From: Streptomyces sp. TLI_146
GTDB lineage: Bacteria; Actinomycetota; Actinomycetes; Streptomycetales; Streptomycetaceae
Direction: 5' to 3'
DNA length: 64,000 nt
Assembly: GCF_002846415.1 (NCBI RefSeq)
Contig: NZ_PJMX01000001.1
Span: forward strand, 6,696,001-6,760,000
Shown here: piece after piece, positions 1 to 64,000 of the stretch
How the letters are laid out: every line of letters begins with the position of its first letter
Numbering within the stretch: position 1 is the stretch's first letter
The notes under the pieces: generated by a model
Told to the model about the DNA's origin: nothing
Database searches by the model: none
The model's input: the letters and a program-made list of their open reading frames with translations, nothing else
Made by a program: the position numbers and the translations under genes

Positions 1-1
1 C

Positions 2-1426
2 GGCCTGACCATCGTCGTCCGCGACGAGCGCGGCCTGGACGGCGAGGGGAAGACGGAAGAGACGTTCCGCTTCGACGGCGGGATCAGCGAGTTCTGCGAG
101 TACCTGGCGCAGGACAAGGCCGTCTGCGACGTGCTGCGGCTCACCGGCCAGGGCACCTTCAAGGAGACCGTCCCGGTCCTGGACGAGCGCGGCCACATGA
201 CCCCGACCGAGGTCACCCGTGAGCTCGCCGTGGACATCGCACTGCGCTGGGGCACGGGATACGACACGAACCTGAAGTCGTTCGTGAACATCATCGCCAC
301 CCCCAAGGGCGGCACCCATGTCACCGGCTTCGAGCGCTCGGTCGCCAAGACCGTCAACGAGGTGCTGCGCTCGGCCAAGCTGCTGCGCGTCGCCGAGGAC
401 GACGTCGTCAAGGACGACGCCATGGAGGGCCTGACGGCGGTGGTCACCGTCCGTCTCGCCGAGCCGCAGTTCGAGGGCCAGACCAAGGAGGTGCTCGGCA
501 CCTCGGCGGCCAACCGGATCGTCGCCAATGTGGTCGCCAAGGAGCTCAAGGCGTTCCTGACCTCCACCAAGCGGGATGACAAGCAGCAGGCCCGCGCCGT
601 GATGGAGAAGATCGTCGCGGCCGCCCGGACCCGGATCGCGGCCCGCCAGCACAAGGAGGCGCAGCGGCGCAAGACCGCCCTGGAGTCCTCCTCGCTGCCG
701 GCCAAGCTGGCCGACTGCCGCAGCGACGACGTGGAGCGCAGCGAGCTTTTCATCGTCGAGGGCGACTCGGCCCTCGGTACCGCCAAGCTCGCCCGGAACT
801 CGGAGTTCCAGGCGCTGCTGCCGATCCGCGGCAAGATCCTCAACGTTCAGAAGGCGTCCGTCTCGGACATGCTCAAGAACGCCGAGTGCGGGGCGATCAT
901 CCAGGTCATAGGAGCGGGCTCGGGCCGCACCTTCGACATCGACGCGGCCCGCTACGGCAAGATCGTCCTGCTGGTCGACGCCGATGTCGACGGCGCCCAC
1001 ATCCGCATCCTGCTGCTGACGCTCTTCCAGCGCTACATGCGCCCGATGGTCGAGGCGGGCCGGGTCTTCGCCGCCGTCCCGCCGCTGCACCGGATCGAGC
1101 TGGTCCAGCCCAAGAAGGGCCAGGACAAGTACGTGTACACGTACTCGGACAACGAGCTGCGCCAGACCCTGCTGGAGTTCCAGCGCAAGAACATCCGGTA
1201 CAAGGACTCCATCCAGCGCTACAAGGGCCTCGGCGAGATGGACGCCGACCAGCTGGCGGAGACCACGATGGACCCGCGCTTCCGCACCCTGCGCCGGATC
1301 AACATCGGCGACCTGGAGGCCTCCGAGCAGGTCTTCGATCTGCTGATGGGCAACGAGGTGGCGCCGCGCAAGGAGTTCATCACCAGCTCGGCGGCGACGC
1401 TGGACCGCTCGCGCATCGACGCGTAG
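2..1426 (+). CDS. parE: DNA topoisomerase IV subunit B, 5' end outside window
   Basis: This is the C-terminal 474 residues of a type IIA topoisomerase ATPase/TOPRIM subunit, which with ParC decatenates replicated chromosomes. The reading frame is open from base 2, so the ATPase domain start lies upstream of the window. The TOPRIM acidic triad is visible in VEGDSALGTAK and LLVDADVDGAHIR, followed by the TOPRIM/tail motif RYKGLGEMDADQL. The serine-alanine-leucine version of the EGDS motif (rather than EGDSAGGSAK of GyrB) and the presence of parC about 11 kb away favour ParE over GyrB. Two hairpins follow the stop codon, so transcription probably ends there. Confidence 0.9.
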   Translation, partial: GLTIVVRDERGLDGEGKTEETFRFDGGISEFCEYLAQDKAVCDVLRLTGQGTFKETVPVLDERGHMTPTEVTRELAVDIALRWGTGYDTNLKSFVNIIATPKGGTHVTGFERSVAKTVNEVLRSAKLLRVAEDDVVKDDAMEGLTAVVTVRLAEPQFEGQTKEVLGTSAANRIVANVVAKELKAFLTSTKRDDKQQARAVMEKIVAAARTRIAARQHKEAQRRKTALESSSLPAKLADCRSDDVERSELFIVEGDSALGTAKLARNSEFQALLPIRGKILNVQKASVSDMLKNAECGAIIQVIGAGSGRTFDIDAARYGKIVLLVDADVDGAHIRILLLTLFQRYMRPMVEAGRVFAAVPPLHRIELVQPKKGQDKYVYTYSDNELRQTLLEFQRKNIRYKDSIQRYKGLGEMDADQLAETTMDPRFRTLRRINIGDLEASEQVFDLLMGNEVAPRKEFITSSAATLDRSRIDA

Positions 1427-1430
1427 CCGC

Positions 1431-1462
1431 GGCGGGTCCGGCCGGGATGACCGGGCCCGCCC
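1431..1462 (+). terminator. Hairpin just after parE
   Basis: GGCGGGTCCGG pairs with CCGGGCCCGCC (11 bp with one G-U pair) across a 10-nt loop, five bases after the parE stop. It has no U-tract, as is usual in Streptomyces. Confidence 0.5.
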
Positions 1463-1497
1463 GGGCGTTCCGGGGCACCGGGGTGGCGCGTCCACCC

Positions 1498-1524
1498 GTG
1501 GGTGGAGCCGAGAGCTCCACCCAC
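1498..1524 (+). terminator. Second hairpin after parE
   Basis: GTGGGTGGAGC and GCTCCACCCAC form a perfect 11-bp stem with a 5-nt loop. Together with the hairpin at 1431-1462 it makes a tandem terminator before the next gene. Confidence 0.55.
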
Positions 1525-1615
1525 GATCAACCCCTGCTCCGATGTGTCTGACCAGCCCGTTTCCGTAACTTCGATGGCGTAGGGAAGTCCTGCCGTCGTA
1601 GTTCCGGAGGCCCAG

Positions 1616-2131
1616 ATGTCCGCGCTCGTGAATGTGCTGGTGGCGGTGGCCGTCGTCGCGCTGATCGTCTCGCGTCAGGTGCGGCCCCAGCAGCTGGCCG
1701 ACGCCAAGCGCTGGTGGCTCGTCCCGGCGGTCCTGGTGTACCTGGCGATACGGGAAAAGGGCCTGGTCGACCCGGACCACCACCTGGCCTCGGTGCTGCT
1801 GCTCGGCACGGAGGTCGCGACCGGGCTGCTCATGGGCGCGGCTTGGGGCTGGACCAGCAAGCTGTGGACCGAGGCGGACGGCTCGGTGTGGACCAAGGGC
1901 ACCAGGGCGACGGCGGCCGTCTGGGCCGTGGGCATCGCCGTCCGGGCGGGGCTCGCCGGCATCGGCGCCCTGGCCGGGATACGGATGGGCACGGGCGCGC
2001 TGCTCCTCGGCCTCGCGGCCTCGCTCCTGGTCCGCAGCGGCATCCTGGTGTGGCGGACCCAGTCACTGCCCGCGTCGTACGGTGTTGCCGGCGACAGCCC
2101 GGCCCGGCCGCTGTGGAAGGACCGCGTGTGA
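1616..2131 (+). CDS. Multi-pass membrane protein, DUF1453/CcdC-like
   Basis: The 171-residue protein has an N-terminal hydrophobic segment (about 4-20) and further predicted membrane helices around 33-47, 58-78, 98-118 and 123-145, with a short polar C-terminus. No catalytic motif is seen. The RBS GGAGG lies 6 bp before the ATG. Its stop overlaps the GTG of the downstream sensor kinase by 4 nt, so it is translationally coupled to the kinase and response regulator and may be an accessory membrane component of that system. The family assignment is from general resemblance only. Confidence 0.6.
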   Translation: MSALVNVLVAVAVVALIVSRQVRPQQLADAKRWWLVPAVLVYLAIREKGLVDPDHHLASVLLLGTEVATGLLMGAAWGWTSKLWTEADGSVWTKGTRATAAVWAVGIAVRAGLAGIGALAGIRMGTGALLLGLAASLLVRSGILVWRTQSLPASYGVAGDSPARPLWKDRV

Positions 2132-3303
2132 CCACCGACGTCTGGTTCACCTGGCCCTCGCGGGAGGCGCTCTCCCGCGAGGGGCTCAGCCGCGCACGGC
2201 TGGGCATCATGTGGGGCGTGCGCGCGCTGCTGCTCGGCGGGATGCTGTGGACCGCGATCAGCGAGAAGGGGCGCGACGGCTGGGCCTGGGCGGCGGGCGT
2301 CGCCATGGTGCTGGTCATGGTGGTGCTGGCCCGGGCGTTCTGGCAGCAGACGCTCGCCCACCGGCTGTGGCCCTCGCTGGGGCTGCTCGCGCTGCTGATG
2401 GCGTCGGCGCTGGTGGCGCAGCGGACCGACTGGCCCGTCTTCGCGATCATCGTGTGGTGCGGCTGCGCGCTCTCGGCCCTGGAGCGCCTCCCGCTGTGCG
2501 CCGCCGTCCCCTGCACGGCGGTGGCCCTCGGGGCGTACGCGGTGGTGAACACCGACAACTGGCTGACCACCGCCCTCACCACCGGGGGACTCGGTCTCGC
2601 CGGATACGTGCTGCGGCTGGACGCGGAGGCCCGGGGCAGCGCCCAGCGGCTGCTCGCCCAGGAGCGGGCCGCCCGCGCCGCCGAGGCCGAGTCGGCCGCG
2701 CTCGCCGAGCGGGCCAGGATCGCCCGCGAGATCCACGACGTGCTGGCGCACAGCCTCTCCGCGCAGCTGGTGCATCTGGAGGCGGCCCGGCTGATGATCG
2801 AGCGCGAGGCCGCCGGGGACTTCCGGGACCGGATCCTGGAGCGGGTGGTCGCCGCCCGGTCGATGGCGCGGGACGGCCTGGCCGAGACCCGGCAGGCGCT
2901 CTCCGCCCTGCGCGGCGAGATCACGCCGGTCGAGGACTTCCTGCACACGCTCGTCGACGGCGGCGGGCCCGGCGGCCCGGCCGGGGTCGAAGTGGCGGGG
3001 GACCGGCGGCCGTTGACGGCCGAGGCGTCCCAGGCGGTGCGGCGGGTGGCGCAGGAGGCCCTGACGAATGTGCGCAAGCACGCGCCGGGCGCCGCGGTGG
3101 CCGTCCGGCTGGAGTATCTGCCGGACGAAGTGGCCCTGGAGGTACGGGATTCGGGTGGCGGCCGGGTCGCCGAGGAACTGGCGGTGAGCGGTTCCGGATA
3201 CGGTCTGCTGGGGATGAGGGAGCGCGCCGAACTGCTCGGCGGGACCCTGGAGGCGGGACCGGAGGAGGAGGGCTTCGTGGTGAGGCTGAGGGTGCCGGCA
3301 TGA
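2128..3303 (+). CDS. NarL-family sensor histidine kinase
   Basis: This 391-residue kinase has about six hydrophobic segments in residues 24-160, then a coiled linker and a HisKA_3 dimerisation domain with REIHDVLAHSL, phospho-acceptor His203. The HATPase_c domain follows, with a QEALTNVRKHA N-box and GYGLLGMRERAELLGG near the end. The sensor is a membrane-embedded domain without an obvious extracellular loop, as in kinases that sense the envelope. The GTG start was chosen because it overlaps the previous stop (GTGA) and the upstream part of the open frame is a shadow of the membrane-protein gene. It overlaps the response regulator start by 4 nt (ATGA). Confidence 0.85.
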   Translation: MTTDVWFTWPSREALSREGLSRARLGIMWGVRALLLGGMLWTAISEKGRDGWAWAAGVAMVLVMVVLARAFWQQTLAHRLWPSLGLLALLMASALVAQRTDWPVFAIIVWCGCALSALERLPLCAAVPCTAVALGAYAVVNTDNWLTTALTTGGLGLAGYVLRLDAEARGSAQRLLAQERAARAAEAESAALAERARIAREIHDVLAHSLSAQLVHLEAARLMIEREAAGDFRDRILERVVAARSMARDGLAETRQALSALRGEITPVEDFLHTLVDGGGPGGPAGVEVAGDRRPLTAEASQAVRRVAQEALTNVRKHAPGAAVAVRLEYLPDEVALEVRDSGGGRVAEELAVSGSGYGLLGMRERAELLGGTLEAGPEEEGFVVRLRVPA

Positions 3304-4037
3304 CCGGCGAAGGGGGCGGTGTGGCGGTGGGAGGTACCGGGCCCGAGGGCGGGACCGGAAGCGGGGGCCGCGCGATCCGCGTGGTCGTGGCGGACGACCA
3401 GTCGGTGGTGCGCGAGGGGATCGTAATGCTCCTCGGGCTGCTGCCCGGGGTCGAGGTGGTGGGCGCGGCCAGGGACGGCGAGGAGGCGGTCGCGCTGGTC
3501 GCCGAAGTGGCCCCGGACGTCGTCCTGATGGACCTGCGGATGCCGCGCTGCGACGGGGCCGAGGCCACCCGCCGCATCCGCTCCGCGTATCCGGGGACGC
3601 AGGTGGTGATCCTGACGACGTACGCGGACGACGACTCGCTCTTCCCGGCGCTGCAGGCCGGGGCGCGCGGGTATCTGACCAAGGACGCGGGCGGCGACGA
3701 GATCGTCAGGGCGATACAGGACGTGCTGGCCGGACAGGCCGGTCTGGCGCCCTCGGTGCAACGGCGGCTGCTCGAACGGGTGACGGCGCCACCGCCCGCG
3801 GCCGCGCCGCCGGTGCTGCCCGACGGGCTCACCGGCCGCGAGGGCGAGGTGCTCGGCCTGGTCGCGGAGGGCCTGTCCAACCCGGAGATCTCCCGTGCGC
3901 TGCACATCTCCACGGCGACGGTGAAGACGCACATCAACAACATCTTCGCCAAGACGGGAGCCCGGGACCGGGCGCAGGCCGTGCGGTACGCGTACCAGCA
4001 CGGCCTCACCCGGCCACCGGGTCCGGCCATCACCTAA
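3300..4037 (+). CDS. NarL/FixJ-family response regulator
   Basis: The 245-residue protein has a receiver domain after a glycine-rich N-terminal extension of about 24 residues. The acidic pair is at D32-D33, the phosphorylatable Asp is D78 (VVLMDLRMP) and the conserved Lys is in YLTKDAG. A LuxR-type helix-turn-helix follows (LTGREGEVLGLVAEGLSNPEISRALHIS in form). It is the partner of the upstream kinase, with which it shares an ATGA overlap. The targets cannot be read from the sequence. Confidence 0.88.
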   Translation: MTGEGGGVAVGGTGPEGGTGSGGRAIRVVVADDQSVVREGIVMLLGLLPGVEVVGAARDGEEAVALVAEVAPDVVLMDLRMPRCDGAEATRRIRSAYPGTQVVILTTYADDDSLFPALQAGARGYLTKDAGGDEIVRAIQDVLAGQAGLAPSVQRRLLERVTAPPPAAAPPVLPDGLTGREGEVLGLVAEGLSNPEISRALHISTATVKTHINNIFAKTGARDRAQAVRYAYQHGLTRPPGPAIT

Positions 4038-4135
4038 TGGGGTGAAGAGGGGGCGTTGAAGAGTTGCGGGGGCGTCCCCTCTGCCCATCCTTGGGCACGC
4101 GGCCGAACAGGGCCGTGGACAAGGAGTGTTGTTCG

Positions 4136-4612
4136 GTGGAGAGACAGGAACGGCACGACCCGGCGGCGGGGCGGATCGACGACCCCTGGTACGACGCGCT
4201 CGCCTCCGGGTGGGGCGAACTGGACGGCACGGTGCCCGCGTTCGCCCCGCCGCGGCAGCGGGCGGCCGAGCCGGAACCGGGGCACAGCGCGGCCGACATC
4301 TATCTGGAGGTGCAGCACAGCGCCGCCTTCCAGGAGGTGCGCGCCCGCTACCGCAGGTTCGTGATCCCGGCCGCGCTGGCGTTCCTCGCCTGGTACATCG
4401 CGTATGTCGTCGCCGCGACCACCGCACCTGAGCTGATGGCGCGTCAAGTCGTCGGGGCGGTCAATGTGGCCATGGTCGCCGGGCTCGGACAGTTCCTCTC
4501 CACCTTCCTGCTGACCTGGGCGTACGCCCGTCATGCGCGGCTGCGCCGGGACCGGGCCGCGCTCGAACTGCGCTGGGAAACCCAGGAGATGACGCGGGGG
4601 ATGGCCAGGTGA
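4136..4612 (+). CDS. DUF485 (YjcH-like) small membrane protein
   Basis: The 158-residue protein has a polar N-terminal region, a short VQHSAAFQEVRARYRRFV segment typical of DUF485, and two membrane helices at roughly 84-103 and 111-138. DUF485 proteins are usually encoded directly before ActP-type acetate symporters, as here. The GTG at 4136 was chosen over the upstream ATG because AAGGAG lies 9 bp before it. The stop overlaps the GTG of the symporter by 4 nt. It is probably an accessory subunit of that transporter. Confidence 0.78.
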   Translation: MERQERHDPAAGRIDDPWYDALASGWGELDGTVPAFAPPRQRAAEPEPGHSAADIYLEVQHSAAFQEVRARYRRFVIPAALAFLAWYIAYVVAATTAPELMARQVVGAVNVAMVAGLGQFLSTFLLTWAYARHARLRRDRAALELRWETQEMTRGMAR

Positions 4613-6207
4613 GCGCCGGCAGGGACCATCAGGCGCTGGCGCTGCTGCTGTTCAGCGCGTTCGTGGCGGCGACGCTGGCGATCACCACCTGGGTGAGCCG
4701 TAACCGGCGCGGCTCGGCGGAGGAGTTCTACGCGGGCGGGCGGCTGTTCTCTCCCATGGAGAACGGTTTCGCCATCGCGGGCGACTACATGTCGGCCGCC
4801 TCGTTCCTGGGCATCTCCGGACTCATCGCGCTGTTCGGGTACGACGGGATGCTCTACTCCGTCGGGTTCCTGGTGGCCTGGCTGGTGGTGCTGCTGCTGG
4901 TGGCCGAACTGGTCCGCAACTGCGGGCGGTTCACCCTCGCCGATGTGATCGCCGCCCGGATGAGCGAGCGCCCGGTGCGGATCGCGGCGGGAACTTCCTC
5001 GGTGACCGTGTCCGTTCTCTATCTGGTGGCGCAGATGGTCGGCGCGGGCAGTCTGGTGGCGCTGCTGCTCGGCGGCTCCAGCGGCGCGGCCCGCTCGTGG
5101 ACCGTCATCGGCGTGGGCGCGCTGATGGTGGTCTATGTGTCGCTCGGCGGGATGCGGGCGACCACCTGGATCCAGATCGTGAAGGCCGTCCTCCTCATGG
5201 CCGGAGCGGTCACGCTCACCGTGCTGGTGCTGATGCGCTTCCACGGAGACGTCAACCTGCTGCTCAACACGGCGGCCGAGCGGAGCGGCCACGGAAAGGA
5301 GTTCCTCTCCCCGGGGCTCAGATACGGCGGCGGCTGGACCGCGCGGCTGGACTTCATCAGCCTGGGCCTGGCCCTGGTGCTCGGTACGGCGGGGCTGCCG
5401 CACATCCTCTCCCGCTTCTACACGGTGCCGACCGCCCGGGCCGCGCGCCGCTCGGTGGTCTGGGCGATCGGTCTCATCGGCGGCTTCTATCTGATGACCA
5501 TCGTGCTCGGCTTCGGCGCGGCCGCCGTGGTGGGCTCCGCCGAGGTGAAATCCGCGAACGCGGCGGGGAACACGGCCGTACCGCTGCTGGCGCTCGATCT
5601 GGGCGGCGGCGCGGGCTCCACAGGCGGAACGGTTCTCTTCGCGGTCGTGGCGGCGGTCGCCTTCGCGACCATCCTCGCCGTCGTCGCCGGGATCACCCTC
5701 GCCTCCTCCGCCTCGGTCGCCCATGACCTGTACGCCTCGCTGCGGCGGCGCCACGCCAAGCAGCACAGCGAGGTGGCGGTGGCCCGGGTCGCCGCCGCCG
5801 GGATCGGGGCGGTCGCCATCGGCCTGGGGCTGCTGGCCCGGGATCTGAACGTGGCGTTCCTGGTCGGGCTGGCCTTCGCGGTGGCGGCCTCGGCCAATCT
5901 GCCGGTGCTGCTCTACACGCTGTTCTGGCGGAACTTCACCACCCGGGGCGCGGTCTGGTCGGTCTACGGCGGGCTGGTCCCGGCGCTGGTCCTGGTGGTG
6001 CTGTCGCCGGTGGTCTCCGGCGGGCCGCACGCGCTGTTCCCCGGGGTGGACTTCCAGTTCTTCCCGCTGGAGAACCCGGGACTCGTCTCCATCCCGCTGG
6101 GCTTCCTGGCCGGGTGGCTGGGCACGGTGACCTCGCCCGAGCCGCCGGACGAGGCCCGCCACGCGGAGACGGAGGTGCGGTCGCTGACGGGGGCGGGCGC
6201 GGTCTAG
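4609..6207 (+). CDS. Sodium/solute symporter, ActP-type (acetate or short carboxylate)
   Basis: This 532-residue protein belongs to the SSS family, with about 13 hydrophobic helices from residue 8 onward. The family signatures are seen in RGSAEEFYAGGRLFSPMENGFAIAG-type spacing near residues 36-62 and in the GLPHILSRFYTV region near residue 262, both typical of the ActP/cation-acetate branch. It starts at a GTG overlapping the DUF485 stop. Substrate specificity within the branch (acetate, pyruvate, propionate) cannot be read directly. The adjacent CitA/CitB-like pair on the other strand is a plausible regulator. Confidence 0.82.
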   Translation: MSAGRDHQALALLLFSAFVAATLAITTWVSRNRRGSAEEFYAGGRLFSPMENGFAIAGDYMSAASFLGISGLIALFGYDGMLYSVGFLVAWLVVLLLVAELVRNCGRFTLADVIAARMSERPVRIAAGTSSVTVSVLYLVAQMVGAGSLVALLLGGSSGAARSWTVIGVGALMVVYVSLGGMRATTWIQIVKAVLLMAGAVTLTVLVLMRFHGDVNLLLNTAAERSGHGKEFLSPGLRYGGGWTARLDFISLGLALVLGTAGLPHILSRFYTVPTARAARRSVVWAIGLIGGFYLMTIVLGFGAAAVVGSAEVKSANAAGNTAVPLLALDLGGGAGSTGGTVLFAVVAAVAFATILAVVAGITLASSASVAHDLYASLRRRHAKQHSEVAVARVAAAGIGAVAIGLGLLARDLNVAFLVGLAFAVAASANLPVLLYTLFWRNFTTRGAVWSVYGGLVPALVLVVLSPVVSGGPHALFPGVDFQFFPLENPGLVSIPLGFLAGWLGTVTSPEPPDEARHAETEVRSLTGAGAV

Positions 6208-6287
6208 CCATCGGCAGGATCGATCCTCCCGAGGTCAGGGCCACACGTCCGTCGTCCGCCGGATGTCCGCCGGTCCCGGTCCCGCCC

Positions 6288-6611
6288 TCACACCGCCCAG
6301 GCGTACCGGTGTTCCGGGCGGCCCGTCTCCCCGTACCGCAGAGTCAGGCGGAGGCGGCCGGACTGCTCCAGGAGCCGGAGGTAGCGCTGGGCGGTGGAGC
6401 GGCTGAGGCCGGTGCGGCCCGCCACCTCATGGGCCGAGAGCGGATGGTCCGCGTGGTGCAGCACCTCGCGGATCAGCTCCGCCGTGGGCTCCGAGTGGCC
6501 GCTGGGCAGCCCGGGGGCGGTCGCGGCGGTCCGCAGCGCCCCGAAGATCCGGTCGACCTGGTCCGAAGGGCTGAGACGCCCGGAACCCGGTGTCAGCGGC
6601 CGGTCGCCCAC
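6288..6611 (-). CDS. Orphan copy of a CitB-type DNA-binding output domain
   Basis: The 107-residue protein has no receiver domain. Residues about 17-107 align throughout with the C-terminal part of the adjacent response regulator: QVDRIFGALR, ELIREVL, LSAHEVAGRTGLSRSTAQRYLRLLEQSGRL and RYGETGRPEHRYAWA match its QVDRIFGALS, ELLRQVL, LSAQEIAERAGVSRQTAQRYLKLLERAGRV and RYGETGRPEHRYEWA. It is therefore a partial tandem duplication that kept the winged-helix part. The GTG start overlaps the end of the response regulator by 19 nt. The paralogues differ at many positions while the frame stays open, so it may be a functional phosphorylation-independent binder or a competitor of the full-length regulator. 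Confidence 0.7.
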   Translation of the reverse strand: MGDRPLTPGSGRLSPSDQVDRIFGALRTAATAPGLPSGHSEPTAELIREVLHHADHPLSAHEVAGRTGLSRSTAQRYLRLLEQSGRLRLTLRYGETGRPEHRYAWAV

Positions 6612-7270
6612 TCGTAGCGGTGCTCGGGGCGGCCGGTCTCGCCGTAGCGCAGACCGAGCCGCACCCGGCCCGCCCGCTCCAGGAGCTTCAGATAGCGCTG
6701 GGCCGTCTGCCGGCTCACCCCCGCCCGCTCCGCGATCTCCTGCGCCGAGAGCGGGCCGTCGGCCGCGAGCAGCACCTGGCGCAGCAGTTCGGCGGTGGAG
6801 GGGGAGTGGCCCTTCGGCAGGTCGGGCTCGGCCGAGACCGAGAGGGCGCCGAAGATCCGGTCCACCTGGGCCTGTTCGGCCTCGCCGCCGCTGTCGAGGG
6901 TGCGGCGCAGCGCCGCGTACGCCTCCAGCTTGGTGCGCAGCCCCGCGAAGTTGAACGGCTTGACGAGGTACTGGAGCGCCCCCTGGCGCATCGCGGCCTG
7001 GACGGTGCTCACGTCGCGGGCGGCCGTCACCATGATCACGTCGGTGTGGTGGCCGAGCCTACGCAGCTCACGTACGACGGCGAGGCCGTTCTCGTCCGGC
7101 AGATAGTGGTCGAGCAGGACCAGATCGACGGGGCGCTCGGCGATGACCGCGAGCGCCTCCGCGGCCGAATGCGCCTTCGCCACCACCCGGAAACCGGGAA
7201 CCTTCTCGGCGTACGCGGCATTGATGTCGGCGACCCGACGGTCGTCGTCCACGACGAGGACGTCGATCAT
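6593..7270 (-). CDS. CitB/DcuR-type response regulator
   Basis: The 225-residue regulator has a receiver domain (acidic DDD at 8-10, phospho-acceptor D54 in LVLLDHYLPDENG, Lys in YLVKPFNF) and a C-terminal helix-turn-helix of the CitB/DpiA type. These regulators control uptake or metabolism of citrate, C4-dicarboxylates or related carboxylates. It overlaps the kinase gene by 4 nt (ATGA). The neighbouring ActP-like symporter is the obvious candidate target, though this is inference. Confidence 0.85.
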   Translation of the reverse strand: MIDVLVVDDDRRVADINAAYAEKVPGFRVVAKAHSAAEALAVIAERPVDLVLLDHYLPDENGLAVVRELRRLGHHTDVIMVTAARDVSTVQAAMRQGALQYLVKPFNFAGLRTKLEAYAALRRTLDSGGEAEQAQVDRIFGALSVSAEPDLPKGHSPSTAELLRQVLLAADGPLSAQEIAERAGVSRQTAQRYLKLLERAGRVRLGLRYGETGRPEHRYEWATGR

Positions 7271-8988
7271 CGCGCCTCCCCAGGCAGTACGGTGCCGTGC
7301 GGATGCGCAGACGGCGCGGTCCCGTTCGGATCGTCACGCGGTACGGCCCCGTTCGCATCCCCGTCCAGCGCCTCGCTCAGCGCCTCCGGCAGGACCACGG
7401 TGAACTCGGCGCCGCCGTCCGGACCCGTCGCCACGCGCGCGTGGCCGCCCTGCCGCTCGGCGAACCGCCGGACCAGGGCGAGCCCCAGGCCCCGCTTGCC
7501 GTGGGCGGGCAGGGCCTTGGTGGACCAGCCCTCGGTGAAGATCAGTTCGCGCTGGTCGTCGGGGACGCCGGGGCCGCTGTCGACGACCCGCAGTACGGCC
7601 GTACGCCCCTCGGCGCGCAGGGTCACCCCGACCGAGGCGTCCGAAGTGCCGGCGGCCGCGTCCAGCGCGTTGTCCACGAGGTTCCCGACGACGGTGACGA
7701 GCCCGTGCGGGTCGACCAGCCGGTCGGGGAGCAGGCTGTCCGGGGTGATGCGCAGGGCGACCGCGCGCTCGGCCGCCACGGTGGCCTTGCCGACCAGCAT
7801 CGCCGCGAGCAGCGGGTCGCGGACCTTCTCGGTGACCTGCTCGGCGGTCGTCCGGTGCACCCCGACGACCTCGGTGATGAACTCGACCGCCTCCTCGTGC
7901 ATCCCCAGCTCCAGCAGGCCGAGCAGGGTGTGCAGCCGGTTGGCGTGCTCGTGGTCCTGGGCGCGCAGGGCGTCGATGAGGCCGTGGGTGGAGTCCAGCT
8001 CGCGGCCCAGGCGCTCCAGCTCGGTGCGGTCCCGCAGGGTGGCGACGGCGCCGCCGTCGTCGGTCGGCATGCGGTTGGCGACCAGGACGCGGTGGCCGCG
8101 TACGGTCAGCAGGTCGGTGCCCGTGACGCGGCCCGCGAGCACATCGGTCGTCCGGCCGGTGCCGAGCACCTCGTCCAGCGGGCGGCCCGCGGCCTCGGGG
8201 CCGACGCCGAGCAACCGCTGGGCCTCGTCGTTGAGCAGCCGGATCCGGCCGGTCCGGTCGAGCGCCACCACGCCCTCGCGGATCGAGTGGAGCATCGCCT
8301 CGCGCTCCGCGAGCAGCGCCGAGATATCGGAGAAGGCCAGGTCACGGGTCTGCTTCTGGATCCGGCGGGAGATCAGATACGCGGCGAGCGCCCCCGCCGC
8401 GAGGGCGCCGCCCGCGTAGGCGAGCAGCCCGGGGATGGCGGCGAGCAGTCTGGCGCGCACGCTGTCGTACTCGATCCCGACCGAGACCGCCCCCACGATC
8501 GCGCCGTCGGAGTCCCGCAGCGGCACCTTGCCGCGCGCCGAGCGGCCCAGGGTGCCGCTGTCGATCTCCATGACCTCCTCGCCCGCCAGCGCCTCGCTGG
8601 GGTCGGTGGAGACGACCTTGCCGATCTGCCGGCCGTCGGTGTGCGACCAGCGCACCCCGTGCCGGTCCATGACCACCACGTACTCGGCGCCGGTGGCCCG
8701 GCGGATCCGCTCGGCCTCGCGCTGGACGGGGCCGTCGGCGGCGGGCGGGGACGCGACCAGGTCCGCCGCGACCTGCGGCTGGGCGGCCGTCGACTGGGCG
8801 ATGGCGAGGGCCCGGCGCATCGCCTGGTCGTCGAGCTGGTGGCTGAGCGGGGCGAGGAACAGGCCGGTCGCGAGCACGGTGACACCGGCGGCGATCGCCA
8901 GCTGCATCAGCAGCACCTGGGAGAAGACGCGCTGCGGCCAGCCGAACCGCCGCCGTCCGGGTGGGGGCGTGCTGGGGACGGCACTCAT
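7267..8988 (-). CDS. CitA/DcuS-type sensor histidine kinase
   Basis: The 573-residue kinase has a membrane helix at about 26-46, an extracytoplasmic PAS-like (PASc) domain to about residue 180 and a second helix at about 185-207. A cytoplasmic PAS domain around 225-330 and a SpoB-type dimerisation helix with DHEHANRLHTLLGL follow, the form used by the CitA/DcuS family instead of a standard HisKA. The ATPase domain carries NLVDNALDAA and the G-box GKRGLGLALVRR. In the family the PASc domain binds carboxylates. It is cotranscribed with the response regulator. Confidence 0.87.
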   Translation of the reverse strand: MSAVPSTPPPGRRRFGWPQRVFSQVLLMQLAIAAGVTVLATGLFLAPLSHQLDDQAMRRALAIAQSTAAQPQVAADLVASPPAADGPVQREAERIRRATGAEYVVVMDRHGVRWSHTDGRQIGKVVSTDPSEALAGEEVMEIDSGTLGRSARGKVPLRDSDGAIVGAVSVGIEYDSVRARLLAAIPGLLAYAGGALAAGALAAYLISRRIQKQTRDLAFSDISALLAEREAMLHSIREGVVALDRTGRIRLLNDEAQRLLGVGPEAAGRPLDEVLGTGRTTDVLAGRVTGTDLLTVRGHRVLVANRMPTDDGGAVATLRDRTELERLGRELDSTHGLIDALRAQDHEHANRLHTLLGLLELGMHEEAVEFITEVVGVHRTTAEQVTEKVRDPLLAAMLVGKATVAAERAVALRITPDSLLPDRLVDPHGLVTVVGNLVDNALDAAAGTSDASVGVTLRAEGRTAVLRVVDSGPGVPDDQRELIFTEGWSTKALPAHGKRGLGLALVRRFAERQGGHARVATGPDGGAEFTVVLPEALSEALDGDANGAVPRDDPNGTAPSAHPHGTVLPGEAR

Positions 8989-9121
8989 GCGTATGCACGG
9001 TAGACGGCTCCGCGACGCATTCCGAATCTGTTCGCAAATCTGTTCGCATCGTGGGCGCCGCCGACCGTCTGGCTGCGGGCGTGGATTCTTTATCCGGCCC
9101 TTATCTCTATCTATCGGTGCC

Positions 9122-9361
9122 TTATACCTCCGGGATGTCCGCCTTGGCGCGCACCAGCGTTTCGCGGGAGATCGCGACGATCCGCTCGTATTCGGCCCGG
9201 GCGGCGTCGCTCGGCAGCTTGCCGTCCAAGTACTCGGTCATGTCCGTACCGATGACCGCGAACCTGCCGTCGCTCAACTCGAAGATGTCCGGGCATGTCT
9301 GCCCCGACAGGCTGCCGCGTTCCCGTGGGGAGGCACCGACCCTGCGCACGATTGTCACCAA
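9122..9361 (-). CDS. Small conserved Streptomyces protein of unknown function
   Basis: The 79-residue soluble protein is rich in charged residues and contains CPDIFELSDGRFAVIGTD and ADIPEV at the end. Similar short proteins are common in Streptomyces beside small regulatory genes (from memory), but no function is known to me. The start is TTG at 9361 or the GTG one codon later; neither has a strong RBS. It lies about 90 bp downstream of the next gene on the same strand and could share its transcript. Confidence 0.6.
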   Translation of the reverse strand: MVTIVRRVGASPRERGSLSGQTCPDIFELSDGRFAVIGTDMTEYLDGKLPSDAARAEYERIVAISRETLVRAKADIPEV

Positions 9362-9454
9362 GGGACCGTTCCAATGGCTCGGAGGAGTCTAGGACTTAGG
9401 ACAGACAACCAGACTCGCGGCTGTGGCGGTGTGCGCATACGGAATTGGTGACAA

Positions 9455-10036
9455 TTACCTCAACTTGCTGATGTTTCGCACGATCTCGTCCACGCGGCGG
9501 CCGAGGCGTGCCTCCTGGGAGTCCTCCTGGAGCGCGTTCCGGTGCTGCCGGGTGGACTCCCAGTATTCGCGGAAAATAGGACTGCGGCAGATGACCCGCA
9601 GATGTCCGCCGATCTCGCTCTCACTCGTCGAACCGGTCCGGTACGCGTGCAGCACATTGCTGTAGAGGGCGTTCGCGTAGAGGAACTGCCGCTGTTTGAC
9701 CGGCGGTACGTCCCCTTCGAACGTGTCCAGGACCGCTGCCAGTTCGGGGTCGTCCATGGCCTTGCTGAGCAGGTCGAAGTGGAGCCGGTGCTGGTGGGTG
9801 AGGGTGATCCGGCGGGCCAGCAGCCGGTGCTGGAGGGCGAGTCCGGCCGCCCCCGCGGCGACCGCGAGCCCGGCGAAGACGCCGCCGGCGGAGGCCCCGG
9901 CGGCCGCCGGGGCGATCGCGTGGAACCCGGCGCCGAGCGCCAGGCTGAGGACGGCGGCCAGCGCCACGGCGCCCGCCGCGAGCGCCGCCGTCGCCGCCGT
10001 ACCGTCGTGCTGTCCGGTTCTGTGCAGGCTGGTCAT
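9455..10036 (-). CDS. DUF6082-like membrane-anchored protein (copy 2)
   Basis: The 193-residue protein has two hydrophobic helices near the N-terminus (about 15-33 and 38-66), then a soluble helical domain with DDPELAAVLDTFEG, KQRQFLYANALYSNVLHAYRTG and SPIFREYWESTRQHR. The same landmarks occur in the upstream neighbour (MEDPSLAAVWNGFPG, RQYLFANLTFGHLL, SEPYRRYWALSRDAK), so the two are diverged paralogues. Family resemblance is to DUF6082, known mainly from Streptomyces; the role is unknown. GGGAGAAGAG precedes the ATG, 24 bp after the neighbour's stop. Confidence 0.65.
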   Translation of the reverse strand: MTSLHRTGQHDGTAATAALAAGAVALAAVLSLALGAGFHAIAPAAAGASAGGVFAGLAVAAGAAGLALQHRLLARRITLTHQHRLHFDLLSKAMDDPELAAVLDTFEGDVPPVKQRQFLYANALYSNVLHAYRTGSTSESEIGGHLRVICRSPIFREYWESTRQHRNALQEDSQEARLGRRVDEIVRNISKLR

Positions 10037-10060
10037 GTCTCTTCTCCCGTACGACTGTTA

Positions 10061-10768
10061 CTACTGTGGGGGAGCGGGCGGCCCCGGCGTGGTCCTGATC
10101 TCCTCATCGATCAGCTCTGCCAGTTTCCTTTCGTGGCTGTCCCCGGGAAGAGCGAATTTCGCGTCCCTGGAGAGTGCCCAGTAGCGACGATAGGGCTCAC
10201 TGCTCCGTAAGGACCTCGCGTGTACGCGTAGTTCGTCGTCCGAATAGCTTCCCCACTGGCGGGCGAGCAACAAGTGCCCGAACGTCAGGTTGGCGAACAG
10301 ATACTGACGCTCCTCCTCATGAGGGATACCCGGAAAGCCGTTCCACACTGCGGCGAGCGACGGATCCTCCATGGCCATCCGGGTGAGCTGCACATGCAGG
10401 GAACGCATATTCGCCTCGGCGCTGCGATGGAGTTCCTGGCGGGACTGGGTCAGTTCCTCGCGCTGGTCCGCGAGTTCGGTCCGCTGCATGCGCAGTTCCT
10501 GGTATTGGAGCAGCAGCGCCACCACGAGTATGAGGAATGCCAGACCGGAGAAGACGGCGCTGGCGGCGCCGAAATAGTTGCCGATCTGGCTGCGGCCCTC
10601 GGCGCGGTCGAGGCCGCCCTCGCGCCGCTGCACGGTGTCGATGAGCCAGCCGCTGACCAGGACGGCGGCCGCGCTCACCAGGGCGGTTCCGGCGAGCGTG
10701 GCGGCCGTCCAGAGGGCGAACTTCGCGGTGGAGCGGAGCCGGCCGGACGGGGCCGGGGTTCCTGTCAT
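10061..10768 (-). CDS. DUF6082-like membrane-anchored protein (copy 1)
   Basis: The 235-residue protein starts at an ATG with GGGAGG 6 bp upstream; the longer open frame before it has no RBS. It has a helix at about 14-36, another at about 55-80, then a short coiled coil (QELRMQRTELADQREELTQS-like heptads, about 81-115). The soluble domain is shared with the downstream gene. Two paralogues in one transcript may form a hetero-oligomer. No enzymatic motif is seen. Confidence 0.65.
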   Translation of the reverse strand: MTGTPAPSGRLRSTAKFALWTAATLAGTALVSAAAVLVSGWLIDTVQRREGGLDRAEGRSQIGNYFGAASAVFSGLAFLILVVALLLQYQELRMQRTELADQREELTQSRQELHRSAEANMRSLHVQLTRMAMEDPSLAAVWNGFPGIPHEEERQYLFANLTFGHLLLARQWGSYSDDELRVHARSLRSSEPYRRYWALSRDAKFALPGDSHERKLAELIDEEIRTTPGPPAPPQ

Positions 10769-11028
10769 GAGACCTCCCGGGTGTGGGCAGTCAATCTGCC
10801 CGCGTGCCTTGAGGGCGACGCGCGGCCGGGAGGGCGGGACGGGCGTTTTGGCCAGGGGCGGGGGCGCTCGGGCGCGCGGGGGTGCGGCGACGCGCCGCGG
10901 GGGCGGGCGTCGGACCGGGCCCGCCCCGGCCGGGCCGCCCCGTTCCCAGCGCCAAATATCCTGGAGCGGGTCCGAGGAGCATCCCCGGGCCCCGCCCACG
11001 TCCCCGTCCCCGTCCGAGAGAGGCCCCC

Positions 11029-12123
11029 GTGAGTCCGACCGGTCCGACCCAGCAGATCCCCGTCGTCGTCCTCGCGGGCTTCCTCGGCTCGGGCAAGACC
11101 ACCCTGCTCAACCATCTGCTCCGGGCCAGCAGGGGCACCCGGATCGGGGCGATCGTCAACGACTTCGGGTCCATCGAGATCGACGCGATGACCGTGGCCG
11201 GACAACTCGGTGATTCGACGCTGTCGCTCGGCAACGGCTGCCTGTGCTGCGCCGTCGACGCGAGCGAGCTCGACGTCTACCTGGAGAAGCTGACCCGGCC
11301 CGCCGCCCGGCTCGACGTCGTCGTCATCGAGGCGAGCGGCCTCGCCGAGCCGCAGGAGCTGGTGCGGATGGTCCTGGCCAGCGGGAACCCCCGGGTGGTG
11401 TACGGCGGGCTCGTCGAGGTCGTCGACGCCGCCGAGTACGAGGCGACCCGCGAGAAGCACCCCGAGATCGACCGGCACCTCGCCGTCGCGGACCTCGTGG
11501 TGCTCAACAAGACCGACCGGGTGGCGAGGGCGGGCCTCGACCGGCTGCGCGCGTCGCTCGACGGGGCAGCGTCGGTCGTCGAGTCCGTGTACGGCCGCGT
11601 CGACCCGGAGCTGTTCTTCGACCGCAGGCCGAGCACCGAGCGGGTCGGCCAGCTCGCCTTCGAGGACCTGCTGGACGATGAGGAGGAGCACGGGCACGGC
11701 GAGGTGTGCGGCTCCGAGTGCGGCCACGCGGCGCATCTGCACACCGCGTACGAGTCCGTCGCCTTCACCTCGGCCGCGCCCATGGACCCGCGCCGGCTGA
11801 TGGCCTTCCTCGACAGCCGCCCCGAGGGCCTCTACCGCATCAAGGGGTTCGTCGACTTCGGCGCGGCCGACCCGCGCAACCGCTACGGCGTCCACGCCGT
11901 CGGCCGCTTCCTGCGCTTCTACCCGGAGCCCTGGCCGCCCGGCGAGGAGCGCCTCACCCAGCTCGTCCTCATCGGCTCCGGGACCGACGCCGACGGCCTG
12001 CGCAAGTCACTGGAGGCGGCGGTCGCGGGCCCGGGGGAGGTCCAGGACGAGCCCGCGATGTGGGGCGTGCTCCGATACGTACAGCACGACGAGGCCGAGG
12101 AGGCCCCGGACGCGGACGACTGA
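11029..12123 (+). CDS. COG0523/CobW-family GTPase metallochaperone
   Basis: The 364-residue protein has a Walker A motif GFLGSGKTT at 17-25, the family metal-binding motif GCLCC at 70-74, switch residues in IEASGLAEP, and NKTD for guanine recognition. A Cys/His-rich insert follows (HGHGEVCGSECGHAAHLH, about 222-239), then the CobW C-terminal domain. Such proteins deliver zinc, cobalt or other metals. The His/Cys-rich insert fits a zinc role, but no Zur box is visible upstream. GTG 11029 was chosen because it begins where similarity to the family begins. Confidence 0.82.
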   Translation: MSPTGPTQQIPVVVLAGFLGSGKTTLLNHLLRASRGTRIGAIVNDFGSIEIDAMTVAGQLGDSTLSLGNGCLCCAVDASELDVYLEKLTRPAARLDVVVIEASGLAEPQELVRMVLASGNPRVVYGGLVEVVDAAEYEATREKHPEIDRHLAVADLVVLNKTDRVARAGLDRLRASLDGAASVVESVYGRVDPELFFDRRPSTERVGQLAFEDLLDDEEEHGHGEVCGSECGHAAHLHTAYESVAFTSAAPMDPRRLMAFLDSRPEGLYRIKGFVDFGAADPRNRYGVHAVGRFLRFYPEPWPPGEERLTQLVLIGSGTDADGLRKSLEAAVAGPGEVQDEPAMWGVLRYVQHDEAEEAPDADD

Positions 12124-12156
12124 CCGCGGCCGGGGCCTCCCCGTACGAACCGTCCG

Positions 12157-14607
12157 CTACGACGCCGGGCCCGCCAGCGCCGTCACCGCGTGGCCCAGCG
12201 GCGTGCCCGAGCCGTCCCGGCGCGGGTCCGGCTCCGGGAGCTCCACCGGTGTGCCGTTGGCCTGCGCCGCCTTCGCCGGGGCCGCCCCCGCCCAGGCCAG
12301 GACCAGCATGTCCTCGCCCTTCAGGAACCGCTGGCAGCGCACCCCGCCGGTGGCCCGGCCCTTGCGCGGATACTGGTCGAACGGCGTCAGCTTGACGGTC
12401 GCCGCCGAGTCCCCGAGCAGCGTGCCGCGCGAGCCCGCCACCGTGAACACCACGCCGTCCGCCGCCGGGTCGACCACGGTGAACGAGATCACCTTGGCGC
12501 CCTCGGCGACCTTGATGCCTGCCATGCCGCCCGCCGGGCGGCCCTGCGGCCGCACCTGCGAGGCCTGATAGCGCAGCAGCTGGGCGTCGTCCGTGATGAA
12601 GACCAGGTCCTCCTCGCCGGTGCGCAGCTCCGCCGCGCCCACGATCCGGTCGCCGTCCTTGAGGGTGATGACCTCCAGCTCGTCCTTGTTGGCCGGATAG
12701 TCGGGCACCACGCGCTTGACCACGCCCTGCTCGGTGCCGATCGCCAGACCCGGCGACGACTCGTCCAGCGTCGTCAGACAGATCAGCGTCTCGTCGGCCT
12801 CAAGGGACAGGAACTCCGAGACCGGGGCGCCGCCCGAGAGGTTGGGTGCCGCCGCCGTGTCCGGCAGCTGCGGCAGGTCGATCACGGCGAGCCGCAGCAG
12901 CCGCCCGGCCGAGGTGACCGCGCCGACGTCGCCGCGCTGGGTGGCGGGCACCGCGGACACGATCACGTCGTGCTTGGTGCGCCGCTCGGCCTCCGCGAGC
13001 GGTTCCGCGTTCGCCGTACGCGCCAGCAGGCCCGTCGAGGAGAGCAGCACCCGGCACGGGTCGTCCGCGACCTCCAGGGGCACCGCCGCGACCGGCGCGC
13101 CCGCCGACTCAAGGAGGACCGTCCGCCGCTCGGTGCCGAACTTCTTGGCCACCGCGGCCAGTTCGGTCGAGACCAGCTTGCGCAGCTCGGTGTCGGACTC
13201 CAGGATCCCGGTCAGCTCGTCGATCTCGCCGGTGAGCCGGTCGCGCTCGCTCTCCAGCTCGATGCGGTCGAACTTGGTGAGGCGGCGCAGCGGGGTGTCC
13301 AGAATGTACTGCGTCTGGATCTCGCTGAGCGAGAAGTGCTCGATCAGGCGCTGCTTGGCCTGCGCCGAGTTGTCACTCGACCGGATGAGACGGATGACCT
13401 CGTCGATGTCGAGGAGCGCGACGAGGAGGCCCTCCACCAGGTGCAGCCGGTCGCGGCGCTTGGTGCGGCGGTACTCGCTGCGCCGGCGCACGACCTCGAA
13501 GCGGTGGTCGAGGTAGACCTCCAGGAGCTCCTTGAGGCCCATGGTGAGCGGCTGGCCGTCCACCAGCGCCACGTTGTTGATGCCGAAGGACTCCTCCATC
13601 GGCGTCAGCTTGTAGAGCTGCTCCAGGACGGCCTCGGGCACGAAGCCGTTCTTGACCTCGATGACCAGGCGCAGACCGTGCGAGCGGTCGGTGAGGTCCT
13701 TGACGTCGGCGATGCCCTGGAGCTTCTTCGAGCCGACCAGGTCCTTGATCTTGGAGATCACCTTCTCCGGGCCGACCGTGAACGGCAGTTCCGTGACGAC
13801 CAGGCCCTTGCGGCGGGCCGTCACGTTCTCCACCGCCACCTTGGCGCGGATCTTGAAGGTGCCGCGGCCCGACTCGTACGCGTCCTTGATGCCGGACAGG
13901 CCGACGATCCGGCCGCCGGTCGGCAGGTCGGGGCCGGGGACGAAGCGCATCAGCGCTTCCAGGTCCGCGTTCGGGTGCCGGATCAGATGGCGGGCGGCGG
14001 CGATGACCTCGCCCAGGTTGTGCGGCGGCATATTGGTCGCCATGCCGACCGCGATCCCCGTCGCGCCGTTGACCAGCAGGTTCGGGAACGCGGCGGGCAG
14101 GGCCACCGGCTCCTGCTCCTGGCCGTCGTAGTTCGGGGAGAAGTCGACGGTGTCCTCGTCGATCGACTCCGTCATGAGCGAGGTGGCGTCGGCCATCCGG
14201 CACTCGGTGTAGCGCATCGCGGCCGGCGGGTCGTCGTTGCCGAGCGAGCCGAAGTTGCCGTGGCCGTCGACCAGCGGCACACGCATCGAGAACGGCTGCG
14301 CCATCCGCACCAGCGCGTCGTAGATCGACGCGTCGCCGTGCGGGTGGAGCTTGCCCATGACCTCGCCGACCACGCGCGCGCACTTCACATAGCCGCGCTC
14401 GGGGCGCAGGCCCATCTCGTTCATCTGGTAGACGATGCGGCGGTGCACCGGCTTCATGCCGTCGCGGGCGTCCGGCAGGGCCCGCGAGTAGATCACCGAG
14501 TAGGCGTACTCGAGAAAGGAGCCCTGCATTTCGTCCACGACGTCGATGTCGAGGATCTTCTCCTCGAAATCGTCCGGCGGCGGGGTCTTCGTGCTGCGGC
14601 GGGCCAT
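12157..14607 (-). CDS. parC: DNA topoisomerase IV subunit A
   Basis: The 816-residue protein is a complete type IIA topoisomerase A subunit. The breakage-reunion domain carries the catalytic Tyr133 in [10 protein letters not shown], and [17 protein letters not shown] and GHGNFGS line the DNA gate. The C-terminal beta-pinwheel begins near residue 500. The pinwheel lacks a clear GyrA box (QRRGGKG), which together with the nearby parE supports ParC. It is convergent with the CobW gene, with about 33 bp between the stops, and divergent from the M16 peptidase pair. Confidence 0.9.
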
Positions 14608-14788
14608 CGCGGCTGCGGCTCCTTCACCAACGAGTTCTTCTTAGCGACCACCAACAAGGTCTGCTGCTGACGCCGACCATTGTGGACCGTCCCACTGACA
14701 ACGCCGACCGCGACCCGGGAACTTCGCCAGGTGTCGGTGCGCTTGCATACAGTGGCAGGACTTCTTCACCGCGATCGAAGGGACGTAC

Positions 14789-16141
14789 ATGCCCATGGGT
14801 CACACGGCCACCGCCCAGGCCGGCTCCGGCGGCCTGACAGCGACCGAGCACCGGCTGGCCAACGGCCTGCGCGTGGTGCTCTCCGAGGACCACCTGACCC
14901 CGGTCGCCGCGGTCTGCCTCTGGTACGACGTGGGTTCCCGCCACGAGGTCAAGGGCCGCACGGGCCTGGCGCACCTCTTCGAGCACCTGATGTTCCAGGG
15001 CTCGCACCAGGTCCACGGAAACGGTCACTTCGAGCTGGTGCAGGGGGCCGGCGGCTCGCTCAACGGCACCACCAGCTTCGAGCGCACCAACTACTTCGAG
15101 ACCATGCCCACGCACCAGCTGGAGCTGGCGCTGTGGCTGGAAGCCGACCGTATGGGCTCGCTGCTCTCCGCCCTGGACGAGGAGTCCATGGAGAACCAGC
15201 GCGACGTCGTCAAGAACGAGCGCCGCCAGCGGTACGACAACGTGCCGTACGGCACGGCGTTCGAGAAGCTCACCGCGCTCGCCTACCCCGAGGGCCACCC
15301 GTACCACCACACGCCGATCGGCTCCATGGCCGACCTGGACGCGGCGACCCTTGAGGACGCGCGGAACTTCTTCCGTACGTACTACGCGCCGAACAACGCG
15401 GTCCTCTCCGTCGTCGGCGACATCGACCCCGAGCAGACGCTCGCCTGGATCGAGAAGTACTTCGGCTCCATCCCGACCCACGACGGCAAGCAGCCGCCGC
15501 GCGACGGCGCGCTGCCCGGCGTCATCGGCGAGCAGCTGCGCGAGGTCGTCCACGAGGACGTCCCCGCGCGCGCCCTGATGGCCGCCTACCGGCTGCCGCA
15601 CGACGGCACGCGCGAGTGCGACGCCGCCGACTTGGCGCTCACCGTCCTCGGCGGCGGCGAGTCCTCCCGGCTGCACAACCGCCTGGTGCGCCACGACCAG
15701 AGCGCCGTGGCGGCCGGGTTCGGCCTGCTGCGGCTGGCCGGCGCGCCCTCGCTCGGCTGGCTGGACGTGAAGACGTCCGGCGGCGTCGAGGTCCCCGACA
15801 TCGAGTCGGCCGTCGACGACGAGCTGGCCCGGTTCGCCGAAGAGGGCCCCACGGCCGAGGAGATGGAGCGTGCCCAGGCCCAGCTGGAGCGCGAGTGGCT
15901 GGACCGGCTCGGCACGGTCGCGGGCCGCGCCGACGAACTGTGCCGGTACGCGGTGCTGTTCGGCGACCCGCAGCTCGCCCTGACCGCCGTCGACCGGGTG
16001 CTCGACATCACCGCCGAGGAGGTGCGGGACGTGGCCCGGGCCACCCTGCGCCCGGACAACAGGGCGGTGCTGGTGTACGAGCCGACCGCCGCCGAAGCAG
16101 ACGACGCGGCCGACGCCGACGCCAAGGGAGCAGAGCAGTGA
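14789..16141 (+). CDS. M16 zinc metallopeptidase, catalytic subunit
   Basis: The 450-residue pitrilysin-family peptidase has the inverted zinc motif H62-xx-E65-H66 (AHLFEHLMFQG), with the third ligand expected in ENQRDVVKNERRQ about 75 residues later. The C-terminal M16 half follows. Length and layout match the mitochondrial-processing-peptidase-like class that works as a pair of about 450-residue subunits. The next gene overlaps it by 4 nt and supplies the inactive partner. The start is ATG 14789, with the family N-terminus beginning shortly after; GAAGGGA lies upstream. Confidence 0.87.
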   Translation: MPMGHTATAQAGSGGLTATEHRLANGLRVVLSEDHLTPVAAVCLWYDVGSRHEVKGRTGLAHLFEHLMFQGSHQVHGNGHFELVQGAGGSLNGTTSFERTNYFETMPTHQLELALWLEADRMGSLLSALDEESMENQRDVVKNERRQRYDNVPYGTAFEKLTALAYPEGHPYHHTPIGSMADLDAATLEDARNFFRTYYAPNNAVLSVVGDIDPEQTLAWIEKYFGSIPTHDGKQPPRDGALPGVIGEQLREVVHEDVPARALMAAYRLPHDGTRECDAADLALTVLGGGESSRLHNRLVRHDQSAVAAGFGLLRLAGAPSLGWLDVKTSGGVEVPDIESAVDDELARFAEEGPTAEEMERAQAQLEREWLDRLGTVAGRADELCRYAVLFGDPQLALTAVDRVLDITAEEVRDVARATLRPDNRAVLVYEPTAAEADDAADADAKGAEQ

Positions 16142-17526
16142 GCGAGACCGGCGTGACCATGCAGTTCCACCCCCAGCCGGCCGCCGGCATCGCGCGTCCC
16201 TGGGCGTTCCCCGCCCCCGGCCGCGCCACCCTGCCCAACGGGCTCACCGTGCTGCGCTGCGACCGCCCCGGCCAGCAGGTCGTGGCCGTCGAGATCTTCC
16301 TCGCGGCCCCGCTGGACGCCGAGCCGGAGGGTCTGGACGGCGTCGCCACGATCATGGCGCGCGCGTTCTCCGAGGGCACCGACAAGCGCTCCGCCGAGGA
16401 GTTCGCCGCCGACCTGGAGCGCTGCGGCGCCACCCTGGACGCGCACGCGGACCACCCGGGCGTGCGGGTCTCCCTCGAGGTGCCGGTCTCCCGGCTGCCC
16501 AAGGCGCTCGGCCTGCTCGCCGAGGCGCTGCGCGCCCCCGCGTTCGCCGACGCGGAGGTCGACCGGCTGGTCCGCAACCGCCTCGACGAGATCCCGCACG
16601 AGCTGGCCAACCCGGCCCGCCGCGCCGCCCAGCAGCTCTCCCGCGAGCTCTTCCCGGCCACCGCGCGCATGTCGCGCCCGCGCCAGGGCACCGAGGAGAC
16701 CGTCTCGCGGATCGACGCGGCGGCGGTCCGGGCCTTCTACGAGGCGTATGTACGTCCGGCGGCGGCCACCGCGGTGATCGTGGGCGACTTGGGCGCCACC
16801 GACCTGGACGCGGTCCTGGCGGACACCCTGGGCGCCTGGACGGGCACCCCGGCCCAGGAGCGCCCGATGCCCCCGGTCACCGCCGACGACACCGGCCGCG
16901 TGGTCATCGTCGACCGGCCCGGCGCCGTCCAGACGCAGCTGCTGATCGGCCGGATCGGCCCGGACCGCCACGACCGCGTCTGGCCCGCCCAGGTTCTCGG
17001 GACGTACTGCCTGGGCGGCACGCTCACCTCCCGCCTGGACCGCGTCCTGCGCGAGGAGAAGGGCTACACGTACGGAGTGCGGGCCTACGGCCAGGTGCTG
17101 CGCTCCGGCGCGGAGGGCACCGGCGCTGCCATGCTCGCCATCAGCGGCTCGGTCGACACGCCCAACACCGGCCCGGCGCTGGACGACCTGTGGACGGTGC
17201 TGCGCAAGCTCGCCGCCGAGGGTCTGACGGACCCCGAGCGGGAGACCGCCGTGCAGAACCTGGTGGGAGTGGCCCCGCTCAAGTACGAGACGGCGGCCGC
17301 CGTCGCCGGGACGCTGGCCGACCAGGTCGAGCAGCACCTCCCGGACGACTTCCAGGCGCAGTTGTACGCACGGCTGGCCGACACGGGCACCGTGGAGGCC
17401 ACCGCGGCGGTCGTCAGCGCCTTCCCGGTGGACCGGCTGGTGACCGTCCTGGTCGGGGACGCGGCGCAGATCGAGGAGCCGGTCAAGGCGCTCGGCATCG
17501 GTGAAGTCACCGTCGTGGCAGGCTGA
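16138..17526 (+). CDS. M16 peptidase-like subunit without zinc site
   Basis: The 462-residue protein has the M16 fold, but the HxxEH motif is absent (the corresponding region reads ATIMARAFSEGT). It retains the C-terminal substrate-groove motif LTSRLDRVLREEKGYTYGVRA. This is the pattern of an alpha-type, non-catalytic partner in a heterodimeric M16 enzyme. Its GTG start overlaps the catalytic subunit's TGA, supporting 1:1 expression. The substrate of the pair is unknown. Confidence 0.85.
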   Translation: MSETGVTMQFHPQPAAGIARPWAFPAPGRATLPNGLTVLRCDRPGQQVVAVEIFLAAPLDAEPEGLDGVATIMARAFSEGTDKRSAEEFAADLERCGATLDAHADHPGVRVSLEVPVSRLPKALGLLAEALRAPAFADAEVDRLVRNRLDEIPHELANPARRAAQQLSRELFPATARMSRPRQGTEETVSRIDAAAVRAFYEAYVRPAAATAVIVGDLGATDLDAVLADTLGAWTGTPAQERPMPPVTADDTGRVVIVDRPGAVQTQLLIGRIGPDRHDRVWPAQVLGTYCLGGTLTSRLDRVLREEKGYTYGVRAYGQVLRSGAEGTGAAMLAISGSVDTPNTGPALDDLWTVLRKLAAEGLTDPERETAVQNLVGVAPLKYETAAAVAGTLADQVEQHLPDDFQAQLYARLADTGTVEATAAVVSAFPVDRLVTVLVGDAAQIEEPVKALGIGEVTVVAG

Positions 17527-17531
17527 TTGAG

Positions 17532-17563
17532 CCGCCCGCCGGGGCTGGCCCGAAGGCGGGCGG
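17532..17563 (+). terminator. Hairpin after the M16 operon
   Basis: CCGCCCGCC pairs with GGCGGGCGG across a 14-nt loop, five bases after the M16 stop. It is the first of two hairpins. Confidence 0.5.
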
Positions 17564-17574
17564 ACGAGTCGGGT

Positions 17575-17610
17575 GAGGACCCCGGTGGCCGAGTGGCCGC
17601 CGGGGTCCTC
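17575..17610 (+). terminator. Strong terminator hairpin after the M16 operon
   Basis: A 16-bp stem (GAGGACCCCGGTGGCC with GGCCGCCGGGGTCCTC, one wobble pair) closes a GAGT loop. It insulates the M16 genes from the downstream riboswitch-controlled gene. Confidence 0.8.
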
Positions 17611-17754
17611 CCTTATGTCCGGTTTATTGGGGAGGTTGCCTGTCTGTCATGTGGCGTGCGCTACAAAAAGACGTGTCTGTTTGGTGATTGAAAGATCAGC
17701 CGTCTAGCGTCAGTCCGGCTGTCCGTCACCACCCGTCGCAGCCGCGGCACCGGA

Positions 17755-17914
17755 CAGCGATCGCCGAGTCCCCAACTGGCGCGAGCCAGGGGAGCCGGGG
17801 ACCCACTCAGTCCCTGGGGTGAATCGGACGCCTCCGCCCGCGGAGGGGCCCGTAGGAGACCTTCCAGCTCCGAACCCGTCAGCTAACCCGGTAGGCGAGA
17901 TGGAAGGAAAGGAC
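17755..17914 (+). ncRNA. ydaO/yuaA-type c-di-AMP riboswitch
   Basis: The stretch carries the conserved blocks of the ydaO class in order: AUCGCCGAGUCC at the 5' side, GGGGAGCCGGGGACCCA, CUGGGGUGAAUC, a variable hairpin (CCUCCGCCCGCGGAGG), CGUAGGAG, and UCCGAACCCGUCAGCUAACC-type sequence followed by GGUAGGCGAGAUGGAAGGA. The class binds c-di-AMP and usually lowers expression of wall hydrolases and potassium transporters when the ligand is high. Its 3' end runs into the GGAAGGAAAGGA that precedes the M23 peptidase ATG at 17926, so the ligand-bound form could also touch ribosome access. Boundaries are estimated to within about 10 nt. Confidence 0.88.
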
Positions 17915-17925
17915 ACCGCCTCTCC

Positions 17926-18696
17926 ATGGCGTTCACCCGTGCCACCGGGAAACACCGTCGTCCGAGCGCCGTGTCGCGCAAGAGCGCGAACATCGCGGGC
18001 ATCGCCACCCTCGCCACCGCCGGCGTCGTGGGCACCCTCGCCTCCCCGGCCCTGGCCGCCGAGAGCTCCGCTCCCGCCGCCGCCTCCGTCGAGGACACCG
18101 GCATCACCCAGGCCATCGTGATCGGCGACTCGCTCGCCGACCGCATCGACGCCCAGGCCGCCGCCCAGAAGCACGCCGCCGACAAGGCCCGCGCCATCGC
18201 CGAGGCGAAGCGCAAGGCCGAGGCGAAGGCCAAGGAGGAGCGCGAGGCCAGGGAGCGCGCCGCCCGCGAGGCCGAGCGCAAGCGCCTCAACTCCTTCGTC
18301 GCCCCGATCGACGGCAGTTACGTCTCCACCGGCTACAAGACCGGCGGCTCGATCTGGTCCTCCGGCAGCCACACCGGCATCGACTTCCACGCGGGCATGG
18401 GCACCCCGGTGCACGCCGTGGGCCTGGGCACGGTCGTCGAGGCGGGCTACGGCGGCGCCTACGGCAACAACATCGTCATCCGGATGAACGACGGCACGTA
18501 CACCCAGTACGGCCACCTGTCGTCCATCGGTGTCTCCGTCGGCCAGCGCGTCGAGCCGGGCCAGCAGATCGGCCTCTCCGGCAACACCGGCAACACCACC
18601 GGCCCGCACCTCCACTTCGAGGCCCGCACCGGCGAGTCGTACGGCTCGGACATCGACCCGATCGCGTATCTGCGCTCGCACGGCGTCAACGTCTGA
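17926..18696 (+). CDS. Secreted M23 (LytM-type) cell-wall peptidase
   Basis: The 256-residue protein has a long positively charged N-terminal region followed by an export signal (hydrophobic stretch about 23-42, ending SPALAAES). An alanine/lysine/glutamate-rich coiled coil occupies about 76-121. The M23 domain carries the zinc-site motif GSHTGIDFH near the start and HLHFEA near the end, with GHLSS between them. M23 enzymes cut peptide cross-links of peptidoglycan. Expression is expected to be set by the c-di-AMP riboswitch directly upstream, linking wall hydrolysis to osmotic state. Confidence 0.9.
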   Translation: MAFTRATGKHRRPSAVSRKSANIAGIATLATAGVVGTLASPALAAESSAPAAASVEDTGITQAIVIGDSLADRIDAQAAAQKHAADKARAIAEAKRKAEAKAKEEREARERAAREAERKRLNSFVAPIDGSYVSTGYKTGGSIWSSGSHTGIDFHAGMGTPVHAVGLGTVVEAGYGGAYGNNIVIRMNDGTYTQYGHLSSIGVSVGQRVEPGQQIGLSGNTGNTTGPHLHFEARTGESYGSDIDPIAYLRSHGVNV

Positions 18697-18717
18697 CGGC
18701 CGCCCCCGCACGTTCCA

Positions 18718-18755
18718 CCGGAGCCCCCCGGCGCACCCGCGCCGGGGGGCTCCGG
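18718..18755 (+). terminator. Terminator of the M23 peptidase gene
   Basis: A perfect 17-bp stem with left arm CCGGAGCCCCCCGGCGC closes a 4-nt ACCC loop 22 bp after the stop codon. Confidence 0.85.
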
Positions 18756-18796
18756 CGTCGTGGCCGGGGCGCGGTGAGCCGTCCGTGGCCAAAAGA

Positions 18797-18809
18797 TATG
18801 CATTGCATA
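18797..18809. promoter_or_regulatory. Perfect 6-1-6 palindrome, possible GntR autoregulatory operator
   Basis: TATGCA-T-TGCATA lies about 100 bp before the GntR gene in an otherwise G+C-rich gap. Short A+T-rich palindromes of this kind are typical operators of FCD-type GntR regulators. The link to the downstream gene is inference from position. Confidence 0.4.
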
Positions 18810-18904
18810 CGGCATGTCACCGGGAATTAACAGCCGCTGGAATAGAGTCGCCGAACAGGCGTCGATCGACCGCGTTTCGCGGGGATTAAGGCGGAGGTTC
18901 GGTC

Positions 18905-19582
18905 ATGCGCATTCCGGCGCAATCGGTATGCACGGCAATCCGCGACGACATCGTCGCGGGGCTCTTCGCGCGCGGCAGCCGGCTCACCGAGGAAGTGCTC
19001 GCCCGGCGGTACGGGGTCTCGCGCGTCCCGGTCCGCGAGGCGCTGCGCACGCTGGAGTCCGAGGGGTTCGTCACCACGCGCCGGCACGCCGGGGCCTGTG
19101 TCGCCGAGCCGACCGAGCAGGAGGCCGCCGACCTGCTCGAACTGCGCGCGATGCTGGAGCCGCTGGCCGCCTCGCGGGCCGCCGCCCGGCGCACCGAGGC
19201 CCATCTCAAGGTGCTGCGCGGCCTGGTCAGGCTGGGGCAGGACCGCATCCGGCGGGCCCAGGGCGAGGATCTGCGCTCGCTGGAAGTCTGGTTCCACGAG
19301 ACGCTCGCCCAGTCCTCCGGCAGCCCCGGCCTCATCGCCCTGCTCACCCAGCTGCGGCACAAGATCGCCTGGATGTACGTGGTGGAGCAGCCCGCGCTGC
19401 CCGCCGAGTGCTGGGCGGAGCACGGGGCGATCGTGGACGCGGTGGCGCGCGGCGACGCGGAGCGGGCCAGGTCGCTGACCGCCCACCACGCCGAGCGCGC
19501 GTTTTCCGCCTATCGCCTGCGGGGTCCGGTGGACGTGAGGACTTCGCAACATGCCGTAAACACCGCGAGCGTCCGCGCTTAA
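18905..19582 (+). CDS. GntR-family regulator, FadR/FCD subfamily
   Basis: The 225-residue protein has an N-terminal winged helix with the typical RLTEEVLARRYGVSRVPVREALRTLESEGFV pattern (about 25-55) and a C-terminal FCD helical domain. That domain contains the metal/ligand-binding acidic and His residues (ELRAMLEPLAA, HETLAQ, HGAIVDAVARGD, HHAERAF). GGAGG precedes the ATG by 7 bp. FCD regulators respond to carboxylic acids or sugar acids. The nearby ptsH gene is convergent, so co-regulation is not implied. The target is unknown. Confidence 0.82.
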   Translation: MRIPAQSVCTAIRDDIVAGLFARGSRLTEEVLARRYGVSRVPVREALRTLESEGFVTTRRHAGACVAEPTEQEAADLLELRAMLEPLAASRAAARRTEAHLKVLRGLVRLGQDRIRRAQGEDLRSLEVWFHETLAQSSGSPGLIALLTQLRHKIAWMYVVEQPALPAECWAEHGAIVDAVARGDAERARSLTAHHAERAFSAYRLRGPVDVRTSQHAVNTASVRA

Positions 19583-19701
19583 CGGGATCGCCGTATACAA
19601 AGGGAGTGCCGGGGTGGGCTCCTTTTGCGCTGCCTGAAATCGCCGCAGGAATTCGACTGCCTGGGCGGGACCGCAACGCGACCTGATCCTCCCGTCCAAA
19701 A

Positions 19702-19745
19702 GAAAGAAGCCGCGGACCCTGAATTCAGGGTCCGCGGCTTCTTTC
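19702..19745. terminator. Bidirectional terminator, 44-nt perfect palindrome
   Basis: The 44 bases are their own reverse complement, centred on GAATTC, with flanking runs of A (left) and CTTTC (right). It sits between the convergent GntR gene and ptsH and should terminate both. Confidence 0.9.
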
Positions 19746-19795
19746 GCGAAGTGCGGTGACGCGCCGGTCCCGGCCGTTCGGCCGACCGGATGCGG

Positions 19796-20077
19796 TCAGA
19801 CGGTCTCGGGGAGCTCCTCGAGGCCCTCCGCGACGAGCTTCGCCAGGCGCTCCAGGGCCGCCTCGGCGCCCTCCGCCTCGGAAGCCAGCACGATCTCCTC
19901 GCCGCCCTGCGCGCCCAGGCCGAGCACCGCGAGCATGGAGGCGGCGTTGACCGGGTTGCCGTCGGCCTTGGCGATCGTCACGGGGACGCCGGAGGCCGTG
20001 GCGGCGCGGACGAAGATGGAAGCGGGGCGGGCGTGCAGGCCCTCGGCCCAGCCGACATTGACGCGGCGCTCAGCCAT
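19796..20077 (-). CDS. ptsH: Phosphocarrier protein HPr of the PTS
   Basis: The 93-residue HPr carries the EI-phosphorylated His15 in GLHARPAS and the second conserved region around NAASMLAVLGLG (residues 45-56), where the regulatory serine lies in Firmicutes. It relays phosphate from enzyme I to sugar-specific EIIA components. A DasR-type operator (20103-20118) lies 26 bp upstream of the ATG. GAAGGGC precedes the start by 6 bp. A strong terminator follows the gene. Confidence 0.95.
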   Translation of the reverse strand: MAERRVNVGWAEGLHARPASIFVRAATASGVPVTIAKADGNPVNAASMLAVLGLGAQGGEEIVLASEAEGAEAALERLAKLVAEGLEELPETV

Positions 20078-20102
20078 GGTGATGCCCTTCGAAATCTCTG
20101 AC

Positions 20103-20118
20103 GGTTGTCTAGACCAGT
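20103..20118 (-). promoter_or_regulatory. Putative DasR-responsive element (dre) for ptsH
   Basis: On the minus strand the 16-mer reads ACTGGTCTAGACAACC, which agrees with the known dre consensus ACTGGTCTAGACCACT (from memory) in 13 of 16 positions and includes the GGTCTAGAC core. DasR is the GlcNAc-responsive repressor that controls pts genes in Streptomyces. The site lies just upstream of the ptsH start. Confidence 0.8.
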
Positions 20119-20251
20119 CTCTCATGTCCTGCGCAGTGCTCGTGCCGACGTCGGTCCCGGATCCGGCGGCCCTTCGGCCCTGGCCGCCCTCTCCACCTTG
20201 CCCCCCACCTTGACCTGACCGCGGCGGCCCCGCGACCCGTAGGCTGCCCGT

Positions 20252-23200
20252 ATGCAGGCTCCGCAGGAGAAGACGCAGGACCCCGCGTACCCGGCCCACT
20301 GGGAGGCCGACGTCGTGCTGCGCGACGGGGGGACGGCACGGATCCGGCCCATCGCGGCCGACGACGCGGAGCGGCTCGTCTCGTTCTACGAGCAGGTGTC
20401 GGACGAGTCCAAGTACTACCGCTTCTTCGCGCCCTACCCCCGGCTGTCGGCGAAGGACGTGCACCGCTTCACCCATCACGACTACGTGGACCGGGTCGGG
20501 CTCGCGGCGACGGTGGGCGGCGAGTTCATCGCGACCGTCCGCTTCGACCGGATCAACGCGCAGGGCAGGCCCGCCTCGGCGCCGGCCGACGAGGCCGAGG
20601 TGGCGTTCCTGGTCCAGGACGCGCACCAGGGACGCGGGGTCGCCTCCGCGCTGCTCGAACACATCGCGGAGGTCGCGCGCGAGCGGGGGATCCGGCGGTT
20701 CGCGGCGGAGGTGCTGCCCGCCAACATCAAGATGATCAAGGTGTTCACGGACGCGGGCTATCAGCAGAAGCGTTCCTTCGAGGACGGCTCGGTCCATCTC
20801 ACGCTCGATCTGGAGCCGACCGCCGAGTCGCTGGCCGTGCAGCGCGCCCGCGAGCAGCGCGCGGAGGCGCGGTCGGTGCAGCGGCTGCTGGCCCCCGGTT
20901 CGGTGGCCGTGATCGGCACCGGGCGCGCGCCCGGCGGCGTGGGCCGCACGGTGCTGCGCAACCTGCTCGGGGCGGGGTTCACGGGACGCGCGTACGCGGT
21001 CAACCGGGCGTTCCCCGAAGGGGGTTCGCGGATCGACGGCGTCCGCGCCGTCCGCTCGCTCGGCGACCTCGCGGAACAGGTCGACCTCGCGGTGGTCGCG
21101 GTCCCGGCCGAGCGGGTGCCGGAGGCGGTCGCGGAGTGCGGCGAGCACGGGGTGCAGGGTCTGGTGGTCCTGTCCGCCGGGTACGCCGAGAGCGGCGCGG
21201 CCGGGCGGGAGCGCCAGCGCGAACTGCTGCGGCAGGTGCGGTCGTACGGGATGCGGCTGATCGGTCCCAATGCCTTCGGTGTCATCAACACCGCACCGGG
21301 CACGCGCCTGAACGCCTCGCTCGCCCCCGAGCCGCCGCAGCGGGGCCGGATCGGTCTGTTCACCCAGTCGGGCGCGATCGGGATCGCGCTCCTGTCGGGC
21401 CTGCACCGGCGGGGCGCGGGCCTGTCGACGTTCATCTCGTCGGGCAACCGGGCGGACGTCTCGGGCAACGACATCCTCCAGTACTGGTACGAGGACGCGG
21501 ACACGGACGTGGTCCTGCTGTACCTCGAATCCATCGGCAACCCGCGCAAGTTCACCCGGCTCGCGCGGCGGACGGCGGCGGTGAAGCCGGTGGTGGCGGT
21601 GAAGGGCGCCCGCCACAGCGGCTCGACGCCGCCCGGCCACGCGGTCCCGGTGACCCGGGTCCCGGACGCGGCCGTGTCGGCGCTGCTGCGCCAGGCGGGC
21701 GTGATCCGGGTGGACACGGTGACCGAGCTGGTCGACGCGGGCGTCCTCCTGGCGGGCCAGCCGCTCCCGGCGGGCCCGCGCGTGGCCATCCTCGGCAACT
21801 CGGAATCCCTCGGCCTCCTCACGTACGACGCCTGCCTCACGGAGGGCCTGCGCCCGCACCCGCCGGTCGACCTCACGACGGCGGCCACCCCCGAGGACTT
21901 CCGGGACGCGCTGGCCCGCGCCCTGGCGGACGAGTTCTGCGACGCGGTGGTGGTCACGGCGATCCCCTGGGTGGGCGAGCCCGGCTACCCCGACGAGGCC
22001 CTGGCCACAGCGCTCCAGCAGGCCACGGCGACGGCGCCGGCGAAGCCGGTGGCGGTGGTGCACGTAGAGCTGGGAGGCCTGGCAGAAGCCCTGGCAAGCG
22101 CGGCGAGCACGGCCCGCCGCACACCCCAGCACCGCGCCCCCGCAGCGCCCGCTTCTGGGGCTCAGGGCCAGCCCCCCACCGGCGCTCCGGGCCAGATCTA
22201 CGCCGGGGCCCCGGGCCAGCCCCCCACCGGCAGCCAGGGCGCACAGCCCGCAGCCACCTCCACCGGCTCTCCGGCCCAGACCCCGACCGGGGTTCCGAAC
22301 CAGCCCCCCACCGGGGTTCCGGGGCGGAGCCCCGAGGGGGTGCAGGGGCGCAGCCCCGCTGGGGGGCCGGGGGCGCAGCCTCCGGGTGTCCCCTCCCTCC
22401 TCAGCCCACCCCCACCCCCGGAGGGTCTCGGGAAGGGGCGGGGTGGGGGAGAAAACACCATCCCCGCCTACCCCGCCGCGGAACGCGCGGTACGCGCCCT
22501 CGCGGAGGCCGTCCGCTACGGACAGTGGCGACGGCAGGCCGCCGAGCAGGGCAGGGTGCCGGAGTACGACGACATCGACGAGACCGGCGCCGCCGCCGAC
22601 ATCGAGCGGCTGCTCGGGGACGGCGACCCCAGGGGGACGACCCTCGCCGCCACCGAGGCCGCCGCCCTCCTCGCCCGCTACGGCATCCCCGTCCGCGAAG
22701 CCCTGCCCGCCCCCCATCCGGACGCCGCCGTCGACGCCGCCGCCCGCCTCGGCTACCCCGTGGCCCTCAAGACCACCGCCCCCCATCTGCGCCACCGCCC
22801 CGACCTCGGCGGTGTCCGCCTCGACCTCGCCGACGAGGAGCAACTGCGGCGTGCGTACGCCGAGTTGACCCAGGTCCTGGGCAAGCCGGAGGAGCTGCTG
22901 CCGGTCGTCCAGGCGATGGCACCGCGCGGCGTGGACACCGTCGTCCGCGCCGCCATCGACCCGGCCGTCGGCGCCGTGCTCTCCTTCGGCCTCGCCGGAG
23001 CCGCCTCCGAGCTGCTCGGCGACACCGGCCACCGGCTGGTCCCCGCCACCGACCGGGACGCCGCCGAGCTGGTCAGGTCGATCCGGACCGCGCCCCTCCT
23101 CTTCGGCTGGCGCGGCTCCGCGCCGGTGGACACGGCCGCCCTCGAAGAGCTGCTGCTCCGGGTCTCCCGCCTGGTCGACGACCACCCCGAGGTCGTCGCC

Positions 23201-23320
23201 GTCTCCCTGGAACCGGTCGTCGTCGCCCAGCACGGCCTCTCCGTACTCGGCGCGAGCCTGCGCCTCGCGCCCCCGCCGCCCCGCTCCGACCTGGGGCCCA
23301 GGCGCCTGCCCAGCTACTGA
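20252..23320 (+). CDS. GNAT acetyltransferase fused to NDP-forming acyl-CoA synthetase domains (PatA-type)
   Basis: The 1022-residue protein has an N-terminal GNAT domain (about 25-190, CoA-binding motif HQGRGVAS). A CoA-binding Rossmann domain follows (about 205-330, PGSVAVIGTGRAPGGVGRT), then flavodoxin-like ligase domains (about 340-620) and a C-terminal ATP-grasp domain (about 770-1000). This GNAT-first order is that of the protein lysine acetyltransferase PatA of Streptomyces (from memory), the reverse of Salmonella Pat. The SHTG-type catalytic His of true acyl-CoA synthetases is replaced by a PGHAVPVTRVPD stretch, so the synthetase part is probably regulatory. Residues about 628-735 are a proline/glycine-rich low-complexity linker derived from repetitive DNA. 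A TAGGCT box ends 6 nt before the ATG with no RBS, suggesting a leaderless mRNA. Confidence 0.83.
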   Translation: MQAPQEKTQDPAYPAHWEADVVLRDGGTARIRPIAADDAERLVSFYEQVSDESKYYRFFAPYPRLSAKDVHRFTHHDYVDRVGLAATVGGEFIATVRFDRINAQGRPASAPADEAEVAFLVQDAHQGRGVASALLEHIAEVARERGIRRFAAEVLPANIKMIKVFTDAGYQQKRSFEDGSVHLTLDLEPTAESLAVQRAREQRAEARSVQRLLAPGSVAVIGTGRAPGGVGRTVLRNLLGAGFTGRAYAVNRAFPEGGSRIDGVRAVRSLGDLAEQVDLAVVAVPAERVPEAVAECGEHGVQGLVVLSAGYAESGAAGRERQRELLRQVRSYGMRLIGPNAFGVINTAPGTRLNASLAPEPPQRGRIGLFTQSGAIGIALLSGLHRRGAGLSTFISSGNRADVSGNDILQYWYEDADTDVVLLYLESIGNPRKFTRLARRTAAVKPVVAVKGARHSGSTPPGHAVPVTRVPDAAVSALLRQAGVIRVDTVTELVDAGVLLAGQPLPAGPRVAILGNSESLGLLTYDACLTEGLRPHPPVDLTTAATPEDFRDALARALADEFCDAVVVTAIPWVGEPGYPDEALATALQQATATAPAKPVAVVHVELGGLAEALASAASTARRTPQHRAPAAPASGAQGQPPTGAPGQIYAGAPGQPPTGSQGAQPAATSTGSPAQTPTGVPNQPPTGVPGRSPEGVQGRSPAGGPGAQPPGVPSLLSPPPPPEGLGKGRGGGENTIPAYPAAERAVRALAEAVRYGQWRRQAAEQGRVPEYDDIDETGAAADIERLLGDGDPRGTTLAATEAAALLARYGIPVREALPAPHPDAAVDAAARLGYPVALKTTAPHLRHRPDLGGVRLDLADEEQLRRAYAELTQVLGKPEELLPVVQAMAPRGVDTVVRAAIDPAVGAVLSFGLAGAASELLGDTGHRLVPATDRDAAELVRSIRTAPLLFGWRGSAPVDTAALEELLLRVSRLVDDHPEVVAVSLEPVVVAQHGLSVLGASLRLAPPPPRSDLGPRRLPSY
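22321..22372 (+). repeat. Streptomyces intergenic-type repeat lying in frame inside the PatA-type gene
   Basis: Two GGGGCG(G/C)AGCCCC hairpin units at 22321-22333 and 22345-22357, followed by a third variant, match the G+C-rich hairpin repeats common between Streptomyces genes. Here they are translated as part of the disordered linker (PGRSPEGVQGRSPAGGPG). Confidence 0.6.
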
Positions 23321-23356
23321 AACGATCGGGCCCGAAGGCCCCGTAGGATGGAGCTC

Positions 23357-23944
23357 ATGGCGAAGACCGGCACGATGACCCAGGGGCTGCGCGCGGCGAT
23401 CGAGCGCAGCGGCTACTACCCGGCCCTTGTGGCCGAGGCGGTGGAGGCCGCCGTCGGTGGTGAGCCCATCGCGTCGTACCTGGTCCACCAGGAGACCACC
23501 TTCGACGCCAACGAGGTGCGCCGCCACGTGACGGTCCTGGTCCTGACGGGCAACCGCTTCATCGTCAGCCACACCGACGAGCAGAACGCCGACACCAGCT
23601 CCCCGACGCCGTACGCGACGACGTCCACCGAGTCCGTGAAGCTCGACCGGATCTCGTCCGTGGTCGTCAGCCGCGTGGTCGCCAACCCCGAGTCGTACAC
23701 CCCGGGCACCCTGCCCCGCGAGGTCGTCCTCACCATCGGCTGGGGCGCGGTCTCCCGGATCGACCTGGAGCCCGCCGCCTGCGGCGACCCCAACTGCGAC
23801 GCCGACCACGGCTACACCGGCAACTCCACCGCCGACGACCTGAGCCTGCGCGTCAGCGAGGCCGGGGACGGCCCGGACACCGTGCGCCAGACCCTCGACT
23901 TCGCCCAGGCGCTCTCCGAAGCCACCGCGGCCACCGCCCGCTGA
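23357..23944 (+). CDS. DUF5998 family protein
   Basis: The 195-residue protein of unknown function has a mixed alpha/beta composition. It carries no transmembrane segment and has a CGDPNCDADHGY motif near residue 143 that could bind metal. It is conserved in Streptomyces in this neighbourhood (from memory). ATG 23357 was preferred to ATG 23348 because a TAGGAT promoter box ends 8 nt before it and overlaps the upstream ATG. Its stop overlaps the next ATG (TGATG), so it is coupled to the phosphodiesterase gene. Confidence 0.7.
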   Translation: MAKTGTMTQGLRAAIERSGYYPALVAEAVEAAVGGEPIASYLVHQETTFDANEVRRHVTVLVLTGNRFIVSHTDEQNADTSSPTPYATTSTESVKLDRISSVVVSRVVANPESYTPGTLPREVVLTIGWGAVSRIDLEPAACGDPNCDADHGYTGNSTADDLSLRVSEAGDGPDTVRQTLDFAQALSEATAATAR

Positions 23945-25137
23945 TGGCCCAGCCCGCCTGGCAGGACCCGGAACCCCTCGCCCTCGACACCGCCCCCCTG
24001 CCCGAGTACGGCAGCGGCTCGCTCGCCGACCTGCTGCCCACCCTCGCGGCCGGCATGGGCGTGCCCGGCGTGAGCGCCGCCATCCCCGAGCTGACCCCGG
24101 CCGACCGGAACTGTGTGTTCCTGATCGACGGGCTCGGCTGGGAGCAGATCAAGGCCCACCCCGACGAGGCGCCCTATCTGCACGGGCTGCTCGCCACCTC
24201 GCGCGGCGGCACCGGACGGCCGATCACCGCCGGGTTCCCCGCCACCACCGCCACCTCGCTCGCCTCCGTCGGCACCGGCCTGCCGCCCGCCGCGCACGGC
24301 CTGCCCGGCTACACCGCGCGCAACCCGCAGACCGGCGAGCTGATGAACCAGCTCCGCTGGAAGCCCTGGACCGACCCGCACGTCTGGCAGCCGTACCCCA
24401 CGGTCTTCCAGCTGGCCGACGCGGCCGGGGTGCACACCGCCCAGGTCTCCTCGCCCACCTTCCAGCACACCCCGCTCACCAAGGTCGCGCTCAGTGGCGG
24501 AACGTTTCACGGCCGGCTGACCGGCGAGGACCGGATGGACCTGGCGGCCGCGCAACTGGCCGCCGGGGACCGCTCGCTGGTCTACACGTACTACAGCGAG
24601 GTCGACGGCAAGGGCCACCGCTTCGGCGTCGACTCGGACGCCTGGCGCGGTCAGCTGATGTACGTCGACCGGCTGGTCCAGCGCCTCGCCGAGCAGCTGC
24701 CGCCGCGCTCCGCGCTCTATGTCACCGCCGACCACGGCATGATCGACATCCCCTTCGACGAAGAGTCCCGTATCGACTTCGACGAGGACTGGGAGCTGGG
24801 CGCGGGAGTCGCCCTGCTCGGCGGCGAGGGCCGGGCCCGGCACGTCTACGCGGTCCCGGCCGCCGAGGCCGACGTACTGACCGTCTGGCGCGAGGTGCTC
24901 GGCGAGCAGTTCTGGGTGGCGAGCCGCGACGAGGCGATAGCGGCGGGCTGGTTCGGGGCCCCGGGCGTCTGCGACGAGCGGGTGTACGGGCGGATCGGCG
25001 ACGTCGTCGCGGCCGCGAGCGCCGACGTGGTGATCACCGCCTCGCGGAACGAGCCGCACGAGTCCGCGATGGTCGGCATGCACGGCTCGATGACCCCCGT
25101 CGAGCAGCTCGTACCGCTCCTCGAAGTACGCTCGTAA
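23944..25137 (+). CDS. Alkaline-phosphatase-superfamily nucleotide pyrophosphatase/phosphodiesterase
   Basis: The 397-residue enzyme has the two-metal site of the superfamily: IDGLGWEQ (first Asp), the Thr nucleophile region FPATTATSLASVGTG, YYSEVDGKGHRFG (Asp/His), TADHGMIDI (Asp-His) and a late GMHGSMTP His. No signal peptide is seen, so it is predicted to be cytoplasmic. The substrate (nucleotide pyrophosphate or phosphodiester) is not determined. Confidence 0.8.
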   Translation: MAQPAWQDPEPLALDTAPLPEYGSGSLADLLPTLAAGMGVPGVSAAIPELTPADRNCVFLIDGLGWEQIKAHPDEAPYLHGLLATSRGGTGRPITAGFPATTATSLASVGTGLPPAAHGLPGYTARNPQTGELMNQLRWKPWTDPHVWQPYPTVFQLADAAGVHTAQVSSPTFQHTPLTKVALSGGTFHGRLTGEDRMDLAAAQLAAGDRSLVYTYYSEVDGKGHRFGVDSDAWRGQLMYVDRLVQRLAEQLPPRSALYVTADHGMIDIPFDEESRIDFDEDWELGAGVALLGGEGRARHVYAVPAAEADVLTVWREVLGEQFWVASRDEAIAAGWFGAPGVCDERVYGRIGDVVAAASADVVITASRNEPHESAMVGMHGSMTPVEQLVPLLEVRS

Positions 25138-25217
25138 CCCTTCCGCACTTCCCCCTCCTCTCCTCCACGCGGACGTACGCGGACGCGTGCGCAGATCCGA
25201 AAGGCCGTCACCCTCCC

Positions 25218-25865
25218 ATGCCCGAGCTGGTGTTCTTCTCCGGAACGATGGACTGCGGAAAGAGCACCCTCGCTCTTCAGATCGAGCACAACCGCTCCGC
25301 GCGCGGCCTCCAGGGCATGATCTTCACGCGGGACGACCGCGCGGGCGAGGGCAAGCTGTCCTCCCGGCTCGGCCTGGTGACGGACGCCGTCGAGGCCGCC
25401 GACGGCTTCGACTTCTACGCGTATCTGGTCGCCCACCTCTCCAAGGGCGGCCGCTGCGACTACGTGATCGCCGACGAGGCGCAGTTCCTCGCGCCCGACC
25501 AGATCGACCAGCTCGCCCGGGTCGTCGACGACCTCGACCTGGACGTCTTCGCCTTCGGCATCACCACCGACTTCCGCTCCAAGCTCTTCCCCGGCTCCCA
25601 GCGCCTGGTCGAGCTGGCCGACCGCGTCGAGGTCCTCCAGGTCGAGGCGCTCTGCTGGTGCGGGGCGCGGGCCACGCACAACGCGCGTACGCGCGGCGGG
25701 GAGATGGTGGTCGAGGGCGCGCAGGTCGTGGTCGGTGACGTGAACCAGTCCGAGGACGAGATCGGGTACGAGGTGCTGTGCCGGCGCCACCACCGGCGGC
25801 GGATGACGGCCGCGGCCGCGCGGGCGGCCGCGTTGTCGCCCGACGTGCTGCCGGTCGACGCGTAG
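25218..25865 (+). CDS. tdk: Thymidine kinase (type II)
   Basis: The 215-residue enzyme has the P-loop GTMDCGKST at 9-17, the DxxQF catalytic block IADEAQFL and the thymidine-binding lasso region FRSKLFPGSQRLVELAD. A zinc ribbon follows with CWCGARATHNAR and, near the end, VLCRRHH, where the last ligand position is taken by His residues. It salvages thymidine by phosphorylation to dTMP. GAAAGG precedes the ATG by about 14 bp. Confidence 0.88.
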   Translation: MPELVFFSGTMDCGKSTLALQIEHNRSARGLQGMIFTRDDRAGEGKLSSRLGLVTDAVEAADGFDFYAYLVAHLSKGGRCDYVIADEAQFLAPDQIDQLARVVDDLDLDVFAFGITTDFRSKLFPGSQRLVELADRVEVLQVEALCWCGARATHNARTRGGEMVVEGAQVVVGDVNQSEDEIGYEVLCRRHHRRRMTAAAARAAALSPDVLPVDA

Positions 25866-25937
25866 CCGCATCCGCGCAGGCCCGGATCTCGGCCGCGGCC
25901 ACCCGGCGGAGCCGCCGAATGCCACGGCCCCGCGCCC

Positions 25938-26711
25938 CTAGGGGGCTGACCGGACCACCGTGAACACCGCTCCCTCCGGGTCCGCCACCGTCGCCGTGCG
26001 GCCGCTGGATCCCTCGTGCGGGGGCCTCAGCACCTGGCCGCCCAGCTCCACCACCCTGGCCGCCGCCTCGTCCGTGTCCGCGACCTCGAAGTACGTCATC
26101 CAGTGCGCGCCCTTGTCGCGCGGCAGGGCGTTTCCGACGCCGTGCAGGGAGCAGACCGGGCGGCCGTCGATGTGCAGCGTCACGTAGTCGAAGTCGGCCG
26201 AGACCACCGCCTCCTTGTCGTAGCCGAACACCGACTCGTAGAACTTGCCGACCGTGGACGTCTCGCGGGTCACCAGCTCGTTCCAGACGGGCGTGCCCGG
26301 CGCGCCCGCCACCATCGTGCCGACGTGCGCCTGCGCCTGCCAGGCGCCGAAGACCGCGCCCTCCGGGTCCGAGGCGATCACCAGGCGGCCCGCGTCGCCC
26401 GCGTCCAGCGGCCCGACCCCGACCGTGCCGCCGCAGTGCCGGATCGTCTCGGCCGTCGCGTCGGCGTCGTCGGTGGCCAGATACGTCGTCCACGCGATCG
26501 GCAGATGGCGGTCGGGCGGCAGCTGGCCGATGCCCGCGACCTCGGCGCCGTCGAGCAGCGCCCGCACATAGGGGCCGAGCGAGGCGGGCCCCGGCCGGAA
26601 CTCCCAGCCGAACAGCGCCGCGTAGAACTCCTGGGTAGGAGCCAGGCCGTGCACCATGAGGCTCACCCAGCAGGGTGTGCCGGGCGTGCGCCGGGTCTCT
26701 GCCTGGGACAT
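25938..26711 (-). CDS. Two-domain VOC (glyoxalase/Cfp30B-like) protein
   Basis: The 257-residue protein contains two VOC half-sites: PGTPCWVSLMVHGLAPTQEFYAALFGW near the N-terminus and GTPVWNELVTRETSTVGKFYESVFGYD from about residue 135, each with a DPEGAVFG/DPEGAVFT block. Such tandem VOC proteins, like mycobacterial Cfp30B, rarely have a known substrate. GAGGAGAG precedes the ATG by 6 bp. It is divergent from the rhodanese gene. Confidence 0.75.
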   Translation of the reverse strand: MSQAETRRTPGTPCWVSLMVHGLAPTQEFYAALFGWEFRPGPASLGPYVRALLDGAEVAGIGQLPPDRHLPIAWTTYLATDDADATAETIRHCGGTVGVGPLDAGDAGRLVIASDPEGAVFGAWQAQAHVGTMVAGAPGTPVWNELVTRETSTVGKFYESVFGYDKEAVVSADFDYVTLHIDGRPVCSLHGVGNALPRDKGAHWMTYFEVADTDEAAARVVELGGQVLRPPHEGSSGRTATVADPEGAVFTVVRSAP

Positions 26712-26935
26712 CGTGACTCTCTCCTCGGACCATCGCTGGGGGGAACGCGCCCTGAAGAGGCGGACGGCCGGGCCGCGCCGGCGCCCACCCCTCGCAGATG
26801 CTTGCACCACCGACGGCCGAGCGCCCCCCGGCCGCGCCGCTTTTGGCGCGTTCCCGCAGGAGCATGCCCGCTTTGGCATTTCTCATCCGTTTCGCGACCG
26901 TTACGCGGCGCCGCCCACTGCGCGAGGATGGCCCC

Positions 26936-27784
26936 ATGAACGCCATCATCAGCGCATCCGAACTGGCGGCCGAGCTGGCCGGGGCCCGCCCCCCGGTGCT
27001 CCTGGACGTCCGCTGGCAGCTCAGCGTGGCGAAGGCGGCCGGTGCCGCCGCCTTCGACGGCCGGGCCGAGTACGAGGCCGGGCACCTGCCCGGCGCGGTC
27101 TTCGTCGACCTCGACGAGGAGCTGGCGGGACCACCCGGCGCGGGCGGACGCCACCCGCTGCCCGACGTGGCGGCGTTCGGCGCCGTGATGCGCCGCGCGG
27201 GCGTGTCCGCCGGGACACCGGTGGTCGTCTACGACGGCGGCCAGGGCTGGGCGGCCGCGCGCGCCTGGTGGCTGCTGCGCTGGACGGGTCACCGGGACGT
27301 CCGGGTCCTCGACGGCGGGCTCGCCGCCTGGACCGGCGCCCTGTCCACGGACGTCCCGGCGCCCGCCGAGGGCGACTTCGCCCCCGAGCCCGGCGCGGTG
27401 GGCCTGCTCGACGCGGACGGGGCGGCCGCGCTCGCCCGCTCCGGACTGCTGCTCGACGCCCGCGCGGGGGAGCGGTACCGGGGCGAGGTCGAGCCCATCG
27501 ACCGGGTCGGCGGCCACATCCCGGGCGCGGTCTCCGCCCCCACCACCGAGAACGTGGGCCCCGACGGGCGCTTCCTGGCCCCGGAGGTCCTCGCTGACCG
27601 CTTCAAGGCCCTGGGCGCCTCCGGCACCGAGGTCGGCGTCTACTGCGGCTCCGGGGTCTCCGGCGCCCACGAGGTGCTGGCCCTGGCGGTCGCGGGGATC
27701 CCGGCCGCGCTCTACGCCGGGTCCTGGTCGCAGTGGTCCGCGGACGAGTCCCGCCCGGTCGCGACGGGCCCCGACCCCCAGTAG
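26936..27784 (+). CDS. Two-domain rhodanese (thiosulfate/mercaptopyruvate sulfurtransferase)
   Basis: The 282-residue enzyme has an inactive N-terminal rhodanese domain (LLDVRWQL, GHLPGAVFVDLD) and an active C-terminal domain (LLDARAGERYRGEVEPID, GHIPGAVSAP). The catalytic Cys237 lies in the loop YCGSGVSGAHE. It transfers sulfur from thiosulfate or mercaptopyruvate to an acceptor such as cyanide. A GAGGAT box ends 6 nt before the ATG and there is no RBS, suggesting a leaderless transcript. Confidence 0.87.
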   Translation: MNAIISASELAAELAGARPPVLLDVRWQLSVAKAAGAAAFDGRAEYEAGHLPGAVFVDLDEELAGPPGAGGRHPLPDVAAFGAVMRRAGVSAGTPVVVYDGGQGWAAARAWWLLRWTGHRDVRVLDGGLAAWTGALSTDVPAPAEGDFAPEPGAVGLLDADGAAALARSGLLLDARAGERYRGEVEPIDRVGGHIPGAVSAPTTENVGPDGRFLAPEVLADRFKALGASGTEVGVYCGSGVSGAHEVLALAVAGIPAALYAGSWSQWSADESRPVATGPDPQ

Positions 27785-27791
27785 CGCACGA

Positions 27792-27822
27792 CGAGGGGCC
27801 CGCGCTCGGCGCGGGCCCCTCG
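27792..27822. terminator. Bidirectional terminator between rhodanese gene and sepH
   Basis: A perfect 14-bp stem (CGAGGGGCCCGCGC with GCGCGGGCCCCTCG) closes a TCG loop between convergent genes. Confidence 0.85.
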
Positions 27823-27862
27823 GCTCGTATCGACGTGTCCCACGCGGATGCACGGGGCCGTC

Positions 27863-28897
27863 CTACTCCTGTTTCTTGCGCCGGGTTCCGAAGACGATCT
27901 CGTCCCAGCTCGGCACGGCCGCCCGGCGGCCGGGCCGGACGCCGTCCGCCTCGGCCTGGCGGTCCGTGGTGCCGGTGAGGCGATCACGGTGACCGGCCAC
28001 CGAGCGGGGCATCAGGACGTCCGCGTACGCCGCGCCGGCGCCCGCCGACGCCGCCGGTGCGGGCGGCTCCTCGACCTCGGGCTCCGCCTCGGGCTCGCTC
28101 GCCGGGGGCTCCGGCGGAGCGGCGGGCCGCTCGGGCACCACCATGTCGCCCCGGAAGCTCGGCACGGCCTCCAGGAGGCTGGTGAGCGAGTCGCTCTCGT
28201 CCGCCGCCGGTTCCGGGGCGGGCGCGGTGGGGCGCTCCAACTGGCGGTCCAGGGCGCGGTCCAGCGGCCGGTCCCGGGGCAGCCGGGCGATCCTCGGCAC
28301 GAACGGGAAGCTCGGCTCGGGGGTGTCGTCGCTCTCGCCGATCAGCGAACGGGCCTCGTCGTCGACGGCCTGGACGAGCCGGCGCGGCGGGTCGTAGGTC
28401 CAGCTCGCCGCGTGCGGCTCGGTGGCCACCCGGTACACGAGCAGGACTTCCCAGGTGCCGTCGTCGCGGCGCCAGGAGTCCCACTGGACGCTGTCCTTGT
28501 CGGCGCCGCGCAGCAGCAGCCGCTCCTGGACGGCCTCGCCGAGCTGGGGACCGGTGTTCTCGCCGGGGCGCCGCACGGGGGTCTTGCGCGCCCGCTCGGC
28601 CATGAAGGCACGCTCCGCGAGCACCGGGCCCTCGAAGCGCCGGACCCGGTCGACGGGGATCCCGGCGAGCTGGGCGACCTCCTCGGCGGAGGCACCCGCA
28701 CGTATCCGTGCCTGGATGTCGCGAGGCCGGAGGTGGCTCTCGACCTCGATCTCGATCTGCCCGAGCCGGGCGCGGTCGTTGCGCACGGCGGCGCGCAGCC
28801 GCTCATCGATCGGAAGCGTGTACTCCGTGCTGTCCGCAGCCTTGAGCACCAGTCGTGTGCCGTCGTTGGAGACGGCCACGACACGCAGTTCGGGCAT
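27863..28897 (-). CDS. sepH: SepH, FtsZ-regulating cell division protein
   Basis: The 344-residue protein begins MPELRVVAVSNDGTRLVL and has the DUF3071 N-terminal domain (about 1-170). Within it lies a helix-turn-helix-like segment (SAEEVAQLAGIPVDRVRRFEGPVL, about 70-95). A long acidic proline-rich disordered linker and a conserved C-terminal tail (AVPSWDEIVFGTRRKK) follow. SepH binds FtsZ and promotes its assembly during sporulation septation in Streptomyces. ATG 28897 was chosen for GGGAGG 5 bp upstream and the conserved N-terminus. The same type of C-terminal motif is seen in other actinobacterial SepH proteins (from memory). Confidence 0.88.
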   Translation of the reverse strand: MPELRVVAVSNDGTRLVLKAADSTEYTLPIDERLRAAVRNDRARLGQIEIEVESHLRPRDIQARIRAGASAEEVAQLAGIPVDRVRRFEGPVLAERAFMAERARKTPVRRPGENTGPQLGEAVQERLLLRGADKDSVQWDSWRRDDGTWEVLLVYRVATEPHAASWTYDPPRRLVQAVDDEARSLIGESDDTPEPSFPFVPRIARLPRDRPLDRALDRQLERPTAPAPEPAADESDSLTSLLEAVPSFRGDMVVPERPAAPPEPPASEPEAEPEVEEPPAPAASAGAGAAYADVLMPRSVAGHRDRLTGTTDRQAEADGVRPGRRAAVPSWDEIVFGTRRKKQE

Positions 28898-29406
28898 GGG
28901 GACCTCCCGGGTGGTGCCTGCCGACGTCACCTGCGTCGCTGCTTCCGCTAGTCGAGTGTGGCCTGCCCGGGTGCAGCCTGCCACAACCTTGCCGAGTTGC
29001 CCGGCGTGTCGGGCATGGGCCCTGGAACGCCGTTATGGCACGGTTACCTGTTCGCGACGCAGAGTGACCGAAGTGGTCGCTCTGGACAGCAGGCGTCCGT
29101 GCGGTGCCGCGGCGCCGCCGGTTCGAGTGCCGCTTTCGGCCCCCTCCCGCAGAGCCCGGAAACCCGCGAGGGAGACCAGGCCCAGGGCTCGCCACAGTAC
29201 TCCATTCGGGCCACCTGGGTGGACCGCCGCGCCGCCCAAGTTCTCCTGGGGGGCGGGAGTTGAACGCCGTGCGCCCTGCGAATACGCACTTCATACGTGT
29301 CGTGCTTCACAGAATCACCAGAAACGGAACTAATCGCTTCGCCCATAGGTCCCCACTACGTACAAGCTCACGGAGAAGCGTGGAGAAGGGCGAACAGAGG
29401 CTGAAA
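28898..29406. other. Intergenic region between sepH and a membrane-protein gene
   Basis: This 509-bp gap holds no convincing gene. One imperfect inverted repeat (AGAGTGACC-gaagt-GGTCGCTCT, 29061-29083) is visible, and the part from 29280 to 29350 is clearly A+T-richer, probably promoter DNA for the rightward gene. Confidence 0.5.
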
Positions 29407-30213
29407 ATGGGTGACAAGCCGGATACCGGGACGAAGCAGGACGAGAGGCGACTCGACCTGAGTGTGCCCCAGGTCGCGGGCAGCGCGCTCGCGGCCATCG
29501 CGGCCGCCGTGCTCGCCTCCCAACTCGGTGTCTACGGGACGATCGTCGGCGCCGGTGTGGTGAGCGTCGTGGCCACCTGCGGCGGCACGGTCTTCCAGCA
29601 CCTGTTCCGCCGTACCGGGGAACAACTGCGCGACGTCACCGTCCAGTCGCTGCCCAGGGCGCGCCGCGATCCGGGCCGTCCGGCGTACGAGGACGTCCGC
29701 GAGGGCGAGTTCGGCGCGGCCACCGTCCACGGCACGCGGCTGCGCGGCTGGAAGCGGTCCGCGCTCGGCGCCGCCGTCGTCTTCGCGGTCGCGATGGGCG
29801 GCATCACCGCCTACGAACTGGCGTCCGGCGGGGAGCTGGGCGGCGGCAAGGGCGGCACCACCTTCGGTTCGGTCGTGAGCGGCGGCGGGGGCGGCGGCAA
29901 GTCGTCGCAGCGGGACTCGGAGAAGGATTCCGACCCCGGGCGGCGCACCCCGCACACGCCCGGCACGGGCGCCGACGGGGGCACGTCCACCTCGCCGGAC
30001 CCCGGGCAGGGGACCGCTGGAACGCCCGCCACGGGCGGCACTTCGGGCGCGGGCGGCACCACCCCGACGCCCACCCCCACCCCGACCCCCTCGGCCTCCA
30101 CCGGCGGCACCCCGACACCGCCGCCGTCGCCCCCGCCGTCCACCGGCTCGGGCGACACCACCCCGGACACCGGTGCGGGAACGGGGTCCGCGGCGACCCC
30201 GCCCGCGCCTTAG
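29407..30213 (+). CDS. Membrane protein with long disordered Ser/Thr/Pro/Gly tail
   Basis: The 268-residue protein has a cytoplasmic N-terminus, a hydrophobic hairpin at about 22-66 and a second helix at about 118-136. The low-complexity tail of about 130 residues includes a TPTPTPTPTP run. No domain of known function is recognised. A tail of this kind suggests a wall-spanning or surface-exposed stalk. ATG 29407 has only a weak AGAGG; an in-frame GTG at 29380 behind GGAGAAG is an alternative. It converges on the oxidase gene with 4 bp between stops. Confidence 0.65.
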   Translation: MGDKPDTGTKQDERRLDLSVPQVAGSALAAIAAAVLASQLGVYGTIVGAGVVSVVATCGGTVFQHLFRRTGEQLRDVTVQSLPRARRDPGRPAYEDVREGEFGAATVHGTRLRGWKRSALGAAVVFAVAMGGITAYELASGGELGGGKGGTTFGSVVSGGGGGGKSSQRDSEKDSDPGRRTPHTPGTGADGGTSTSPDPGQGTAGTPATGGTSGAGGTTPTPTPTPTPSASTGGTPTPPPSPPPSTGSGDTTPDTGAGTGSAATPPAP

Positions 30214-30217
30214 GAGG

Positions 30218-31528
30218 TCAGTCCCCGAGCACCCGGCGCAGATACGCGTTGCCGAACAGCCGGTCCGGGTCGAGCCGGTCGCGCAGCGCCGTGAACTCGC
30301 CGAAGCGCGGATAGGCCTCGGCGAAGTACTCGGCGTCGCGGGTGTGCACCTTGCCCCAGTGCGGACGGCCCGCGTGCGCGGTCATGATCCGCTCCACGGC
30401 GGTGAAGTACGCCTGGTACGGCGTGCCCTTGTACATGTGCACGGCGATGTACGCGGTGTCGCGCCCCGACGCCGTGGAGAGCGCGATGTCGTCGGCCGGG
30501 GCGGTGCGCACCTCGACCGGGAAGCTCACCCGCAGGTTCGACCGCTCGACCAGCGACCGCACTTCGCGCAGCGCCGCCACTACGGCCTCGCGCGGCACCG
30601 CGTACTCCATCTCCACGAACCGCACCCGACGCGGACTTGTGAAGACCTTGTACGGAATGTCGGTGTACGTACGGGCGGAGAGGGCGCGGCTGGAAACCTT
30701 GGCGATCGCGGGGATCGTCGCGGGGACGGCCCGGCCCAGCGAACAGACGACCTGGAAGAGGCCGTTGGACATGAACTCGTCCTCGATCCAGCCGCTCACC
30801 CGGCCGGGCGGGGCGGCGGGACCGGCGCTGCGGTTGTTGCGCTTGGTGTTGCAGTTGCCGGTGTGCGGGAACCAGTAGAACTCGAAGTGCTCGTTCTCCG
30901 CGTGCAGCGCGTCGAACTCCGAGGTGACCTTGTCGAAGGTCATCGGCTCCTCGCGCGCGGTGAGCAGGAACTCGGGCTCCACGGCGAAGGTGAGGGCCGA
31001 GACGACGCCGAGCGCCCCGAGCCCGATCCGGGCCGCCGCGAAGACCTCGGGGTTCTCCTCGGCCGAGCACTTCAGCAGCGAGCCGTCCGCGGTGATCAGT
31101 TCGAGCGCCGTGATCTGCGCGGCTATCGAGGCCGAGTCGCGGCCGGTGCCGTGGGTGCCGGTGGAGGTGGCCCCGGCGACCGTCTGCTCCATGATGTCGC
31201 CCATGTTGGTGAGCGAGAGGCCCTCGCGCGCGAGGACCGTGTTCAGCCGCTTCAGGGGCGTGCCCGCCTCGACGGTCACGGTCATGGCCGTACGGTCGAT
31301 CTCCCGGATGCCGGTGAGCAGGTCCGGGCGTATGAGCACGCCGTCGGTGGCGGCGGCCGTGGTGAAGGAGTGGCCGGTGCCGACCGCCTTCACCTTCAGG
31401 CCCTCCTCGGCCGCCCGGCGCACGGCGTCGGCCAGTTCGGCCACCGAGGCGGGCGAGACCTCCCGCACCGGCCGGGCCGTCACGTTGCCCGCCCAGTTAC
31501 GCCACGTGCTGCTGCTCGCTCCGCTCAT
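30218..31528 (-). CDS. FAD-linked lactone/alditol oxidase (ALO family)
   Basis: The 436-residue oxidase has the PCMH-type FAD domain with GTGHSF, where His53 is the expected covalent flavin attachment site. HGTG-type contacts follow (STGTHGTGRD), and the C-terminal ALO domain ends with the HWGK active-site motif (RPHWGKVHT). Family members oxidise aldonolactones or sugar alcohols and reduce oxygen. The start ATG overlaps the end of the MFS gene by 32 nt, so the two form an operon; the transporter may export or import the substrate or product. Confidence 0.83.
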   Translation of the reverse strand: MSGASSSTWRNWAGNVTARPVREVSPASVAELADAVRRAAEEGLKVKAVGTGHSFTTAAATDGVLIRPDLLTGIREIDRTAMTVTVEAGTPLKRLNTVLAREGLSLTNMGDIMEQTVAGATSTGTHGTGRDSASIAAQITALELITADGSLLKCSAEENPEVFAAARIGLGALGVVSALTFAVEPEFLLTAREEPMTFDKVTSEFDALHAENEHFEFYWFPHTGNCNTKRNNRSAGPAAPPGRVSGWIEDEFMSNGLFQVVCSLGRAVPATIPAIAKVSSRALSARTYTDIPYKVFTSPRRVRFVEMEYAVPREAVVAALREVRSLVERSNLRVSFPVEVRTAPADDIALSTASGRDTAYIAVHMYKGTPYQAYFTAVERIMTAHAGRPHWGKVHTRDAEYFAEAYPRFGEFTALRDRLDPDRLFGNAYLRRVLGD

Positions 31529-32735
31529 CTGCTCCGAGCCCCTCCCGTTGCGGCGCCGGCCTGCGCAGCCGGCGGTACCCCAGGAACGCCACCGCGGCCG
31601 CGAGCGCTCCCGCCACGACGGGCACCAGATACCCCGAGCGCGCGCCCGCCGCGTCCACCGCCCAGCCGGCGGCCGACGACCCGAGCGCCACACCGACCGC
31701 GAGCCCGGTACTCGTCCAGGTCATGCCCTCGGTGAGCTTGCTGCGCGGTACGTGCTGTTCGACGAGGGCCATGGTGGTCACCATCGTCGGTGCGATGGAC
31801 AGGCCCGCGACAAAGAGCGCCACGGCCAGGAACGGCAGGCTCCCGGCCAGTTGGAGCGGGATCATACTCACCGCCATCGCACACACTCCCACCAGCCACC
31901 TCGTGGCCGGGGCCCCCTTGAGGCGCAGCAGCCCGAACACCGCTCCCGCGAGGCAGGAGCCGAGCGCGTAGACGGCGAGCACCAGGCTGGCCGCCGCCTT
32001 GTGGCCGCGCTCGTCCGCGAAGGCCACCGTGACCACGTCGACCGCGCCGAAGATCGCGCCGGTGGCGACGAAGGTGGCGACGAGGACCTGGAGGCCGGGC
32101 GAGCGCAGCGCGGAGCCGCCGGTGTGGTGCTCGCGCGGGTGCGGCACGGGCTCGGTGGCGCGCTGGGCGGTCAGCCAGAAGACGCCGACGACCAGGAACC
32201 CGGCCGCCATCAGCGGCCCCGCCTCGGCGAACCAGGCGGTGGAGAGTCCGATGGAGAGGATCGGCCCGACGATGAAGCAGAGCTCGTCGACGATCGACTC
32301 CCACGAGTACGCGGCGTGCAGGCTCTGCCCGTCGCCCCGGTACAGCTCGGCCCAGCGGGCCCGGACCATGGAGCCGACGCTCGGCACACAGCCCGCGGCT
32401 CCCGAGAACACGAACAGCGACCAGTCCGGCGCGCCCTGCTGGGCGCAGACGAGCAGCCCGGCCACGGCGGCCACCGCGGCGAGCGTCGCGGGGCGCAGCA
32501 CCCGGCGCTGGCCGTGCCGGTCGACCAGGCGCGAGATGTACGGCCCGAGCACGGCGGCCGACATCGCGAGGGTCGCGGAGAGCGCCCCGGCCAGCCCGTA
32601 GCGGCCGGTGAGCTGGGAGACCATCGTGACGATGCCGATGCCCATCATGGACAGCGGCATCCGGCCGAGCAGCCCGGCCGCGGAGAACCGCTTGGTGCCG
32701 GGGGCGGCGAATATCGCGCGGTACGGACTGGACAT
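31497..32735 (-). CDS. MFS transporter
   Basis: The 412-residue protein has 12 predicted membrane helices and the MFS motif SRLVDRHGQRRVLRPA between helices 2 and 3, with a longer cytoplasmic loop after helix 6. It resembles drug/metabolite exporters of the major facilitator superfamily; the substrate is unknown. GGAG precedes the ATG. It is divergent from the ferrochelatase gene. Confidence 0.8.
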   Translation of the reverse strand: MSSPYRAIFAAPGTKRFSAAGLLGRMPLSMMGIGIVTMVSQLTGRYGLAGALSATLAMSAAVLGPYISRLVDRHGQRRVLRPATLAAVAAVAGLLVCAQQGAPDWSLFVFSGAAGCVPSVGSMVRARWAELYRGDGQSLHAAYSWESIVDELCFIVGPILSIGLSTAWFAEAGPLMAAGFLVVGVFWLTAQRATEPVPHPREHHTGGSALRSPGLQVLVATFVATGAIFGAVDVVTVAFADERGHKAAASLVLAVYALGSCLAGAVFGLLRLKGAPATRWLVGVCAMAVSMIPLQLAGSLPFLAVALFVAGLSIAPTMVTTMALVEQHVPRSKLTEGMTWTSTGLAVGVALGSSAAGWAVDAAGARSGYLVPVVAGALAAAVAFLGYRRLRRPAPQREGLGADERSEQQHVA

Positions 32736-32897
32736 GGGCGCTCCGGCTTCCGGCTCAACCGTGCGGGTGAGGCACTAGGTACTTAAGTTCTAAAGCTTAC
32801 GGTGTTGAACTCTACGGTGGCGAGCGTCCGGGGCGCACGGGGTTTTCCGGGATTCCCGGTGGCCCGGTTGTCAGTGGCGGATGGCAGGATCGATGTC

Positions 32898-34049
32898 ATG
32901 TCCGATCTGCGCGATCAAGCTCCTGGAGCGGCCGGCGACGCGGCTCCGTACGACGCCCTGCTGCTGCTCTCCTTCGGCGGCCCCGAGGGCCCCGACGACG
33001 TGGTCCCGTTCCTGGAGAACGTGACGCGCGGCCGGGGCATCCCCAAGGAGCGGCTCAAGGAGGTGGGGCAGCACTACTTCCTGTTCGGCGGGGTCAGCCC
33101 CATCAACGACCAGAACCGCGCCCTCCTGGACGCGCTGCGCGAGGACTTCGCGCAGAACAGCCTGGACCTCCCGGTCCACTGGGGCAACCGGAACTGGGCG
33201 CCGTACCTGACGGACACCCTGCGCGAGATGGCCCTGGCGGGCCACCGCCGCATCCTCGTGCTCACCACCAGCGCCTACGCGTCGTACTCGGGCTGCCGCC
33301 AGTACCGGGAGAACCTGGCGGACGCGCTGGCCGCCCTTGAGGCGGAGGGCGTCGAGCCGCCGCGCGTGGACAAGCTGCGCCACTACTTCAACCACCCCGG
33401 CTTCGTGCGCCCGATGATCGACGGCGTCCTGGCCTCGCTGAACGACCTCCCCGAGGAGGTCCGCGCCGGCGCCCACCTCGCGTTCACCACGCACTCGATC
33501 CCGGACGCCTCCGCCGACACCTCCGGCCCGGCCGAGGAGCACGGGGAGGGCGGCGCCTATGTGCGCGAGCACCTGGACGTGGCCCGGCTGATCGCCGACG
33601 CGGTGCGCGAGGAGACCGGCGTGGAGCGGCCCTGGGAGCTCGTCTACCAGTCCCGCTCCGGCGCCCCGCACATCCCCTGGCTGGAGCCGGACATCTGCGA
33701 CCACCTGGAGACGCTGCACGGCAAGGGCGTGCCCGCGGTCGTGATGGTGCCCATCGGCTTCGTCTCGGACCACATGGAGGTCCTGTACGACCTGGACACG
33801 GAGGCCACCGCCAAGGCCGCCGAGCTCGGTCTGCCGGTCGTGCGCTCCGCCACGGTCGGCGCGGACCCCCGGTTCGCCGCCGCCGTGCGCGAGCTCGTCC
33901 TGGAGCGGGCGGCCACCGAGCGCGGGGCGAGCGTCGAGCGCTGCGCCCTGGGCGCGCTCGGCCCCTCTCACGACCTCTGCCCGGTCGGCTGCTGCCCGGC
34001 CCGCGCCCCCCGGCCCGCCGCGGCCGGCGCCGACAGCCCGTACGCGTAA
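32898..34049 (+). CDS. hemH: Coproporphyrin III ferrochelatase
   Basis: The 383-residue enzyme inserts iron into the porphyrin ring; in Actinobacteria the substrate is coproporphyrin III (the cpfC pathway). The family blocks [20 protein letters not shown] with the catalytic His, and [16 protein letters not shown] are present. Cysteines at SGCRQY and in the C-terminal [20 protein letters not shown] match the four ligands of the [2Fe-2S] cluster typical of actinobacterial enzymes. ATG 32898 was chosen because family similarity starts within 15 residues and AGGA lies upstream. Confidence 0.92.
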
Positions 34050-34058
34050 GGAGCGACG

Positions 34059-34907
34059 ATGACCGACAACGCCGAGAGCGTCGAGAACGGCGGGCACGCC
34101 GAGAACGCCGGGCACGCCGAGAACGCAGAACTGCTCGCGCTCGCCCTGGAGGCCGCCCGCCGGGCCGGGGCGCTGCTGCGGGACGGGCGCCCGGACGACC
34201 TGGGCGTCGCCGCCACCAAGACGAGCTCCATCGACGTCGTCACCGAGATGGACATCGCCGCCGAGAAACTGATCACCGGCTTCCTCTCCGAGCACCGCCC
34301 CGCCGACGGCTTCCTCGGCGAGGAGGGCGCCTCCAGCGAGGGCACCAGCGGCGTCCGCTGGGTCATCGACCCGCTCGACGGCACCGTCAACTACCTGTAC
34401 GGGCTGCCCACTTGGGCCGTCTCCATCGCCGCCGAGCGCGACGGCGTGCGGGTCGCGGGCGTGGTCGAGGCCCCGATGCGCGGCGAGACGTACCACGCGG
34501 TGCTCGGCGGCGGCGCGTTCCTCGGCGAGCGGCGGCTGCGCTGCCGCCCGGCCGCCCCGCTGGAGCAGTCCCTGCTCGGCACCGGCTTCGCCTACGTGCA
34601 GTCGGTCCGCGCCCACCAGGCGTCCGTCGTCCAGCGGCTGATCCCGCGGTTCCGGGACATCCGGCGCGGCGGCTCGGCCGCGATCGACCTGTGCGACGTG
34701 GCGGCCGGGCGGCTCGACGCGTACTACGAGCGCGGGCTCAATCCCTGGGACCTGGCGGCGGGCGACCTCATCGCGCGCGAGGCGGGCGCCCTGACCGGCG
34801 GGCGCGCGGGCGACCCGCCCTCCCGCGAGCTGACGATCGCGGCGACCCCGGAGCTCTTCGGCCCCCTCCAGGCCCTCCTGGAGGAGCACGGCGCCTGGCA
34901 CGACTGA
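34059..34907 (+). CDS. Inositol monophosphatase (SuhB)-family phosphatase
   Basis: The 282-residue enzyme has the metal-binding motifs EEGAS (glutamate site), WVIDPLDGTVNY and NPWDLAAGDLIAREAGG of the IMPase superfamily. The substrate could be inositol phosphate or a related sugar phosphate. The N-terminus carries a short imperfect repeat (GHAENAGHAENA) encoded by tandem 15-nt units. AAGGAG precedes the ATG, 9 bp after the hemH stop, so the two are one operon. Confidence 0.88.
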   Translation: MTDNAESVENGGHAENAGHAENAELLALALEAARRAGALLRDGRPDDLGVAATKTSSIDVVTEMDIAAEKLITGFLSEHRPADGFLGEEGASSEGTSGVRWVIDPLDGTVNYLYGLPTWAVSIAAERDGVRVAGVVEAPMRGETYHAVLGGGAFLGERRLRCRPAAPLEQSLLGTGFAYVQSVRAHQASVVQRLIPRFRDIRRGGSAAIDLCDVAAGRLDAYYERGLNPWDLAAGDLIAREAGALTGGRAGDPPSRELTIAATPELFGPLQALLEEHGAWHD

Positions 34908-34941
34908 GAGCCTGTCTTTGAGCCGCCGGGCCCCGGACAGC

Positions 34942-34980
34942 GGAGACCCCCGGCACCGTCCCGCGGTGCCGGGGGTCTCC
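34942..34980. terminator. Bidirectional terminator after the hemH operon
   Basis: A perfect 16-bp stem (GGAGACCCCCGGCACC and its complement) closes a GTCCCGC loop between convergent genes. Confidence 0.88.
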
Positions 34981-34989
34981 TGCGGCGTG

Positions 34990-35163
34990 TCAGTGTGCCG
35001 CGGCCGCCACCTCGACGCCGTGTTCGGCGGCGAGGCGATGGAGATCGTCGAGCTCGGCCTGCTCGACCTCCGCGAGGAAGTCGTCACCGTTCTCGCGAGC
35101 CAGCGTGAGGTCCGTCTCCGTGGCTTTGATGCGCTGCAGCAGTCCTGCGGTGAATGCGTCCAT
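34990..35163 (-). CDS. Small acidic/helical protein of unknown function
   Basis: The 57-residue protein (MDAFTAGLLQRIKATETDL onward) is predicted to be almost entirely helical, with heptad-like spacing of Leu/Ala and many Glu/Asp. GAGGGGG precedes the ATG by 7 bp. The short conserved proteins of this type in Streptomyces (from memory) have no assigned role. It converges on the phosphatase gene across the terminator. Confidence 0.7.
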   Translation of the reverse strand: MDAFTAGLLQRIKATETDLTLARENGDDFLAEVEQAELDDLHRLAAEHGVEVAAAAH

Positions 35164-35554
35164 GGTGCGCCCCCTCGTCGTGGGTCGGTGGCGGTGGCAC
35201 GGGGGTGTGCCGACGGGGTCACGATCACGGGCAACCTGTACGTGGCATGCCACATACAGGGCGTGATCGCGGGTGTGCAGTCGTCCTCCCCAGACCCGGT
35301 GTACGAGAAACCTCAACTCGCGCGGCAATCCCCGTAATTCCCGGACGGCCCGGGAAGCCGCAGGTCGGGCGGCGGACGGCCGGTGGCACCGTCTTACCGC
35401 CGGTTTATGGCCGTTAGGGGCAGGATGGAAGCACACAGTCACTGCTTCAGTGCCCACAGAACCGCCCGTACGGGCCCAGGAACGCCCGCGCGGGGTCCAC
35501 AGGCGCCCACGGGGCAACACCGGCCCGCCAGGGCTCACAGGAAGGAAATGCGCC
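35164..35554 (+). other. Promoter-bearing gap upstream of cutR
   Basis: This 391-bp gap is between divergent genes. I see no further gene. A CAGGAT box at 35421-35426 could be the -10 element for cutRS, leaving a leader of about 125 nt. Confidence 0.35.
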
Positions 35555-36208
35555 GTGCGCGTACTCGTCGTCGAGGACGAGCAGCTGCTCGCCGATGCGG
35601 TGGCCACCGGACTGCGCCGGGAGGCGATGGCCGTCGACGTCGTGTACGACGGCGCGGCCGCCCTGGAGCGCATCGGGGTCAATGACTACGACGTGGTCGT
35701 GCTCGACCGGGACCTCCCACTGGTGCACGGCGACGACGTCTGCCGCAAGATCGTCGAGCTGGGGATGCCCACCCGGGTCCTGATGCTGACCGCCTCCGGC
35801 GACGTCAGCGACCGGGTGGAGGGCCTGGAGATCGGCGCCGACGACTATCTGCCCAAGCCGTTCGCCTTCAGCGAGCTCACCGCCCGGGTGCGGGCCCTCG
35901 GGCGGCGCACCACGGTGCCGCTGCCGCCCATCCTGGAGCGCGCGGGCATCAAGCTCGACCCCAACCGGCGCGAGATCTTCCGCGACGGCAAGGAGATCCA
36001 GCTGGCCCCGAAGGAGTTCGCGGTCCTGGAGGTGCTGATGCGCAGCGAGGGCGCGGTCGTCTCGGCCGAGCAGCTCCTGGAGAAGGCCTGGGACGAGAAC
36101 ACGGACCCGTTCACCAACGTGGTGCGCGTGACGGTCATGACGCTGCGCCGCAAGCTCGGCGAGCCGCCCGTCATCGTCACGGTGCCCGGCTCGGGATACC
36201 GGATCTGA
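35555..36208 (+). CDS. cutR: CutR response regulator (OmpR family)
   Basis: The 217-residue protein has a receiver with acidic residues E7-D8, phospho-acceptor D51 (VVVLDRDLP) and Lys in YLPKPFAF. An OmpR-type winged helix follows (LAPKEFAVLEVLMRSEGAVVSAEQLLEKAWDEN in outline). GAAGGA lies 8 bp before the GTG start; a nearer ATG (35548) is out of frame. Length and partner match CutR of Streptomyces lividans, first found through a copper-dependent tyrosinase defect and later linked to secretion stress (from memory). Confidence 0.87.
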   Translation: MRVLVVEDEQLLADAVATGLRREAMAVDVVYDGAAALERIGVNDYDVVVLDRDLPLVHGDDVCRKIVELGMPTRVLMLTASGDVSDRVEGLEIGADDYLPKPFAFSELTARVRALGRRTTVPLPPILERAGIKLDPNRREIFRDGKEIQLAPKEFAVLEVLMRSEGAVVSAEQLLEKAWDENTDPFTNVVRVTVMTLRRKLGEPPVIVTVPGSGYRI

Positions 36209-36212
36209 CGCG

Positions 36213-37451
36213 ATGGCCACCACCCCCGCGCCACCCGCGGCGCCACCGAAGCCCACCTGGGACCCCCGGGGAGCAGAGCCCCCGTTCCCCTGGGTGCGCC
36301 CGACCATCCGCATAAGGCTGACCCTGCTCTACGGCGGCATGTTCATGATCGCGGGCATCCTGCTGCTGTCGATCATCTATCTGCTGGCGGCGGCCGCGCT
36401 GCACTCGGGCAACACCCCCTTCAAGATCCTCAGCGGGCAGAACGTGACGGTGGCCAGCGGCAGCTGCCAGATCCCGGCCACGGGCAACGCCCAGGAGTTC
36501 AACGACGCGATCAGCCGGTGCATGGCCCAGCAGCGCCAGCACGCCCTGGACAGCCTGCTGACCCGCTCCCTGATGGCCCTGGTGGGCCTGAGCGTCATCG
36601 CCTTCGCCTTCGGTTACGCGATGGCTGGCCGCGTCCTGTCGCCGCTGGGCCGGATCACCCGCACCGCCCGCCGGGTGGCCGGGACCGACCTGACCCGGCG
36701 GATCGAGCTGGACGGCCCGGACGACGAGCTCAAGGAGCTCGCGGACACCTTCGACGACATGCTGGACCGCCTGGAGCGGGCCTTCACCGCCCAGCAGCGG
36801 TTCGTCGCCAACGCCTCGCACGAGCTGAGGACCCCGCTGGCGATCAACCGCACGCTCCTGGAGGTCCACCTCTCCGATCCCGGGGCGCCCGTGGAGCTCC
36901 ACCAGCTGGGCAAGACGCTGCTCGCCACCAACGAGCGCAGCGAGCAGCTGGTGGAGGGCCTGCTGCTGCTGGCCCGGAGCGAGAACGAGATCGTCGACCG
37001 CAAGCCGGTGGACCTGGCCGAGGTCGCCTCCCGCGCCATCGACCAGGCCCGCGGCGAGGCCCAGGCCAAGGGCGTGGAGATCCGCGGCGAGCGGGCGTAC
37101 GCGGTGGTCCAGGGCAACGGCGTGCTGCTGGAGCGGATCGCCCTGAACCTGGTGCAGAACGCCGTGCGCTACAACGTGCCGCAGGGCGGCTGGGTCTCGG
37201 TGACCACCGAGCTCCAGGACGGCCAGGCGGTCCTGGTGGTCTCGAACACGGGACCGGTGGTTCCCGCGTACGAGATCGACAACCTCTTCGAGCCGTTCCG
37301 GCGGCTGCGGACCGAGCGGACCGGCAGCGACAAGGGCGTCGGGCTCGGCCTGTCCATCGCCCGATCCGTCGCGCGGGCCCACGGAGGCCGTATCATCGCG
37401 GAGCCCCGTGAGGGAGGCGGCCTCGTGATGCGTGTCACCCTGCCTGTCTGA
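36213..37451 (+). CDS. cutS: CutS sensor histidine kinase
   Basis: The 412-residue kinase has membrane helices at about 36-62 and 116-140 bounding an extracytoplasmic loop of about 50 residues with exactly two cysteines, C85 and C103. These are well placed to form a disulfide that reports extracytoplasmic redox or folding state. HAMP, a HisKA domain with His203 (ASHELRTPLA) and HATPase_c (NLVQNAVRYN, GVGLGLSIAR) follow. It starts 4 bp after cutR in the same operon. Confidence 0.88.
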   Translation: MATTPAPPAAPPKPTWDPRGAEPPFPWVRPTIRIRLTLLYGGMFMIAGILLLSIIYLLAAAALHSGNTPFKILSGQNVTVASGSCQIPATGNAQEFNDAISRCMAQQRQHALDSLLTRSLMALVGLSVIAFAFGYAMAGRVLSPLGRITRTARRVAGTDLTRRIELDGPDDELKELADTFDDMLDRLERAFTAQQRFVANASHELRTPLAINRTLLEVHLSDPGAPVELHQLGKTLLATNERSEQLVEGLLLLARSENEIVDRKPVDLAEVASRAIDQARGEAQAKGVEIRGERAYAVVQGNGVLLERIALNLVQNAVRYNVPQGGWVSVTTELQDGQAVLVVSNTGPVVPAYEIDNLFEPFRRLRTERTGSDKGVGLGLSIARSVARAHGGRIIAEPREGGGLVMRVTLPV

Positions 37452-37844
37452 GATGCTTTTCGATGCTGTCGAGAAGTTCGCTTTGAGCGGAATTTTCGGG
37501 ACCTGTTCCGAAGATATCCGTGTGTGATCAATCACAGGGACAAAAAACCGGCCATCTACTCTCCGTGATCAAGGCTTCCCCCGGAAAACCGGGAAAAGTC
37601 CGGGTTTCCGGGGGGTGAGATCACGGGAAGTACACGGGGTGACGCCCGTGAAGTGCGACATTCGGACCGTGTACGGTCCCGATCGCCATCCAAGACGATC
37701 ACTCTTGAGGAGTGCGGCTGGGTGTCGATTGAGTAACAGACCTTGATGTGAGGCAAAATCTCCGCCTCGGGTCGGGCACAAGTCCGGCCTCTCACGCGTT
37801 ACGTGCGCTGGAGACACCGCAACCACCCAGAGGGGGAGAGCGAC
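37452..37844 (+). promoter_or_regulatory. Regulatory gap with palindrome and strong hairpin before the DUF4193 gene
   Basis: This 393-bp gap has no gene. At 37523-37536 there is a perfect palindrome TGTGAT-CA-ATCACA, an operator-like site whose half-sites resemble those of CRP but with a shorter spacing. TACTCT at 37557-37562 is a possible -10 box. At 37578-37615 a strong hairpin (CCCCCGGAAAACCGG with CCGGGTTTCCGGGGG) follows; it may terminate cutRS or sit in a long 5' leader. TTGAGT (37729) and CAAAAT (37754) could form a closer promoter. Confidence 0.45.
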
Positions 37845-38141
37845 ATGGCAACGGACTACGACACCCCACGCAAGACCGATGACGACGTCGATTCCGACAG
37901 TCTTGAGGAACTGAAGGCCCGGCGGAACGACAAGTCCGCCTCGGCCGTCGACGTCGACGACTTCGAGGCCGCGGAGGGCATGGAACTGCCCGGCGCGGAC
38001 CTTTCCAACGAGGAACTCGCCGTCCGGGTCCTGCCCAAGCAGGCCGACGAGTTCACCTGCATGAGCTGTTTCCTCGTGCACCACCGCAGCCAGCTGGCCC
38101 GGGAGAAGAACGGCCAGCCGATCTGCCGCGACTGCGACTGA
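37845..38141 (+). CDS. DUF4193 zinc-ribbon-like small protein
   Basis: The 98-residue acidic protein ends in a CMSC...CRDCD pair of CxxC motifs (residues 77-80 and 94-97), a likely zinc ribbon. It is conserved across Actinobacteria; the RNA-polymerase- or membrane-related role sometimes suggested is not visible in the sequence. AGGGGGAGAG lies just before the ATG. Confidence 0.82.
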   Translation: MATDYDTPRKTDDDVDSDSLEELKARRNDKSASAVDVDDFEAAEGMELPGADLSNEELAVRVLPKQADEFTCMSCFLVHHRSQLAREKNGQPICRDCD

Positions 38142-38152
38142 TCAGGCAGGCT

Positions 38153-39127
38153 GTGGCAGGCGCCGAACCGCCCCGGAAGCGACCGTTCCGGCGAAAGGGT
38201 GCCTCGGGTACGCCCGAGGTGTCACAGGGCGGCACAGGCCCGGCAGAGGGCGTCCAGACGCCCACCGAGCCCTCCGCCCTCCCCGCGGTGAGCTCTGCCG
38301 CTCGTGCACATGAGGACGAGCGGGGCCGGCCGGCCTCGCTCGAAGCAGCACTGGACGACCAGGCGGGGCCCGCGGCCGGGGCCCGACGCCTGGACGCCCT
38401 GCGCCGGGCCGCCGCCACCAGGGGCGTCCCCGCGCTCAAGAAGGGCGTCCGCTGGAGCGGAGCGAGTGCCAAGGCGGGAATCGGGCACCTCGCCGACCGC
38501 GTCATCGACATCGCCCCGCGCATTCCGGTCCGCGACCTGGCGACCCTGCGCGGGCAATTCCCGGGTCTCGGCCCGGAGGAAATCGCCGACAAACTGATCG
38601 CGGGCGCCGCGAACGCCACGTCCACGGTGGGCGCGGGCATCGGCGCCGCCGCGATGCTTCCCGTCCCGCCGGCCATGCCGGCCGAGCTGGCCGCCGAGAT
38701 CACCGGCGTCGCCGCCATCGAACTCAAGCTCATCGCCGAGCTCCACGAGGTCTACGGGATGCGCCCGCCCGGCAATCTGAAAGAGCGCTCCATGGCGTAT
38801 CTGACGTCCTGGACCGAGGAGCGCGGCGTCCAGGTGACCAAACCGGCGACCATCAATGCCGCGCTCGGCGGCCAGATGAAACGCGAACTGCGCCAGCAGA
38901 TCATGAAGCGCATGGTCCGCAATCTGCCGAACCTGACGCCGTTCATGGTCGGGGCGGCGGTGGGCGCGGTGATGAACCGGCGCGATACGAAGAAGGTCGC
39001 GGCGCATGTGCGCGACGATCTGCGCAAGCACCAGGTGCCGTGGGACGCGCTGCCGCCGCTCCCGGCGCTGGAGCAGCCCGCCGATCCGCTGCGGCCCGGG
39101 GAGATCCCGAAGGAGCTCGGGCACTAG
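38153..39127 (+). CDS. Uncharacterised actinobacterial protein with amphipathic membrane-associated region
   Basis: The 324-residue protein has a basic, disordered N-terminus (about 1-75). An alanine/glycine-rich moderately hydrophobic stretch lies at 155-200 (ANATSTVGAGIGAAAMLPVPPAMPAELAAEITGVAAIELK), with a second short hydrophobic segment at about 257-269 (LTPFMVGAAVGAV). This resembles EcsC-like proteins that associate peripherally with membranes, but I cannot assign it firmly. GTG with AGGCAGG upstream starts 11 bp after the DUF4193 stop, so the two are cotranscribed. Confidence 0.6.
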   Translation: MAGAEPPRKRPFRRKGASGTPEVSQGGTGPAEGVQTPTEPSALPAVSSAARAHEDERGRPASLEAALDDQAGPAAGARRLDALRRAAATRGVPALKKGVRWSGASAKAGIGHLADRVIDIAPRIPVRDLATLRGQFPGLGPEEIADKLIAGAANATSTVGAGIGAAAMLPVPPAMPAELAAEITGVAAIELKLIAELHEVYGMRPPGNLKERSMAYLTSWTEERGVQVTKPATINAALGGQMKRELRQQIMKRMVRNLPNLTPFMVGAAVGAVMNRRDTKKVAAHVRDDLRKHQVPWDALPPLPALEQPADPLRPGEIPKELGH

Positions 39128-39171
39128 GCGCTTCGCCGGAGGCGTTGTTTCTTCGGCCGCGGGCCGTCCTG

Positions 39172-39199
39172 GGCTGGTCGCGCAGTTCCCCGCGCCCCT
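39172..39199 (+). repeat. Common Streptomyces intergenic repeat
   Basis: The segment beginning GGCTGGTCGCGCAGTTCCCC and ending GCGCCCCT matches a sequence found in many Streptomyces intergenic gaps (from memory). A related GCCCCGCGCCCCTTAAA stretch follows at about 39245. Confidence 0.65.
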
Positions 39200-39257
39200 G
39201 AAGGCGGGCACCACGTCGGGTAGGGCCCTGAAAACGTGAGCCGGCGCCCCGCGCCCC

Positions 39258-39719
39258 TTAAAGAGCCGACCGCACCCCGTCCAGTGCCGCCTTGAGTGCC
39301 TGGGGGGCCCTCGTGGAGAGGTAGGCGTACGGGGTCGGGTCCTCGGGGTCGGTGATCTCCACCCGCACCGCCGTCGGGATGTAGCTGCGCAGCAGCATGA
39401 AGGCGCGCGGGTCGGCCTTGTGCAGGCGCCAGGCCCTGGCCTCCTCCGCGTCCAGCACCTCGGGTTCGCCGAGCGCCGCCACCGGGATCCGGGCGTCGCC
39501 CGCCACCAGGGTGCCCGCAACGACCCGGATCCGTACCGACCCGTACGAACTCACCACCACCGCGGCCGCGGCCGTCCCGCCGATCAGGCCCGCGAGCAGC
39601 GGCAGGCCGCCCAGCGGCAGCAGCATCAGCGCGCACGCCACCCCGACCAGGGCGGCGATCAGCCACCACGAGCGGGGGGCGGTGAGGCGTTCGGTGTACT
39701 GAGGGGCGTTCGGCTGCAT
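39258..39719 (-). CDS. DUF3093 membrane protein
   Basis: The 153-residue protein has two adjacent membrane helices at about 17-36 and 38-57, then a soluble beta-rich domain with a conserved ARAWRLHKADPRAFMLLRSYI block. It is widely conserved in Actinobacteria next to dut; the function is unknown. It is divergent from the thioesterase/dut operon. Confidence 0.8.
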   Translation of the reverse strand: MQPNAPQYTERLTAPRSWWLIAALVGVACALMLLPLGGLPLLAGLIGGTAAAAVVVSSYGSVRIRVVAGTLVAGDARIPVAALGEPEVLDAEEARAWRLHKADPRAFMLLRSYIPTAVRVEITDPEDPTPYAYLSTRAPQALKAALDGVRSAL

Positions 39720-39777
39720 GACAGCAAGCTTGGCACGGCGCGACCGGCGCCCGGGACCGCGGGTAAGGTCAGCGGCT

Positions 39778-40362
39778 GTGACTGCTAGATCTGCGTCCCT
39801 GACGCCCCCGGCCGACGCGAAACCGCCGGTCCGGCACCCCGACGCGCCCGCCCCGGGCGAGCTGCTCGGCGCGCACTACGAGCACTGCTTCGGCTGCGGC
39901 GGCGGACAGCCCCACGGACTGCACCTGGAGGCGCGGGCCGGTGCGGGCGTGACCGTCACCGCCGAGTTCACCGTGCGCCCCGCGCACCAGGGCGCGCCCG
40001 GTCTCGCGCACGGCGGGGTGCTCGCCACCGCGCTCGATGAGACGCTCGGCTCGCTGAACTGGCTGCTGCAGACGATCGCGGTGACCGGCCGGCTGGAGAC
40101 CGACTTCGTGCGGCCCGTGCCGGTGGACACCGTGCTGTTCCTGGAGGCCGAGGTCACCGCCGTCGACGGCCGGAAGATCTACTCCACGGCGACCGGGCGG
40201 ATAGGCGGCCCCGACGGGCCGGTGGCGGTCCGGGCCGACGCCCTCTTCATCGAGGTGAAGGTCGACCACTTCATCGAGAACGGCCGCCCGCAGGAGATCC
40301 AGGCCGTCATGTCCGACCCCGACCAGGTCAGGCGCGCCCGCGCCTTCGAGGTGAACCCGTGA
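39778..40362 (+). CDS. PaaI-type hotdog-fold thioesterase
   Basis: The 194-residue protein has the hotdog motif LAHGGVLATALDETLG preceded by HCFGCGGGQPHGLHL, the pattern of acyl-CoA thioesterases related to THEM4. It is likely to hydrolyse an acyl-CoA of unknown identity. A TAAGGT box ends 8 nt before the GTG start, so the mRNA may be leaderless. Its stop overlaps the dut GTG by 4 nt. Confidence 0.78.
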   Translation: MTARSASLTPPADAKPPVRHPDAPAPGELLGAHYEHCFGCGGGQPHGLHLEARAGAGVTVTAEFTVRPAHQGAPGLAHGGVLATALDETLGSLNWLLQTIAVTGRLETDFVRPVPVDTVLFLEAEVTAVDGRKIYSTATGRIGGPDGPVAVRADALFIEVKVDHFIENGRPQEIQAVMSDPDQVRRARAFEVNP

Positions 40363-40874
40363 CCCGTAACCCCGTAGACGTCCTCATCCGCCGGGTCGAC
40401 CCGGACGTGCCGATCCCGGCGTACGGGCACCCCGGCGACGCGGGGGCCGACCTCGTCACCACCGAGGCCGCCGAGCTCGCCCCGGGGGAGCGGGCCGTCC
40501 TGCCGACCGGGGTGAGTATCGCCCTGCCCGACGGGTACGCGGCCTTCGTGCATCCGCGGTCCGGCCTGGCCGCACGCTGCGGTGTCGCCCTGGTGAATGC
40601 CCCGGGGACGGTGGATGCCGGGTACCGTGGGGAAATCAAGGTGATCGTGGTCAATCTCGACCCGCGCGAGACCGTGCGGTTCGAGCGATTCGACCGGATT
40701 GCCCAACTTGTCGTCCAGCAGGTCGAGAAGGTGCGCTTCCACGAGGTGGCGGAGCTTCCCGGCTCGGCGCGGGCCGAGGGGGGCTTCGGTTCCACCGGCG
40801 GTCATTCCGCCGTGGACGGCACTACGGGTGGGAATCGATACGCTTCGGTCGTATCCGACCGGGAAGGACAGTGA
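40359..40874 (+). CDS. dut: Deoxyuridine 5'-triphosphate nucleotidohydrolase
   Basis: The 171-residue trimeric-type dUTPase has all five motifs: GDAGADL, the PRSGLA loop, NAPGTVDAGYRGEI with the catalytic Asp and Tyr, RIAQLVVQ, and the C-terminal GFGSTG arm. It converts dUTP to dUMP, preventing uracil incorporation. A polar tail of about 20 residues follows the last motif. It is translationally coupled to the thioesterase gene and is followed at once by the DUF3710 gene. Confidence 0.95.
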   Translation: MTRNPVDVLIRRVDPDVPIPAYGHPGDAGADLVTTEAAELAPGERAVLPTGVSIALPDGYAAFVHPRSGLAARCGVALVNAPGTVDAGYRGEIKVIVVNLDPRETVRFERFDRIAQLVVQQVEKVRFHEVAELPGSARAEGGFGSTGGHSAVDGTTGGNRYASVVSDREGQ

Positions 40875-40875
40875 C

Positions 40876-41667
40876 GTGTTCGGACGTCGCAAGAAGAGCG
40901 GATCCGCCGAAGACGCGGCGGGCGAGGCCGAGCAGGTCGTCGACGGCATCGATGCTGAAGACGGCGACTACGCCGATGCCGACTACGCCGGTGACGCGGA
41001 CGAGCCGCGCAGGGTGAACCTGCCGCCGGCGCCCCGGCCGGACGGTCCGTGGGACATCTCCGAGGTCTCCGAGGCGGGCGAGGGCCGGGTCGACCTGGGC
41101 GGCCTGTTCGTCCCCGGGGTCGAGGGCATGGAGCTGCGGGTCGAGGTCGCGGGCGACGCCATCGTCGCGGCGACCGTCGTGCTGCGCGACAGCGCCGTAC
41201 AGCTGCAGGCCTTCGCGGCCCCCAAGAACGAGGGGATCTGGGGCGAGGTCCGCGAGGAGATCGCCTCCGGCATCACCCAGCAGGGCGGCGTCATCGACGA
41301 GGTCGAGGGTCCGCTGGGCTGGGAGCTGCGGGCCCAGGTGCCGGTCCAGCTCCCGGACGGTACGAACGGGGTGCAGCTGGTCCGCTTCGTGGGCGTGGAC
41401 GGGCCGCGCTGGTTCCTGCGCGGTGTGATCTCCGGCCAGGGCGCGGTGCAGCCGCAGGCCGCGGGGCTCCTTGAGCAGATCTTCCAGGACACGGTCGTCG
41501 TGCGCGGCGAGGGCCCGATGGCCCCCCGCGACCCGATCGTCCTGAAGCTGCCGGACGACGCGCAGATGATGCCCGACGGCGTCCAGACGGAGGAGCAGGA
41601 GGGCTCGCGCTTCTCCGGCGGCATGGGCCAGCTCCAGCGCGGCCCCGAGATCACCGAGGTGCGCTGA
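40876..41667 (+). CDS. DUF3710 protein
   Basis: The 263-residue soluble protein has an acidic N-terminal segment (about 11-45) and a conserved beta-rich domain (RVDLGGLFVPGVEGMELRVE, GPRWFLRGVISGQGA). It is found next to dut throughout Actinobacteria; the function is unknown. The GTG start lies 1 nt after the dut stop, behind GGAAGGA. Confidence 0.82.
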   Translation: MFGRRKKSGSAEDAAGEAEQVVDGIDAEDGDYADADYAGDADEPRRVNLPPAPRPDGPWDISEVSEAGEGRVDLGGLFVPGVEGMELRVEVAGDAIVAATVVLRDSAVQLQAFAAPKNEGIWGEVREEIASGITQQGGVIDEVEGPLGWELRAQVPVQLPDGTNGVQLVRFVGVDGPRWFLRGVISGQGAVQPQAAGLLEQIFQDTVVVRGEGPMAPRDPIVLKLPDDAQMMPDGVQTEEQEGSRFSGGMGQLQRGPEITEVR

Positions 41668-41685
41668 CCGGTTCCGGTTCTTCGG

Positions 41686-41716
41686 CGGGCCGTACCCCTT
41701 CGCGGGGTGCGGCCCG
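41686..41716 (+). terminator. Terminator of the dut operon
   Basis: CGGGCCGTACCCC pairs with GGGGTGCGGCCCG (13 bp, one wobble) around a TTCGC loop, 18 bp after the DUF3710 stop. Confidence 0.75.
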
Positions 41717-41798
41717 TCGGCGTACGCGGGCATTGCCCGGACGGGTGCCCGCTGCACATACTGGCGCGGCCGGGGAACACGCGTACGGGGGAGTGGGA

Positions 41799-42530
41799 AT
41801 GAGCGAGAGCACCAGCGGGCGCGGCACGGCCGTCGCCGAGCAGCCGGGCACCGGGCCGATGGTCGTCGTCGAGGACCTGCGCCGCTCGTACGGCGAGGGC
41901 GCCGCCGCCGTCCACGCGCTGCGCGGGGTGTCCTTCGAGGTGCCGCGCGGCGAGCTCGTCGCCCTCAAGGGGCGCTCCGGGTCGGGCAAGACGACCCTGC
42001 TCAACCTGGTCGGCGGGCTCGACCGGCCCGACGGCGGCCGGATCACCGTCGACTCCACGGACCTGGCGGACCTGGGCGAGGAGGGGCTGCTCGCGCTGCG
42101 CCGGGACCGGATCGGCTTCATCTTCCAGTCCTTCGGACTGATCCCGATCCTGTCGGCCGCCGAGAACGTCGGCGTCCCGATGCGGCTGCGCAAGGCCGAC
42201 CCGCGCGAGCGCGACGCGCGCGTGGAGCTGCTGCTCGCCCTGGTCGGGCTCGGCGACCACGCCCAGCAGCGCCCCGGCGAGCTCTCCGGCGGCCAGCAGC
42301 AGAGGGTCGCCATCGCCCGTGCGCTCGCCAACCGGCCCGCGCTCCTGATCGCCGACGAGCCCACCGGCCAGCTGGACGCCGAGACCGGGCTCGCCGTCAT
42401 GGAGCTGCTGCGCGCGGTCGTGCGCAGCGAGGGCGTCACCGCCCTGGTCGCCACCCACGACTCCCAGCTGCTCGGGCTCGCGGACCGCGTCCTTGAGCTG
42501 AGCGACGGGCGGATCATCGACCACGGCTGA
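41799..42530 (+). CDS. ABC transporter ATPase, MacB/LolD type, without adjacent permease
   Basis: The 243-residue ATPase has Walker A GRSGSGKTT, Q-loop FQSFGLIPILSAAENV, signature LSGGQQQR, Walker B LLIADEPT and the switch His in THD. The type usually pairs with an FtsX/MacB-like permease, but neither neighbour encodes one, so the partner must be elsewhere. GGGGGAG precedes the ATG. Confidence 0.85.
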   Translation: MSESTSGRGTAVAEQPGTGPMVVVEDLRRSYGEGAAAVHALRGVSFEVPRGELVALKGRSGSGKTTLLNLVGGLDRPDGGRITVDSTDLADLGEEGLLALRRDRIGFIFQSFGLIPILSAAENVGVPMRLRKADPRERDARVELLLALVGLGDHAQQRPGELSGGQQQRVAIARALANRPALLIADEPTGQLDAETGLAVMELLRAVVRSEGVTALVATHDSQLLGLADRVLELSDGRIIDHG

Positions 42531-42667
42531 CCGCCCCGGGCCCCGCCTCGCGCATCAGAATCACGTCAATACGGCAGCTCAGCCGCACCCCCGGTCCGAT
42601 TTGCCGGAATCGGGGGCCGTAAGGTCGACAGCGCGTAGACGGCAGTTCTCTGAAAGACAATGGGGCC

Positions 42668-45211
42668 ATGGCACGCGGCAAGCTTCGGATATACCTCGGT
42701 TCGGCACCGGGCGTCGGCAAGACGTACGCGATGCTGTCCGAGGGACACCGGCGCGTGGAGCGCGGCACCGACTGCGTGGTGGCGTTCGTGGAGCACCACG
42801 GGCGCCCGCGCACCGAGGTGATGCTGCACGGTCTGGAGCAGGTCCAGCGGCGCACGATCGAGTACCGAGGCTCCACCTTCACCGAGATGGACGTCGACGC
42901 GGTCCTGGAGCGCCGGCCCGCGGTCGCCCTGGTGGACGAGCTCGCCCACACCAACGTGCCCGGCTCGCGCAACACCAAGCGCTGGCAGGACGTCGAGGAG
43001 CTGCTCCAGGCGGGCATCGACGTGGTGTCGACCGTCAACATCCAGCACCTGGAGTCGCTGGGCGACGTCGTCGAGTCGATAACCGGCGTGCGCCAGCGCG
43101 AGACGGTGCCCGACGAGGTGGTGCGGCGGGCGAACCAGATCGAGCTCGTCGACATGTCGCCCCAGGCGCTGCGCCGCCGGATGGCGCACGGCAACATCTA
43201 CAAGTCCGACAAGGTCGACGCGGCCCTGTCCAACTACTTCCGCCCCGGCAATCTGACCGCCCTGCGCGAGCTCGCGCTGCTGTGGGTCGCGGACCGGGTC
43301 GACGAGTACCTCCAGCAGTACCGGGGCGAGCACAACATCCGCTCCACCTGGCAGGCCCGGGAGCGGATCGTCGTCGGTCTGACCGGCGGACCCGAGGGCC
43401 GCACCCTGATCCGGCGCGCGGCCCGGATGGCCGCCAAGGGCTCCGGCAGCGAGATCCTCGCGGTGTACGTGGCCCGCAGCGACGGGCTGACCTCCGCCTC
43501 GCCCAAGGAGCTGGCCGTCCAGCGCACTCTGGTCGAAGACCTCGGTGGAACGTTTCACCACGTCATAGGCGACGACGTCCCCGCCTCCCTCCTGGAGTTC
43601 GCGCGGGGCGTCAACGCCACCCAGATCGTCCTCGGCTCCAGCCGCCGCAAGACCTGGCAGTACGTCTTCGGGCCGGGCGTCGGTGCCACCGTGGCCCGCG
43701 AGTCCGGGCCCGACCTGGACGTCCACATCGTCACCCACGAGGAGGTCGCCAAGGGGCGCGGCCTCCCGGTGGCGCGCGGCGCCCGGCTCGGGCGGGCCCG
43801 CAGCATCTGGGGCTGGCTGACGGGCATGGCGGGCCCGGCGCTGCTCACGCTGCTGCTGACCAACGTCGACGCGGACCTCGGGCTCGCCAACGACATGCTG
43901 CTCTTCCTGACGCTCACGGTCGCCGCGGCCCTGCTCGGCGGACTGATGCCGGCGCTCGCCTCCGCCGCGTTCGGCTCGTTCCTGCTGAACTACTACTTCA
44001 CCCCGCCCGTCCACCAGATCACCATCGCCGACCCCAAGAACATCCTGGCCATCGCGATCTTCTTCCTGGTGGCGGTGTCGGTGGCCTCCGTGGTCGACCT
44101 CGCGGCCCGCCGCACCCACCAGGCGGCCCGGCTGCGCGCCGAGTCCGAGATCCTCTCGTTCCTGGCCGGCAGCGTGCTGCGCGGCGAGACCACCCTCGAC
44201 GCGCTCCTGGAGCGCGTCCGCGAGACCTTCGCCATGGAGTCCGTGGCCCTGCTGGAACGGGCGGGCGACGTCGAGCCGTGGACCTGCGCGGGCAGCGTCG
44301 GCCCGCACCCCGTGGCCCGCCCCGAGGACGCCGACGTCGACATGCCGGTCGGCGACCACATGGCGCTGGCGCTGAGCGGCCGGGTGCTGCCCGCCGAGGA
44401 CCGCCGGGTGCTCGGCGCCTTCGCCGCCCAGGCCGCCGTCGTCCTGGACCGCCAGCGCCTGGTCGACGAGGCCGAGGAGTCGCGCAAGCTCGCCGAGGGC
44501 AACCGCATCCGCACCGCGCTCCTCGCCGCCGTCAGCCACGACCTGCGCACCCCGCTGGCCTCCATCAAGGCCGCCGTCACCTCGCTGCGCTCCGACGACG
44601 TCGACTGGTCCGAGGACGACGAGGCCGAGCTCCTGGCGGGCATCGAGGACGGCGCCGACCGGCTCGACCACCTCGTCGGCAACCTGCTCGACATGTCCCG
44701 CCTCAACACCGGCACCGTCCGGCCGATCATCCGCGGGATCGACCTCGACGAGGTGGTCCCGATGGCGCTCGGCGGCGTCCCCGAGGACAGTGTCGAACTG
44801 GACATCCCCGAGAGCCTGCCGATGGTCGCCGTCGACTCCGGGCTGCTGGAGCGGGCCGTCGCCAACATCGTCGAGAACGCCGTCAAGTACAGCCCCGACG
44901 CCGTGCCCGTCCTGGTGGCCGCCAGCGCCCTCGGCGACCGCGTGGAGGTCCGGGTGGCCGACCGCGGCCCCGGCGTCCCCGACGACAGCAAGGAACGGAT
45001 CTTCGAGCCCTTCCAGCGGTACGGTGACGCTCCGCGCGGCGCCGGAGTCGGCCTGGGGCTCGCGGTCGCCCGGGGATTCGTCGAGTCGATGGGCGGCACC
45101 CTCACCGCCGAGGACACCCCCGGCGGCGGTATGACCATGGTGCTCACCCTCAGCGCGGTGCCCGGCCCCGGCCCGGTCGTCGCCGACCTCTCCGCCCAGG
45201 TCACCTCGTGA
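42668..45211 (+). CDS. kdpD: KdpD potassium/turgor sensor kinase
   Basis: The 847-residue kinase has the N-terminal KdpD domain with P-loop GSAPGVGKTY, a universal-stress-protein-like domain (about 235-355) and four membrane helices (about 385-490). A GAF-like region, HisKA with His624 (AAVSHDLRTPLASIK) and HATPase_c (NIVENAVKYSP, GVGLGLAVARGF) follow. KdpD responds to potassium limitation or osmotic upshift; in other bacteria its USP domain binds c-di-AMP. No kdpFABC genes are adjacent. kdpE follows 31 bp downstream. Confidence 0.92.
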   Translation: MARGKLRIYLGSAPGVGKTYAMLSEGHRRVERGTDCVVAFVEHHGRPRTEVMLHGLEQVQRRTIEYRGSTFTEMDVDAVLERRPAVALVDELAHTNVPGSRNTKRWQDVEELLQAGIDVVSTVNIQHLESLGDVVESITGVRQRETVPDEVVRRANQIELVDMSPQALRRRMAHGNIYKSDKVDAALSNYFRPGNLTALRELALLWVADRVDEYLQQYRGEHNIRSTWQARERIVVGLTGGPEGRTLIRRAARMAAKGSGSEILAVYVARSDGLTSASPKELAVQRTLVEDLGGTFHHVIGDDVPASLLEFARGVNATQIVLGSSRRKTWQYVFGPGVGATVARESGPDLDVHIVTHEEVAKGRGLPVARGARLGRARSIWGWLTGMAGPALLTLLLTNVDADLGLANDMLLFLTLTVAAALLGGLMPALASAAFGSFLLNYYFTPPVHQITIADPKNILAIAIFFLVAVSVASVVDLAARRTHQAARLRAESEILSFLAGSVLRGETTLDALLERVRETFAMESVALLERAGDVEPWTCAGSVGPHPVARPEDADVDMPVGDHMALALSGRVLPAEDRRVLGAFAAQAAVVLDRQRLVDEAEESRKLAEGNRIRTALLAAVSHDLRTPLASIKAAVTSLRSDDVDWSEDDEAELLAGIEDGADRLDHLVGNLLDMSRLNTGTVRPIIRGIDLDEVVPMALGGVPEDSVELDIPESLPMVAVDSGLLERAVANIVENAVKYSPDAVPVLVAASALGDRVEVRVADRGPGVPDDSKERIFEPFQRYGDAPRGAGVGLGLAVARGFVESMGGTLTAEDTPGGGMTMVLTLSAVPGPGPVVADLSAQVTS

Positions 45212-45242
45212 CCCACGGCCCACGGCAGAAAGCAGGATCCGC

Positions 45243-45932
45243 ATGACCCGGGTGCTCGTGGTGGACGACGAGCCACAGATCGTCCGCGCCCTCGTGATCA
45301 ACCTCAAGGCGCGGAAGTACGAGGTGGACGCGGCCCCCGACGGGGCGACCGCCCTCCAGCTCGCGGCCGCCCGCCACCCCGACGTGGTCGTCCTGGACCT
45401 CGGCCTGCCCGACATGGACGGCGTCGAGGTGATCAAGGGGCTGCGCGGCTGGACCCGGGTGCCGATCCTGGTGCTCTCCGCCCGCCACACCTCCGACGAG
45501 AAGGTCGAGGCGCTGGACGCGGGCGCCGACGACTACGTCACCAAGCCGTTCGGCATGGACGAGCTGCTCGCCCGGCTGCGGGCGGCCGTCCGCCGCGCCG
45601 AGCCGGTCGGCGGCGACGGCGCGGACGACGTGGTGAGCGTGGAGACCGACGGCTTCACGGTCGACCTGGCCGCGAAGAAGGTCAACCGGGAGGGCCGGGA
45701 CGTACGCCTCACGCCCACCGAGTGGCACCTCCTGGAGGTGCTGGTCCGCAACACCGGACGGCTGGTCAGCCAGAAGCAGCTCCTCCAGGAGGTCTGGGGC
45801 CCCTCCTACGGGACGGAGACGAACTACCTGCGCGTCTACATGGCCCAGCTGCGCCGCAAGCTGGAACTGGACCCCTCGCATCCGCGCCACTTCATCACGG
45901 AGCCGGGGATGGGGTACCGGTTCGAGCGGTGA
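45243..45932 (+). CDS. kdpE: KdpE response regulator
   Basis: The 229-residue OmpR-family regulator has D8-D9, phospho-acceptor D52 (VVVLDLGLPDMDG), YVTKPFGM and a winged-helix domain (LTPTEWHLLEVLVRNTGRLVSQKQLL in outline) ending GMGYRFE. It is the partner of KdpD and normally activates the Kdp potassium pump operon, here unlinked. Confidence 0.92.
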   Translation: MTRVLVVDDEPQIVRALVINLKARKYEVDAAPDGATALQLAAARHPDVVVLDLGLPDMDGVEVIKGLRGWTRVPILVLSARHTSDEKVEALDAGADDYVTKPFGMDELLARLRAAVRRAEPVGGDGADDVVSVETDGFTVDLAAKKVNREGRDVRLTPTEWHLLEVLVRNTGRLVSQKQLLQEVWGPSYGTETNYLRVYMAQLRRKLELDPSHPRHFITEPGMGYRFER

Positions 45933-46029
45933 GCGCGCTGTGTCCCCTCGGTGAGCGGGCTGTGAGCGGCTCCGCGGCGGGGTGACCGCGGGCACCTCCC
46001 GTGTCGGTGGGGGCCGGTACGCTTTCTGT

Positions 46030-46428
46030 ATGAGTGCTGACCTTCGAACCGAGAAGCCCGCGGGACGCTTCCGCCGGATGCTCGACCGGCTGTCCACCTC
46101 GCAGGAAGAGCTGCACTCCGCGGAACTGCAGGAGGACACGCAGGCCACGGGGTGCACCCGCATCTCCGACTGCGACGACCGCCAGATAGTCAAGGTGACT
46201 GGTACCTTGCGGACGGTCACCCTGCGCCCGAGGGCGGGCGTCCCGGCGCTGGAAGCCGAGCTCTTCGACGGGACCGCCCCGCTGGACGTGGTGTGGCTGG
46301 GACGGCGCTCGATCGTGGGCATAGAGCCGGGCCGCAAGCTGATCGCCTCGGGCCGGATCTCGATGAGCCACGGCCGGCGGGTGCTGTTCAACCCCAAATA
46401 CGAACTCCGACCGCTCGGACAGGAGTAG
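46030..46428 (+). CDS. OB-fold nucleic-acid-binding protein
   Basis: The 132-residue protein has a helical N-terminus and an OB-fold core (QIVKVTGTLRTVTLRPRAGVPALEAELFDGTAPLDVVWLG in outline) like the tRNA-anti/RecG-wedge type. It precedes DUF3159 and TrkA genes throughout Actinobacteria. TACGCT at 46018-46023 ends 6 nt before the ATG and there is no RBS, so the transcript is probably leaderless. Confidence 0.78.
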   Translation: MSADLRTEKPAGRFRRMLDRLSTSQEELHSAELQEDTQATGCTRISDCDDRQIVKVTGTLRTVTLRPRAGVPALEAELFDGTAPLDVVWLGRRSIVGIEPGRKLIASGRISMSHGRRVLFNPKYELRPLGQE

Positions 46429-46431
46429 CCG

Positions 46432-47187
46432 GTGACGTCAGTCGACAAGCCGACCACCACGACCCCCGCCGGACACGCGCGCACCGCACCGGACGCCGAC
46501 GCCAAAGCCGTCACCGAAGCCGCGCTCTTCGAGGCGTTCGGCGGGATCCGGGGCATGGTGGAGACGTGCCTGCCCGGCCTCCTCTTCGTCACGATCTTCA
46601 CGGTCAACAAGGACCTGCACAGCTCGGCGATCGCCGCGGTCGCGGTCTCGCTGCTGCTGGTCGTGGTCCGGCTGATCCGCAAGGACACCGTCAAGCACGC
46701 CTTCAGCGGCGTCTTCGGCGTGGCCTTCGGCGTGGTCTTCGCGATGATGACGGGCAACGCGAAGGACTTCTACCTGCCGGGCATGCTCTACACCCTGGGC
46801 CTGGCCGTCTCGTACCTGGTGACGACGCTCTTCGGGGTCCCGCTGATCGGGCTGATGCTGGGCCCGGTCTTCAAGGAGAACCTGTCCTGGCGCACCAGGA
46901 ACCCCGGCCGCAAGAAGGCGTACGCGAAGGCGAGTTGGGCCTGGGGCCTGATCCTGCTCGCCAAGTGCGCGATCCTCTTCCCGCTCTACTGGTGGGCCAA
47001 CACCTCCCAGCTCGGCTGGGTGCTGATCGCCCTGAAGATCCCGCCGTTCCTCCTGGCGGTCTGGCTGACCTGGATCTTCCTGGCCAAGGCCCCGCCGCCC
47101 ATCGACGTGTTCGCGGAGATGGAGGCGGAGGAGAAGGCCGCGGAGGCGGCGAAGGCCGCGAAGGCCGCCGAGGCGGCCGGGAGCTGA
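46432..47187 (+). CDS. DUF3159 membrane protein
   Basis: The 251-residue protein has about five membrane helices between residues 45 and 222 and a charged cytoplasmic tail of alternating Ala/Lys/Glu (EAAKAAKAAEAA). DUF3159 follows the OB-fold gene in many Actinobacteria; the function is unknown but the constant association with TrkA genes hints at ion homeostasis. The GTG start lies 3 bp after the OB-fold stop. Confidence 0.82.
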   Translation: MTSVDKPTTTTPAGHARTAPDADAKAVTEAALFEAFGGIRGMVETCLPGLLFVTIFTVNKDLHSSAIAAVAVSLLLVVVRLIRKDTVKHAFSGVFGVAFGVVFAMMTGNAKDFYLPGMLYTLGLAVSYLVTTLFGVPLIGLMLGPVFKENLSWRTRNPGRKKAYAKASWAWGLILLAKCAILFPLYWWANTSQLGWVLIALKIPPFLLAVWLTWIFLAKAPPPIDVFAEMEAEEKAAEAAKAAKAAEAAGS

Positions 47188-47188
47188 C

Positions 47189-47241
47189 GGCATAAAGGGG
47201 GGGCCAGGGTGCGATACGCACCCTGGCCCCCCCTTTATGCC
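47189..47241. terminator. Very strong bidirectional terminator, perfect 25-bp stem
   Basis: Left arm GGCATAAAGGGGGGGCC with AGGGTGCG pairs perfectly with its complement at 47217-47241 around an ATA loop, beginning 1 bp after the DUF3159 stop. It separates DUF3159 from the convergent TrkA genes. Confidence 0.92.
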
Positions 47242-47343
47242 GAGGGGCGCGGGCTGTGACATTTTGCGGCTCCGCCGCGTGGGCGCGACCAGCCACAGCC
47301 GGCCCGCAGTCACACCACGCCCCCCCATGCTCGTGAGGGAGCG

Positions 47344-48021
47344 TCAGCTCGCGGACCCTTCCCGCCGTACCGACAGCAGGTCCTCCAACTGCTCCTCGCG
47401 GGCCTGCGCGGCGACGAACAGCAGCTCGTCCCCCGCCTCCAGCGTCTCCTCCGGCTGCGGAGTGAGCACCCGGGTGCCCCGGATGATCGTGACCAGCGAG
47501 GTGTCCTCGGGCCAGGCCACGTCCCCGACCTGAGTGCCCGCCAGCGCCGACTCCGGCGGCAGCGTCAGCTCGACCAGGTTGGCGTCGCCGTGGCTGAAGC
47601 GCAGCAGCCGTACCAGGTCGCCGACGCTCACCGCCTCCTCGACCAGCGCCGACATCAGCCGCGGCGTCGAGACGGCGACGTCCACGCCCCACGACTCGTT
47701 GAACAGCCACTCGTTCTTCGGGTTGTTGACCCGGGCGACCACGCGCGGCACGCCGTACTCGGTCTTCGCGAGCAGCGAGACGACCAGGTTCACCTTGTCG
47801 TCGCCGGTGGCCGCGATGACCACGTTGCAGCGCTGGAGCGCCGCCTCGTCCAGCGAGGTGATCTCGCAGGCGTCGGCCAGCAGCCACTCCGCCTGCGGCA
47901 CCCGCTCCACCGAGATGGCGGTGGGCGCCTTGTCGACGAGGAGCACCTCGTGACCGTTCTCCAGGAGCTCGCCCGCGATGGAACGACCCACCGCGCCGGC
48001 CCCGGCAATCGCGACGCGCAT
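47344..48021 (-). CDS. TrkA-family potassium uptake regulator (second of pair)
   Basis: The 225-residue protein has an N-terminal RCK Rossmann domain (MRVAIAGAGAVGRSIAGELLENGHEVLLVDK, nucleotide-binding GxGxxG) and a C-terminal TrkA-C domain. Such proteins gate potassium channels or transporters in response to NAD(H), ATP or c-di-AMP. The start overlaps the stop of the paired gene by 1 nt. It corresponds in position to ceoC of mycobacteria (from memory). Confidence 0.88.
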   Translation of the reverse strand: MRVAIAGAGAVGRSIAGELLENGHEVLLVDKAPTAISVERVPQAEWLLADACEITSLDEAALQRCNVVIAATGDDKVNLVVSLLAKTEYGVPRVVARVNNPKNEWLFNESWGVDVAVSTPRLMSALVEEAVSVGDLVRLLRFSHGDANLVELTLPPESALAGTQVGDVAWPEDTSLVTIIRGTRVLTPQPEETLEAGDELLFVAAQAREEQLEDLLSVRREGSAS

Positions 48022-48689
48022 CAGTGACCGCCCTCCTCGGGACCCTGGGCGAAGGCCGCCTCGACCTTTTCGACCTCGTCCGTACGCATCATCACGTGGA
48101 CCAGGTCACCTTCCTGCAGCACCGTCTGCGAGCTCGGCAGCACCGCTTCGCCCAGCCGGGTGAGGAAGGCGACGCGCACGCCGGTCTCCTCCTGCAGCTT
48201 GCTGATCTTGTGGCCGATCCAGGCCGTGGAGGTGTGCACCTCCGCCAGCTGGAGCGCACCGCTCGGGTCGCTCCACAGCGGCTCCGCGCCGGACGGCAGC
48301 AGCCGCCGCAGCATCTGGTCGGCGGTCCAGCGGACCGTGGCGACCGTCGGGATGCCGAGCCGCTGGTACACCTCGGCGCGGCGCGGGTCGTAGATGCGGG
48401 CCGCGACGTTCTCGATCCCGAACATCTCGCGGGCCACCCGGGCCGCGATGATGTTGGAGTTGTCGCCGCTGGAGACCGCCGCGAACGCGCCGGCCTCCTC
48501 GATCCCCGCTTCACGCAGGGTGTCCTGGTCGAAGCCGACGCCGGTGACCCGGCGCCCGCTGAACCCCGAACCGAGCCTGCGGAAGGCCGTGGGGTCCTGG
48601 TCGATGACGGCGACCGTGTGCCCCTGCTGCTCCAAGGTCTGCGCGAGAGCGGCTCCCACTCGCCCGCAGCCCATGATGACGATGTGCAC
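48021..48689 (-). CDS. TrkA-family potassium uptake regulator (first of pair)
   Basis: The 222-residue protein has the RCK motif MGCGRVGAALAQTLEQQGHTV and a TrkA-C domain (residues about 135-210). It is divergent from the KimA-like transporter gene and the two TrkA proteins probably act together as a heteromer. It corresponds in position to ceoB of mycobacteria (from memory). No TrkH/KtrB channel subunit is encoded nearby. Confidence 0.88.
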   Translation of the reverse strand: MHIVIMGCGRVGAALAQTLEQQGHTVAVIDQDPTAFRRLGSGFSGRRVTGVGFDQDTLREAGIEEAGAFAAVSSGDNSNIIAARVAREMFGIENVAARIYDPRRAEVYQRLGIPTVATVRWTADQMLRRLLPSGAEPLWSDPSGALQLAEVHTSTAWIGHKISKLQEETGVRVAFLTRLGEAVLPSSQTVLQEGDLVHVMMRTDEVEKVEAAFAQGPEEGGH

Positions 48690-48991
48690 GTCCCCTCACA
48701 TACTTCCTTGTCGGCGTTGCCCGGTGACGAGCTTATGCGGCTCGTGGCGGGATGCACTCACCAGCGTCGGTACTTCCCCGGGCGCGGCCGGTGAGCCCGC
48801 CACGCCACGCCGTGCCGCCGCACCCCCGTCGCACAGGCAGAGACGCGGGAAACCGCCCCGGCGTTCACTCCCGCCACGCGCCGCCCGCGCGGTGGCCGGG
48901 GCCGTGGTCACGGCCATGCGGGCGGCTCTCTCGTACGGATGGGGGGTGGCGGGTGGGCCGTGTCAATCCATAGCCCTTACTCTTCTCTGTT
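48690..48991. promoter_or_regulatory. Divergent promoter region of trkA pair and KimA-like gene
   Basis: In this 302-bp gap no gene is seen. TACTCT at 48978-48983 ends 8 nt before the GTG of the transporter gene, a likely -10 box for a leaderless transcript. No riboswitch fold like that at 17755 is visible. Confidence 0.5.
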
Positions 48992-51043
48992 GTGTCCAAA
49001 CTGACCGACGTGCCCAAACGGATCCTGATCGGCCGGGCGCTGCGCAGCGACAAGCTGGGAGAAACGCTCCTCCCCAAGCGCATCGCGCTCCCCGTCTTCG
49101 CGTCCGACCCGCTCTCGTCCGTTGCGTACGCGCCCGGAGAAGTCCTCCTGGTGCTCTCCGTGGCGGGTGTGTCGGCGTACCACTTCAGCCCCTGGATCGC
49201 GGTCGCGGTCGTGGTGCTGATGTTCACCGTGGTCGCCTCGTACCGGCAGAACGTGCACGCCTACCCCAGCGGCGGCGGTGACTACGAGGTCGCCAACACC
49301 AACCTGGGACCCAAGGCCGGACTCACCGTCGCCAGCGCGCTCCTCGTCGACTACGTCCTGACCGTGGCCGTCTCGATCGCCTCCGGCATCGAGAACCTCG
49401 GCTCGGCCGTCCCGTTCGTCGTCGAGCACAAGGTGCTCTGCGCGGTCGTCGTCATCGTGCTGCTCACGCTGATGAACCTGCGCGGCGTGAAGGAGTCGGG
49501 CAAGCTCTTCGCCATTCCCACGTACGTCTTCGTGGGCGGCGTCTTCGTCATGATCGCCTGGGGCGCCTTCAAGGGCATGGTCCTCGACGACACGATGAAG
49601 GCCCCGACGGCCGACTACACGATCCACGCCGAGCACCAGGGCCTGGCGGGCTTCGCGCTCGTCTTCCTGCTGCTCCGCGCCTTCTCCTCCGGCTGTGCCG
49701 CGCTCACCGGCGTCGAGGCGATCAGCAACGGCGTCCCGGCCTTCCGCAAGCCCAAGTCCAAGAACGCGGCGACCACTCTCGCCCTGATGGGCGCCCTCGC
49801 GGTCACCATGTTCTGCGGCATCATCGCGCTGGCCATGGCCACCAAGGTGCGGATGGCCGAGAAGCCCGCCACCGACCTGCTCAGCAACGGCGTCCCGGTC
49901 GGCGACGGCTATGTCCAGAACCCGGTGATCTCGCAGGTCGCGGAGGCCGTCTTCGGCAAGGGCAGCTTCCTGTTCATCATCCTGGCGGCGGCCACCGCGC
50001 TGGTCCTGTTCCTGGCCGCGAACACCGCGTACAACGGCTTCCCGCTGCTCGGCTCGATCCTCGCGCAGGACCGCTACCTGCCGCGCCAGCTGCACACCCG
50101 CGGCGACCGCCTGGCGTTCTCCAACGGCATCGTGCTGCTGGCCGGGGCCGCGGTCCTGCTCGTGGTGATATACGGCGCGGACTCGACCCGGCTGATCCAG
50201 CTCTACATCGTCGGCGTCTTCGTCTCGTTCACCCTCAGCCAGACCGGCATGGTCCGGCACTGGAACCGGCACCTGGCCGGCGAGCAGGACCCGGCCAAGC
50301 GCCGGCACATGGTCCGCTCCCGCGCGATCAACGCCTTCGGCGCCTTCTTCACCGGCCTCGTCCTGGTCGTCGTGCTCGCCACCAAGTTCACCCACGGCGC
50401 CTGGGTCGCCCTGATGGGCATGGTGATCTTCTACGGAACGATGACCGCGATCCGCAAGCACTACGACAAGGTGGCCGACGAGATCGCGGCGGCCGAGGAG
50501 CGCCCGGACGAGTACGTGCGCCCCTCCCGCGTCCACTCCGTGGTCCTGGTCTCCAAGCTGCACAAGCCCACCCTGCGCGCCCTCGCCTACGCCAAGCTGC
50601 TGCACGCCAACCAGCTGGAGGCGATCAGCGTCAGCGTGGACGCGGCCGAGACCAAGGCGCTCAAGGACGAGTGGGAGCGGCGCGGCATCGACGTACCGCT
50701 GAAGATCATCGACTCGCCGTACCGCGAGATCACCCGCCCGGTCATCGAGTACGTCAAGGGCCTGCGGCGCGAGAGCCCGCGCGACGCGGTGAGCGTGTAC
50801 ATCCCCGAGTACGTGGTGGGCCACTGGTACGAGCACCTGCTGCACAACCAGAGCGCCCTGCGCCTGAAGGGCCGCCTGCTCTTCACACCGGGCGTGATGG
50901 TGACGTCCGTCCCCTACCAGCTCCAGTCCTCGGAGGCCGCCAAGAAGCGGGCCCGCAAGCGGCAGGAGTGGAACGCGCCGGGTTCGGTGCGGCGTGGCCC
51001 GGTGGCACCGCAGCGGCCGAAGGAGCCGAGCGGCAAGGGGTGA
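48992..51043 (+). CDS. KimA-like potassium/proton importer (APC/KUP superfamily)
   Basis: The 683-residue transporter opens with KRILIGRALRSDKLGETLLPKRIALPVFASDPLSSVAYAPGE-type sequence, the same layout as the start of KimA/YdaO of Bacillus (SSDALSSVAYG). It has about 12 membrane helices (about 30-475) and a C-terminal cytoplasmic USP-like domain (about 505-650) with VVLVSKLHKPTLRALAYAKLL. KimA imports potassium with protons and is inhibited by c-di-AMP in Firmicutes. The surrounding TrkA and Kdp genes support a potassium role over an amino-acid permease annotation. Confidence 0.8.
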   Translation: MSKLTDVPKRILIGRALRSDKLGETLLPKRIALPVFASDPLSSVAYAPGEVLLVLSVAGVSAYHFSPWIAVAVVVLMFTVVASYRQNVHAYPSGGGDYEVANTNLGPKAGLTVASALLVDYVLTVAVSIASGIENLGSAVPFVVEHKVLCAVVVIVLLTLMNLRGVKESGKLFAIPTYVFVGGVFVMIAWGAFKGMVLDDTMKAPTADYTIHAEHQGLAGFALVFLLLRAFSSGCAALTGVEAISNGVPAFRKPKSKNAATTLALMGALAVTMFCGIIALAMATKVRMAEKPATDLLSNGVPVGDGYVQNPVISQVAEAVFGKGSFLFIILAAATALVLFLAANTAYNGFPLLGSILAQDRYLPRQLHTRGDRLAFSNGIVLLAGAAVLLVVIYGADSTRLIQLYIVGVFVSFTLSQTGMVRHWNRHLAGEQDPAKRRHMVRSRAINAFGAFFTGLVLVVVLATKFTHGAWVALMGMVIFYGTMTAIRKHYDKVADEIAAAEERPDEYVRPSRVHSVVLVSKLHKPTLRALAYAKLLHANQLEAISVSVDAAETKALKDEWERRGIDVPLKIIDSPYREITRPVIEYVKGLRRESPRDAVSVYIPEYVVGHWYEHLLHNQSALRLKGRLLFTPGVMVTSVPYQLQSSEAAKKRARKRQEWNAPGSVRRGPVAPQRPKEPSGKG

Positions 51044-51050
51044 GCGGTTC

Positions 51051-51134
51051 GGCTGATCGGCTCGGGTCGATCGGCTCGGGCTGATCCGCTCGCGCTGAGC
51101 CGCTCGGGCCGAGCGGCTGTGGCCGAGCGGTCGG
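51051..51134 (+). repeat. Six tandem copies of a degenerate 14-nt repeat
   Basis: Units such as GGCTGATCGGCTCG, GGTCGATCGGCTCG, GGCTGATCCGCTCG and CGCTGAGCCGCTCG follow each other exactly 14 nt apart, directly after the KimA-like gene. Confidence 0.8.
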
Positions 51135-51254
51135 CGTCGTCGGCGCGCGCACGTAGACTGGGGGGCTGCTGTCCGTACGGGACCTGTGAGGGTCTCCTAC
51201 GGGGACGGCGGCCCCCTTCCCCGTTCTTCCCCTGGCACCCTGGAGTCCCCCTCA

Positions 51255-52625
51255 ATGCCCTCAACGCCCGCAATGCAGAACGAGCCCGCGTCCTCGTCCG
51301 AGGCTTCGTCCGCGCCCTCGCTGGTCGGGGAGGAGTACGAGGTCGAGGTCGGCCCCGTGGCGCACGGTGGCCACTGCATCGCCCGCACGGAGCAGGGCCG
51401 GGTTCTCTTCGTGCGGCACGCGCTGCCGGGCGAGCGGGTCGTGGCCCGGGTGACGGAGGGCGAGGAGGACTCCCGGTATCTGCGGGCCGACGCGGTCGAG
51501 ATCCTGTCCGCGTCCAAGGACCGGGTCGAGGCGCCGTGCGTGTTCGCGGGCCCGGGCAAGTGCGGCGGCTGCGACTGGCAGCACGCGAAGCCGGGCGCGC
51601 AGCGCCGCCTCAAGGGCGAGGTCATCGCCGAGCAGTTGCAGCGGCTCGCCGGGCTGACGCCCGAGGAGGCCGGCTGGGACGGCACGGTCATGCCCGCCGA
51701 GGGCGACAAGCTCCCCGCGGGCCAGGTCCCGCAGTGGCGCACCCGCGTCCAGTACGCCATCGACGAGGACGGCCGGGCCGGCCTGCGCAAGCACCGCTCG
51801 CACGACGTCCAGGTGATCGACCACTGCATGATCGCGGCGCCCGGCGTCAGCGAGCTGGGCATCGAGAAGCGCGAGTGGCCGCAGATGGAGTCGGTCGAGG
51901 CGATCGCCGCGACGGGCTCGCACGACCGCCAGGTGGTCCTGACCCCGCGCGCGGGCGGCCGCCTCCCGCTGGTGGAGCTCGACAAGCCGGTGTCGGTGCT
52001 GCGGGTCGAGGAGAAGGACGGCGGAGTCCACCGCGTCCACGGCCGCGCGTTCGTCCGCGAGCGCGCTGACGAGCGTACGTACCGCGTCGGCATGGGCGGC
52101 TTCTGGCAGGTCCACCCGCAGGCCGCGGACACCCTGGTCAAGGCCGTGATGCAGGGCCTGATGCCGCGCAAGGGCGAGATGGCGCTCGACCTGTACTGCG
52201 GCGTGGGCATCTTCGCGGGCGCCCTCGCCGAGCGCCTCGGCGAGACCGGCGCGGTCCTGGGCATCGAGTCGGGCAAGCGCGCGGTGGAGGACGCCCGCCA
52301 CAACCTGGCCGACTTCCCCCGCGTACGCATCGAACAGGGCAAGGTCGAGCAGGTCCTGCCCCGCACGAAGATCACCGAGGCCGACCTGATCGTCCTGGAC
52401 CCGCCCCGAGCGGGCGCGGGCAAGCAGACGGTCAAGTACCTCGCGGGCCTGGGCGCCCGCCGCATCGCCTACGTCGCCTGCGACCCGGCGGCGCTGGCGC
52501 GGGATCTGGCGTACTTCGCGACGGGCGGCTACAAGGTGCGGACGCTGCGGGCGTTCGATCTTTTTCCGATGACTCATCATGTGGAGTGTGTGGCGATTCT
52601 TGAGCCTGCGGAAAAGGGCGCCTGA
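51255..52625 (+). CDS. TrmA/RlmD-type RNA 5-methyluridine methyltransferase
   Basis: The 456-residue enzyme has a TRAM domain (about 20-80), a Fe-S cysteine set (CVFAGPGKCGGCDWQH, plus an upstream or downstream Cys), the SAM motif LDLYCGVGIFAG, DPPRAGAGK and the catalytic Cys445 in HHVECVAILEP. Its target (tRNA or 23S rRNA uridine) is not determined. The last 20 codons switch to A+T-ending codons (ATT, CTT, CCT, TGT) rare in the rest of the gene, where the sequence duplicated at 57269 begins. ATG 51255 or the in-frame ATG 51273 may be the start. Confidence 0.85.
   Translation: MPSTPAMQNEPASSSEASSAPSLVGEEYEVEVGPVAHGGHCIARTEQGRVLFVRHALPGERVVARVTEGEEDSRYLRADAVEILSASKDRVEAPCVFAGPGKCGGCDWQHAKPGAQRRLKGEVIAEQLQRLAGLTPEEAGWDGTVMPAEGDKLPAGQVPQWRTRVQYAIDEDGRAGLRKHRSHDVQVIDHCMIAAPGVSELGIEKREWPQMESVEAIAATGSHDRQVVLTPRAGGRLPLVELDKPVSVLRVEEKDGGVHRVHGRAFVRERADERTYRVGMGGFWQVHPQAADTLVKAVMQGLMPRKGEMALDLYCGVGIFAGALAERLGETGAVLGIESGKRAVEDARHNLADFPRVRIEQGKVEQVLPRTKITEADLIVLDPPRAGAGKQTVKYLAGLGARRIAYVACDPAALARDLAYFATGGYKVRTLRAFDLFPMTHHVECVAILEPAEKGA
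52563..52610 (+). other. Putative left attachment site in the 3' end of the trmA-like gene
   Basis: TTTCCGATGaCTCA and GTGGAGTGTGTGGCGATTCT and GAGCCTG recur with few differences at 57269-57313. The exact 20-nt core and its position at the very end of a gene are typical of a site-specific integration site whose element restores the reading frame. Confidence 0.6.
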
Positions 52626-53115
52626 CCTGGCGTTTTGCGTGTTATGTGCCGTGTCGGCGCTACGGGCGATATCTTGACGCTGAAATGGCGTTCGTGATGC
52701 TCATTTGAGGCTCGTTCTGATGGGACGTCAGGCATTTCGTTTCGCTGGTCAGGCGGCCTGCTGGCCTGAGTGCGGCAGGGCCTTGAGGGTCTCGTGACGG
52801 TTAGCGGTGTGTTTGTCCCTGCGTGCGCAACGTCCTGCAGGGTTCTCGGTTCTTGCGGCAGACACCCTGACGTCTAGCAGCGGCTGTATCGCGGTTGTCA
52901 GCTGTATTGGTCCGCACTCGGTCCGGATCTCGCTCCGGGGACCCCGGAGCGAGAAGGCTTCTCTCCTGGCACCACAGGACGTAGGTAATTGAAAGCGCCC
53001 TGAGGCGGCCAGGCGTTCTAGCCGGAGGCGCAAGCGCAGGTCATCTTGTGCTTCGAGGGCGTCAACGGGCAGCGGGCGCCGTCGCTTGTTCCTGTAGCGG
53101 TGGTTCAAGGCACTG
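52626..53115. other. Gene-poor, lower-GC junction sequence of the island
   Basis: In the 490 bp between the trmA-like stop and the STAND gene stop no gene is convincing. A 119-codon minus-strand frame (52749-53108) has a basic start and no recognisable domain. The base composition is visibly less G+C-rich than the core. A perfect 13-1-13 inverted repeat lies at 52928-52954. Confidence 0.5.
52928..52954. terminator. Perfect 13-bp inverted repeat, probable bidirectional terminator
   Basis: TCTCGCTCCGGGG and CCCCGGAGCGAGA flank a single A. It lies between the convergent trmA-like and STAND genes; a hairpin would open a few central pairs as the loop. Confidence 0.6.
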
Positions 53116-56100
53116 CTACCTTCGCGAACCGGTCTGGGTGCCCGCAGGGAGTCCGCTGTCGACGGACTCCTGCATCCTGGTCACGAGCGCAACCACCTGT
53201 TTGGTCAGCGCCTCGTCGTTGGTCTCGCCGAGTGCGGCGACCGCCGCTGTACCGAGCGCGATGGCCTCCACTGGGTCTGTCGCCCACAGAGCCGACGAAA
53301 GCAGGGAAAGTGCGTACCCCTCTCCATGGCGGTCCCGTGCCGTTCGGAAGAGCGTGATCGCCTCACGGACTGCTTCCGTGGCCCGGTCCGGGAGCTCTAG
53401 TTTCGCCCACACTTCGCTCAGGTTCATCAGCGCCTTGGCTTGCGCGTGAGCGTTGCCGGCCTCCTTGAGCAGCTCGCTCGCCCTCGTTAGCATCTGAGCG
53501 GCCTCGGCCGATGCGCCTGCCTGGTTCCGACTGGCCCCGAGGTTCGTCAGCGCAATGCCTTCCCCGAGCTTGTCCCCGATGTCGCGACATATGGCGACGG
53601 CCTCCTCAAGAACTTCCGAATCGCCACCGAATCCGCCTTGTCGCAGAGCCGTGCCCAGATTGGCGAGGGCCATAGCGACACCGTGGCGATCGTCGGCCTT
53701 GCGGAAGGAGTCCCGTGAGGCCGCGTGCGCAGCCGCAGCTTCACCGGCCTGCCCTAGCTCCCTTAGAGCCAGGCCCAGATTGTTCTGGGCGATCGCCTCA
53801 AGGTGCCAGTCCCCGAGGAGGCGGCAGATCTCGATACCCCGGTGGTATACGCCCACCGCCTCCTCGTAGCAGCGCGACTCTTCCAAAGAGCGTCCGAGAT
53901 TGTTGAGCGCGGCGGCTTCGCCACGGCGATTTCCCGTCTTGGCCTGGAGGACCACGGCCTTTCGCAGCACGAGTACAGCCCGCTCGATGTCACGCATCTC
54001 TTGGAGGGTGTAACCGAGGTTGGTCAGCACCTCCGCTTCGCCCAGAAGGAAGCCCTCCGCCCTGTGGGCGCTGAGGGCTTGCTCGTGTGCGGCAACTGCT
54101 TCGGAGAACCGGGTCAGTCCTCTGAGAGCGCATGCACGTGCGTCGATGAGCGCGGCGCGGACGCGGGTATGGGCGCTTCCGAGGCAGAGCTCCAGCGCGC
54201 TGTCGTATACGGCCGTCAATTCGGCGAAGCCTCGCCGCAGTTTGAGGTAGTCGCCGATACGTATCGCCATCTGCAGGATGGCGTAGGAGTTAGGTGCGCG
54301 GGGTGTTGCGGTGATGGCCGCGACGAGGTTCGCCCGTTCTTCATCCAGCCAGGAGAGCGCGGCGCTCCGGTCGGCGAACCGGGGCGCCGGAGACTGACCC
54401 GGGACGAGATGGCCGTGCGCCTCGGCCAGGCGGCCCGCGTAGTGGCGGAGCAGCCGAGCCGAGGCGGCGGAGCGATCGTCGTCGGACTGCTCCGCCCGCC
54501 CGGTCTCGTCCGCGTAGAGCCTGATCAGGTCGTGCATGCGCCACCGGCCGTATGTGGCCGCGCTCTGCACCAGATGGCCGCGCCCCAGGGCTTCCAGGAG
54601 TTCCTCGGCTGTGTCCGGGTCGACATCGCATAGCTGGGCCGCGGACTCGGTCGAGACGTCGGGGCCGGGGTTGAGCGCGAAGAGCCGGAAGAGCCGTGCC
54701 TGGTCCGGCGGCAGGTGCTGGTAGGACAGTTCGAAAGCGGCTCGTACCGCGAGGTTCCCCCGGCTCAACCGACGCAGGCGACGATGCTCGTCGTCCAGAG
54801 CCCGGGCCATCGAGGACAGCGGCCTGGCAGGCTGGTCCGCGAGGAGAGCGGCGACAATCCGCAGCGCCAGCGGCAGGTACCCGCACTGCCGGGCGATGGC
54901 CTCTGCCGCGTCTGGGGCGTCGTCGACCCGCGTGTCCCCCTCGCCCCGGCTCGCCCGCAGGACAAGGCGGAGCAGATCTAGGGAGTCCACGGGATTGAGG
55001 ATGGTCAGGTCGTGCAGGCGAGCATCGAGGTCGGACAGCGTGTGTCGGGAGGTGATCAGTACGGGGGTGCGTGCGTCACCTGGGAGGAGGGGCCGGACCT
55101 GCTCGCCGTCCATGGCGTCGTCGAGGACGATCAGAGTGCGCTGGCCCCCGTCGGCTCGGTTGCGCAGCGTCGATCGGTACAGCCGCGCGCGGTCCTCGAG
55201 CCCCACGGGGATGTGCTCGTGGTCGATGCCCAACCCCCGGAGCATGAAGGCGAGTGCCTCGTCGGGGCCCTGACGGCGGGCAGGGTCGTATCCGTAGAGC
55301 TCGGCGACAAGGACACCGGCGAACCACCCGTCCCGCCCATGGGCGCGATGGGCAACCTGCCGCACCAACTCGGTCTTTCCGACGCCGGGCAACCCAGCTA
55401 CGACGTGGACCGCCGACCCTTCGCCGATGGCACCCGGGTCCAGCACCGCGAGCAGCTCGGCCATAGCGGCTTCCCTACCGGTGAATGTGCCGGACAGGGT
55501 AGGCAGCCCCGAAAGGGCGGGGGTGGTCCGACGGGCAACGCGGAGGCGGGTGGCCCCACCCGCCGACGGTGCCACAGCGTCTCCCTCTTGTGGGATCGCG
55601 TACTGCAGCCCGTACTGCGGGAGTTGGGCCGCCAAGGCCGCCGCGTCGAGGCGCGTGCCCAGGGAGTTCAGGAGGAGGTCGCCCAAGGCGAGGGCCGCCA
55701 GGCGGCCGGGAGCCCCGGCCAGCGCCCTTTCGGCGAGGGCTGCATTGACGGCGACCACGTCGCGCTCATCGGGCCACTCCACCCACAGGGAACGGAGCAT
55801 GCGCCATGCTGCTTCCGGTGCGCCATAGATCCGGGGGGCCGCAAGTTCGTCGAAGGGAGCACGGAGTTCGTCCGTCAGCCAGTCACGGACGAAGGAGGGG
55901 AAGTCGTCGGAGCGACGGGCGCGGTCGCCGAGTTCCTGGAGCGGCCGGGCCGGCACCATGGAGACGAAGTGGAACTCGTGGCCCGCCTCGGCGTGGGTGC
56001 GCAGATGCCGCCAAATCCCCTTTGCCTCCAGGGACGCGACGTTCCAGCCGTTGGCATTACGGTTCTGTCGTTTGACTTGGTGCACCTCGGTGCGGCCGCC

Positions 56101-56262
56101 GTGGCGGTAGACGAACTCGGTTCCCTCGCCCAGGATTCCGTTCGGTTCGAGGGTGAGTGAATCGCCGTGCCCGAGCAGGATGTACAAGGCGTGCCTGATC
56201 GTCCAGGCCCCCTCGTAGCGGTTGCCGAACTTGTCCGTCTCACCACCCGGCCTCGGCGCCAC
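53116..56262 (-). CDS. STAND (NLR-like) protein: PD-(D/E)xK nuclease - NB-ARC - TPR
   Basis: The 1048-residue protein starts at a GTG with AAGGGGGAG 4 bp upstream. Residues about 1-200 form a Cap4/Mrr-like effector domain: RYEGAWT (Glu17), EF (Glu49-Phe50) and EVHQVKRQ (Glu59 to Lys64), the catalytic pattern of PD-(D/E)xK nucleases, followed by FHFVSM. An NB-ARC ATPase follows with Walker A GLPGVGKTE (290-298), Walker B LIVLDDA (377-383), VLITSR and an MHD-like MHDLIRLYA. From about residue 680 there are at least eight TPRs (LNNLGRSLEE, NNLGLALREL, ANLGTALRQ, TNLGASRNQ). This is the architecture of antiphage NLR-like proteins, in which ligand binding to the repeats triggers oligomerisation and DNA cleavage. 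Confidence 0.82.
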   Translation of the reverse strand: MAPRPGGETDKFGNRYEGAWTIRHALYILLGHGDSLTLEPNGILGEGTEFVYRHGGRTEVHQVKRQNRNANGWNVASLEAKGIWRHLRTHAEAGHEFHFVSMVPARPLQELGDRARRSDDFPSFVRDWLTDELRAPFDELAAPRIYGAPEAAWRMLRSLWVEWPDERDVVAVNAALAERALAGAPGRLAALALGDLLLNSLGTRLDAAALAAQLPQYGLQYAIPQEGDAVAPSAGGATRLRVARRTTPALSGLPTLSGTFTGREAAMAELLAVLDPGAIGEGSAVHVVAGLPGVGKTELVRQVAHRAHGRDGWFAGVLVAELYGYDPARRQGPDEALAFMLRGLGIDHEHIPVGLEDRARLYRSTLRNRADGGQRTLIVLDDAMDGEQVRPLLPGDARTPVLITSRHTLSDLDARLHDLTILNPVDSLDLLRLVLRASRGEGDTRVDDAPDAAEAIARQCGYLPLALRIVAALLADQPARPLSSMARALDDEHRRLRRLSRGNLAVRAAFELSYQHLPPDQARLFRLFALNPGPDVSTESAAQLCDVDPDTAEELLEALGRGHLVQSAATYGRWRMHDLIRLYADETGRAEQSDDDRSAASARLLRHYAGRLAEAHGHLVPGQSPAPRFADRSAALSWLDEERANLVAAITATPRAPNSYAILQMAIRIGDYLKLRRGFAELTAVYDSALELCLGSAHTRVRAALIDARACALRGLTRFSEAVAAHEQALSAHRAEGFLLGEAEVLTNLGYTLQEMRDIERAVLVLRKAVVLQAKTGNRRGEAAALNNLGRSLEESRCYEEAVGVYHRGIEICRLLGDWHLEAIAQNNLGLALRELGQAGEAAAAHAASRDSFRKADDRHGVAMALANLGTALRQGGFGGDSEVLEEAVAICRDIGDKLGEGIALTNLGASRNQAGASAEAAQMLTRASELLKEAGNAHAQAKALMNLSEVWAKLELPDRATEAVREAITLFRTARDRHGEGYALSLLSSALWATDPVEAIALGTAAVAALGETNDEALTKQVVALVTRMQESVDSGLPAGTQTGSRR

Positions 56263-56689
56263 CAGCTCCCCCTTGCCCGCCCAACGGACGACTCCGCGAC
56301 CCCGCCCCGTGCACGGTCGCGCGCAGGGCCACCGTACCCGGCGGCGCTGACAGCGGTGTTCCGCCGGCAGCATGGCTGGGGGAAGGCCACTGAGCTGGGC
56401 TCAGTGCGCTCGCCGTCGGCTGCCGCTGGGATTCCGGTGGAGTGGCAGATTCACAAAGGCGACGTGTGGCCGCCTGCCGAGGAGTGCTCCCCGCGGGCGG
56501 CCACAACAGGCATGGGGGAACTACTGCTCGTCGAGCACCCCGGCCCCGGCACCGCCCCAGCGCCGCAGCGTCTCTGGAACGGTGACCGTGCCGTCGGGGT
56601 CGCTGGTGCTTTTCGAGGATCGCGGGCAGCGGACGGCCGGTGGCGAGGGCCTAGGCGTTGAGGGTGTGGGCGTGTACGCCGCCTTGTCA

Positions 56690-56929
56690 CTACCGGCCGG
56701 GCGGTAGCGGATGTTGCCGCGCCGGGCTTGGTGGCCGCGGGCGTTCGAGACCGAGCTGACCTCGACGTAGGTGTTGCTGCCGAACAGACGCTGCACCGGA
56801 TCCCGACCATGCTGCGCCTGTATGCGCAGTGCGCGAGCATCGCAGCGGCAGTTCGACGAGTCCTTGGGCGGAGGCGTGCAGGTCGTCCAGTGACTCCGGC
56901 AGACGCGGCCGGAATTCCTCCCGGTACAA
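56690..56929 (-). pseudogene. Relic of a small Streptomyces regulatory-cluster protein
   Basis: The frame opens with MYREEFRPRLPESLDDLHASAQGLVELPLR-like sequence, which resembles the middle of a common Streptomyces protein of unknown function (from memory), then loses similarity after about 32 codons, as expected for a frameshifted remnant. No RBS precedes it. Confidence 0.35.
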
Positions 56930-57268
56930 CGCGAGGTCCTCGGCGACCGGGCCCGGGACGTCGCCGGACTCGGGGGCGGCCTGCTGCGGGCTGGAGGCAT
57001 GCCTCCATTACGTCGCCGGGGAAGCGGCGCGGGGGACGACGGGCGAGCCGTGACGCAGGTGTGGCACTTGGGTTGCCATCGAGGCTTCCTACGCGGGTGG
57101 CCACCGAGAGGCGCGGCATCAGCGAGGCGGAGATCATTCGCCAGAGCATCCACCTTGTCGGCACGGCCAACCGCGTCTGGCCCGGGCCTCTCCCGTACGT
57201 ACGAGAGGGTTGTCCGCACTACCACAAAGCGAGAGGTGCGCGGCGCCGTCGCCGACGACCTGCCCTGC

Positions 57269-57313
57269 TTTCCGATGGCTCACGTGGAGTGTGTGGCGAT
57301 TCTGGAGCCTGTG
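57269..57313 (+). other. Putative second attachment site / displaced trmA 3' end
   Basis: This is a near-copy of 52563-52610, encoding FPMAHVECVAILEP in place of FPMTHHVECVAILEP, with a 20-nt identical core and one 3-nt deletion. Upstream sequence shows no further similarity to the trmA-like gene, so it is a short boundary repeat and not a second gene copy. Confidence 0.6.
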
Positions 57314-57537
57314 CGGGACGAGGACCGAGCCGCGTTACTCCGAAGCCCCCCTCGGGCGACGCCGTTTCTGACAGAACGGCAGCTGGTGCCGTGCGAGCAC
57401 AAGGCTTGAGGACTCCGTATGAGTCACTGTTGGCCACCGTAAAGTGACGAAAGTGCTTCCGGAATGTTTCGGATGGGCATACCCTGCGGGGATTACCGCA
57501 CGTCAGACCGCAGCGGCTGAAGCGCGGCGGAGGTGTC

Positions 57538-59859
57538 ATGGGTGGGGACCCGTATCTATCAGCAACGGTTGACGAACATGGGGGGTCGCAGGCGTCGTTG
57601 ACGCCCGACGACAGGGCGCAGGTGCCTGATCCGTACGGGGAACGGGCCCTGCTGACCGCTGCCATGACGAAGGGCTACGGCGCCGTACCCGACGAAGAGC
57701 GTGGCCGGTTGCGGCACTATCTCGAAGCAGTCGTCTCGGTTCGTCCGGCGCCCGTCCACACCGCCGTCGCCTTCAACGCCGTGTACTTCGGGTACGACCT
57801 CGGTGGCGACGGCTACGGCGGCAGCCCACTCCGCCTCGACGACTTCCCTGTGATCACCTTCGGTGAGTGTGCCCCCGTGCTCCCGGTCGGTGCGATGGTG
57901 CGCGTCACCACCGGGTCGGACCCGGTTTACGCCGAGATCGTCTATCGGGAAGGCGCCCACCCTGAGGTCGGTGCCCTCGGTGACGTGCCGGCCTGGGTTT
58001 CGGGGGCGCCTGCGGGCGCCGAGGGCCCGGGCAGGCCGGGAGAAGATGTCGGGCTACGGCGCAGGGAGCTCCTGGTCCCGGACCTCGATGCCTTCGGGCC
58101 GGCTCTGAGCCTGTCGTCGGCCCAGCTCCACCGCTTACGCACGCGTCGGCGCTGGATGAACGAGGACGGGCATGTCGTGGTCGACGTGTGCTATCCGTCC
58201 CCGGAGGCGGCCCGGCGCGACGACCTGACGGCTTATGCGGAGCATCTGCTGACGACGGCGCGGGAACAACTGCTCAGCCCCTTCGTTCCCGTTTCCCTGG
58301 CTGCGCTGGTGGGTGGCACACAGGACGACGACCTGAGGGCGGGCCTGCTCGGTCTCCTCGACACGGTGAAGGGTGTACTCGACTCCAGCGCCGCCTTGCG
58401 CACGTGGCGGGACTACGCCATGAGCCGGACCTCCCTCGCGGAATGCTGGCGGGACCCCGGGCCGCTGGGAGGGGATGACCTCAGGTCGCTCGCCGCGGAG
58501 GTCGAGCGCGCGGCCACTCCGGAGCGGCGGCGCTACGGTCTCACCACGCCGGTCACCGTGTATACAGCCGTCGGGCCGAGGATCCGTGGATTCCCGGGAG
58601 CGACGGAGTTACTCAGGGGAGTGGGGTACGCCGCAGCGGTGTGCCGGGCGAACGTGGCGCTCACCGACGTCGTCCAAGGGAACAGCGAGCACGGGCTGTT
58701 CGAGACGGGCTCCCGGATCACGCTCGATGATGCCTTCGAAAGCGGAGGCGTGTGGCGGTCCCATTATCCCGGTGGCGCGGAAGCGGCGGGAGACACCTTC
58801 GCTCCGGCCGGGCGGGGGTGGACGTCCACGTTACCCCCGCCCTTGGAGCCGGAACCGACAACAGAGTTGGAGCCCGAGGATCTGTGCCTGGCCGACGACG
58901 CCGCTCTGAGTATCGGCGAACTCTTGCGGAGTGATGCACAGGAAATCGTCTGGCGGGTGCCCCTGCGACTGTCCCAGTTCATCGACGGGTGGTTCCCCTT
59001 GCCTCTGTGCGTCGTGGAAGAACTTCGCGGTTCTGCCGGTGCGTGCCGCCAGATTCGCCTTGAACTCCACCATGAGGGTGAGGTGTTGGGCCCGGAAGAG
59101 GCGGTGCAGGATGTCATCGCCGAACTCGGTGACGAGTCGGGCCGGTTGGCCGGGATTGTCTGGCCGCGCGACTTCTTCCCGGGCCTGATGCTGGAGCTGC
59201 GCTGTCTCCGCGGTAGCTCGTTGATCCGGCTGGCCACGACGCGGCTTGCGGAACGAGTGCAGGTCGGTGACCGTGTCACCGGCCATTGCTATGAGCCCCG
59301 TGTGCTCACGAGGGAGGACGTCCCGGGAAGCGACCGCTACGGTGACAGCGCGGTCGGGCTCGGCCCCCGGCAACTGGTCATGCGCACCGTGCGCCGTTGC
59401 GGCCTGCTCACCCTGGATGGCCATGCTCTCCTGGACCGTTCGGTGCTGCCGAGCGCGGCCTACGGGCGTTGGCCGGCTCGATCGCAGGCCGCCGCGCTGG
59501 AATCGGCTGTGGTGGAACTCCTCGCGGAAAGGCTTCTGGAACCGGCCCTCGGTAGCCGGGACTCCTGGGGGCAGCCGCATTTCCCGCCGCGCGACGGGCA
59601 GCGAACCATCCCCCTCATCGCCTACCGCCCCGCTGCCACGCGCGTAATACGTCCCTGGGGCGGCACCGGATTGGGAGGCGAGGAGATGCGAGGCGTTCAG
59701 TTCGTCCCCGGCCATCTGCGCCGCCTGCGACCGGGATGTTCGCCCAGTGAAGTGCAGCGTGTCGCCTTTCGGGAGCACTGCCGCAGGCTCGGCAAGGCGG
59801 ACGGCTGGGAACTTCCCTACGGATACACGTTCGTAACCGAACATATGCGCGGTCACTGA
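57538..59859 (+). CDS. Large protein of unknown family, partner of the downstream giant gene
   Basis: The 773-residue soluble protein has no membrane segment and no recognised enzyme motif. Landmarks are an N-terminal alpha/beta region (VHTAVAFNAVYFGYDLGGDGYGG, LRLDDFPVITFGECAPVL), a middle region LSIGELLRSDAQEIVWRVPLRLSQFIDGWFPLP near 465-490, and a C-terminal block VPGHLRRL...LPYGYTFVTEHMRGH. GGAGG lies 6 bp before the ATG. The next gene starts 82 bp downstream on the same strand, so the pair is probably one transcript. I have not identified its family. Confidence 0.72.
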   Translation: MGGDPYLSATVDEHGGSQASLTPDDRAQVPDPYGERALLTAAMTKGYGAVPDEERGRLRHYLEAVVSVRPAPVHTAVAFNAVYFGYDLGGDGYGGSPLRLDDFPVITFGECAPVLPVGAMVRVTTGSDPVYAEIVYREGAHPEVGALGDVPAWVSGAPAGAEGPGRPGEDVGLRRRELLVPDLDAFGPALSLSSAQLHRLRTRRRWMNEDGHVVVDVCYPSPEAARRDDLTAYAEHLLTTAREQLLSPFVPVSLAALVGGTQDDDLRAGLLGLLDTVKGVLDSSAALRTWRDYAMSRTSLAECWRDPGPLGGDDLRSLAAEVERAATPERRRYGLTTPVTVYTAVGPRIRGFPGATELLRGVGYAAAVCRANVALTDVVQGNSEHGLFETGSRITLDDAFESGGVWRSHYPGGAEAAGDTFAPAGRGWTSTLPPPLEPEPTTELEPEDLCLADDAALSIGELLRSDAQEIVWRVPLRLSQFIDGWFPLPLCVVEELRGSAGACRQIRLELHHEGEVLGPEEAVQDVIAELGDESGRLAGIVWPRDFFPGLMLELRCLRGSSLIRLATTRLAERVQVGDRVTGHCYEPRVLTREDVPGSDRYGDSAVGLGPRQLVMRTVRRCGLLTLDGHALLDRSVLPSAAYGRWPARSQAAALESAVVELLAERLLEPALGSRDSWGQPHFPPRDGQRTIPLIAYRPAATRVIRPWGGTGLGGEEMRGVQFVPGHLRRLRPGCSPSEVQRVAFREHCRRLGKADGWELPYGYTFVTEHMRGH

Positions 59860-59940
59860 TCCGTCACCTCTTCGCGTGTCCACGGGTCCGGACGGCTCCC
59901 CTCTTTCGTCCCTGTGTCCACAGAAACGGAGTACGCGTAC

Positions 59941-62900
59941 ATGCAAGACCGCTACCGCGTCGTCACGGGGCCGCCGTGGTCCCCGGTGAGCGTCCCGGCG
60001 CAAGACCTCGAAGGCCTGGCTGTCGCGCTCAACGCCTTGGAGCCGCCGACGATCGCCGCCCTGAACGACCTCACGGTCGACATGGTGGAACTGGCCTTCA
60101 ACTCCCTGCGGCCAAAGGACCGGCAGCAGTTGCTCGGCAGTCTGGGGATCCGCATGGCGGCCCCCCGTCGGGTGAGCGGTGCCCTGTGCCGGGACGTGCT
60201 CGCCAGGTTGCGGCGTGAGTCCCGGCAGCAGACCGCCACGCACGGGATCAGAGCACTCACGGTCACCGTGATGAATCAGGTGAGTGACTTCGTCTTCGCA
60301 CCGCGGGGTGAGACCGTTCCCGACCCCGTTGCCCGGTGGGGCACGACGCTCGTCCGGGCCACTGTGTTCGCGTGGTGCCATGCCTCCGTTGCCAGCGCCC
60401 ACATCCTTGCCTGGGCGGCGGACCAGGACTGGTTCGCGGTGATGGCCGACGGGAAGGAGACTGCTCAGCTCGTAGCTGTTGCTGCGGCGGCACGGTCCCT
60501 CGTCGAGGCGCACCCTGGCTTCGTCCCCGGAGCAGCGGAAGCCGACGACTCGCTGCTCCCGGGCGAGGGAAAGACCGTACGCCCAGCCGTCACTGAGCGG
60601 GCGGGCGGGGATCCCCCCTCCTACCAGACCGGGGTACTCGATCTCGGCACTCCTCACGAGATGACCGCTGCGGCGTCCGACGACATCGGTACCGACGAGG
60701 GGACGGATCCGGAGTCGGCATGCAGGCAACTGGAGTCAGCTCTCGCGCGTGCCCGGCAAGCTGCCGAGAACGTGATCGGCTCGATCATGGACGGTTGCCC
60801 TCCGCGGAGCGAGGACCTGGCTCCACTGGTCGCGCTGGGAGCTGCCTTCGACAGCGTCGACGCGGTGCTCCGCGCGGTGGGGATCGTGGAAGTGCCGCGC
60901 CGTCTGGAGGAGTTGACTCGTGCCGCACGTGCTTACGGGGCGGTGCGCGAGCATGACCTCCGGGCACGGGAGTTGCTGCGCGAACTGCTGAATGTCACCG
61001 CCCGGCCGGACAGCTCCGCCGCGGCTGCCGCTGCCGCTGACGCCGTGCGCAGCGCGGCCCGTTGCTTGCTGGACACTGCGCTGTGGGAGGACCGGCAATG
61101 GGATGAAAGCGCCGCGTTGGCCGCCTTGGCCCGGATCATCGGGCTCGGGCGGCAGGCGGATGCCGCGGCGGAGATCCTGGCCCTGCAGGAGCAGGTCGTG
61201 CAGACGTTGCCCACCTGCGCCATAGCGGTGGTCATCGCAGCTGAACTCACGTTGGCCCAGCCGGAGGACGCCGGTGGTGAACCCGATGAGGCCGAGGCGA
61301 GACGCGCCGCCGAGCACGCCGGCGGCGAAACGACTGTGAAGTACGCCGACCTGCCACCGTCCGGAGAGCCGGAGGAGACTGCCCGCCGCCCCGTTGAGGA
61401 GCCCGCGCCCCGGCACATCTCCGAACCGGAAGCCGTGACGGCCTACGAGCCCACGTCTGCCCTCGATGGGCAGGGCGCGCCAGCTGCAGAGAAGGACCCG
61501 ACACCTCCCACCGGCCAGGACACGCCTGTCGCGACAGCGGTCTCCGAGCCGGTCCACGTTACCGAAGCGCATGCCATGCCCTCCGTGGACAGAGACCCGG
61601 ACTCGTTGACGGAGCCGGAGGCGATTGTCTCGGATTCCGCGGCGCCACCTATCCGTCCCGCCGAGGACACGCTCGTCCGCGAGGCGGCTCCGGCCGTGGG
61701 TGATGCCTTTGATGAGGCCGCGGCCGAGCAGGCCTTGGCGCATCTGGTCGTGAAGCGGCGCTTCGGACTGGCCCAACATCTGGCGAGGGCCGCCGGCTAC
61801 CCCGAGCCTCAGGTGGTGGCACTCCGCTTGGCCGGTGCCGCCGCGCTGCTCACCTCCGGTGACAGTAGGGCTGCCCGCCTGACGGCAGACCTGCTCCAGC
61901 AGTACGGCGGATACGCGGGCCCGGACACCGAGGGCAGTGAACTCCTCCTGCTGCCCGCACTGCTGCGAACCGCCCTGATCACTGGTGACCACTCGGCAGG
62001 GGCCCAGCTCAAGGCGCTGGTGCCCCGGCTCCCTGAGGGGCTCGCGGAGGCGGGAACCGCCGTCGCCGACCGGGCCCTCAGCGGTGCCCTGATGATCGCC
62101 TCTCCGCTGGTTGCCGGTGCCTCCGAAAGCGAGGTTCGGGTGCGGGAGCTGCGCGAGCAGAGCCGTGCCCTTCTCGCGCCGCAGAGGCTGCGGTTCGCGC
62201 GGGCGACGGAGATCGCCAAGTGCTGGCTCGCTCCGGAGGACGGGATGCTGGGATCTTTGCTCACGACCGTCGCCGGCGACAGTCGCGAAGCGATGCAGCA
62301 GGTGCGGGAACAGGCCGAGCGGCTGGGCAGGCTGGCCGAGATCAACAGCGAGATCGACCGCATGGACCGCAAGCACCGCTCGTCCAGTGGCAAGCCGCTC
62401 CAAGGCTCCGGGCGCCAGGATCTGGTCCACTTGGTGGAGCGAGCCGTCAGTCTGGTCAAGGAGTGGTGCCTGGCGGTCGAAGGTACCCGGCGCAGTGACC
62501 GTTCCGATGGGAACCGGGCGGCCAAGGAGATCGCCTCTTTGCGTCGGTCCCTGCTGGACGGCCAAGAGGCGGCGCTGATGGAGCTGGAGCAGATGGCGCG
62601 GCGTTCGGATGCCCTCGCCGCCGCGACGGCCTGGGCCGCACGCGCGTCGATGGAGGAGCTGTTCGCCATGCTCGCCGGTGACGCCATGGCCAGGCGCTCG
62701 GGTGTTTCGGTCCGCCCGGAGCTCGTGCTGGACGCCGAATTGCTGAAGGTGTGTGACACCTGTGACGAGCGGCCCTCGCTCGAGGCACTGCTGAACGCGG
62801 TCGACCGGAGCTGGCGGGACGCCCTCGACGAGCGACTCTCCCGAGACGCCTTCGCCGCGGCCCGTAGCATCGTCGAACTGGCCGAACTAGGCCTGCTGCC

Positions 62901-64000
62901 CGGGTCTCGGGCCGATGAGTTCGTCCCGTTCGACGATGCTGAGATCGACAGACGGGAATCCGCCCGGCGCACGAAACTGCGCAAGGCGCACGGCGAACTC
63001 GTCGCCGAGCTGCACCGTGCCCAGGCTGACGGAGCCGTGACCGAGGACCAGGACCTGGGCCTTCAGGAACTGCTGGCCGACGCTCATGACCGCCTGGAGG
63101 ACGCCGACCGGCATGACCTGCTGGACGTGCGGCGGGCGTTGGACACGGTTCGGAGCGACCTGCCCGCCTTCCGCCGACAGGCGTCCGATCGGATCCGCGC
63201 CCGGCTCGACGCCCTGGAGCCCACCGCGGAGGAGCGTGCCCAGGTGCTGCGACGCCTGGAGACGAACGACCTGGCCACCGCCGCCGACCTCGTCTACTTC
63301 CTGGAAATCGGCGAACCGGTCCCGGAGATCGAGGGAGGCGAGTCGCACCTACCCGACTTCTTCCCGGCTGTGCCCGACGGTCTGCCGGGAGGCATCGACC
63401 GCAACCTCGTCGATCTGGTCCGATCGGGTGGCAAGCATCCCTCGCTTCCCATCCTGGACTATGGCGGCCTTTCCACGGACGAGGCGGCACTCGCGGCCGA
63501 CGCCCTCGACGAGTGGCACGCGATGGCCTCCACGGAGCGGAATGACCGGATCCAAGTGGCTCCGACGAGGCAGGTACCGCCGCTGCTCAAGCTCCTCGGC
63601 TATGACGCCAAGAGTGCCAGAGCGCTCGACGACAGGTCCCAGCACCGGCGGGAATATCGTCTCTTCGAAGCGACTGGGGTGGAGATCAACGGCAGGGCGA
63701 AGGCGCCCGCGTTCGGCTCTCAGATCAGGGAACAGGGTGGCAACCTTCGGGTGATGGTGGTCTGGGGCAGACCGCCCGCGAAGGTCGTCATGAGCTGGGC
63801 AGAGCGTGACACCAGCGATGCGAGCCTCCTCGTCGTCTACTTCGGCACGCTGAGCCGCGAGGCTCGCGTCGAACTCGCCGTCGGTTCCAGTCGGTTGCAG
63901 CCGCTGATGGTGGTGGACGACGCGGCCCTTGCCTATCTCGCCGCCCGTGGCAATCGCCAGGTCAGTACAGCGACACAGACCATGCTGCCCTTCTCCGGTG
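59941..64000 (+). CDS. Giant helical/coiled-coil protein, 3' end outside window; probable ATPase C-terminus beyond
   Basis: The frame is open from ATG 59941 to the window end, at least 1353 residues. Visible parts are an N-terminal helical domain (about 1-210), an alanine-rich helical region (about 255-440) and an acidic Pro/Glu-rich linker (about 440-590). A helical-repeat-like region follows (about 590-720, starting ALAHLVVKRRFGLAQHLARA), then coiled coils (about 780-1130) and an alpha/beta segment ending LLVVYFGTLSREARVELA...MVVDDAALAYLAA...TMLPFSG. In proteins I recall with that last block, a GGRQLGK-type P-loop ATPase follows, so one is predicted just beyond the window. CGGAG lies 12 bp before the ATG. 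Confidence 0.7.
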   Translation, partial: MQDRYRVVTGPPWSPVSVPAQDLEGLAVALNALEPPTIAALNDLTVDMVELAFNSLRPKDRQQLLGSLGIRMAAPRRVSGALCRDVLARLRRESRQQTATHGIRALTVTVMNQVSDFVFAPRGETVPDPVARWGTTLVRATVFAWCHASVASAHILAWAADQDWFAVMADGKETAQLVAVAAAARSLVEAHPGFVPGAAEADDSLLPGEGKTVRPAVTERAGGDPPSYQTGVLDLGTPHEMTAAASDDIGTDEGTDPESACRQLESALARARQAAENVIGSIMDGCPPRSEDLAPLVALGAAFDSVDAVLRAVGIVEVPRRLEELTRAARAYGAVREHDLRARELLRELLNVTARPDSSAAAAAAADAVRSAARCLLDTALWEDRQWDESAALAALARIIGLGRQADAAAEILALQEQVVQTLPTCAIAVVIAAELTLAQPEDAGGEPDEAEARRAAEHAGGETTVKYADLPPSGEPEETARRPVEEPAPRHISEPEAVTAYEPTSALDGQGAPAAEKDPTPPTGQDTPVATAVSEPVHVTEAHAMPSVDRDPDSLTEPEAIVSDSAAPPIRPAEDTLVREAAPAVGDAFDEAAAEQALAHLVVKRRFGLAQHLARAAGYPEPQVVALRLAGAAALLTSGDSRAARLTADLLQQYGGYAGPDTEGSELLLLPALLRTALITGDHSAGAQLKALVPRLPEGLAEAGTAVADRALSGALMIASPLVAGASESEVRVRELREQSRALLAPQRLRFARATEIAKCWLAPEDGMLGSLLTTVAGDSREAMQQVREQAERLGRLAEINSEIDRMDRKHRSSSGKPLQGSGRQDLVHLVERAVSLVKEWCLAVEGTRRSDRSDGNRAAKEIASLRRSLLDGQEAALMELEQMARRSDALAAATAWAARASMEELFAMLAGDAMARRSGVSVRPELVLDAELLKVCDTCDERPSLEALLNAVDRSWRDALDERLSRDAFAAARSIVELAELGLLPGSRADEFVPFDDAEIDRRESARRTKLRKAHGELVAELHRAQADGAVTEDQDLGLQELLADAHDRLEDADRHDLLDVRRALDTVRSDLPAFRRQASDRIRARLDALEPTAEERAQVLRRLETNDLATAADLVYFLEIGEPVPEIEGGESHLPDFFPAVPDGLPGGIDRNLVDLVRSGGKHPSLPILDYGGLSTDEAALAADALDEWHAMASTERNDRIQVAPTRQVPPLLKLLGYDAKSARALDDRSQHRREYRLFEATGVEINGRAKAPAFGSQIREQGGNLRVMVVWGRPPAKVVMSWAERDTSDASLLVVYFGTLSREARVELAVGSSRLQPLMVVDDAALAYLAARGNRQVSTATQTMLPFSG

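What the first reader, a model, noticed from the sequence alone, without database searches (positions are those of the whole stretch)
57538..64000. Two-gene operon of a 773-aa unknown protein and a giant partner: possible undescribed conflict system
The two adjacent co-directional genes have no recognisable enzyme domain in the visible part. The giant protein combines disordered, helical-repeat and coiled-coil regions and ends in a block that I associate with a following P-loop ATPase. Large multi-domain ATPases paired with an unknown protein next to an NLR nuclease in an island are typical of NTP-dependent conflict systems. Whether the STAND gene is part of the same system is open.
Basis: partly seen in the sequence, partly recalled or inferred. 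Interest (0 to 1): 0.72.

Follow-up and report, generated by a model that had tools for sequence, protein, structure and literature searches.

The report
Mobile ATPase plus DNA-binding pair
Two neighbouring genes in a Streptomyces genome, a large ATP-powered switch protein and a predicted DNA-binding partner, travel together between bacteria and are linked to an Argonaute-like defence system, so they probably form an undescribed defence against foreign DNA.

Summary
The 773-aa gene (P2, 57538-59859 +) is followed by a giant gene that runs past the window to 66123 (2069 aa from GTG; more likely 2060 aa from ATG 59941). The giant carries a P-loop ATPase of STAND/ORC-Cdc6 fold, starting at the window's end. 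P2 has no Pfam, NCBIfam or PADLOC match; its model holds a probable B3-like DNA-binding barrel and winged helices. The pair is a real unit: 18 of 18 sampled same-genus genomes with near-full-length P2 have the giant directly downstream, as do 74 of 79 actinobacterial loci (4 of the other 5 stop at contig ends). Flanks vary; third-position GC and att-like repeats indicate an island. Elsewhere the pair is the tail of a larger operon: 35 of 79 loci have a DinG/RecQ-type helicase directly upstream, apparently lost twice. Five also have a pPIWI-RE gene adjoining, and in Bradyrhizobium and Microvirga pPIWI-RE is fused to the giant, inside a REase/DinG/pPIWI-RE operon. The window's STAND gene is not part of it (0 of 79). 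Best reading: reduced form of a mobile, NTP-dependent, DNA-targeting conflict system. Activity is untested, and no effector nuclease was identified in the two-gene form.

The parts
57538..59859 (+). P2, 773-aa partner protein, first gene of the pair; predicted multi-domain DNA-binding protein
   Evidence: ORF; no Pfam/PADLOC/NCBIfam match; AF2 model mean pLDDT 86; 18 of 18 same-genus genomes with near-full-length P2 have the giant downstream
58927..59301 (+). B3-like pseudobarrel of P2 (residues about 464-588), probable DNA-reading domain
   Evidence: VIA-align: VRN1 Z 6.8 (93 aligned, 2.9 A), EcoRII N-domain Z 6.6 (109, 3.8 A), VAL1 5.8, LlaJI.R1 N-domain 5.7; 12 of the first 14 rows are B3-type proteins (the B3 label of some is recalled); Foldseek prob 0.96 but E only 0.06 for LlaJI.R1
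59914..64000 (+). Giant gene, part inside the window; likely start ATG 59941; continues to 66123. First 1100 residues not modelled
63595..64000 (+). Conserved alpha/beta domain just before the ATPase (giant residues about 1228-1362), shared with the pPIWI-RE-fused relatives; the ATPase (residues about 1362-1758) begins at the window's end
   Evidence: AF2 model of the L060 relative, pLDDT 85; cross-phylum alignment A4; ATPase fold Z 18.7 to 2qen
52581..52608 (+). Attachment-like sequence: 28-bp core inside the 3' end of an RlmD/TrmA-type rRNA methyltransferase gene (name recalled)
   Evidence: 27 of 28 bases recur at 57284; 100 shuffled cores reach at most 20 of 28
57284..57311 (+). Second copy of that core, between the STAND gene and P2: probable left edge of the segment that holds the pair
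   Evidence: the same gene 3' end precedes the pair in 10 of 79 related loci, with further repeat copies in several

Best explanation
The pair is the reduced, two-gene form of a mobile, NTP-dependent conflict system that acts on foreign DNA. P2 reads DNA through a B3-like barrel and several winged helices. The giant protein is a STAND/ORC-Cdc6-type ATPase that couples recognition to a conformational switch or to assembly on DNA. In the fuller operon the switch would pass the target to a large DinG/RecQ-type helicase with a possible exonuclease domain (HEL), encoded directly upstream, and in some genomes to the pPIWI-RE restriction triad. In the window's clade HEL was lost, so the pair must act by blocking DNA directly, by recruiting host helicases and nucleases, or through an effector still hidden in P2 or in the giant's N-terminal half. 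Shown: gene linkage, mobility signs, ATPase fold (by model), absence of HEL in two clades, and the fusion and operon links with pPIWI-RE. Predicted from structure: DNA binding by P2. Inferred: target, switch, effector step and the defence role.
For: Linkage: 18/18 genomes and 74/79 loci. No gene other than P2 and the giant is shared by more than 10 of 40 two-gene loci. HEL directly upstream in 35/79 loci (37 counting fragments in L111 and L130); in 32 of the 35 P2 has an in-frame start at a 4-base overlap with HEL's stop. HEL domains in L048: DEAD 9e-29, Helicase_C_2 1e-21, PADLOC type IV DinG 5e-63 and DpdF 3e-61. HEL also follows a giant without P2 (L189). HEL presence needs two changes on the P2 tree. 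pPIWI-RE adjoins in 5/79 loci, in 3 directly upstream on the same strand; the full REase-DinG-pPIWI-RE triad lies beside the operon in S. mashuensis. pPIWI-RE is fused to the giant's module, with REase and Z/DinG-type genes upstream, in Bradyrhizobium (Pfam) and Microvirga (annotation and similarity; upstream genes by Pfam). Mobility: third-position GC 0.79-0.83 against 0.94-0.97 for three resident genes, repeats, plasmid copies. ATPase fold. B3 fold.
Against: No phage or plasmid assay exists. No nuclease domain was identified in the two-gene form. The B3 match is below the level that the aligner's note calls safe (Z under 8). pPIWI-RE adjoins in only 5 of 79 loci and is common in the genus (58 of 199 genomes); defence genes cluster anyway, so part of the adjacency may be island clustering. 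No copy was found in phage records, and a viral-contig scan with the giant's core confirmed none of 25 candidate stretches.
Confidence: 0.6

Rival explanations
1. A maintenance or regulatory module of an integrative element: P2 binds the element's own sites and the giant ATPase acts like an ORC/MuB/TnsC-type loader in replication, partition or integration, not in defence.
For: The ATPase fold is also close to Orc/Cdc6, TnsC and MuB; the pair sits in a repeat-bounded island and on plasmids; P2 looks like a DNA binder.
Against: Flanks vary and no third gene is conserved beside the two-gene form; the partners elsewhere (DinG/RecQ-type helicase; pPIWI-RE fusion and triad) are those of restriction-like systems.
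Confidence: 0.2
2. Self-sacrifice (abortive infection) switch: the giant is an NLR-like sensor that senses invaders through P2 and kills or arrests the cell.
For: STAND/NLR fold of the ATPase (CED-4 Z 15.8, plant resistosomes about 16); very large N-terminal region; the two-gene form has no identified nuclease.
Against: The ATPase lies in the C-terminal part with about 1360 residues before it and no recognised effector or repeat sensor domain; the helicase and pPIWI-RE partners point to direct action on DNA.
Confidence: 0.15
3. Genetic debris: a pair that hitch-hikes on islands with no present function.
For: Broken copies exist: a remnant in L054, eight ORFs in place of two in the plasmid of Streptomyces sp. 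AD2-2, fragments in S. philanthi (L106).
Against: Of 53 intact giants that I picked, 27 come from two-gene loci, and one search shows further intact ones in two-gene loci that I did not pick; constraint at codon positions 1 and 2; P-loop and Walker B residues kept in at least 53 of 54 aligned giants.
Confidence: 0.05

Closest known systems
pPIWI-RE three-gene systems (REase, DinG-type helicase, pPIWI-RE; Burroughs et al. 2013, PMC3702460, abstract and passages read)
   Same: The giant's ATPase module is fused to pPIWI-RE inside this operon type in Bradyrhizobium and Microvirga, and the pair's operon lies next to a pPIWI-RE gene in five actinobacterial loci; DinG-type helicase partner
   Different: The window has P2 instead, and no pPIWI-RE in its genome by PF13032. 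The main text of that paper holds 'ATPase', 'AAA' and 'STAND' 0 times, so it does not describe such an ATPase there
BREX and BREX-related systems (BrxC/PglY ORC-Cdc6 ATPases with winged helices; PMC12839542, passages read)
   Same: Large ORC/Cdc6-type ATPase with winged helix, multi-winged-helix DNA-binding partners and helicases
   Different: No PADLOC BREX model matches P2, the giant or the STAND gene; other neighbours were not scanned with PADLOC
CglI/NgoAVII restriction systems (abstract and outline read, PMC4267653)
   Same: Two-protein logic: an endonuclease protein plus a separate ATPase whose dsDNA-dependent ATP hydrolysis is needed for cleavage. That the endonuclease carries a B3 domain is recalled; the term was only counted in a search listing
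   Different: P2 has no recognised nuclease domain; the giant is a STAND/ORC ATPase, not a DEAD-family one
Avs and other STAND/NLR defence proteins (recalled)
   Same: STAND-type ATPase core in a large protein (Avs3 is among the Foldseek rows, E 3e-5)
   Different: ATPase near the C-terminus, no recognised N-terminal effector or C-terminal repeat sensor, near-obligate DNA-binding partner gene in this clade

Membership tests
pPIWI-RE system | pPIWI-RE protein (MID plus RNaseH domain) | tested here: not met
   No PF13032 match in the window's genome. The 14 named control genomes also gave none, but the same search rang in 58 of 199 genomes of the genus, so it can detect the family
pPIWI-RE system | DinG-type helicase in the operon | tested here: not met
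   No large helicase ORF beside the pair; a HEL search of the own genome gives two partial matches, both to the RecQ-like part only. HEL is present in 35 of 79 relatives
pPIWI-RE system | Y/Zn/REase protein | not tested
   REase families were found beside some relatives but not searched in the window's genome
BREX | BrxC/PglY ATPase | tested here: not met
   PADLOC scan of P0001, P0002 and P0003 gives no BREX model
BREX | PglZ gene in the locus | not tested
   Other genes of the window were not scanned with PADLOC
STAND/ORC-Cdc6 AAA+ ATPase (superfamily of the giant) | P-loop, Walker B, AAA+ core with winged helix | tested here: met
   Motif residues kept in at least 53 of 54 aligned giants; 2qen Z 18.7, rmsd 5.1, 323 aligned; ORC2 17.7; CED-4 15.8
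B3/EcoRII-N-like DNA-binding domain (in P2) | B3-type pseudobarrel | tested here: inconclusive
   Consistent top rows but Z 5 to 7, Foldseek E 0.06; no B3 family among Pfam matches of 63 members
CglI/NgoAVII type | PLD nuclease and B3 in one protein (recalled), DEAD-family ATPase partner | tested here: not met
   No PLD family among Pfam matches of P2 and 62 relatives; the ATPase is STAND/ORC type
Defence system in general | Protects against phage or plasmid | not testable with these tools
   Needs an experiment

The most novel reading that the evidence does not exclude
The giant ATPase is an undescribed NTP-driven chassis that serves both guide-directed and protein-directed DNA targeting. In alphaproteobacteria the Argonaute-like pPIWI-RE is fused to it; in actinobacteria a B3/winged-helix reader (P2) takes that slot, with or without a helicase. 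Some pPIWI-RE systems would then have an unrecognised fourth core activity, and the window's pair would be a guide-free descendant.
Probability: 0.35. Interest if true: 0.8.

Novelty: new variant of a known kind. Interest (0 to 1): 0.6.

Why it matters
pPIWI-RE proteins are little-studied Argonaute relatives. A recurrent ATPase that is fused to them, shares operons with them and also works with a different DNA-reading partner gives a concrete handle: it predicts an NTP-dependent step in these systems and offers a two-gene set small enough to test in a laboratory Streptomyces strain. It also adds two protein families without annotation (P2 and the giant) to the known stock of mobile conflict genes.

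Tried and rejected
P2 as a divergent pPIWI-RE or Argonaute: no PIWI or RNaseH family among the Pfam matches of 63 members and none among the listed rows of the fold searches (an unlisted fold is not excluded). Both proteins also coexist in one gene string in L102, L117 and L127, so P2 is not simply the PIWI gene.

STAND gene as third component: no P0003 match in 79 loci with flanks of up to 10 kb. Rejected.

A conserved extra gene replacing HEL in the two-gene clades: none found. Small ORFs upstream recur in 5 or 6 of 40 loci, close relatives only.

Viral carriage: tblastn of both proteins against phage records, no match; viral contigs, 25 pattern stretches, none confirmed (giant core only).

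Empty insertion site: the 1.5-kb flanks held for 24 same-genus relatives did not contain the gene that follows the pair in the window, so no clean empty site was shown and the right edge in the window stays undefined. Integrases were not searched for by family.

Fold of P2's N-terminal 450 residues and of the giant's first 1100 residues: no confident match, or not modelled; the two structure jobs went to P2 and the ATPase end.

Rows left out: the P2 scan kept the best 80 of 86 confirmed stretches. For the P2 structure alignment I used 62 of 75 near-complete loci plus the window; for the tree 56 loci plus the window; for the giants 53 picked loci, of which 49 went into the structure alignment. 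Near-identical sequences were the ones mostly dropped.

Literature: 'pPIWI-RE' (1 paper), 'PIWI-RE' with Argonaute (145 papers, 25 listed, most by other word matches), with DinG (7 papers), with defence/helicase/ATPase (none), 'RNaseH_pPIWI_RE' (none), and wider defence terms. No listed title or abstract start describes the giant or P2. Passages of PMC10853773, PMC7159879 and PMC7641849 were read and gave nothing on it. The library holds open-licence papers only, so absence from print is not shown.
Full report
What is in the sequence. The 773-aa gene (P2) and the open frame after it are as described. Extended, the giant gene stops at window coordinate 66123 and encodes 2069 aa from the GTG at 59914. 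In many relatives the frame's first start codon matches residue 10, and the ATG at 59941 has GGAG upstream, so 2060 aa is likelier. The P-loop (GGRGLGKS, residues 1400-1407) lies about 110 bases past the window. The giant gets only weak AAA_16/ATPase_2/AAA_22 matches (best E 1.8e-5, under cut-off) and a PADLOC PDC-S01 match at E 0.05; P2 gets none in Pfam, PADLOC or NCBIfam. Scanned one by one, 63 P2 proteins share no Pfam family: the commonest match, in 7, is to a low-complexity model.

The pair is a unit. Of 199 genomes of the genus, 22 match P2. Eighteen hold near-full-length P2, and in all 18 a relative of the giant lies downstream: directly so in 17 loci (the giant in L051-L053 and L055 recognised at lower identity), and in G032 (P2 at 1297-3606 and the giant's core at 6966-9785 of the same contig and strand). 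The other four are a broken remnant (G192) and three genomes with only P2's C-terminal part. The giant's C-terminal core is in 31 of 199 genus genomes and in 7 of 396 genomes drawn across the phylum, so it is wider than P2. Some giants have another downstream partner of about 400-510 aa (L033, L185, L188, L190); in G433 the giant is followed by HEL, with no P2 match in the stretch. A scan of genome contigs with P2 kept the best 80 of 86 confirmed stretches, 79 loci, in Streptomyces, Kitasatospora, Nonomuraea, Amycolatopsis, Pseudonocardia, Catenulispora, Geodermatophilaceae and others. The giant is present in 74 of 79; L091, L105, L130 and L133 end at contig ends, and L111 lacks it.

A third gene. 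In 35 of 79 loci (37 with the fragments in L111 and L130) a gene of mostly about 2000 aa, HEL, directly precedes P2; in 32 of the 35 P2 has an in-frame start that overlaps HEL's stop by 4 bases. In L048 it matches DEAD (9e-29) and Helicase_C_2 (1e-21); PADLOC gives type IV DinG (5e-63, residues 377-1093) and DpdF (3e-61, 1199-1558). The RecQ label rests on these, on RecQ_Zn_bind at E 0.04 and on recall. A DEDD-type exonuclease at the N-terminus is suggested only weakly (RNase_H_2 E 0.015 in L048, RNase_T E 0.03 in L189). On a FastTree tree of 57 P2 proteins HEL presence needs two changes, both forced by well supported branches, against 18.6 in shuffles. HEL occurs on both sides of the midpoint root, so two losses is the simplest reading; the window belongs to the larger HEL-less clade. 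The program warned of long branches meeting, so deep forks are uncertain.

Link to pPIWI-RE. A pPIWI-RE gene adjoins the operon in 5 of 79 loci: directly upstream of HEL on the same strand in L117 and L127 (12 bases apart) and L102 (70 bases), convergent downstream in L093 and L103. There it is part of a full triad (L247): Y/REase protein (PF18156 6e-55, PF18154 3e-39), Z protein (PF18155 4e-54; called DinG after Burroughs et al.) and pPIWI-RE. In a Bradyrhizobium elkanii plasmid one ORF of 3100 aa holds pPIWI-RE at the N-terminus (Pfam) and the giant's ATPase module at the C-terminus (2290-3056 against the window's giant 1265-2029, E 2.5e-45). In a Microvirga plasmid a 3394-aa ORF matches it over both parts (1-955 E 3e-105; 1865-3328 E 1e-161). 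Each follows a REase gene (PF18154) and a Z-type gene (PF18155; in Microvirga just under the cut-off). Azospirillum ramasamyi has the same operon, with pPIWI-RE split by a break inside the RNaseH domain. Among 25 plasmid records that match the Azospirillum module, 7 (four species) are annotated with the RNaseH domain. Other contexts are a sigma-70 fusion in Brasilonema next to a PLD/SNF2 helicase and a Methylocystis giant near a STY4851-type gene and a DEAD/DEAH helicase. Against over-reading: pPIWI-RE occurs in 58 of 199 genus genomes. By only two of the 31 genomes with the giant have it within 20 kb (G035 adjoining, G197 about 16 kb away). My own rough arithmetic gives about 0.05 by chance, but defence genes cluster. 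The fusion is the stronger evidence.

Structures. The P2 model (63 sequences, mean pLDDT 86, pTM 0.59) has no strong match (best Foldseek E 0.06). Residues 464-588 align with B3-type domains in 12 of the first 14 VIA rows (VRN1 Z 6.8, EcoRII-N 6.6, LlaJI.R1-N 5.7), and residues 51-302 and 606-700 with winged helices at Z about 3 to 5. These are suggestive, not proof. P2's C-terminal part also occurs without the rest, in two cases behind a Cys-containing stretch, which fits a modular DNA reader. The giant's end, modelled on the L060 relative (49 sequences, pLDDT 85), has a STAND/ORC-Cdc6 ATPase with winged helix at model residues 235-631 (2qen Z 18.7, ORC2 17.7, CED-4 15.8, resistosomes about 16). 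The preceding alpha/beta domain is conserved across phyla but unassigned.

Mobility. Third-position GC is 0.79 (P2) and 0.83 (giant) against 0.94-0.97 in three resident genes. A 28-base core of the 3' end of the upstream rRNA methyltransferase gene recurs at 57284 with 27 matches; 100 shuffles reach at most 20. The same gene end precedes the pair in 10 of 79 loci, with extra copies before P2 (L061, L062, L064, L071, L095) or after the giant (L061, L062, L063, L074). The name RlmD/TrmA-type is recalled. In the window the STAND gene lies in one repeat-bounded segment and the pair in the next.

How it likely works. P2 recognises DNA; the giant, an NTP switch of the ORC/STAND kind, responds and in the fuller operon engages HEL and, in some genomes, the pPIWI-RE triad. 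Similar logic is known: in CglI and NgoAVII cleavage by the endonuclease needs a separate ATPase (PMC4267653, abstract), and ORC/Cdc6 ATPases with fast-evolving winged-helix modules and nucleases recur, there together with HerA/FtsK, in invader-capture systems (PMC12839542, passages). [quoted passage not shown] In the two-gene form the effector is unknown. Codon-position constraint and at least 27 intact giants in two-gene loci say that form is functional.

Verdict. I rate it a new variant of a known kind: the NTP-dependent, DNA-targeting logic is known, while the protein families and the ATPase link to pPIWI-RE were not found described in the papers searched.

Noticed in passing
window 52563-57311: The 3' end of an RlmD/TrmA-type rRNA methyltransferase gene looks like an insertion hotspot: degenerate copies of its end separate cargo segments in tandem (STAND gene; P2-giant pair; in relatives a pair of small ORFs). 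Integrases were not searched for.
   Followed up: partly
window 53116-56373: STAND/NB-ARC protein with TPR repeats (1085 aa, minus strand); no relative of it lies beside the pair in 79 related loci.
   Followed up: partly
L036:5624-12493: In Brasilonema the giant ATPase is fused behind sigma-70 regions 1.2 to 4, next to a PLD/SNF2 helicase; a sigma factor on a conflict ATPase is odd.
   Followed up: no
L035, L038, L139 (downstream gene): The pPIWI-RE-giant operons of alphaproteobacteria end with a further P-loop protein (AAA_33 in the two scanned, about 550 aa); a WYL-domain regulator lies just upstream, divergent from the operon.
   Followed up: partly
L033, L185, L188, L190: A second actinobacterial form: giant ATPase followed directly by an unannotated protein of about 400-510 aa in place of P2.
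   Followed up: no
L056:9008-10858, L057:9713-11024: P2's C-terminal DNA-reading half occurs without its N-terminal half, behind a Cys-containing stretch.
   Followed up: partly
L054 and L031: Decayed copies: a remnant in which P2 runs into the giant's last part, and a plasmid copy in Streptomyces sp. AD2-2 annotated as eight separate ORFs.
   Followed up: no
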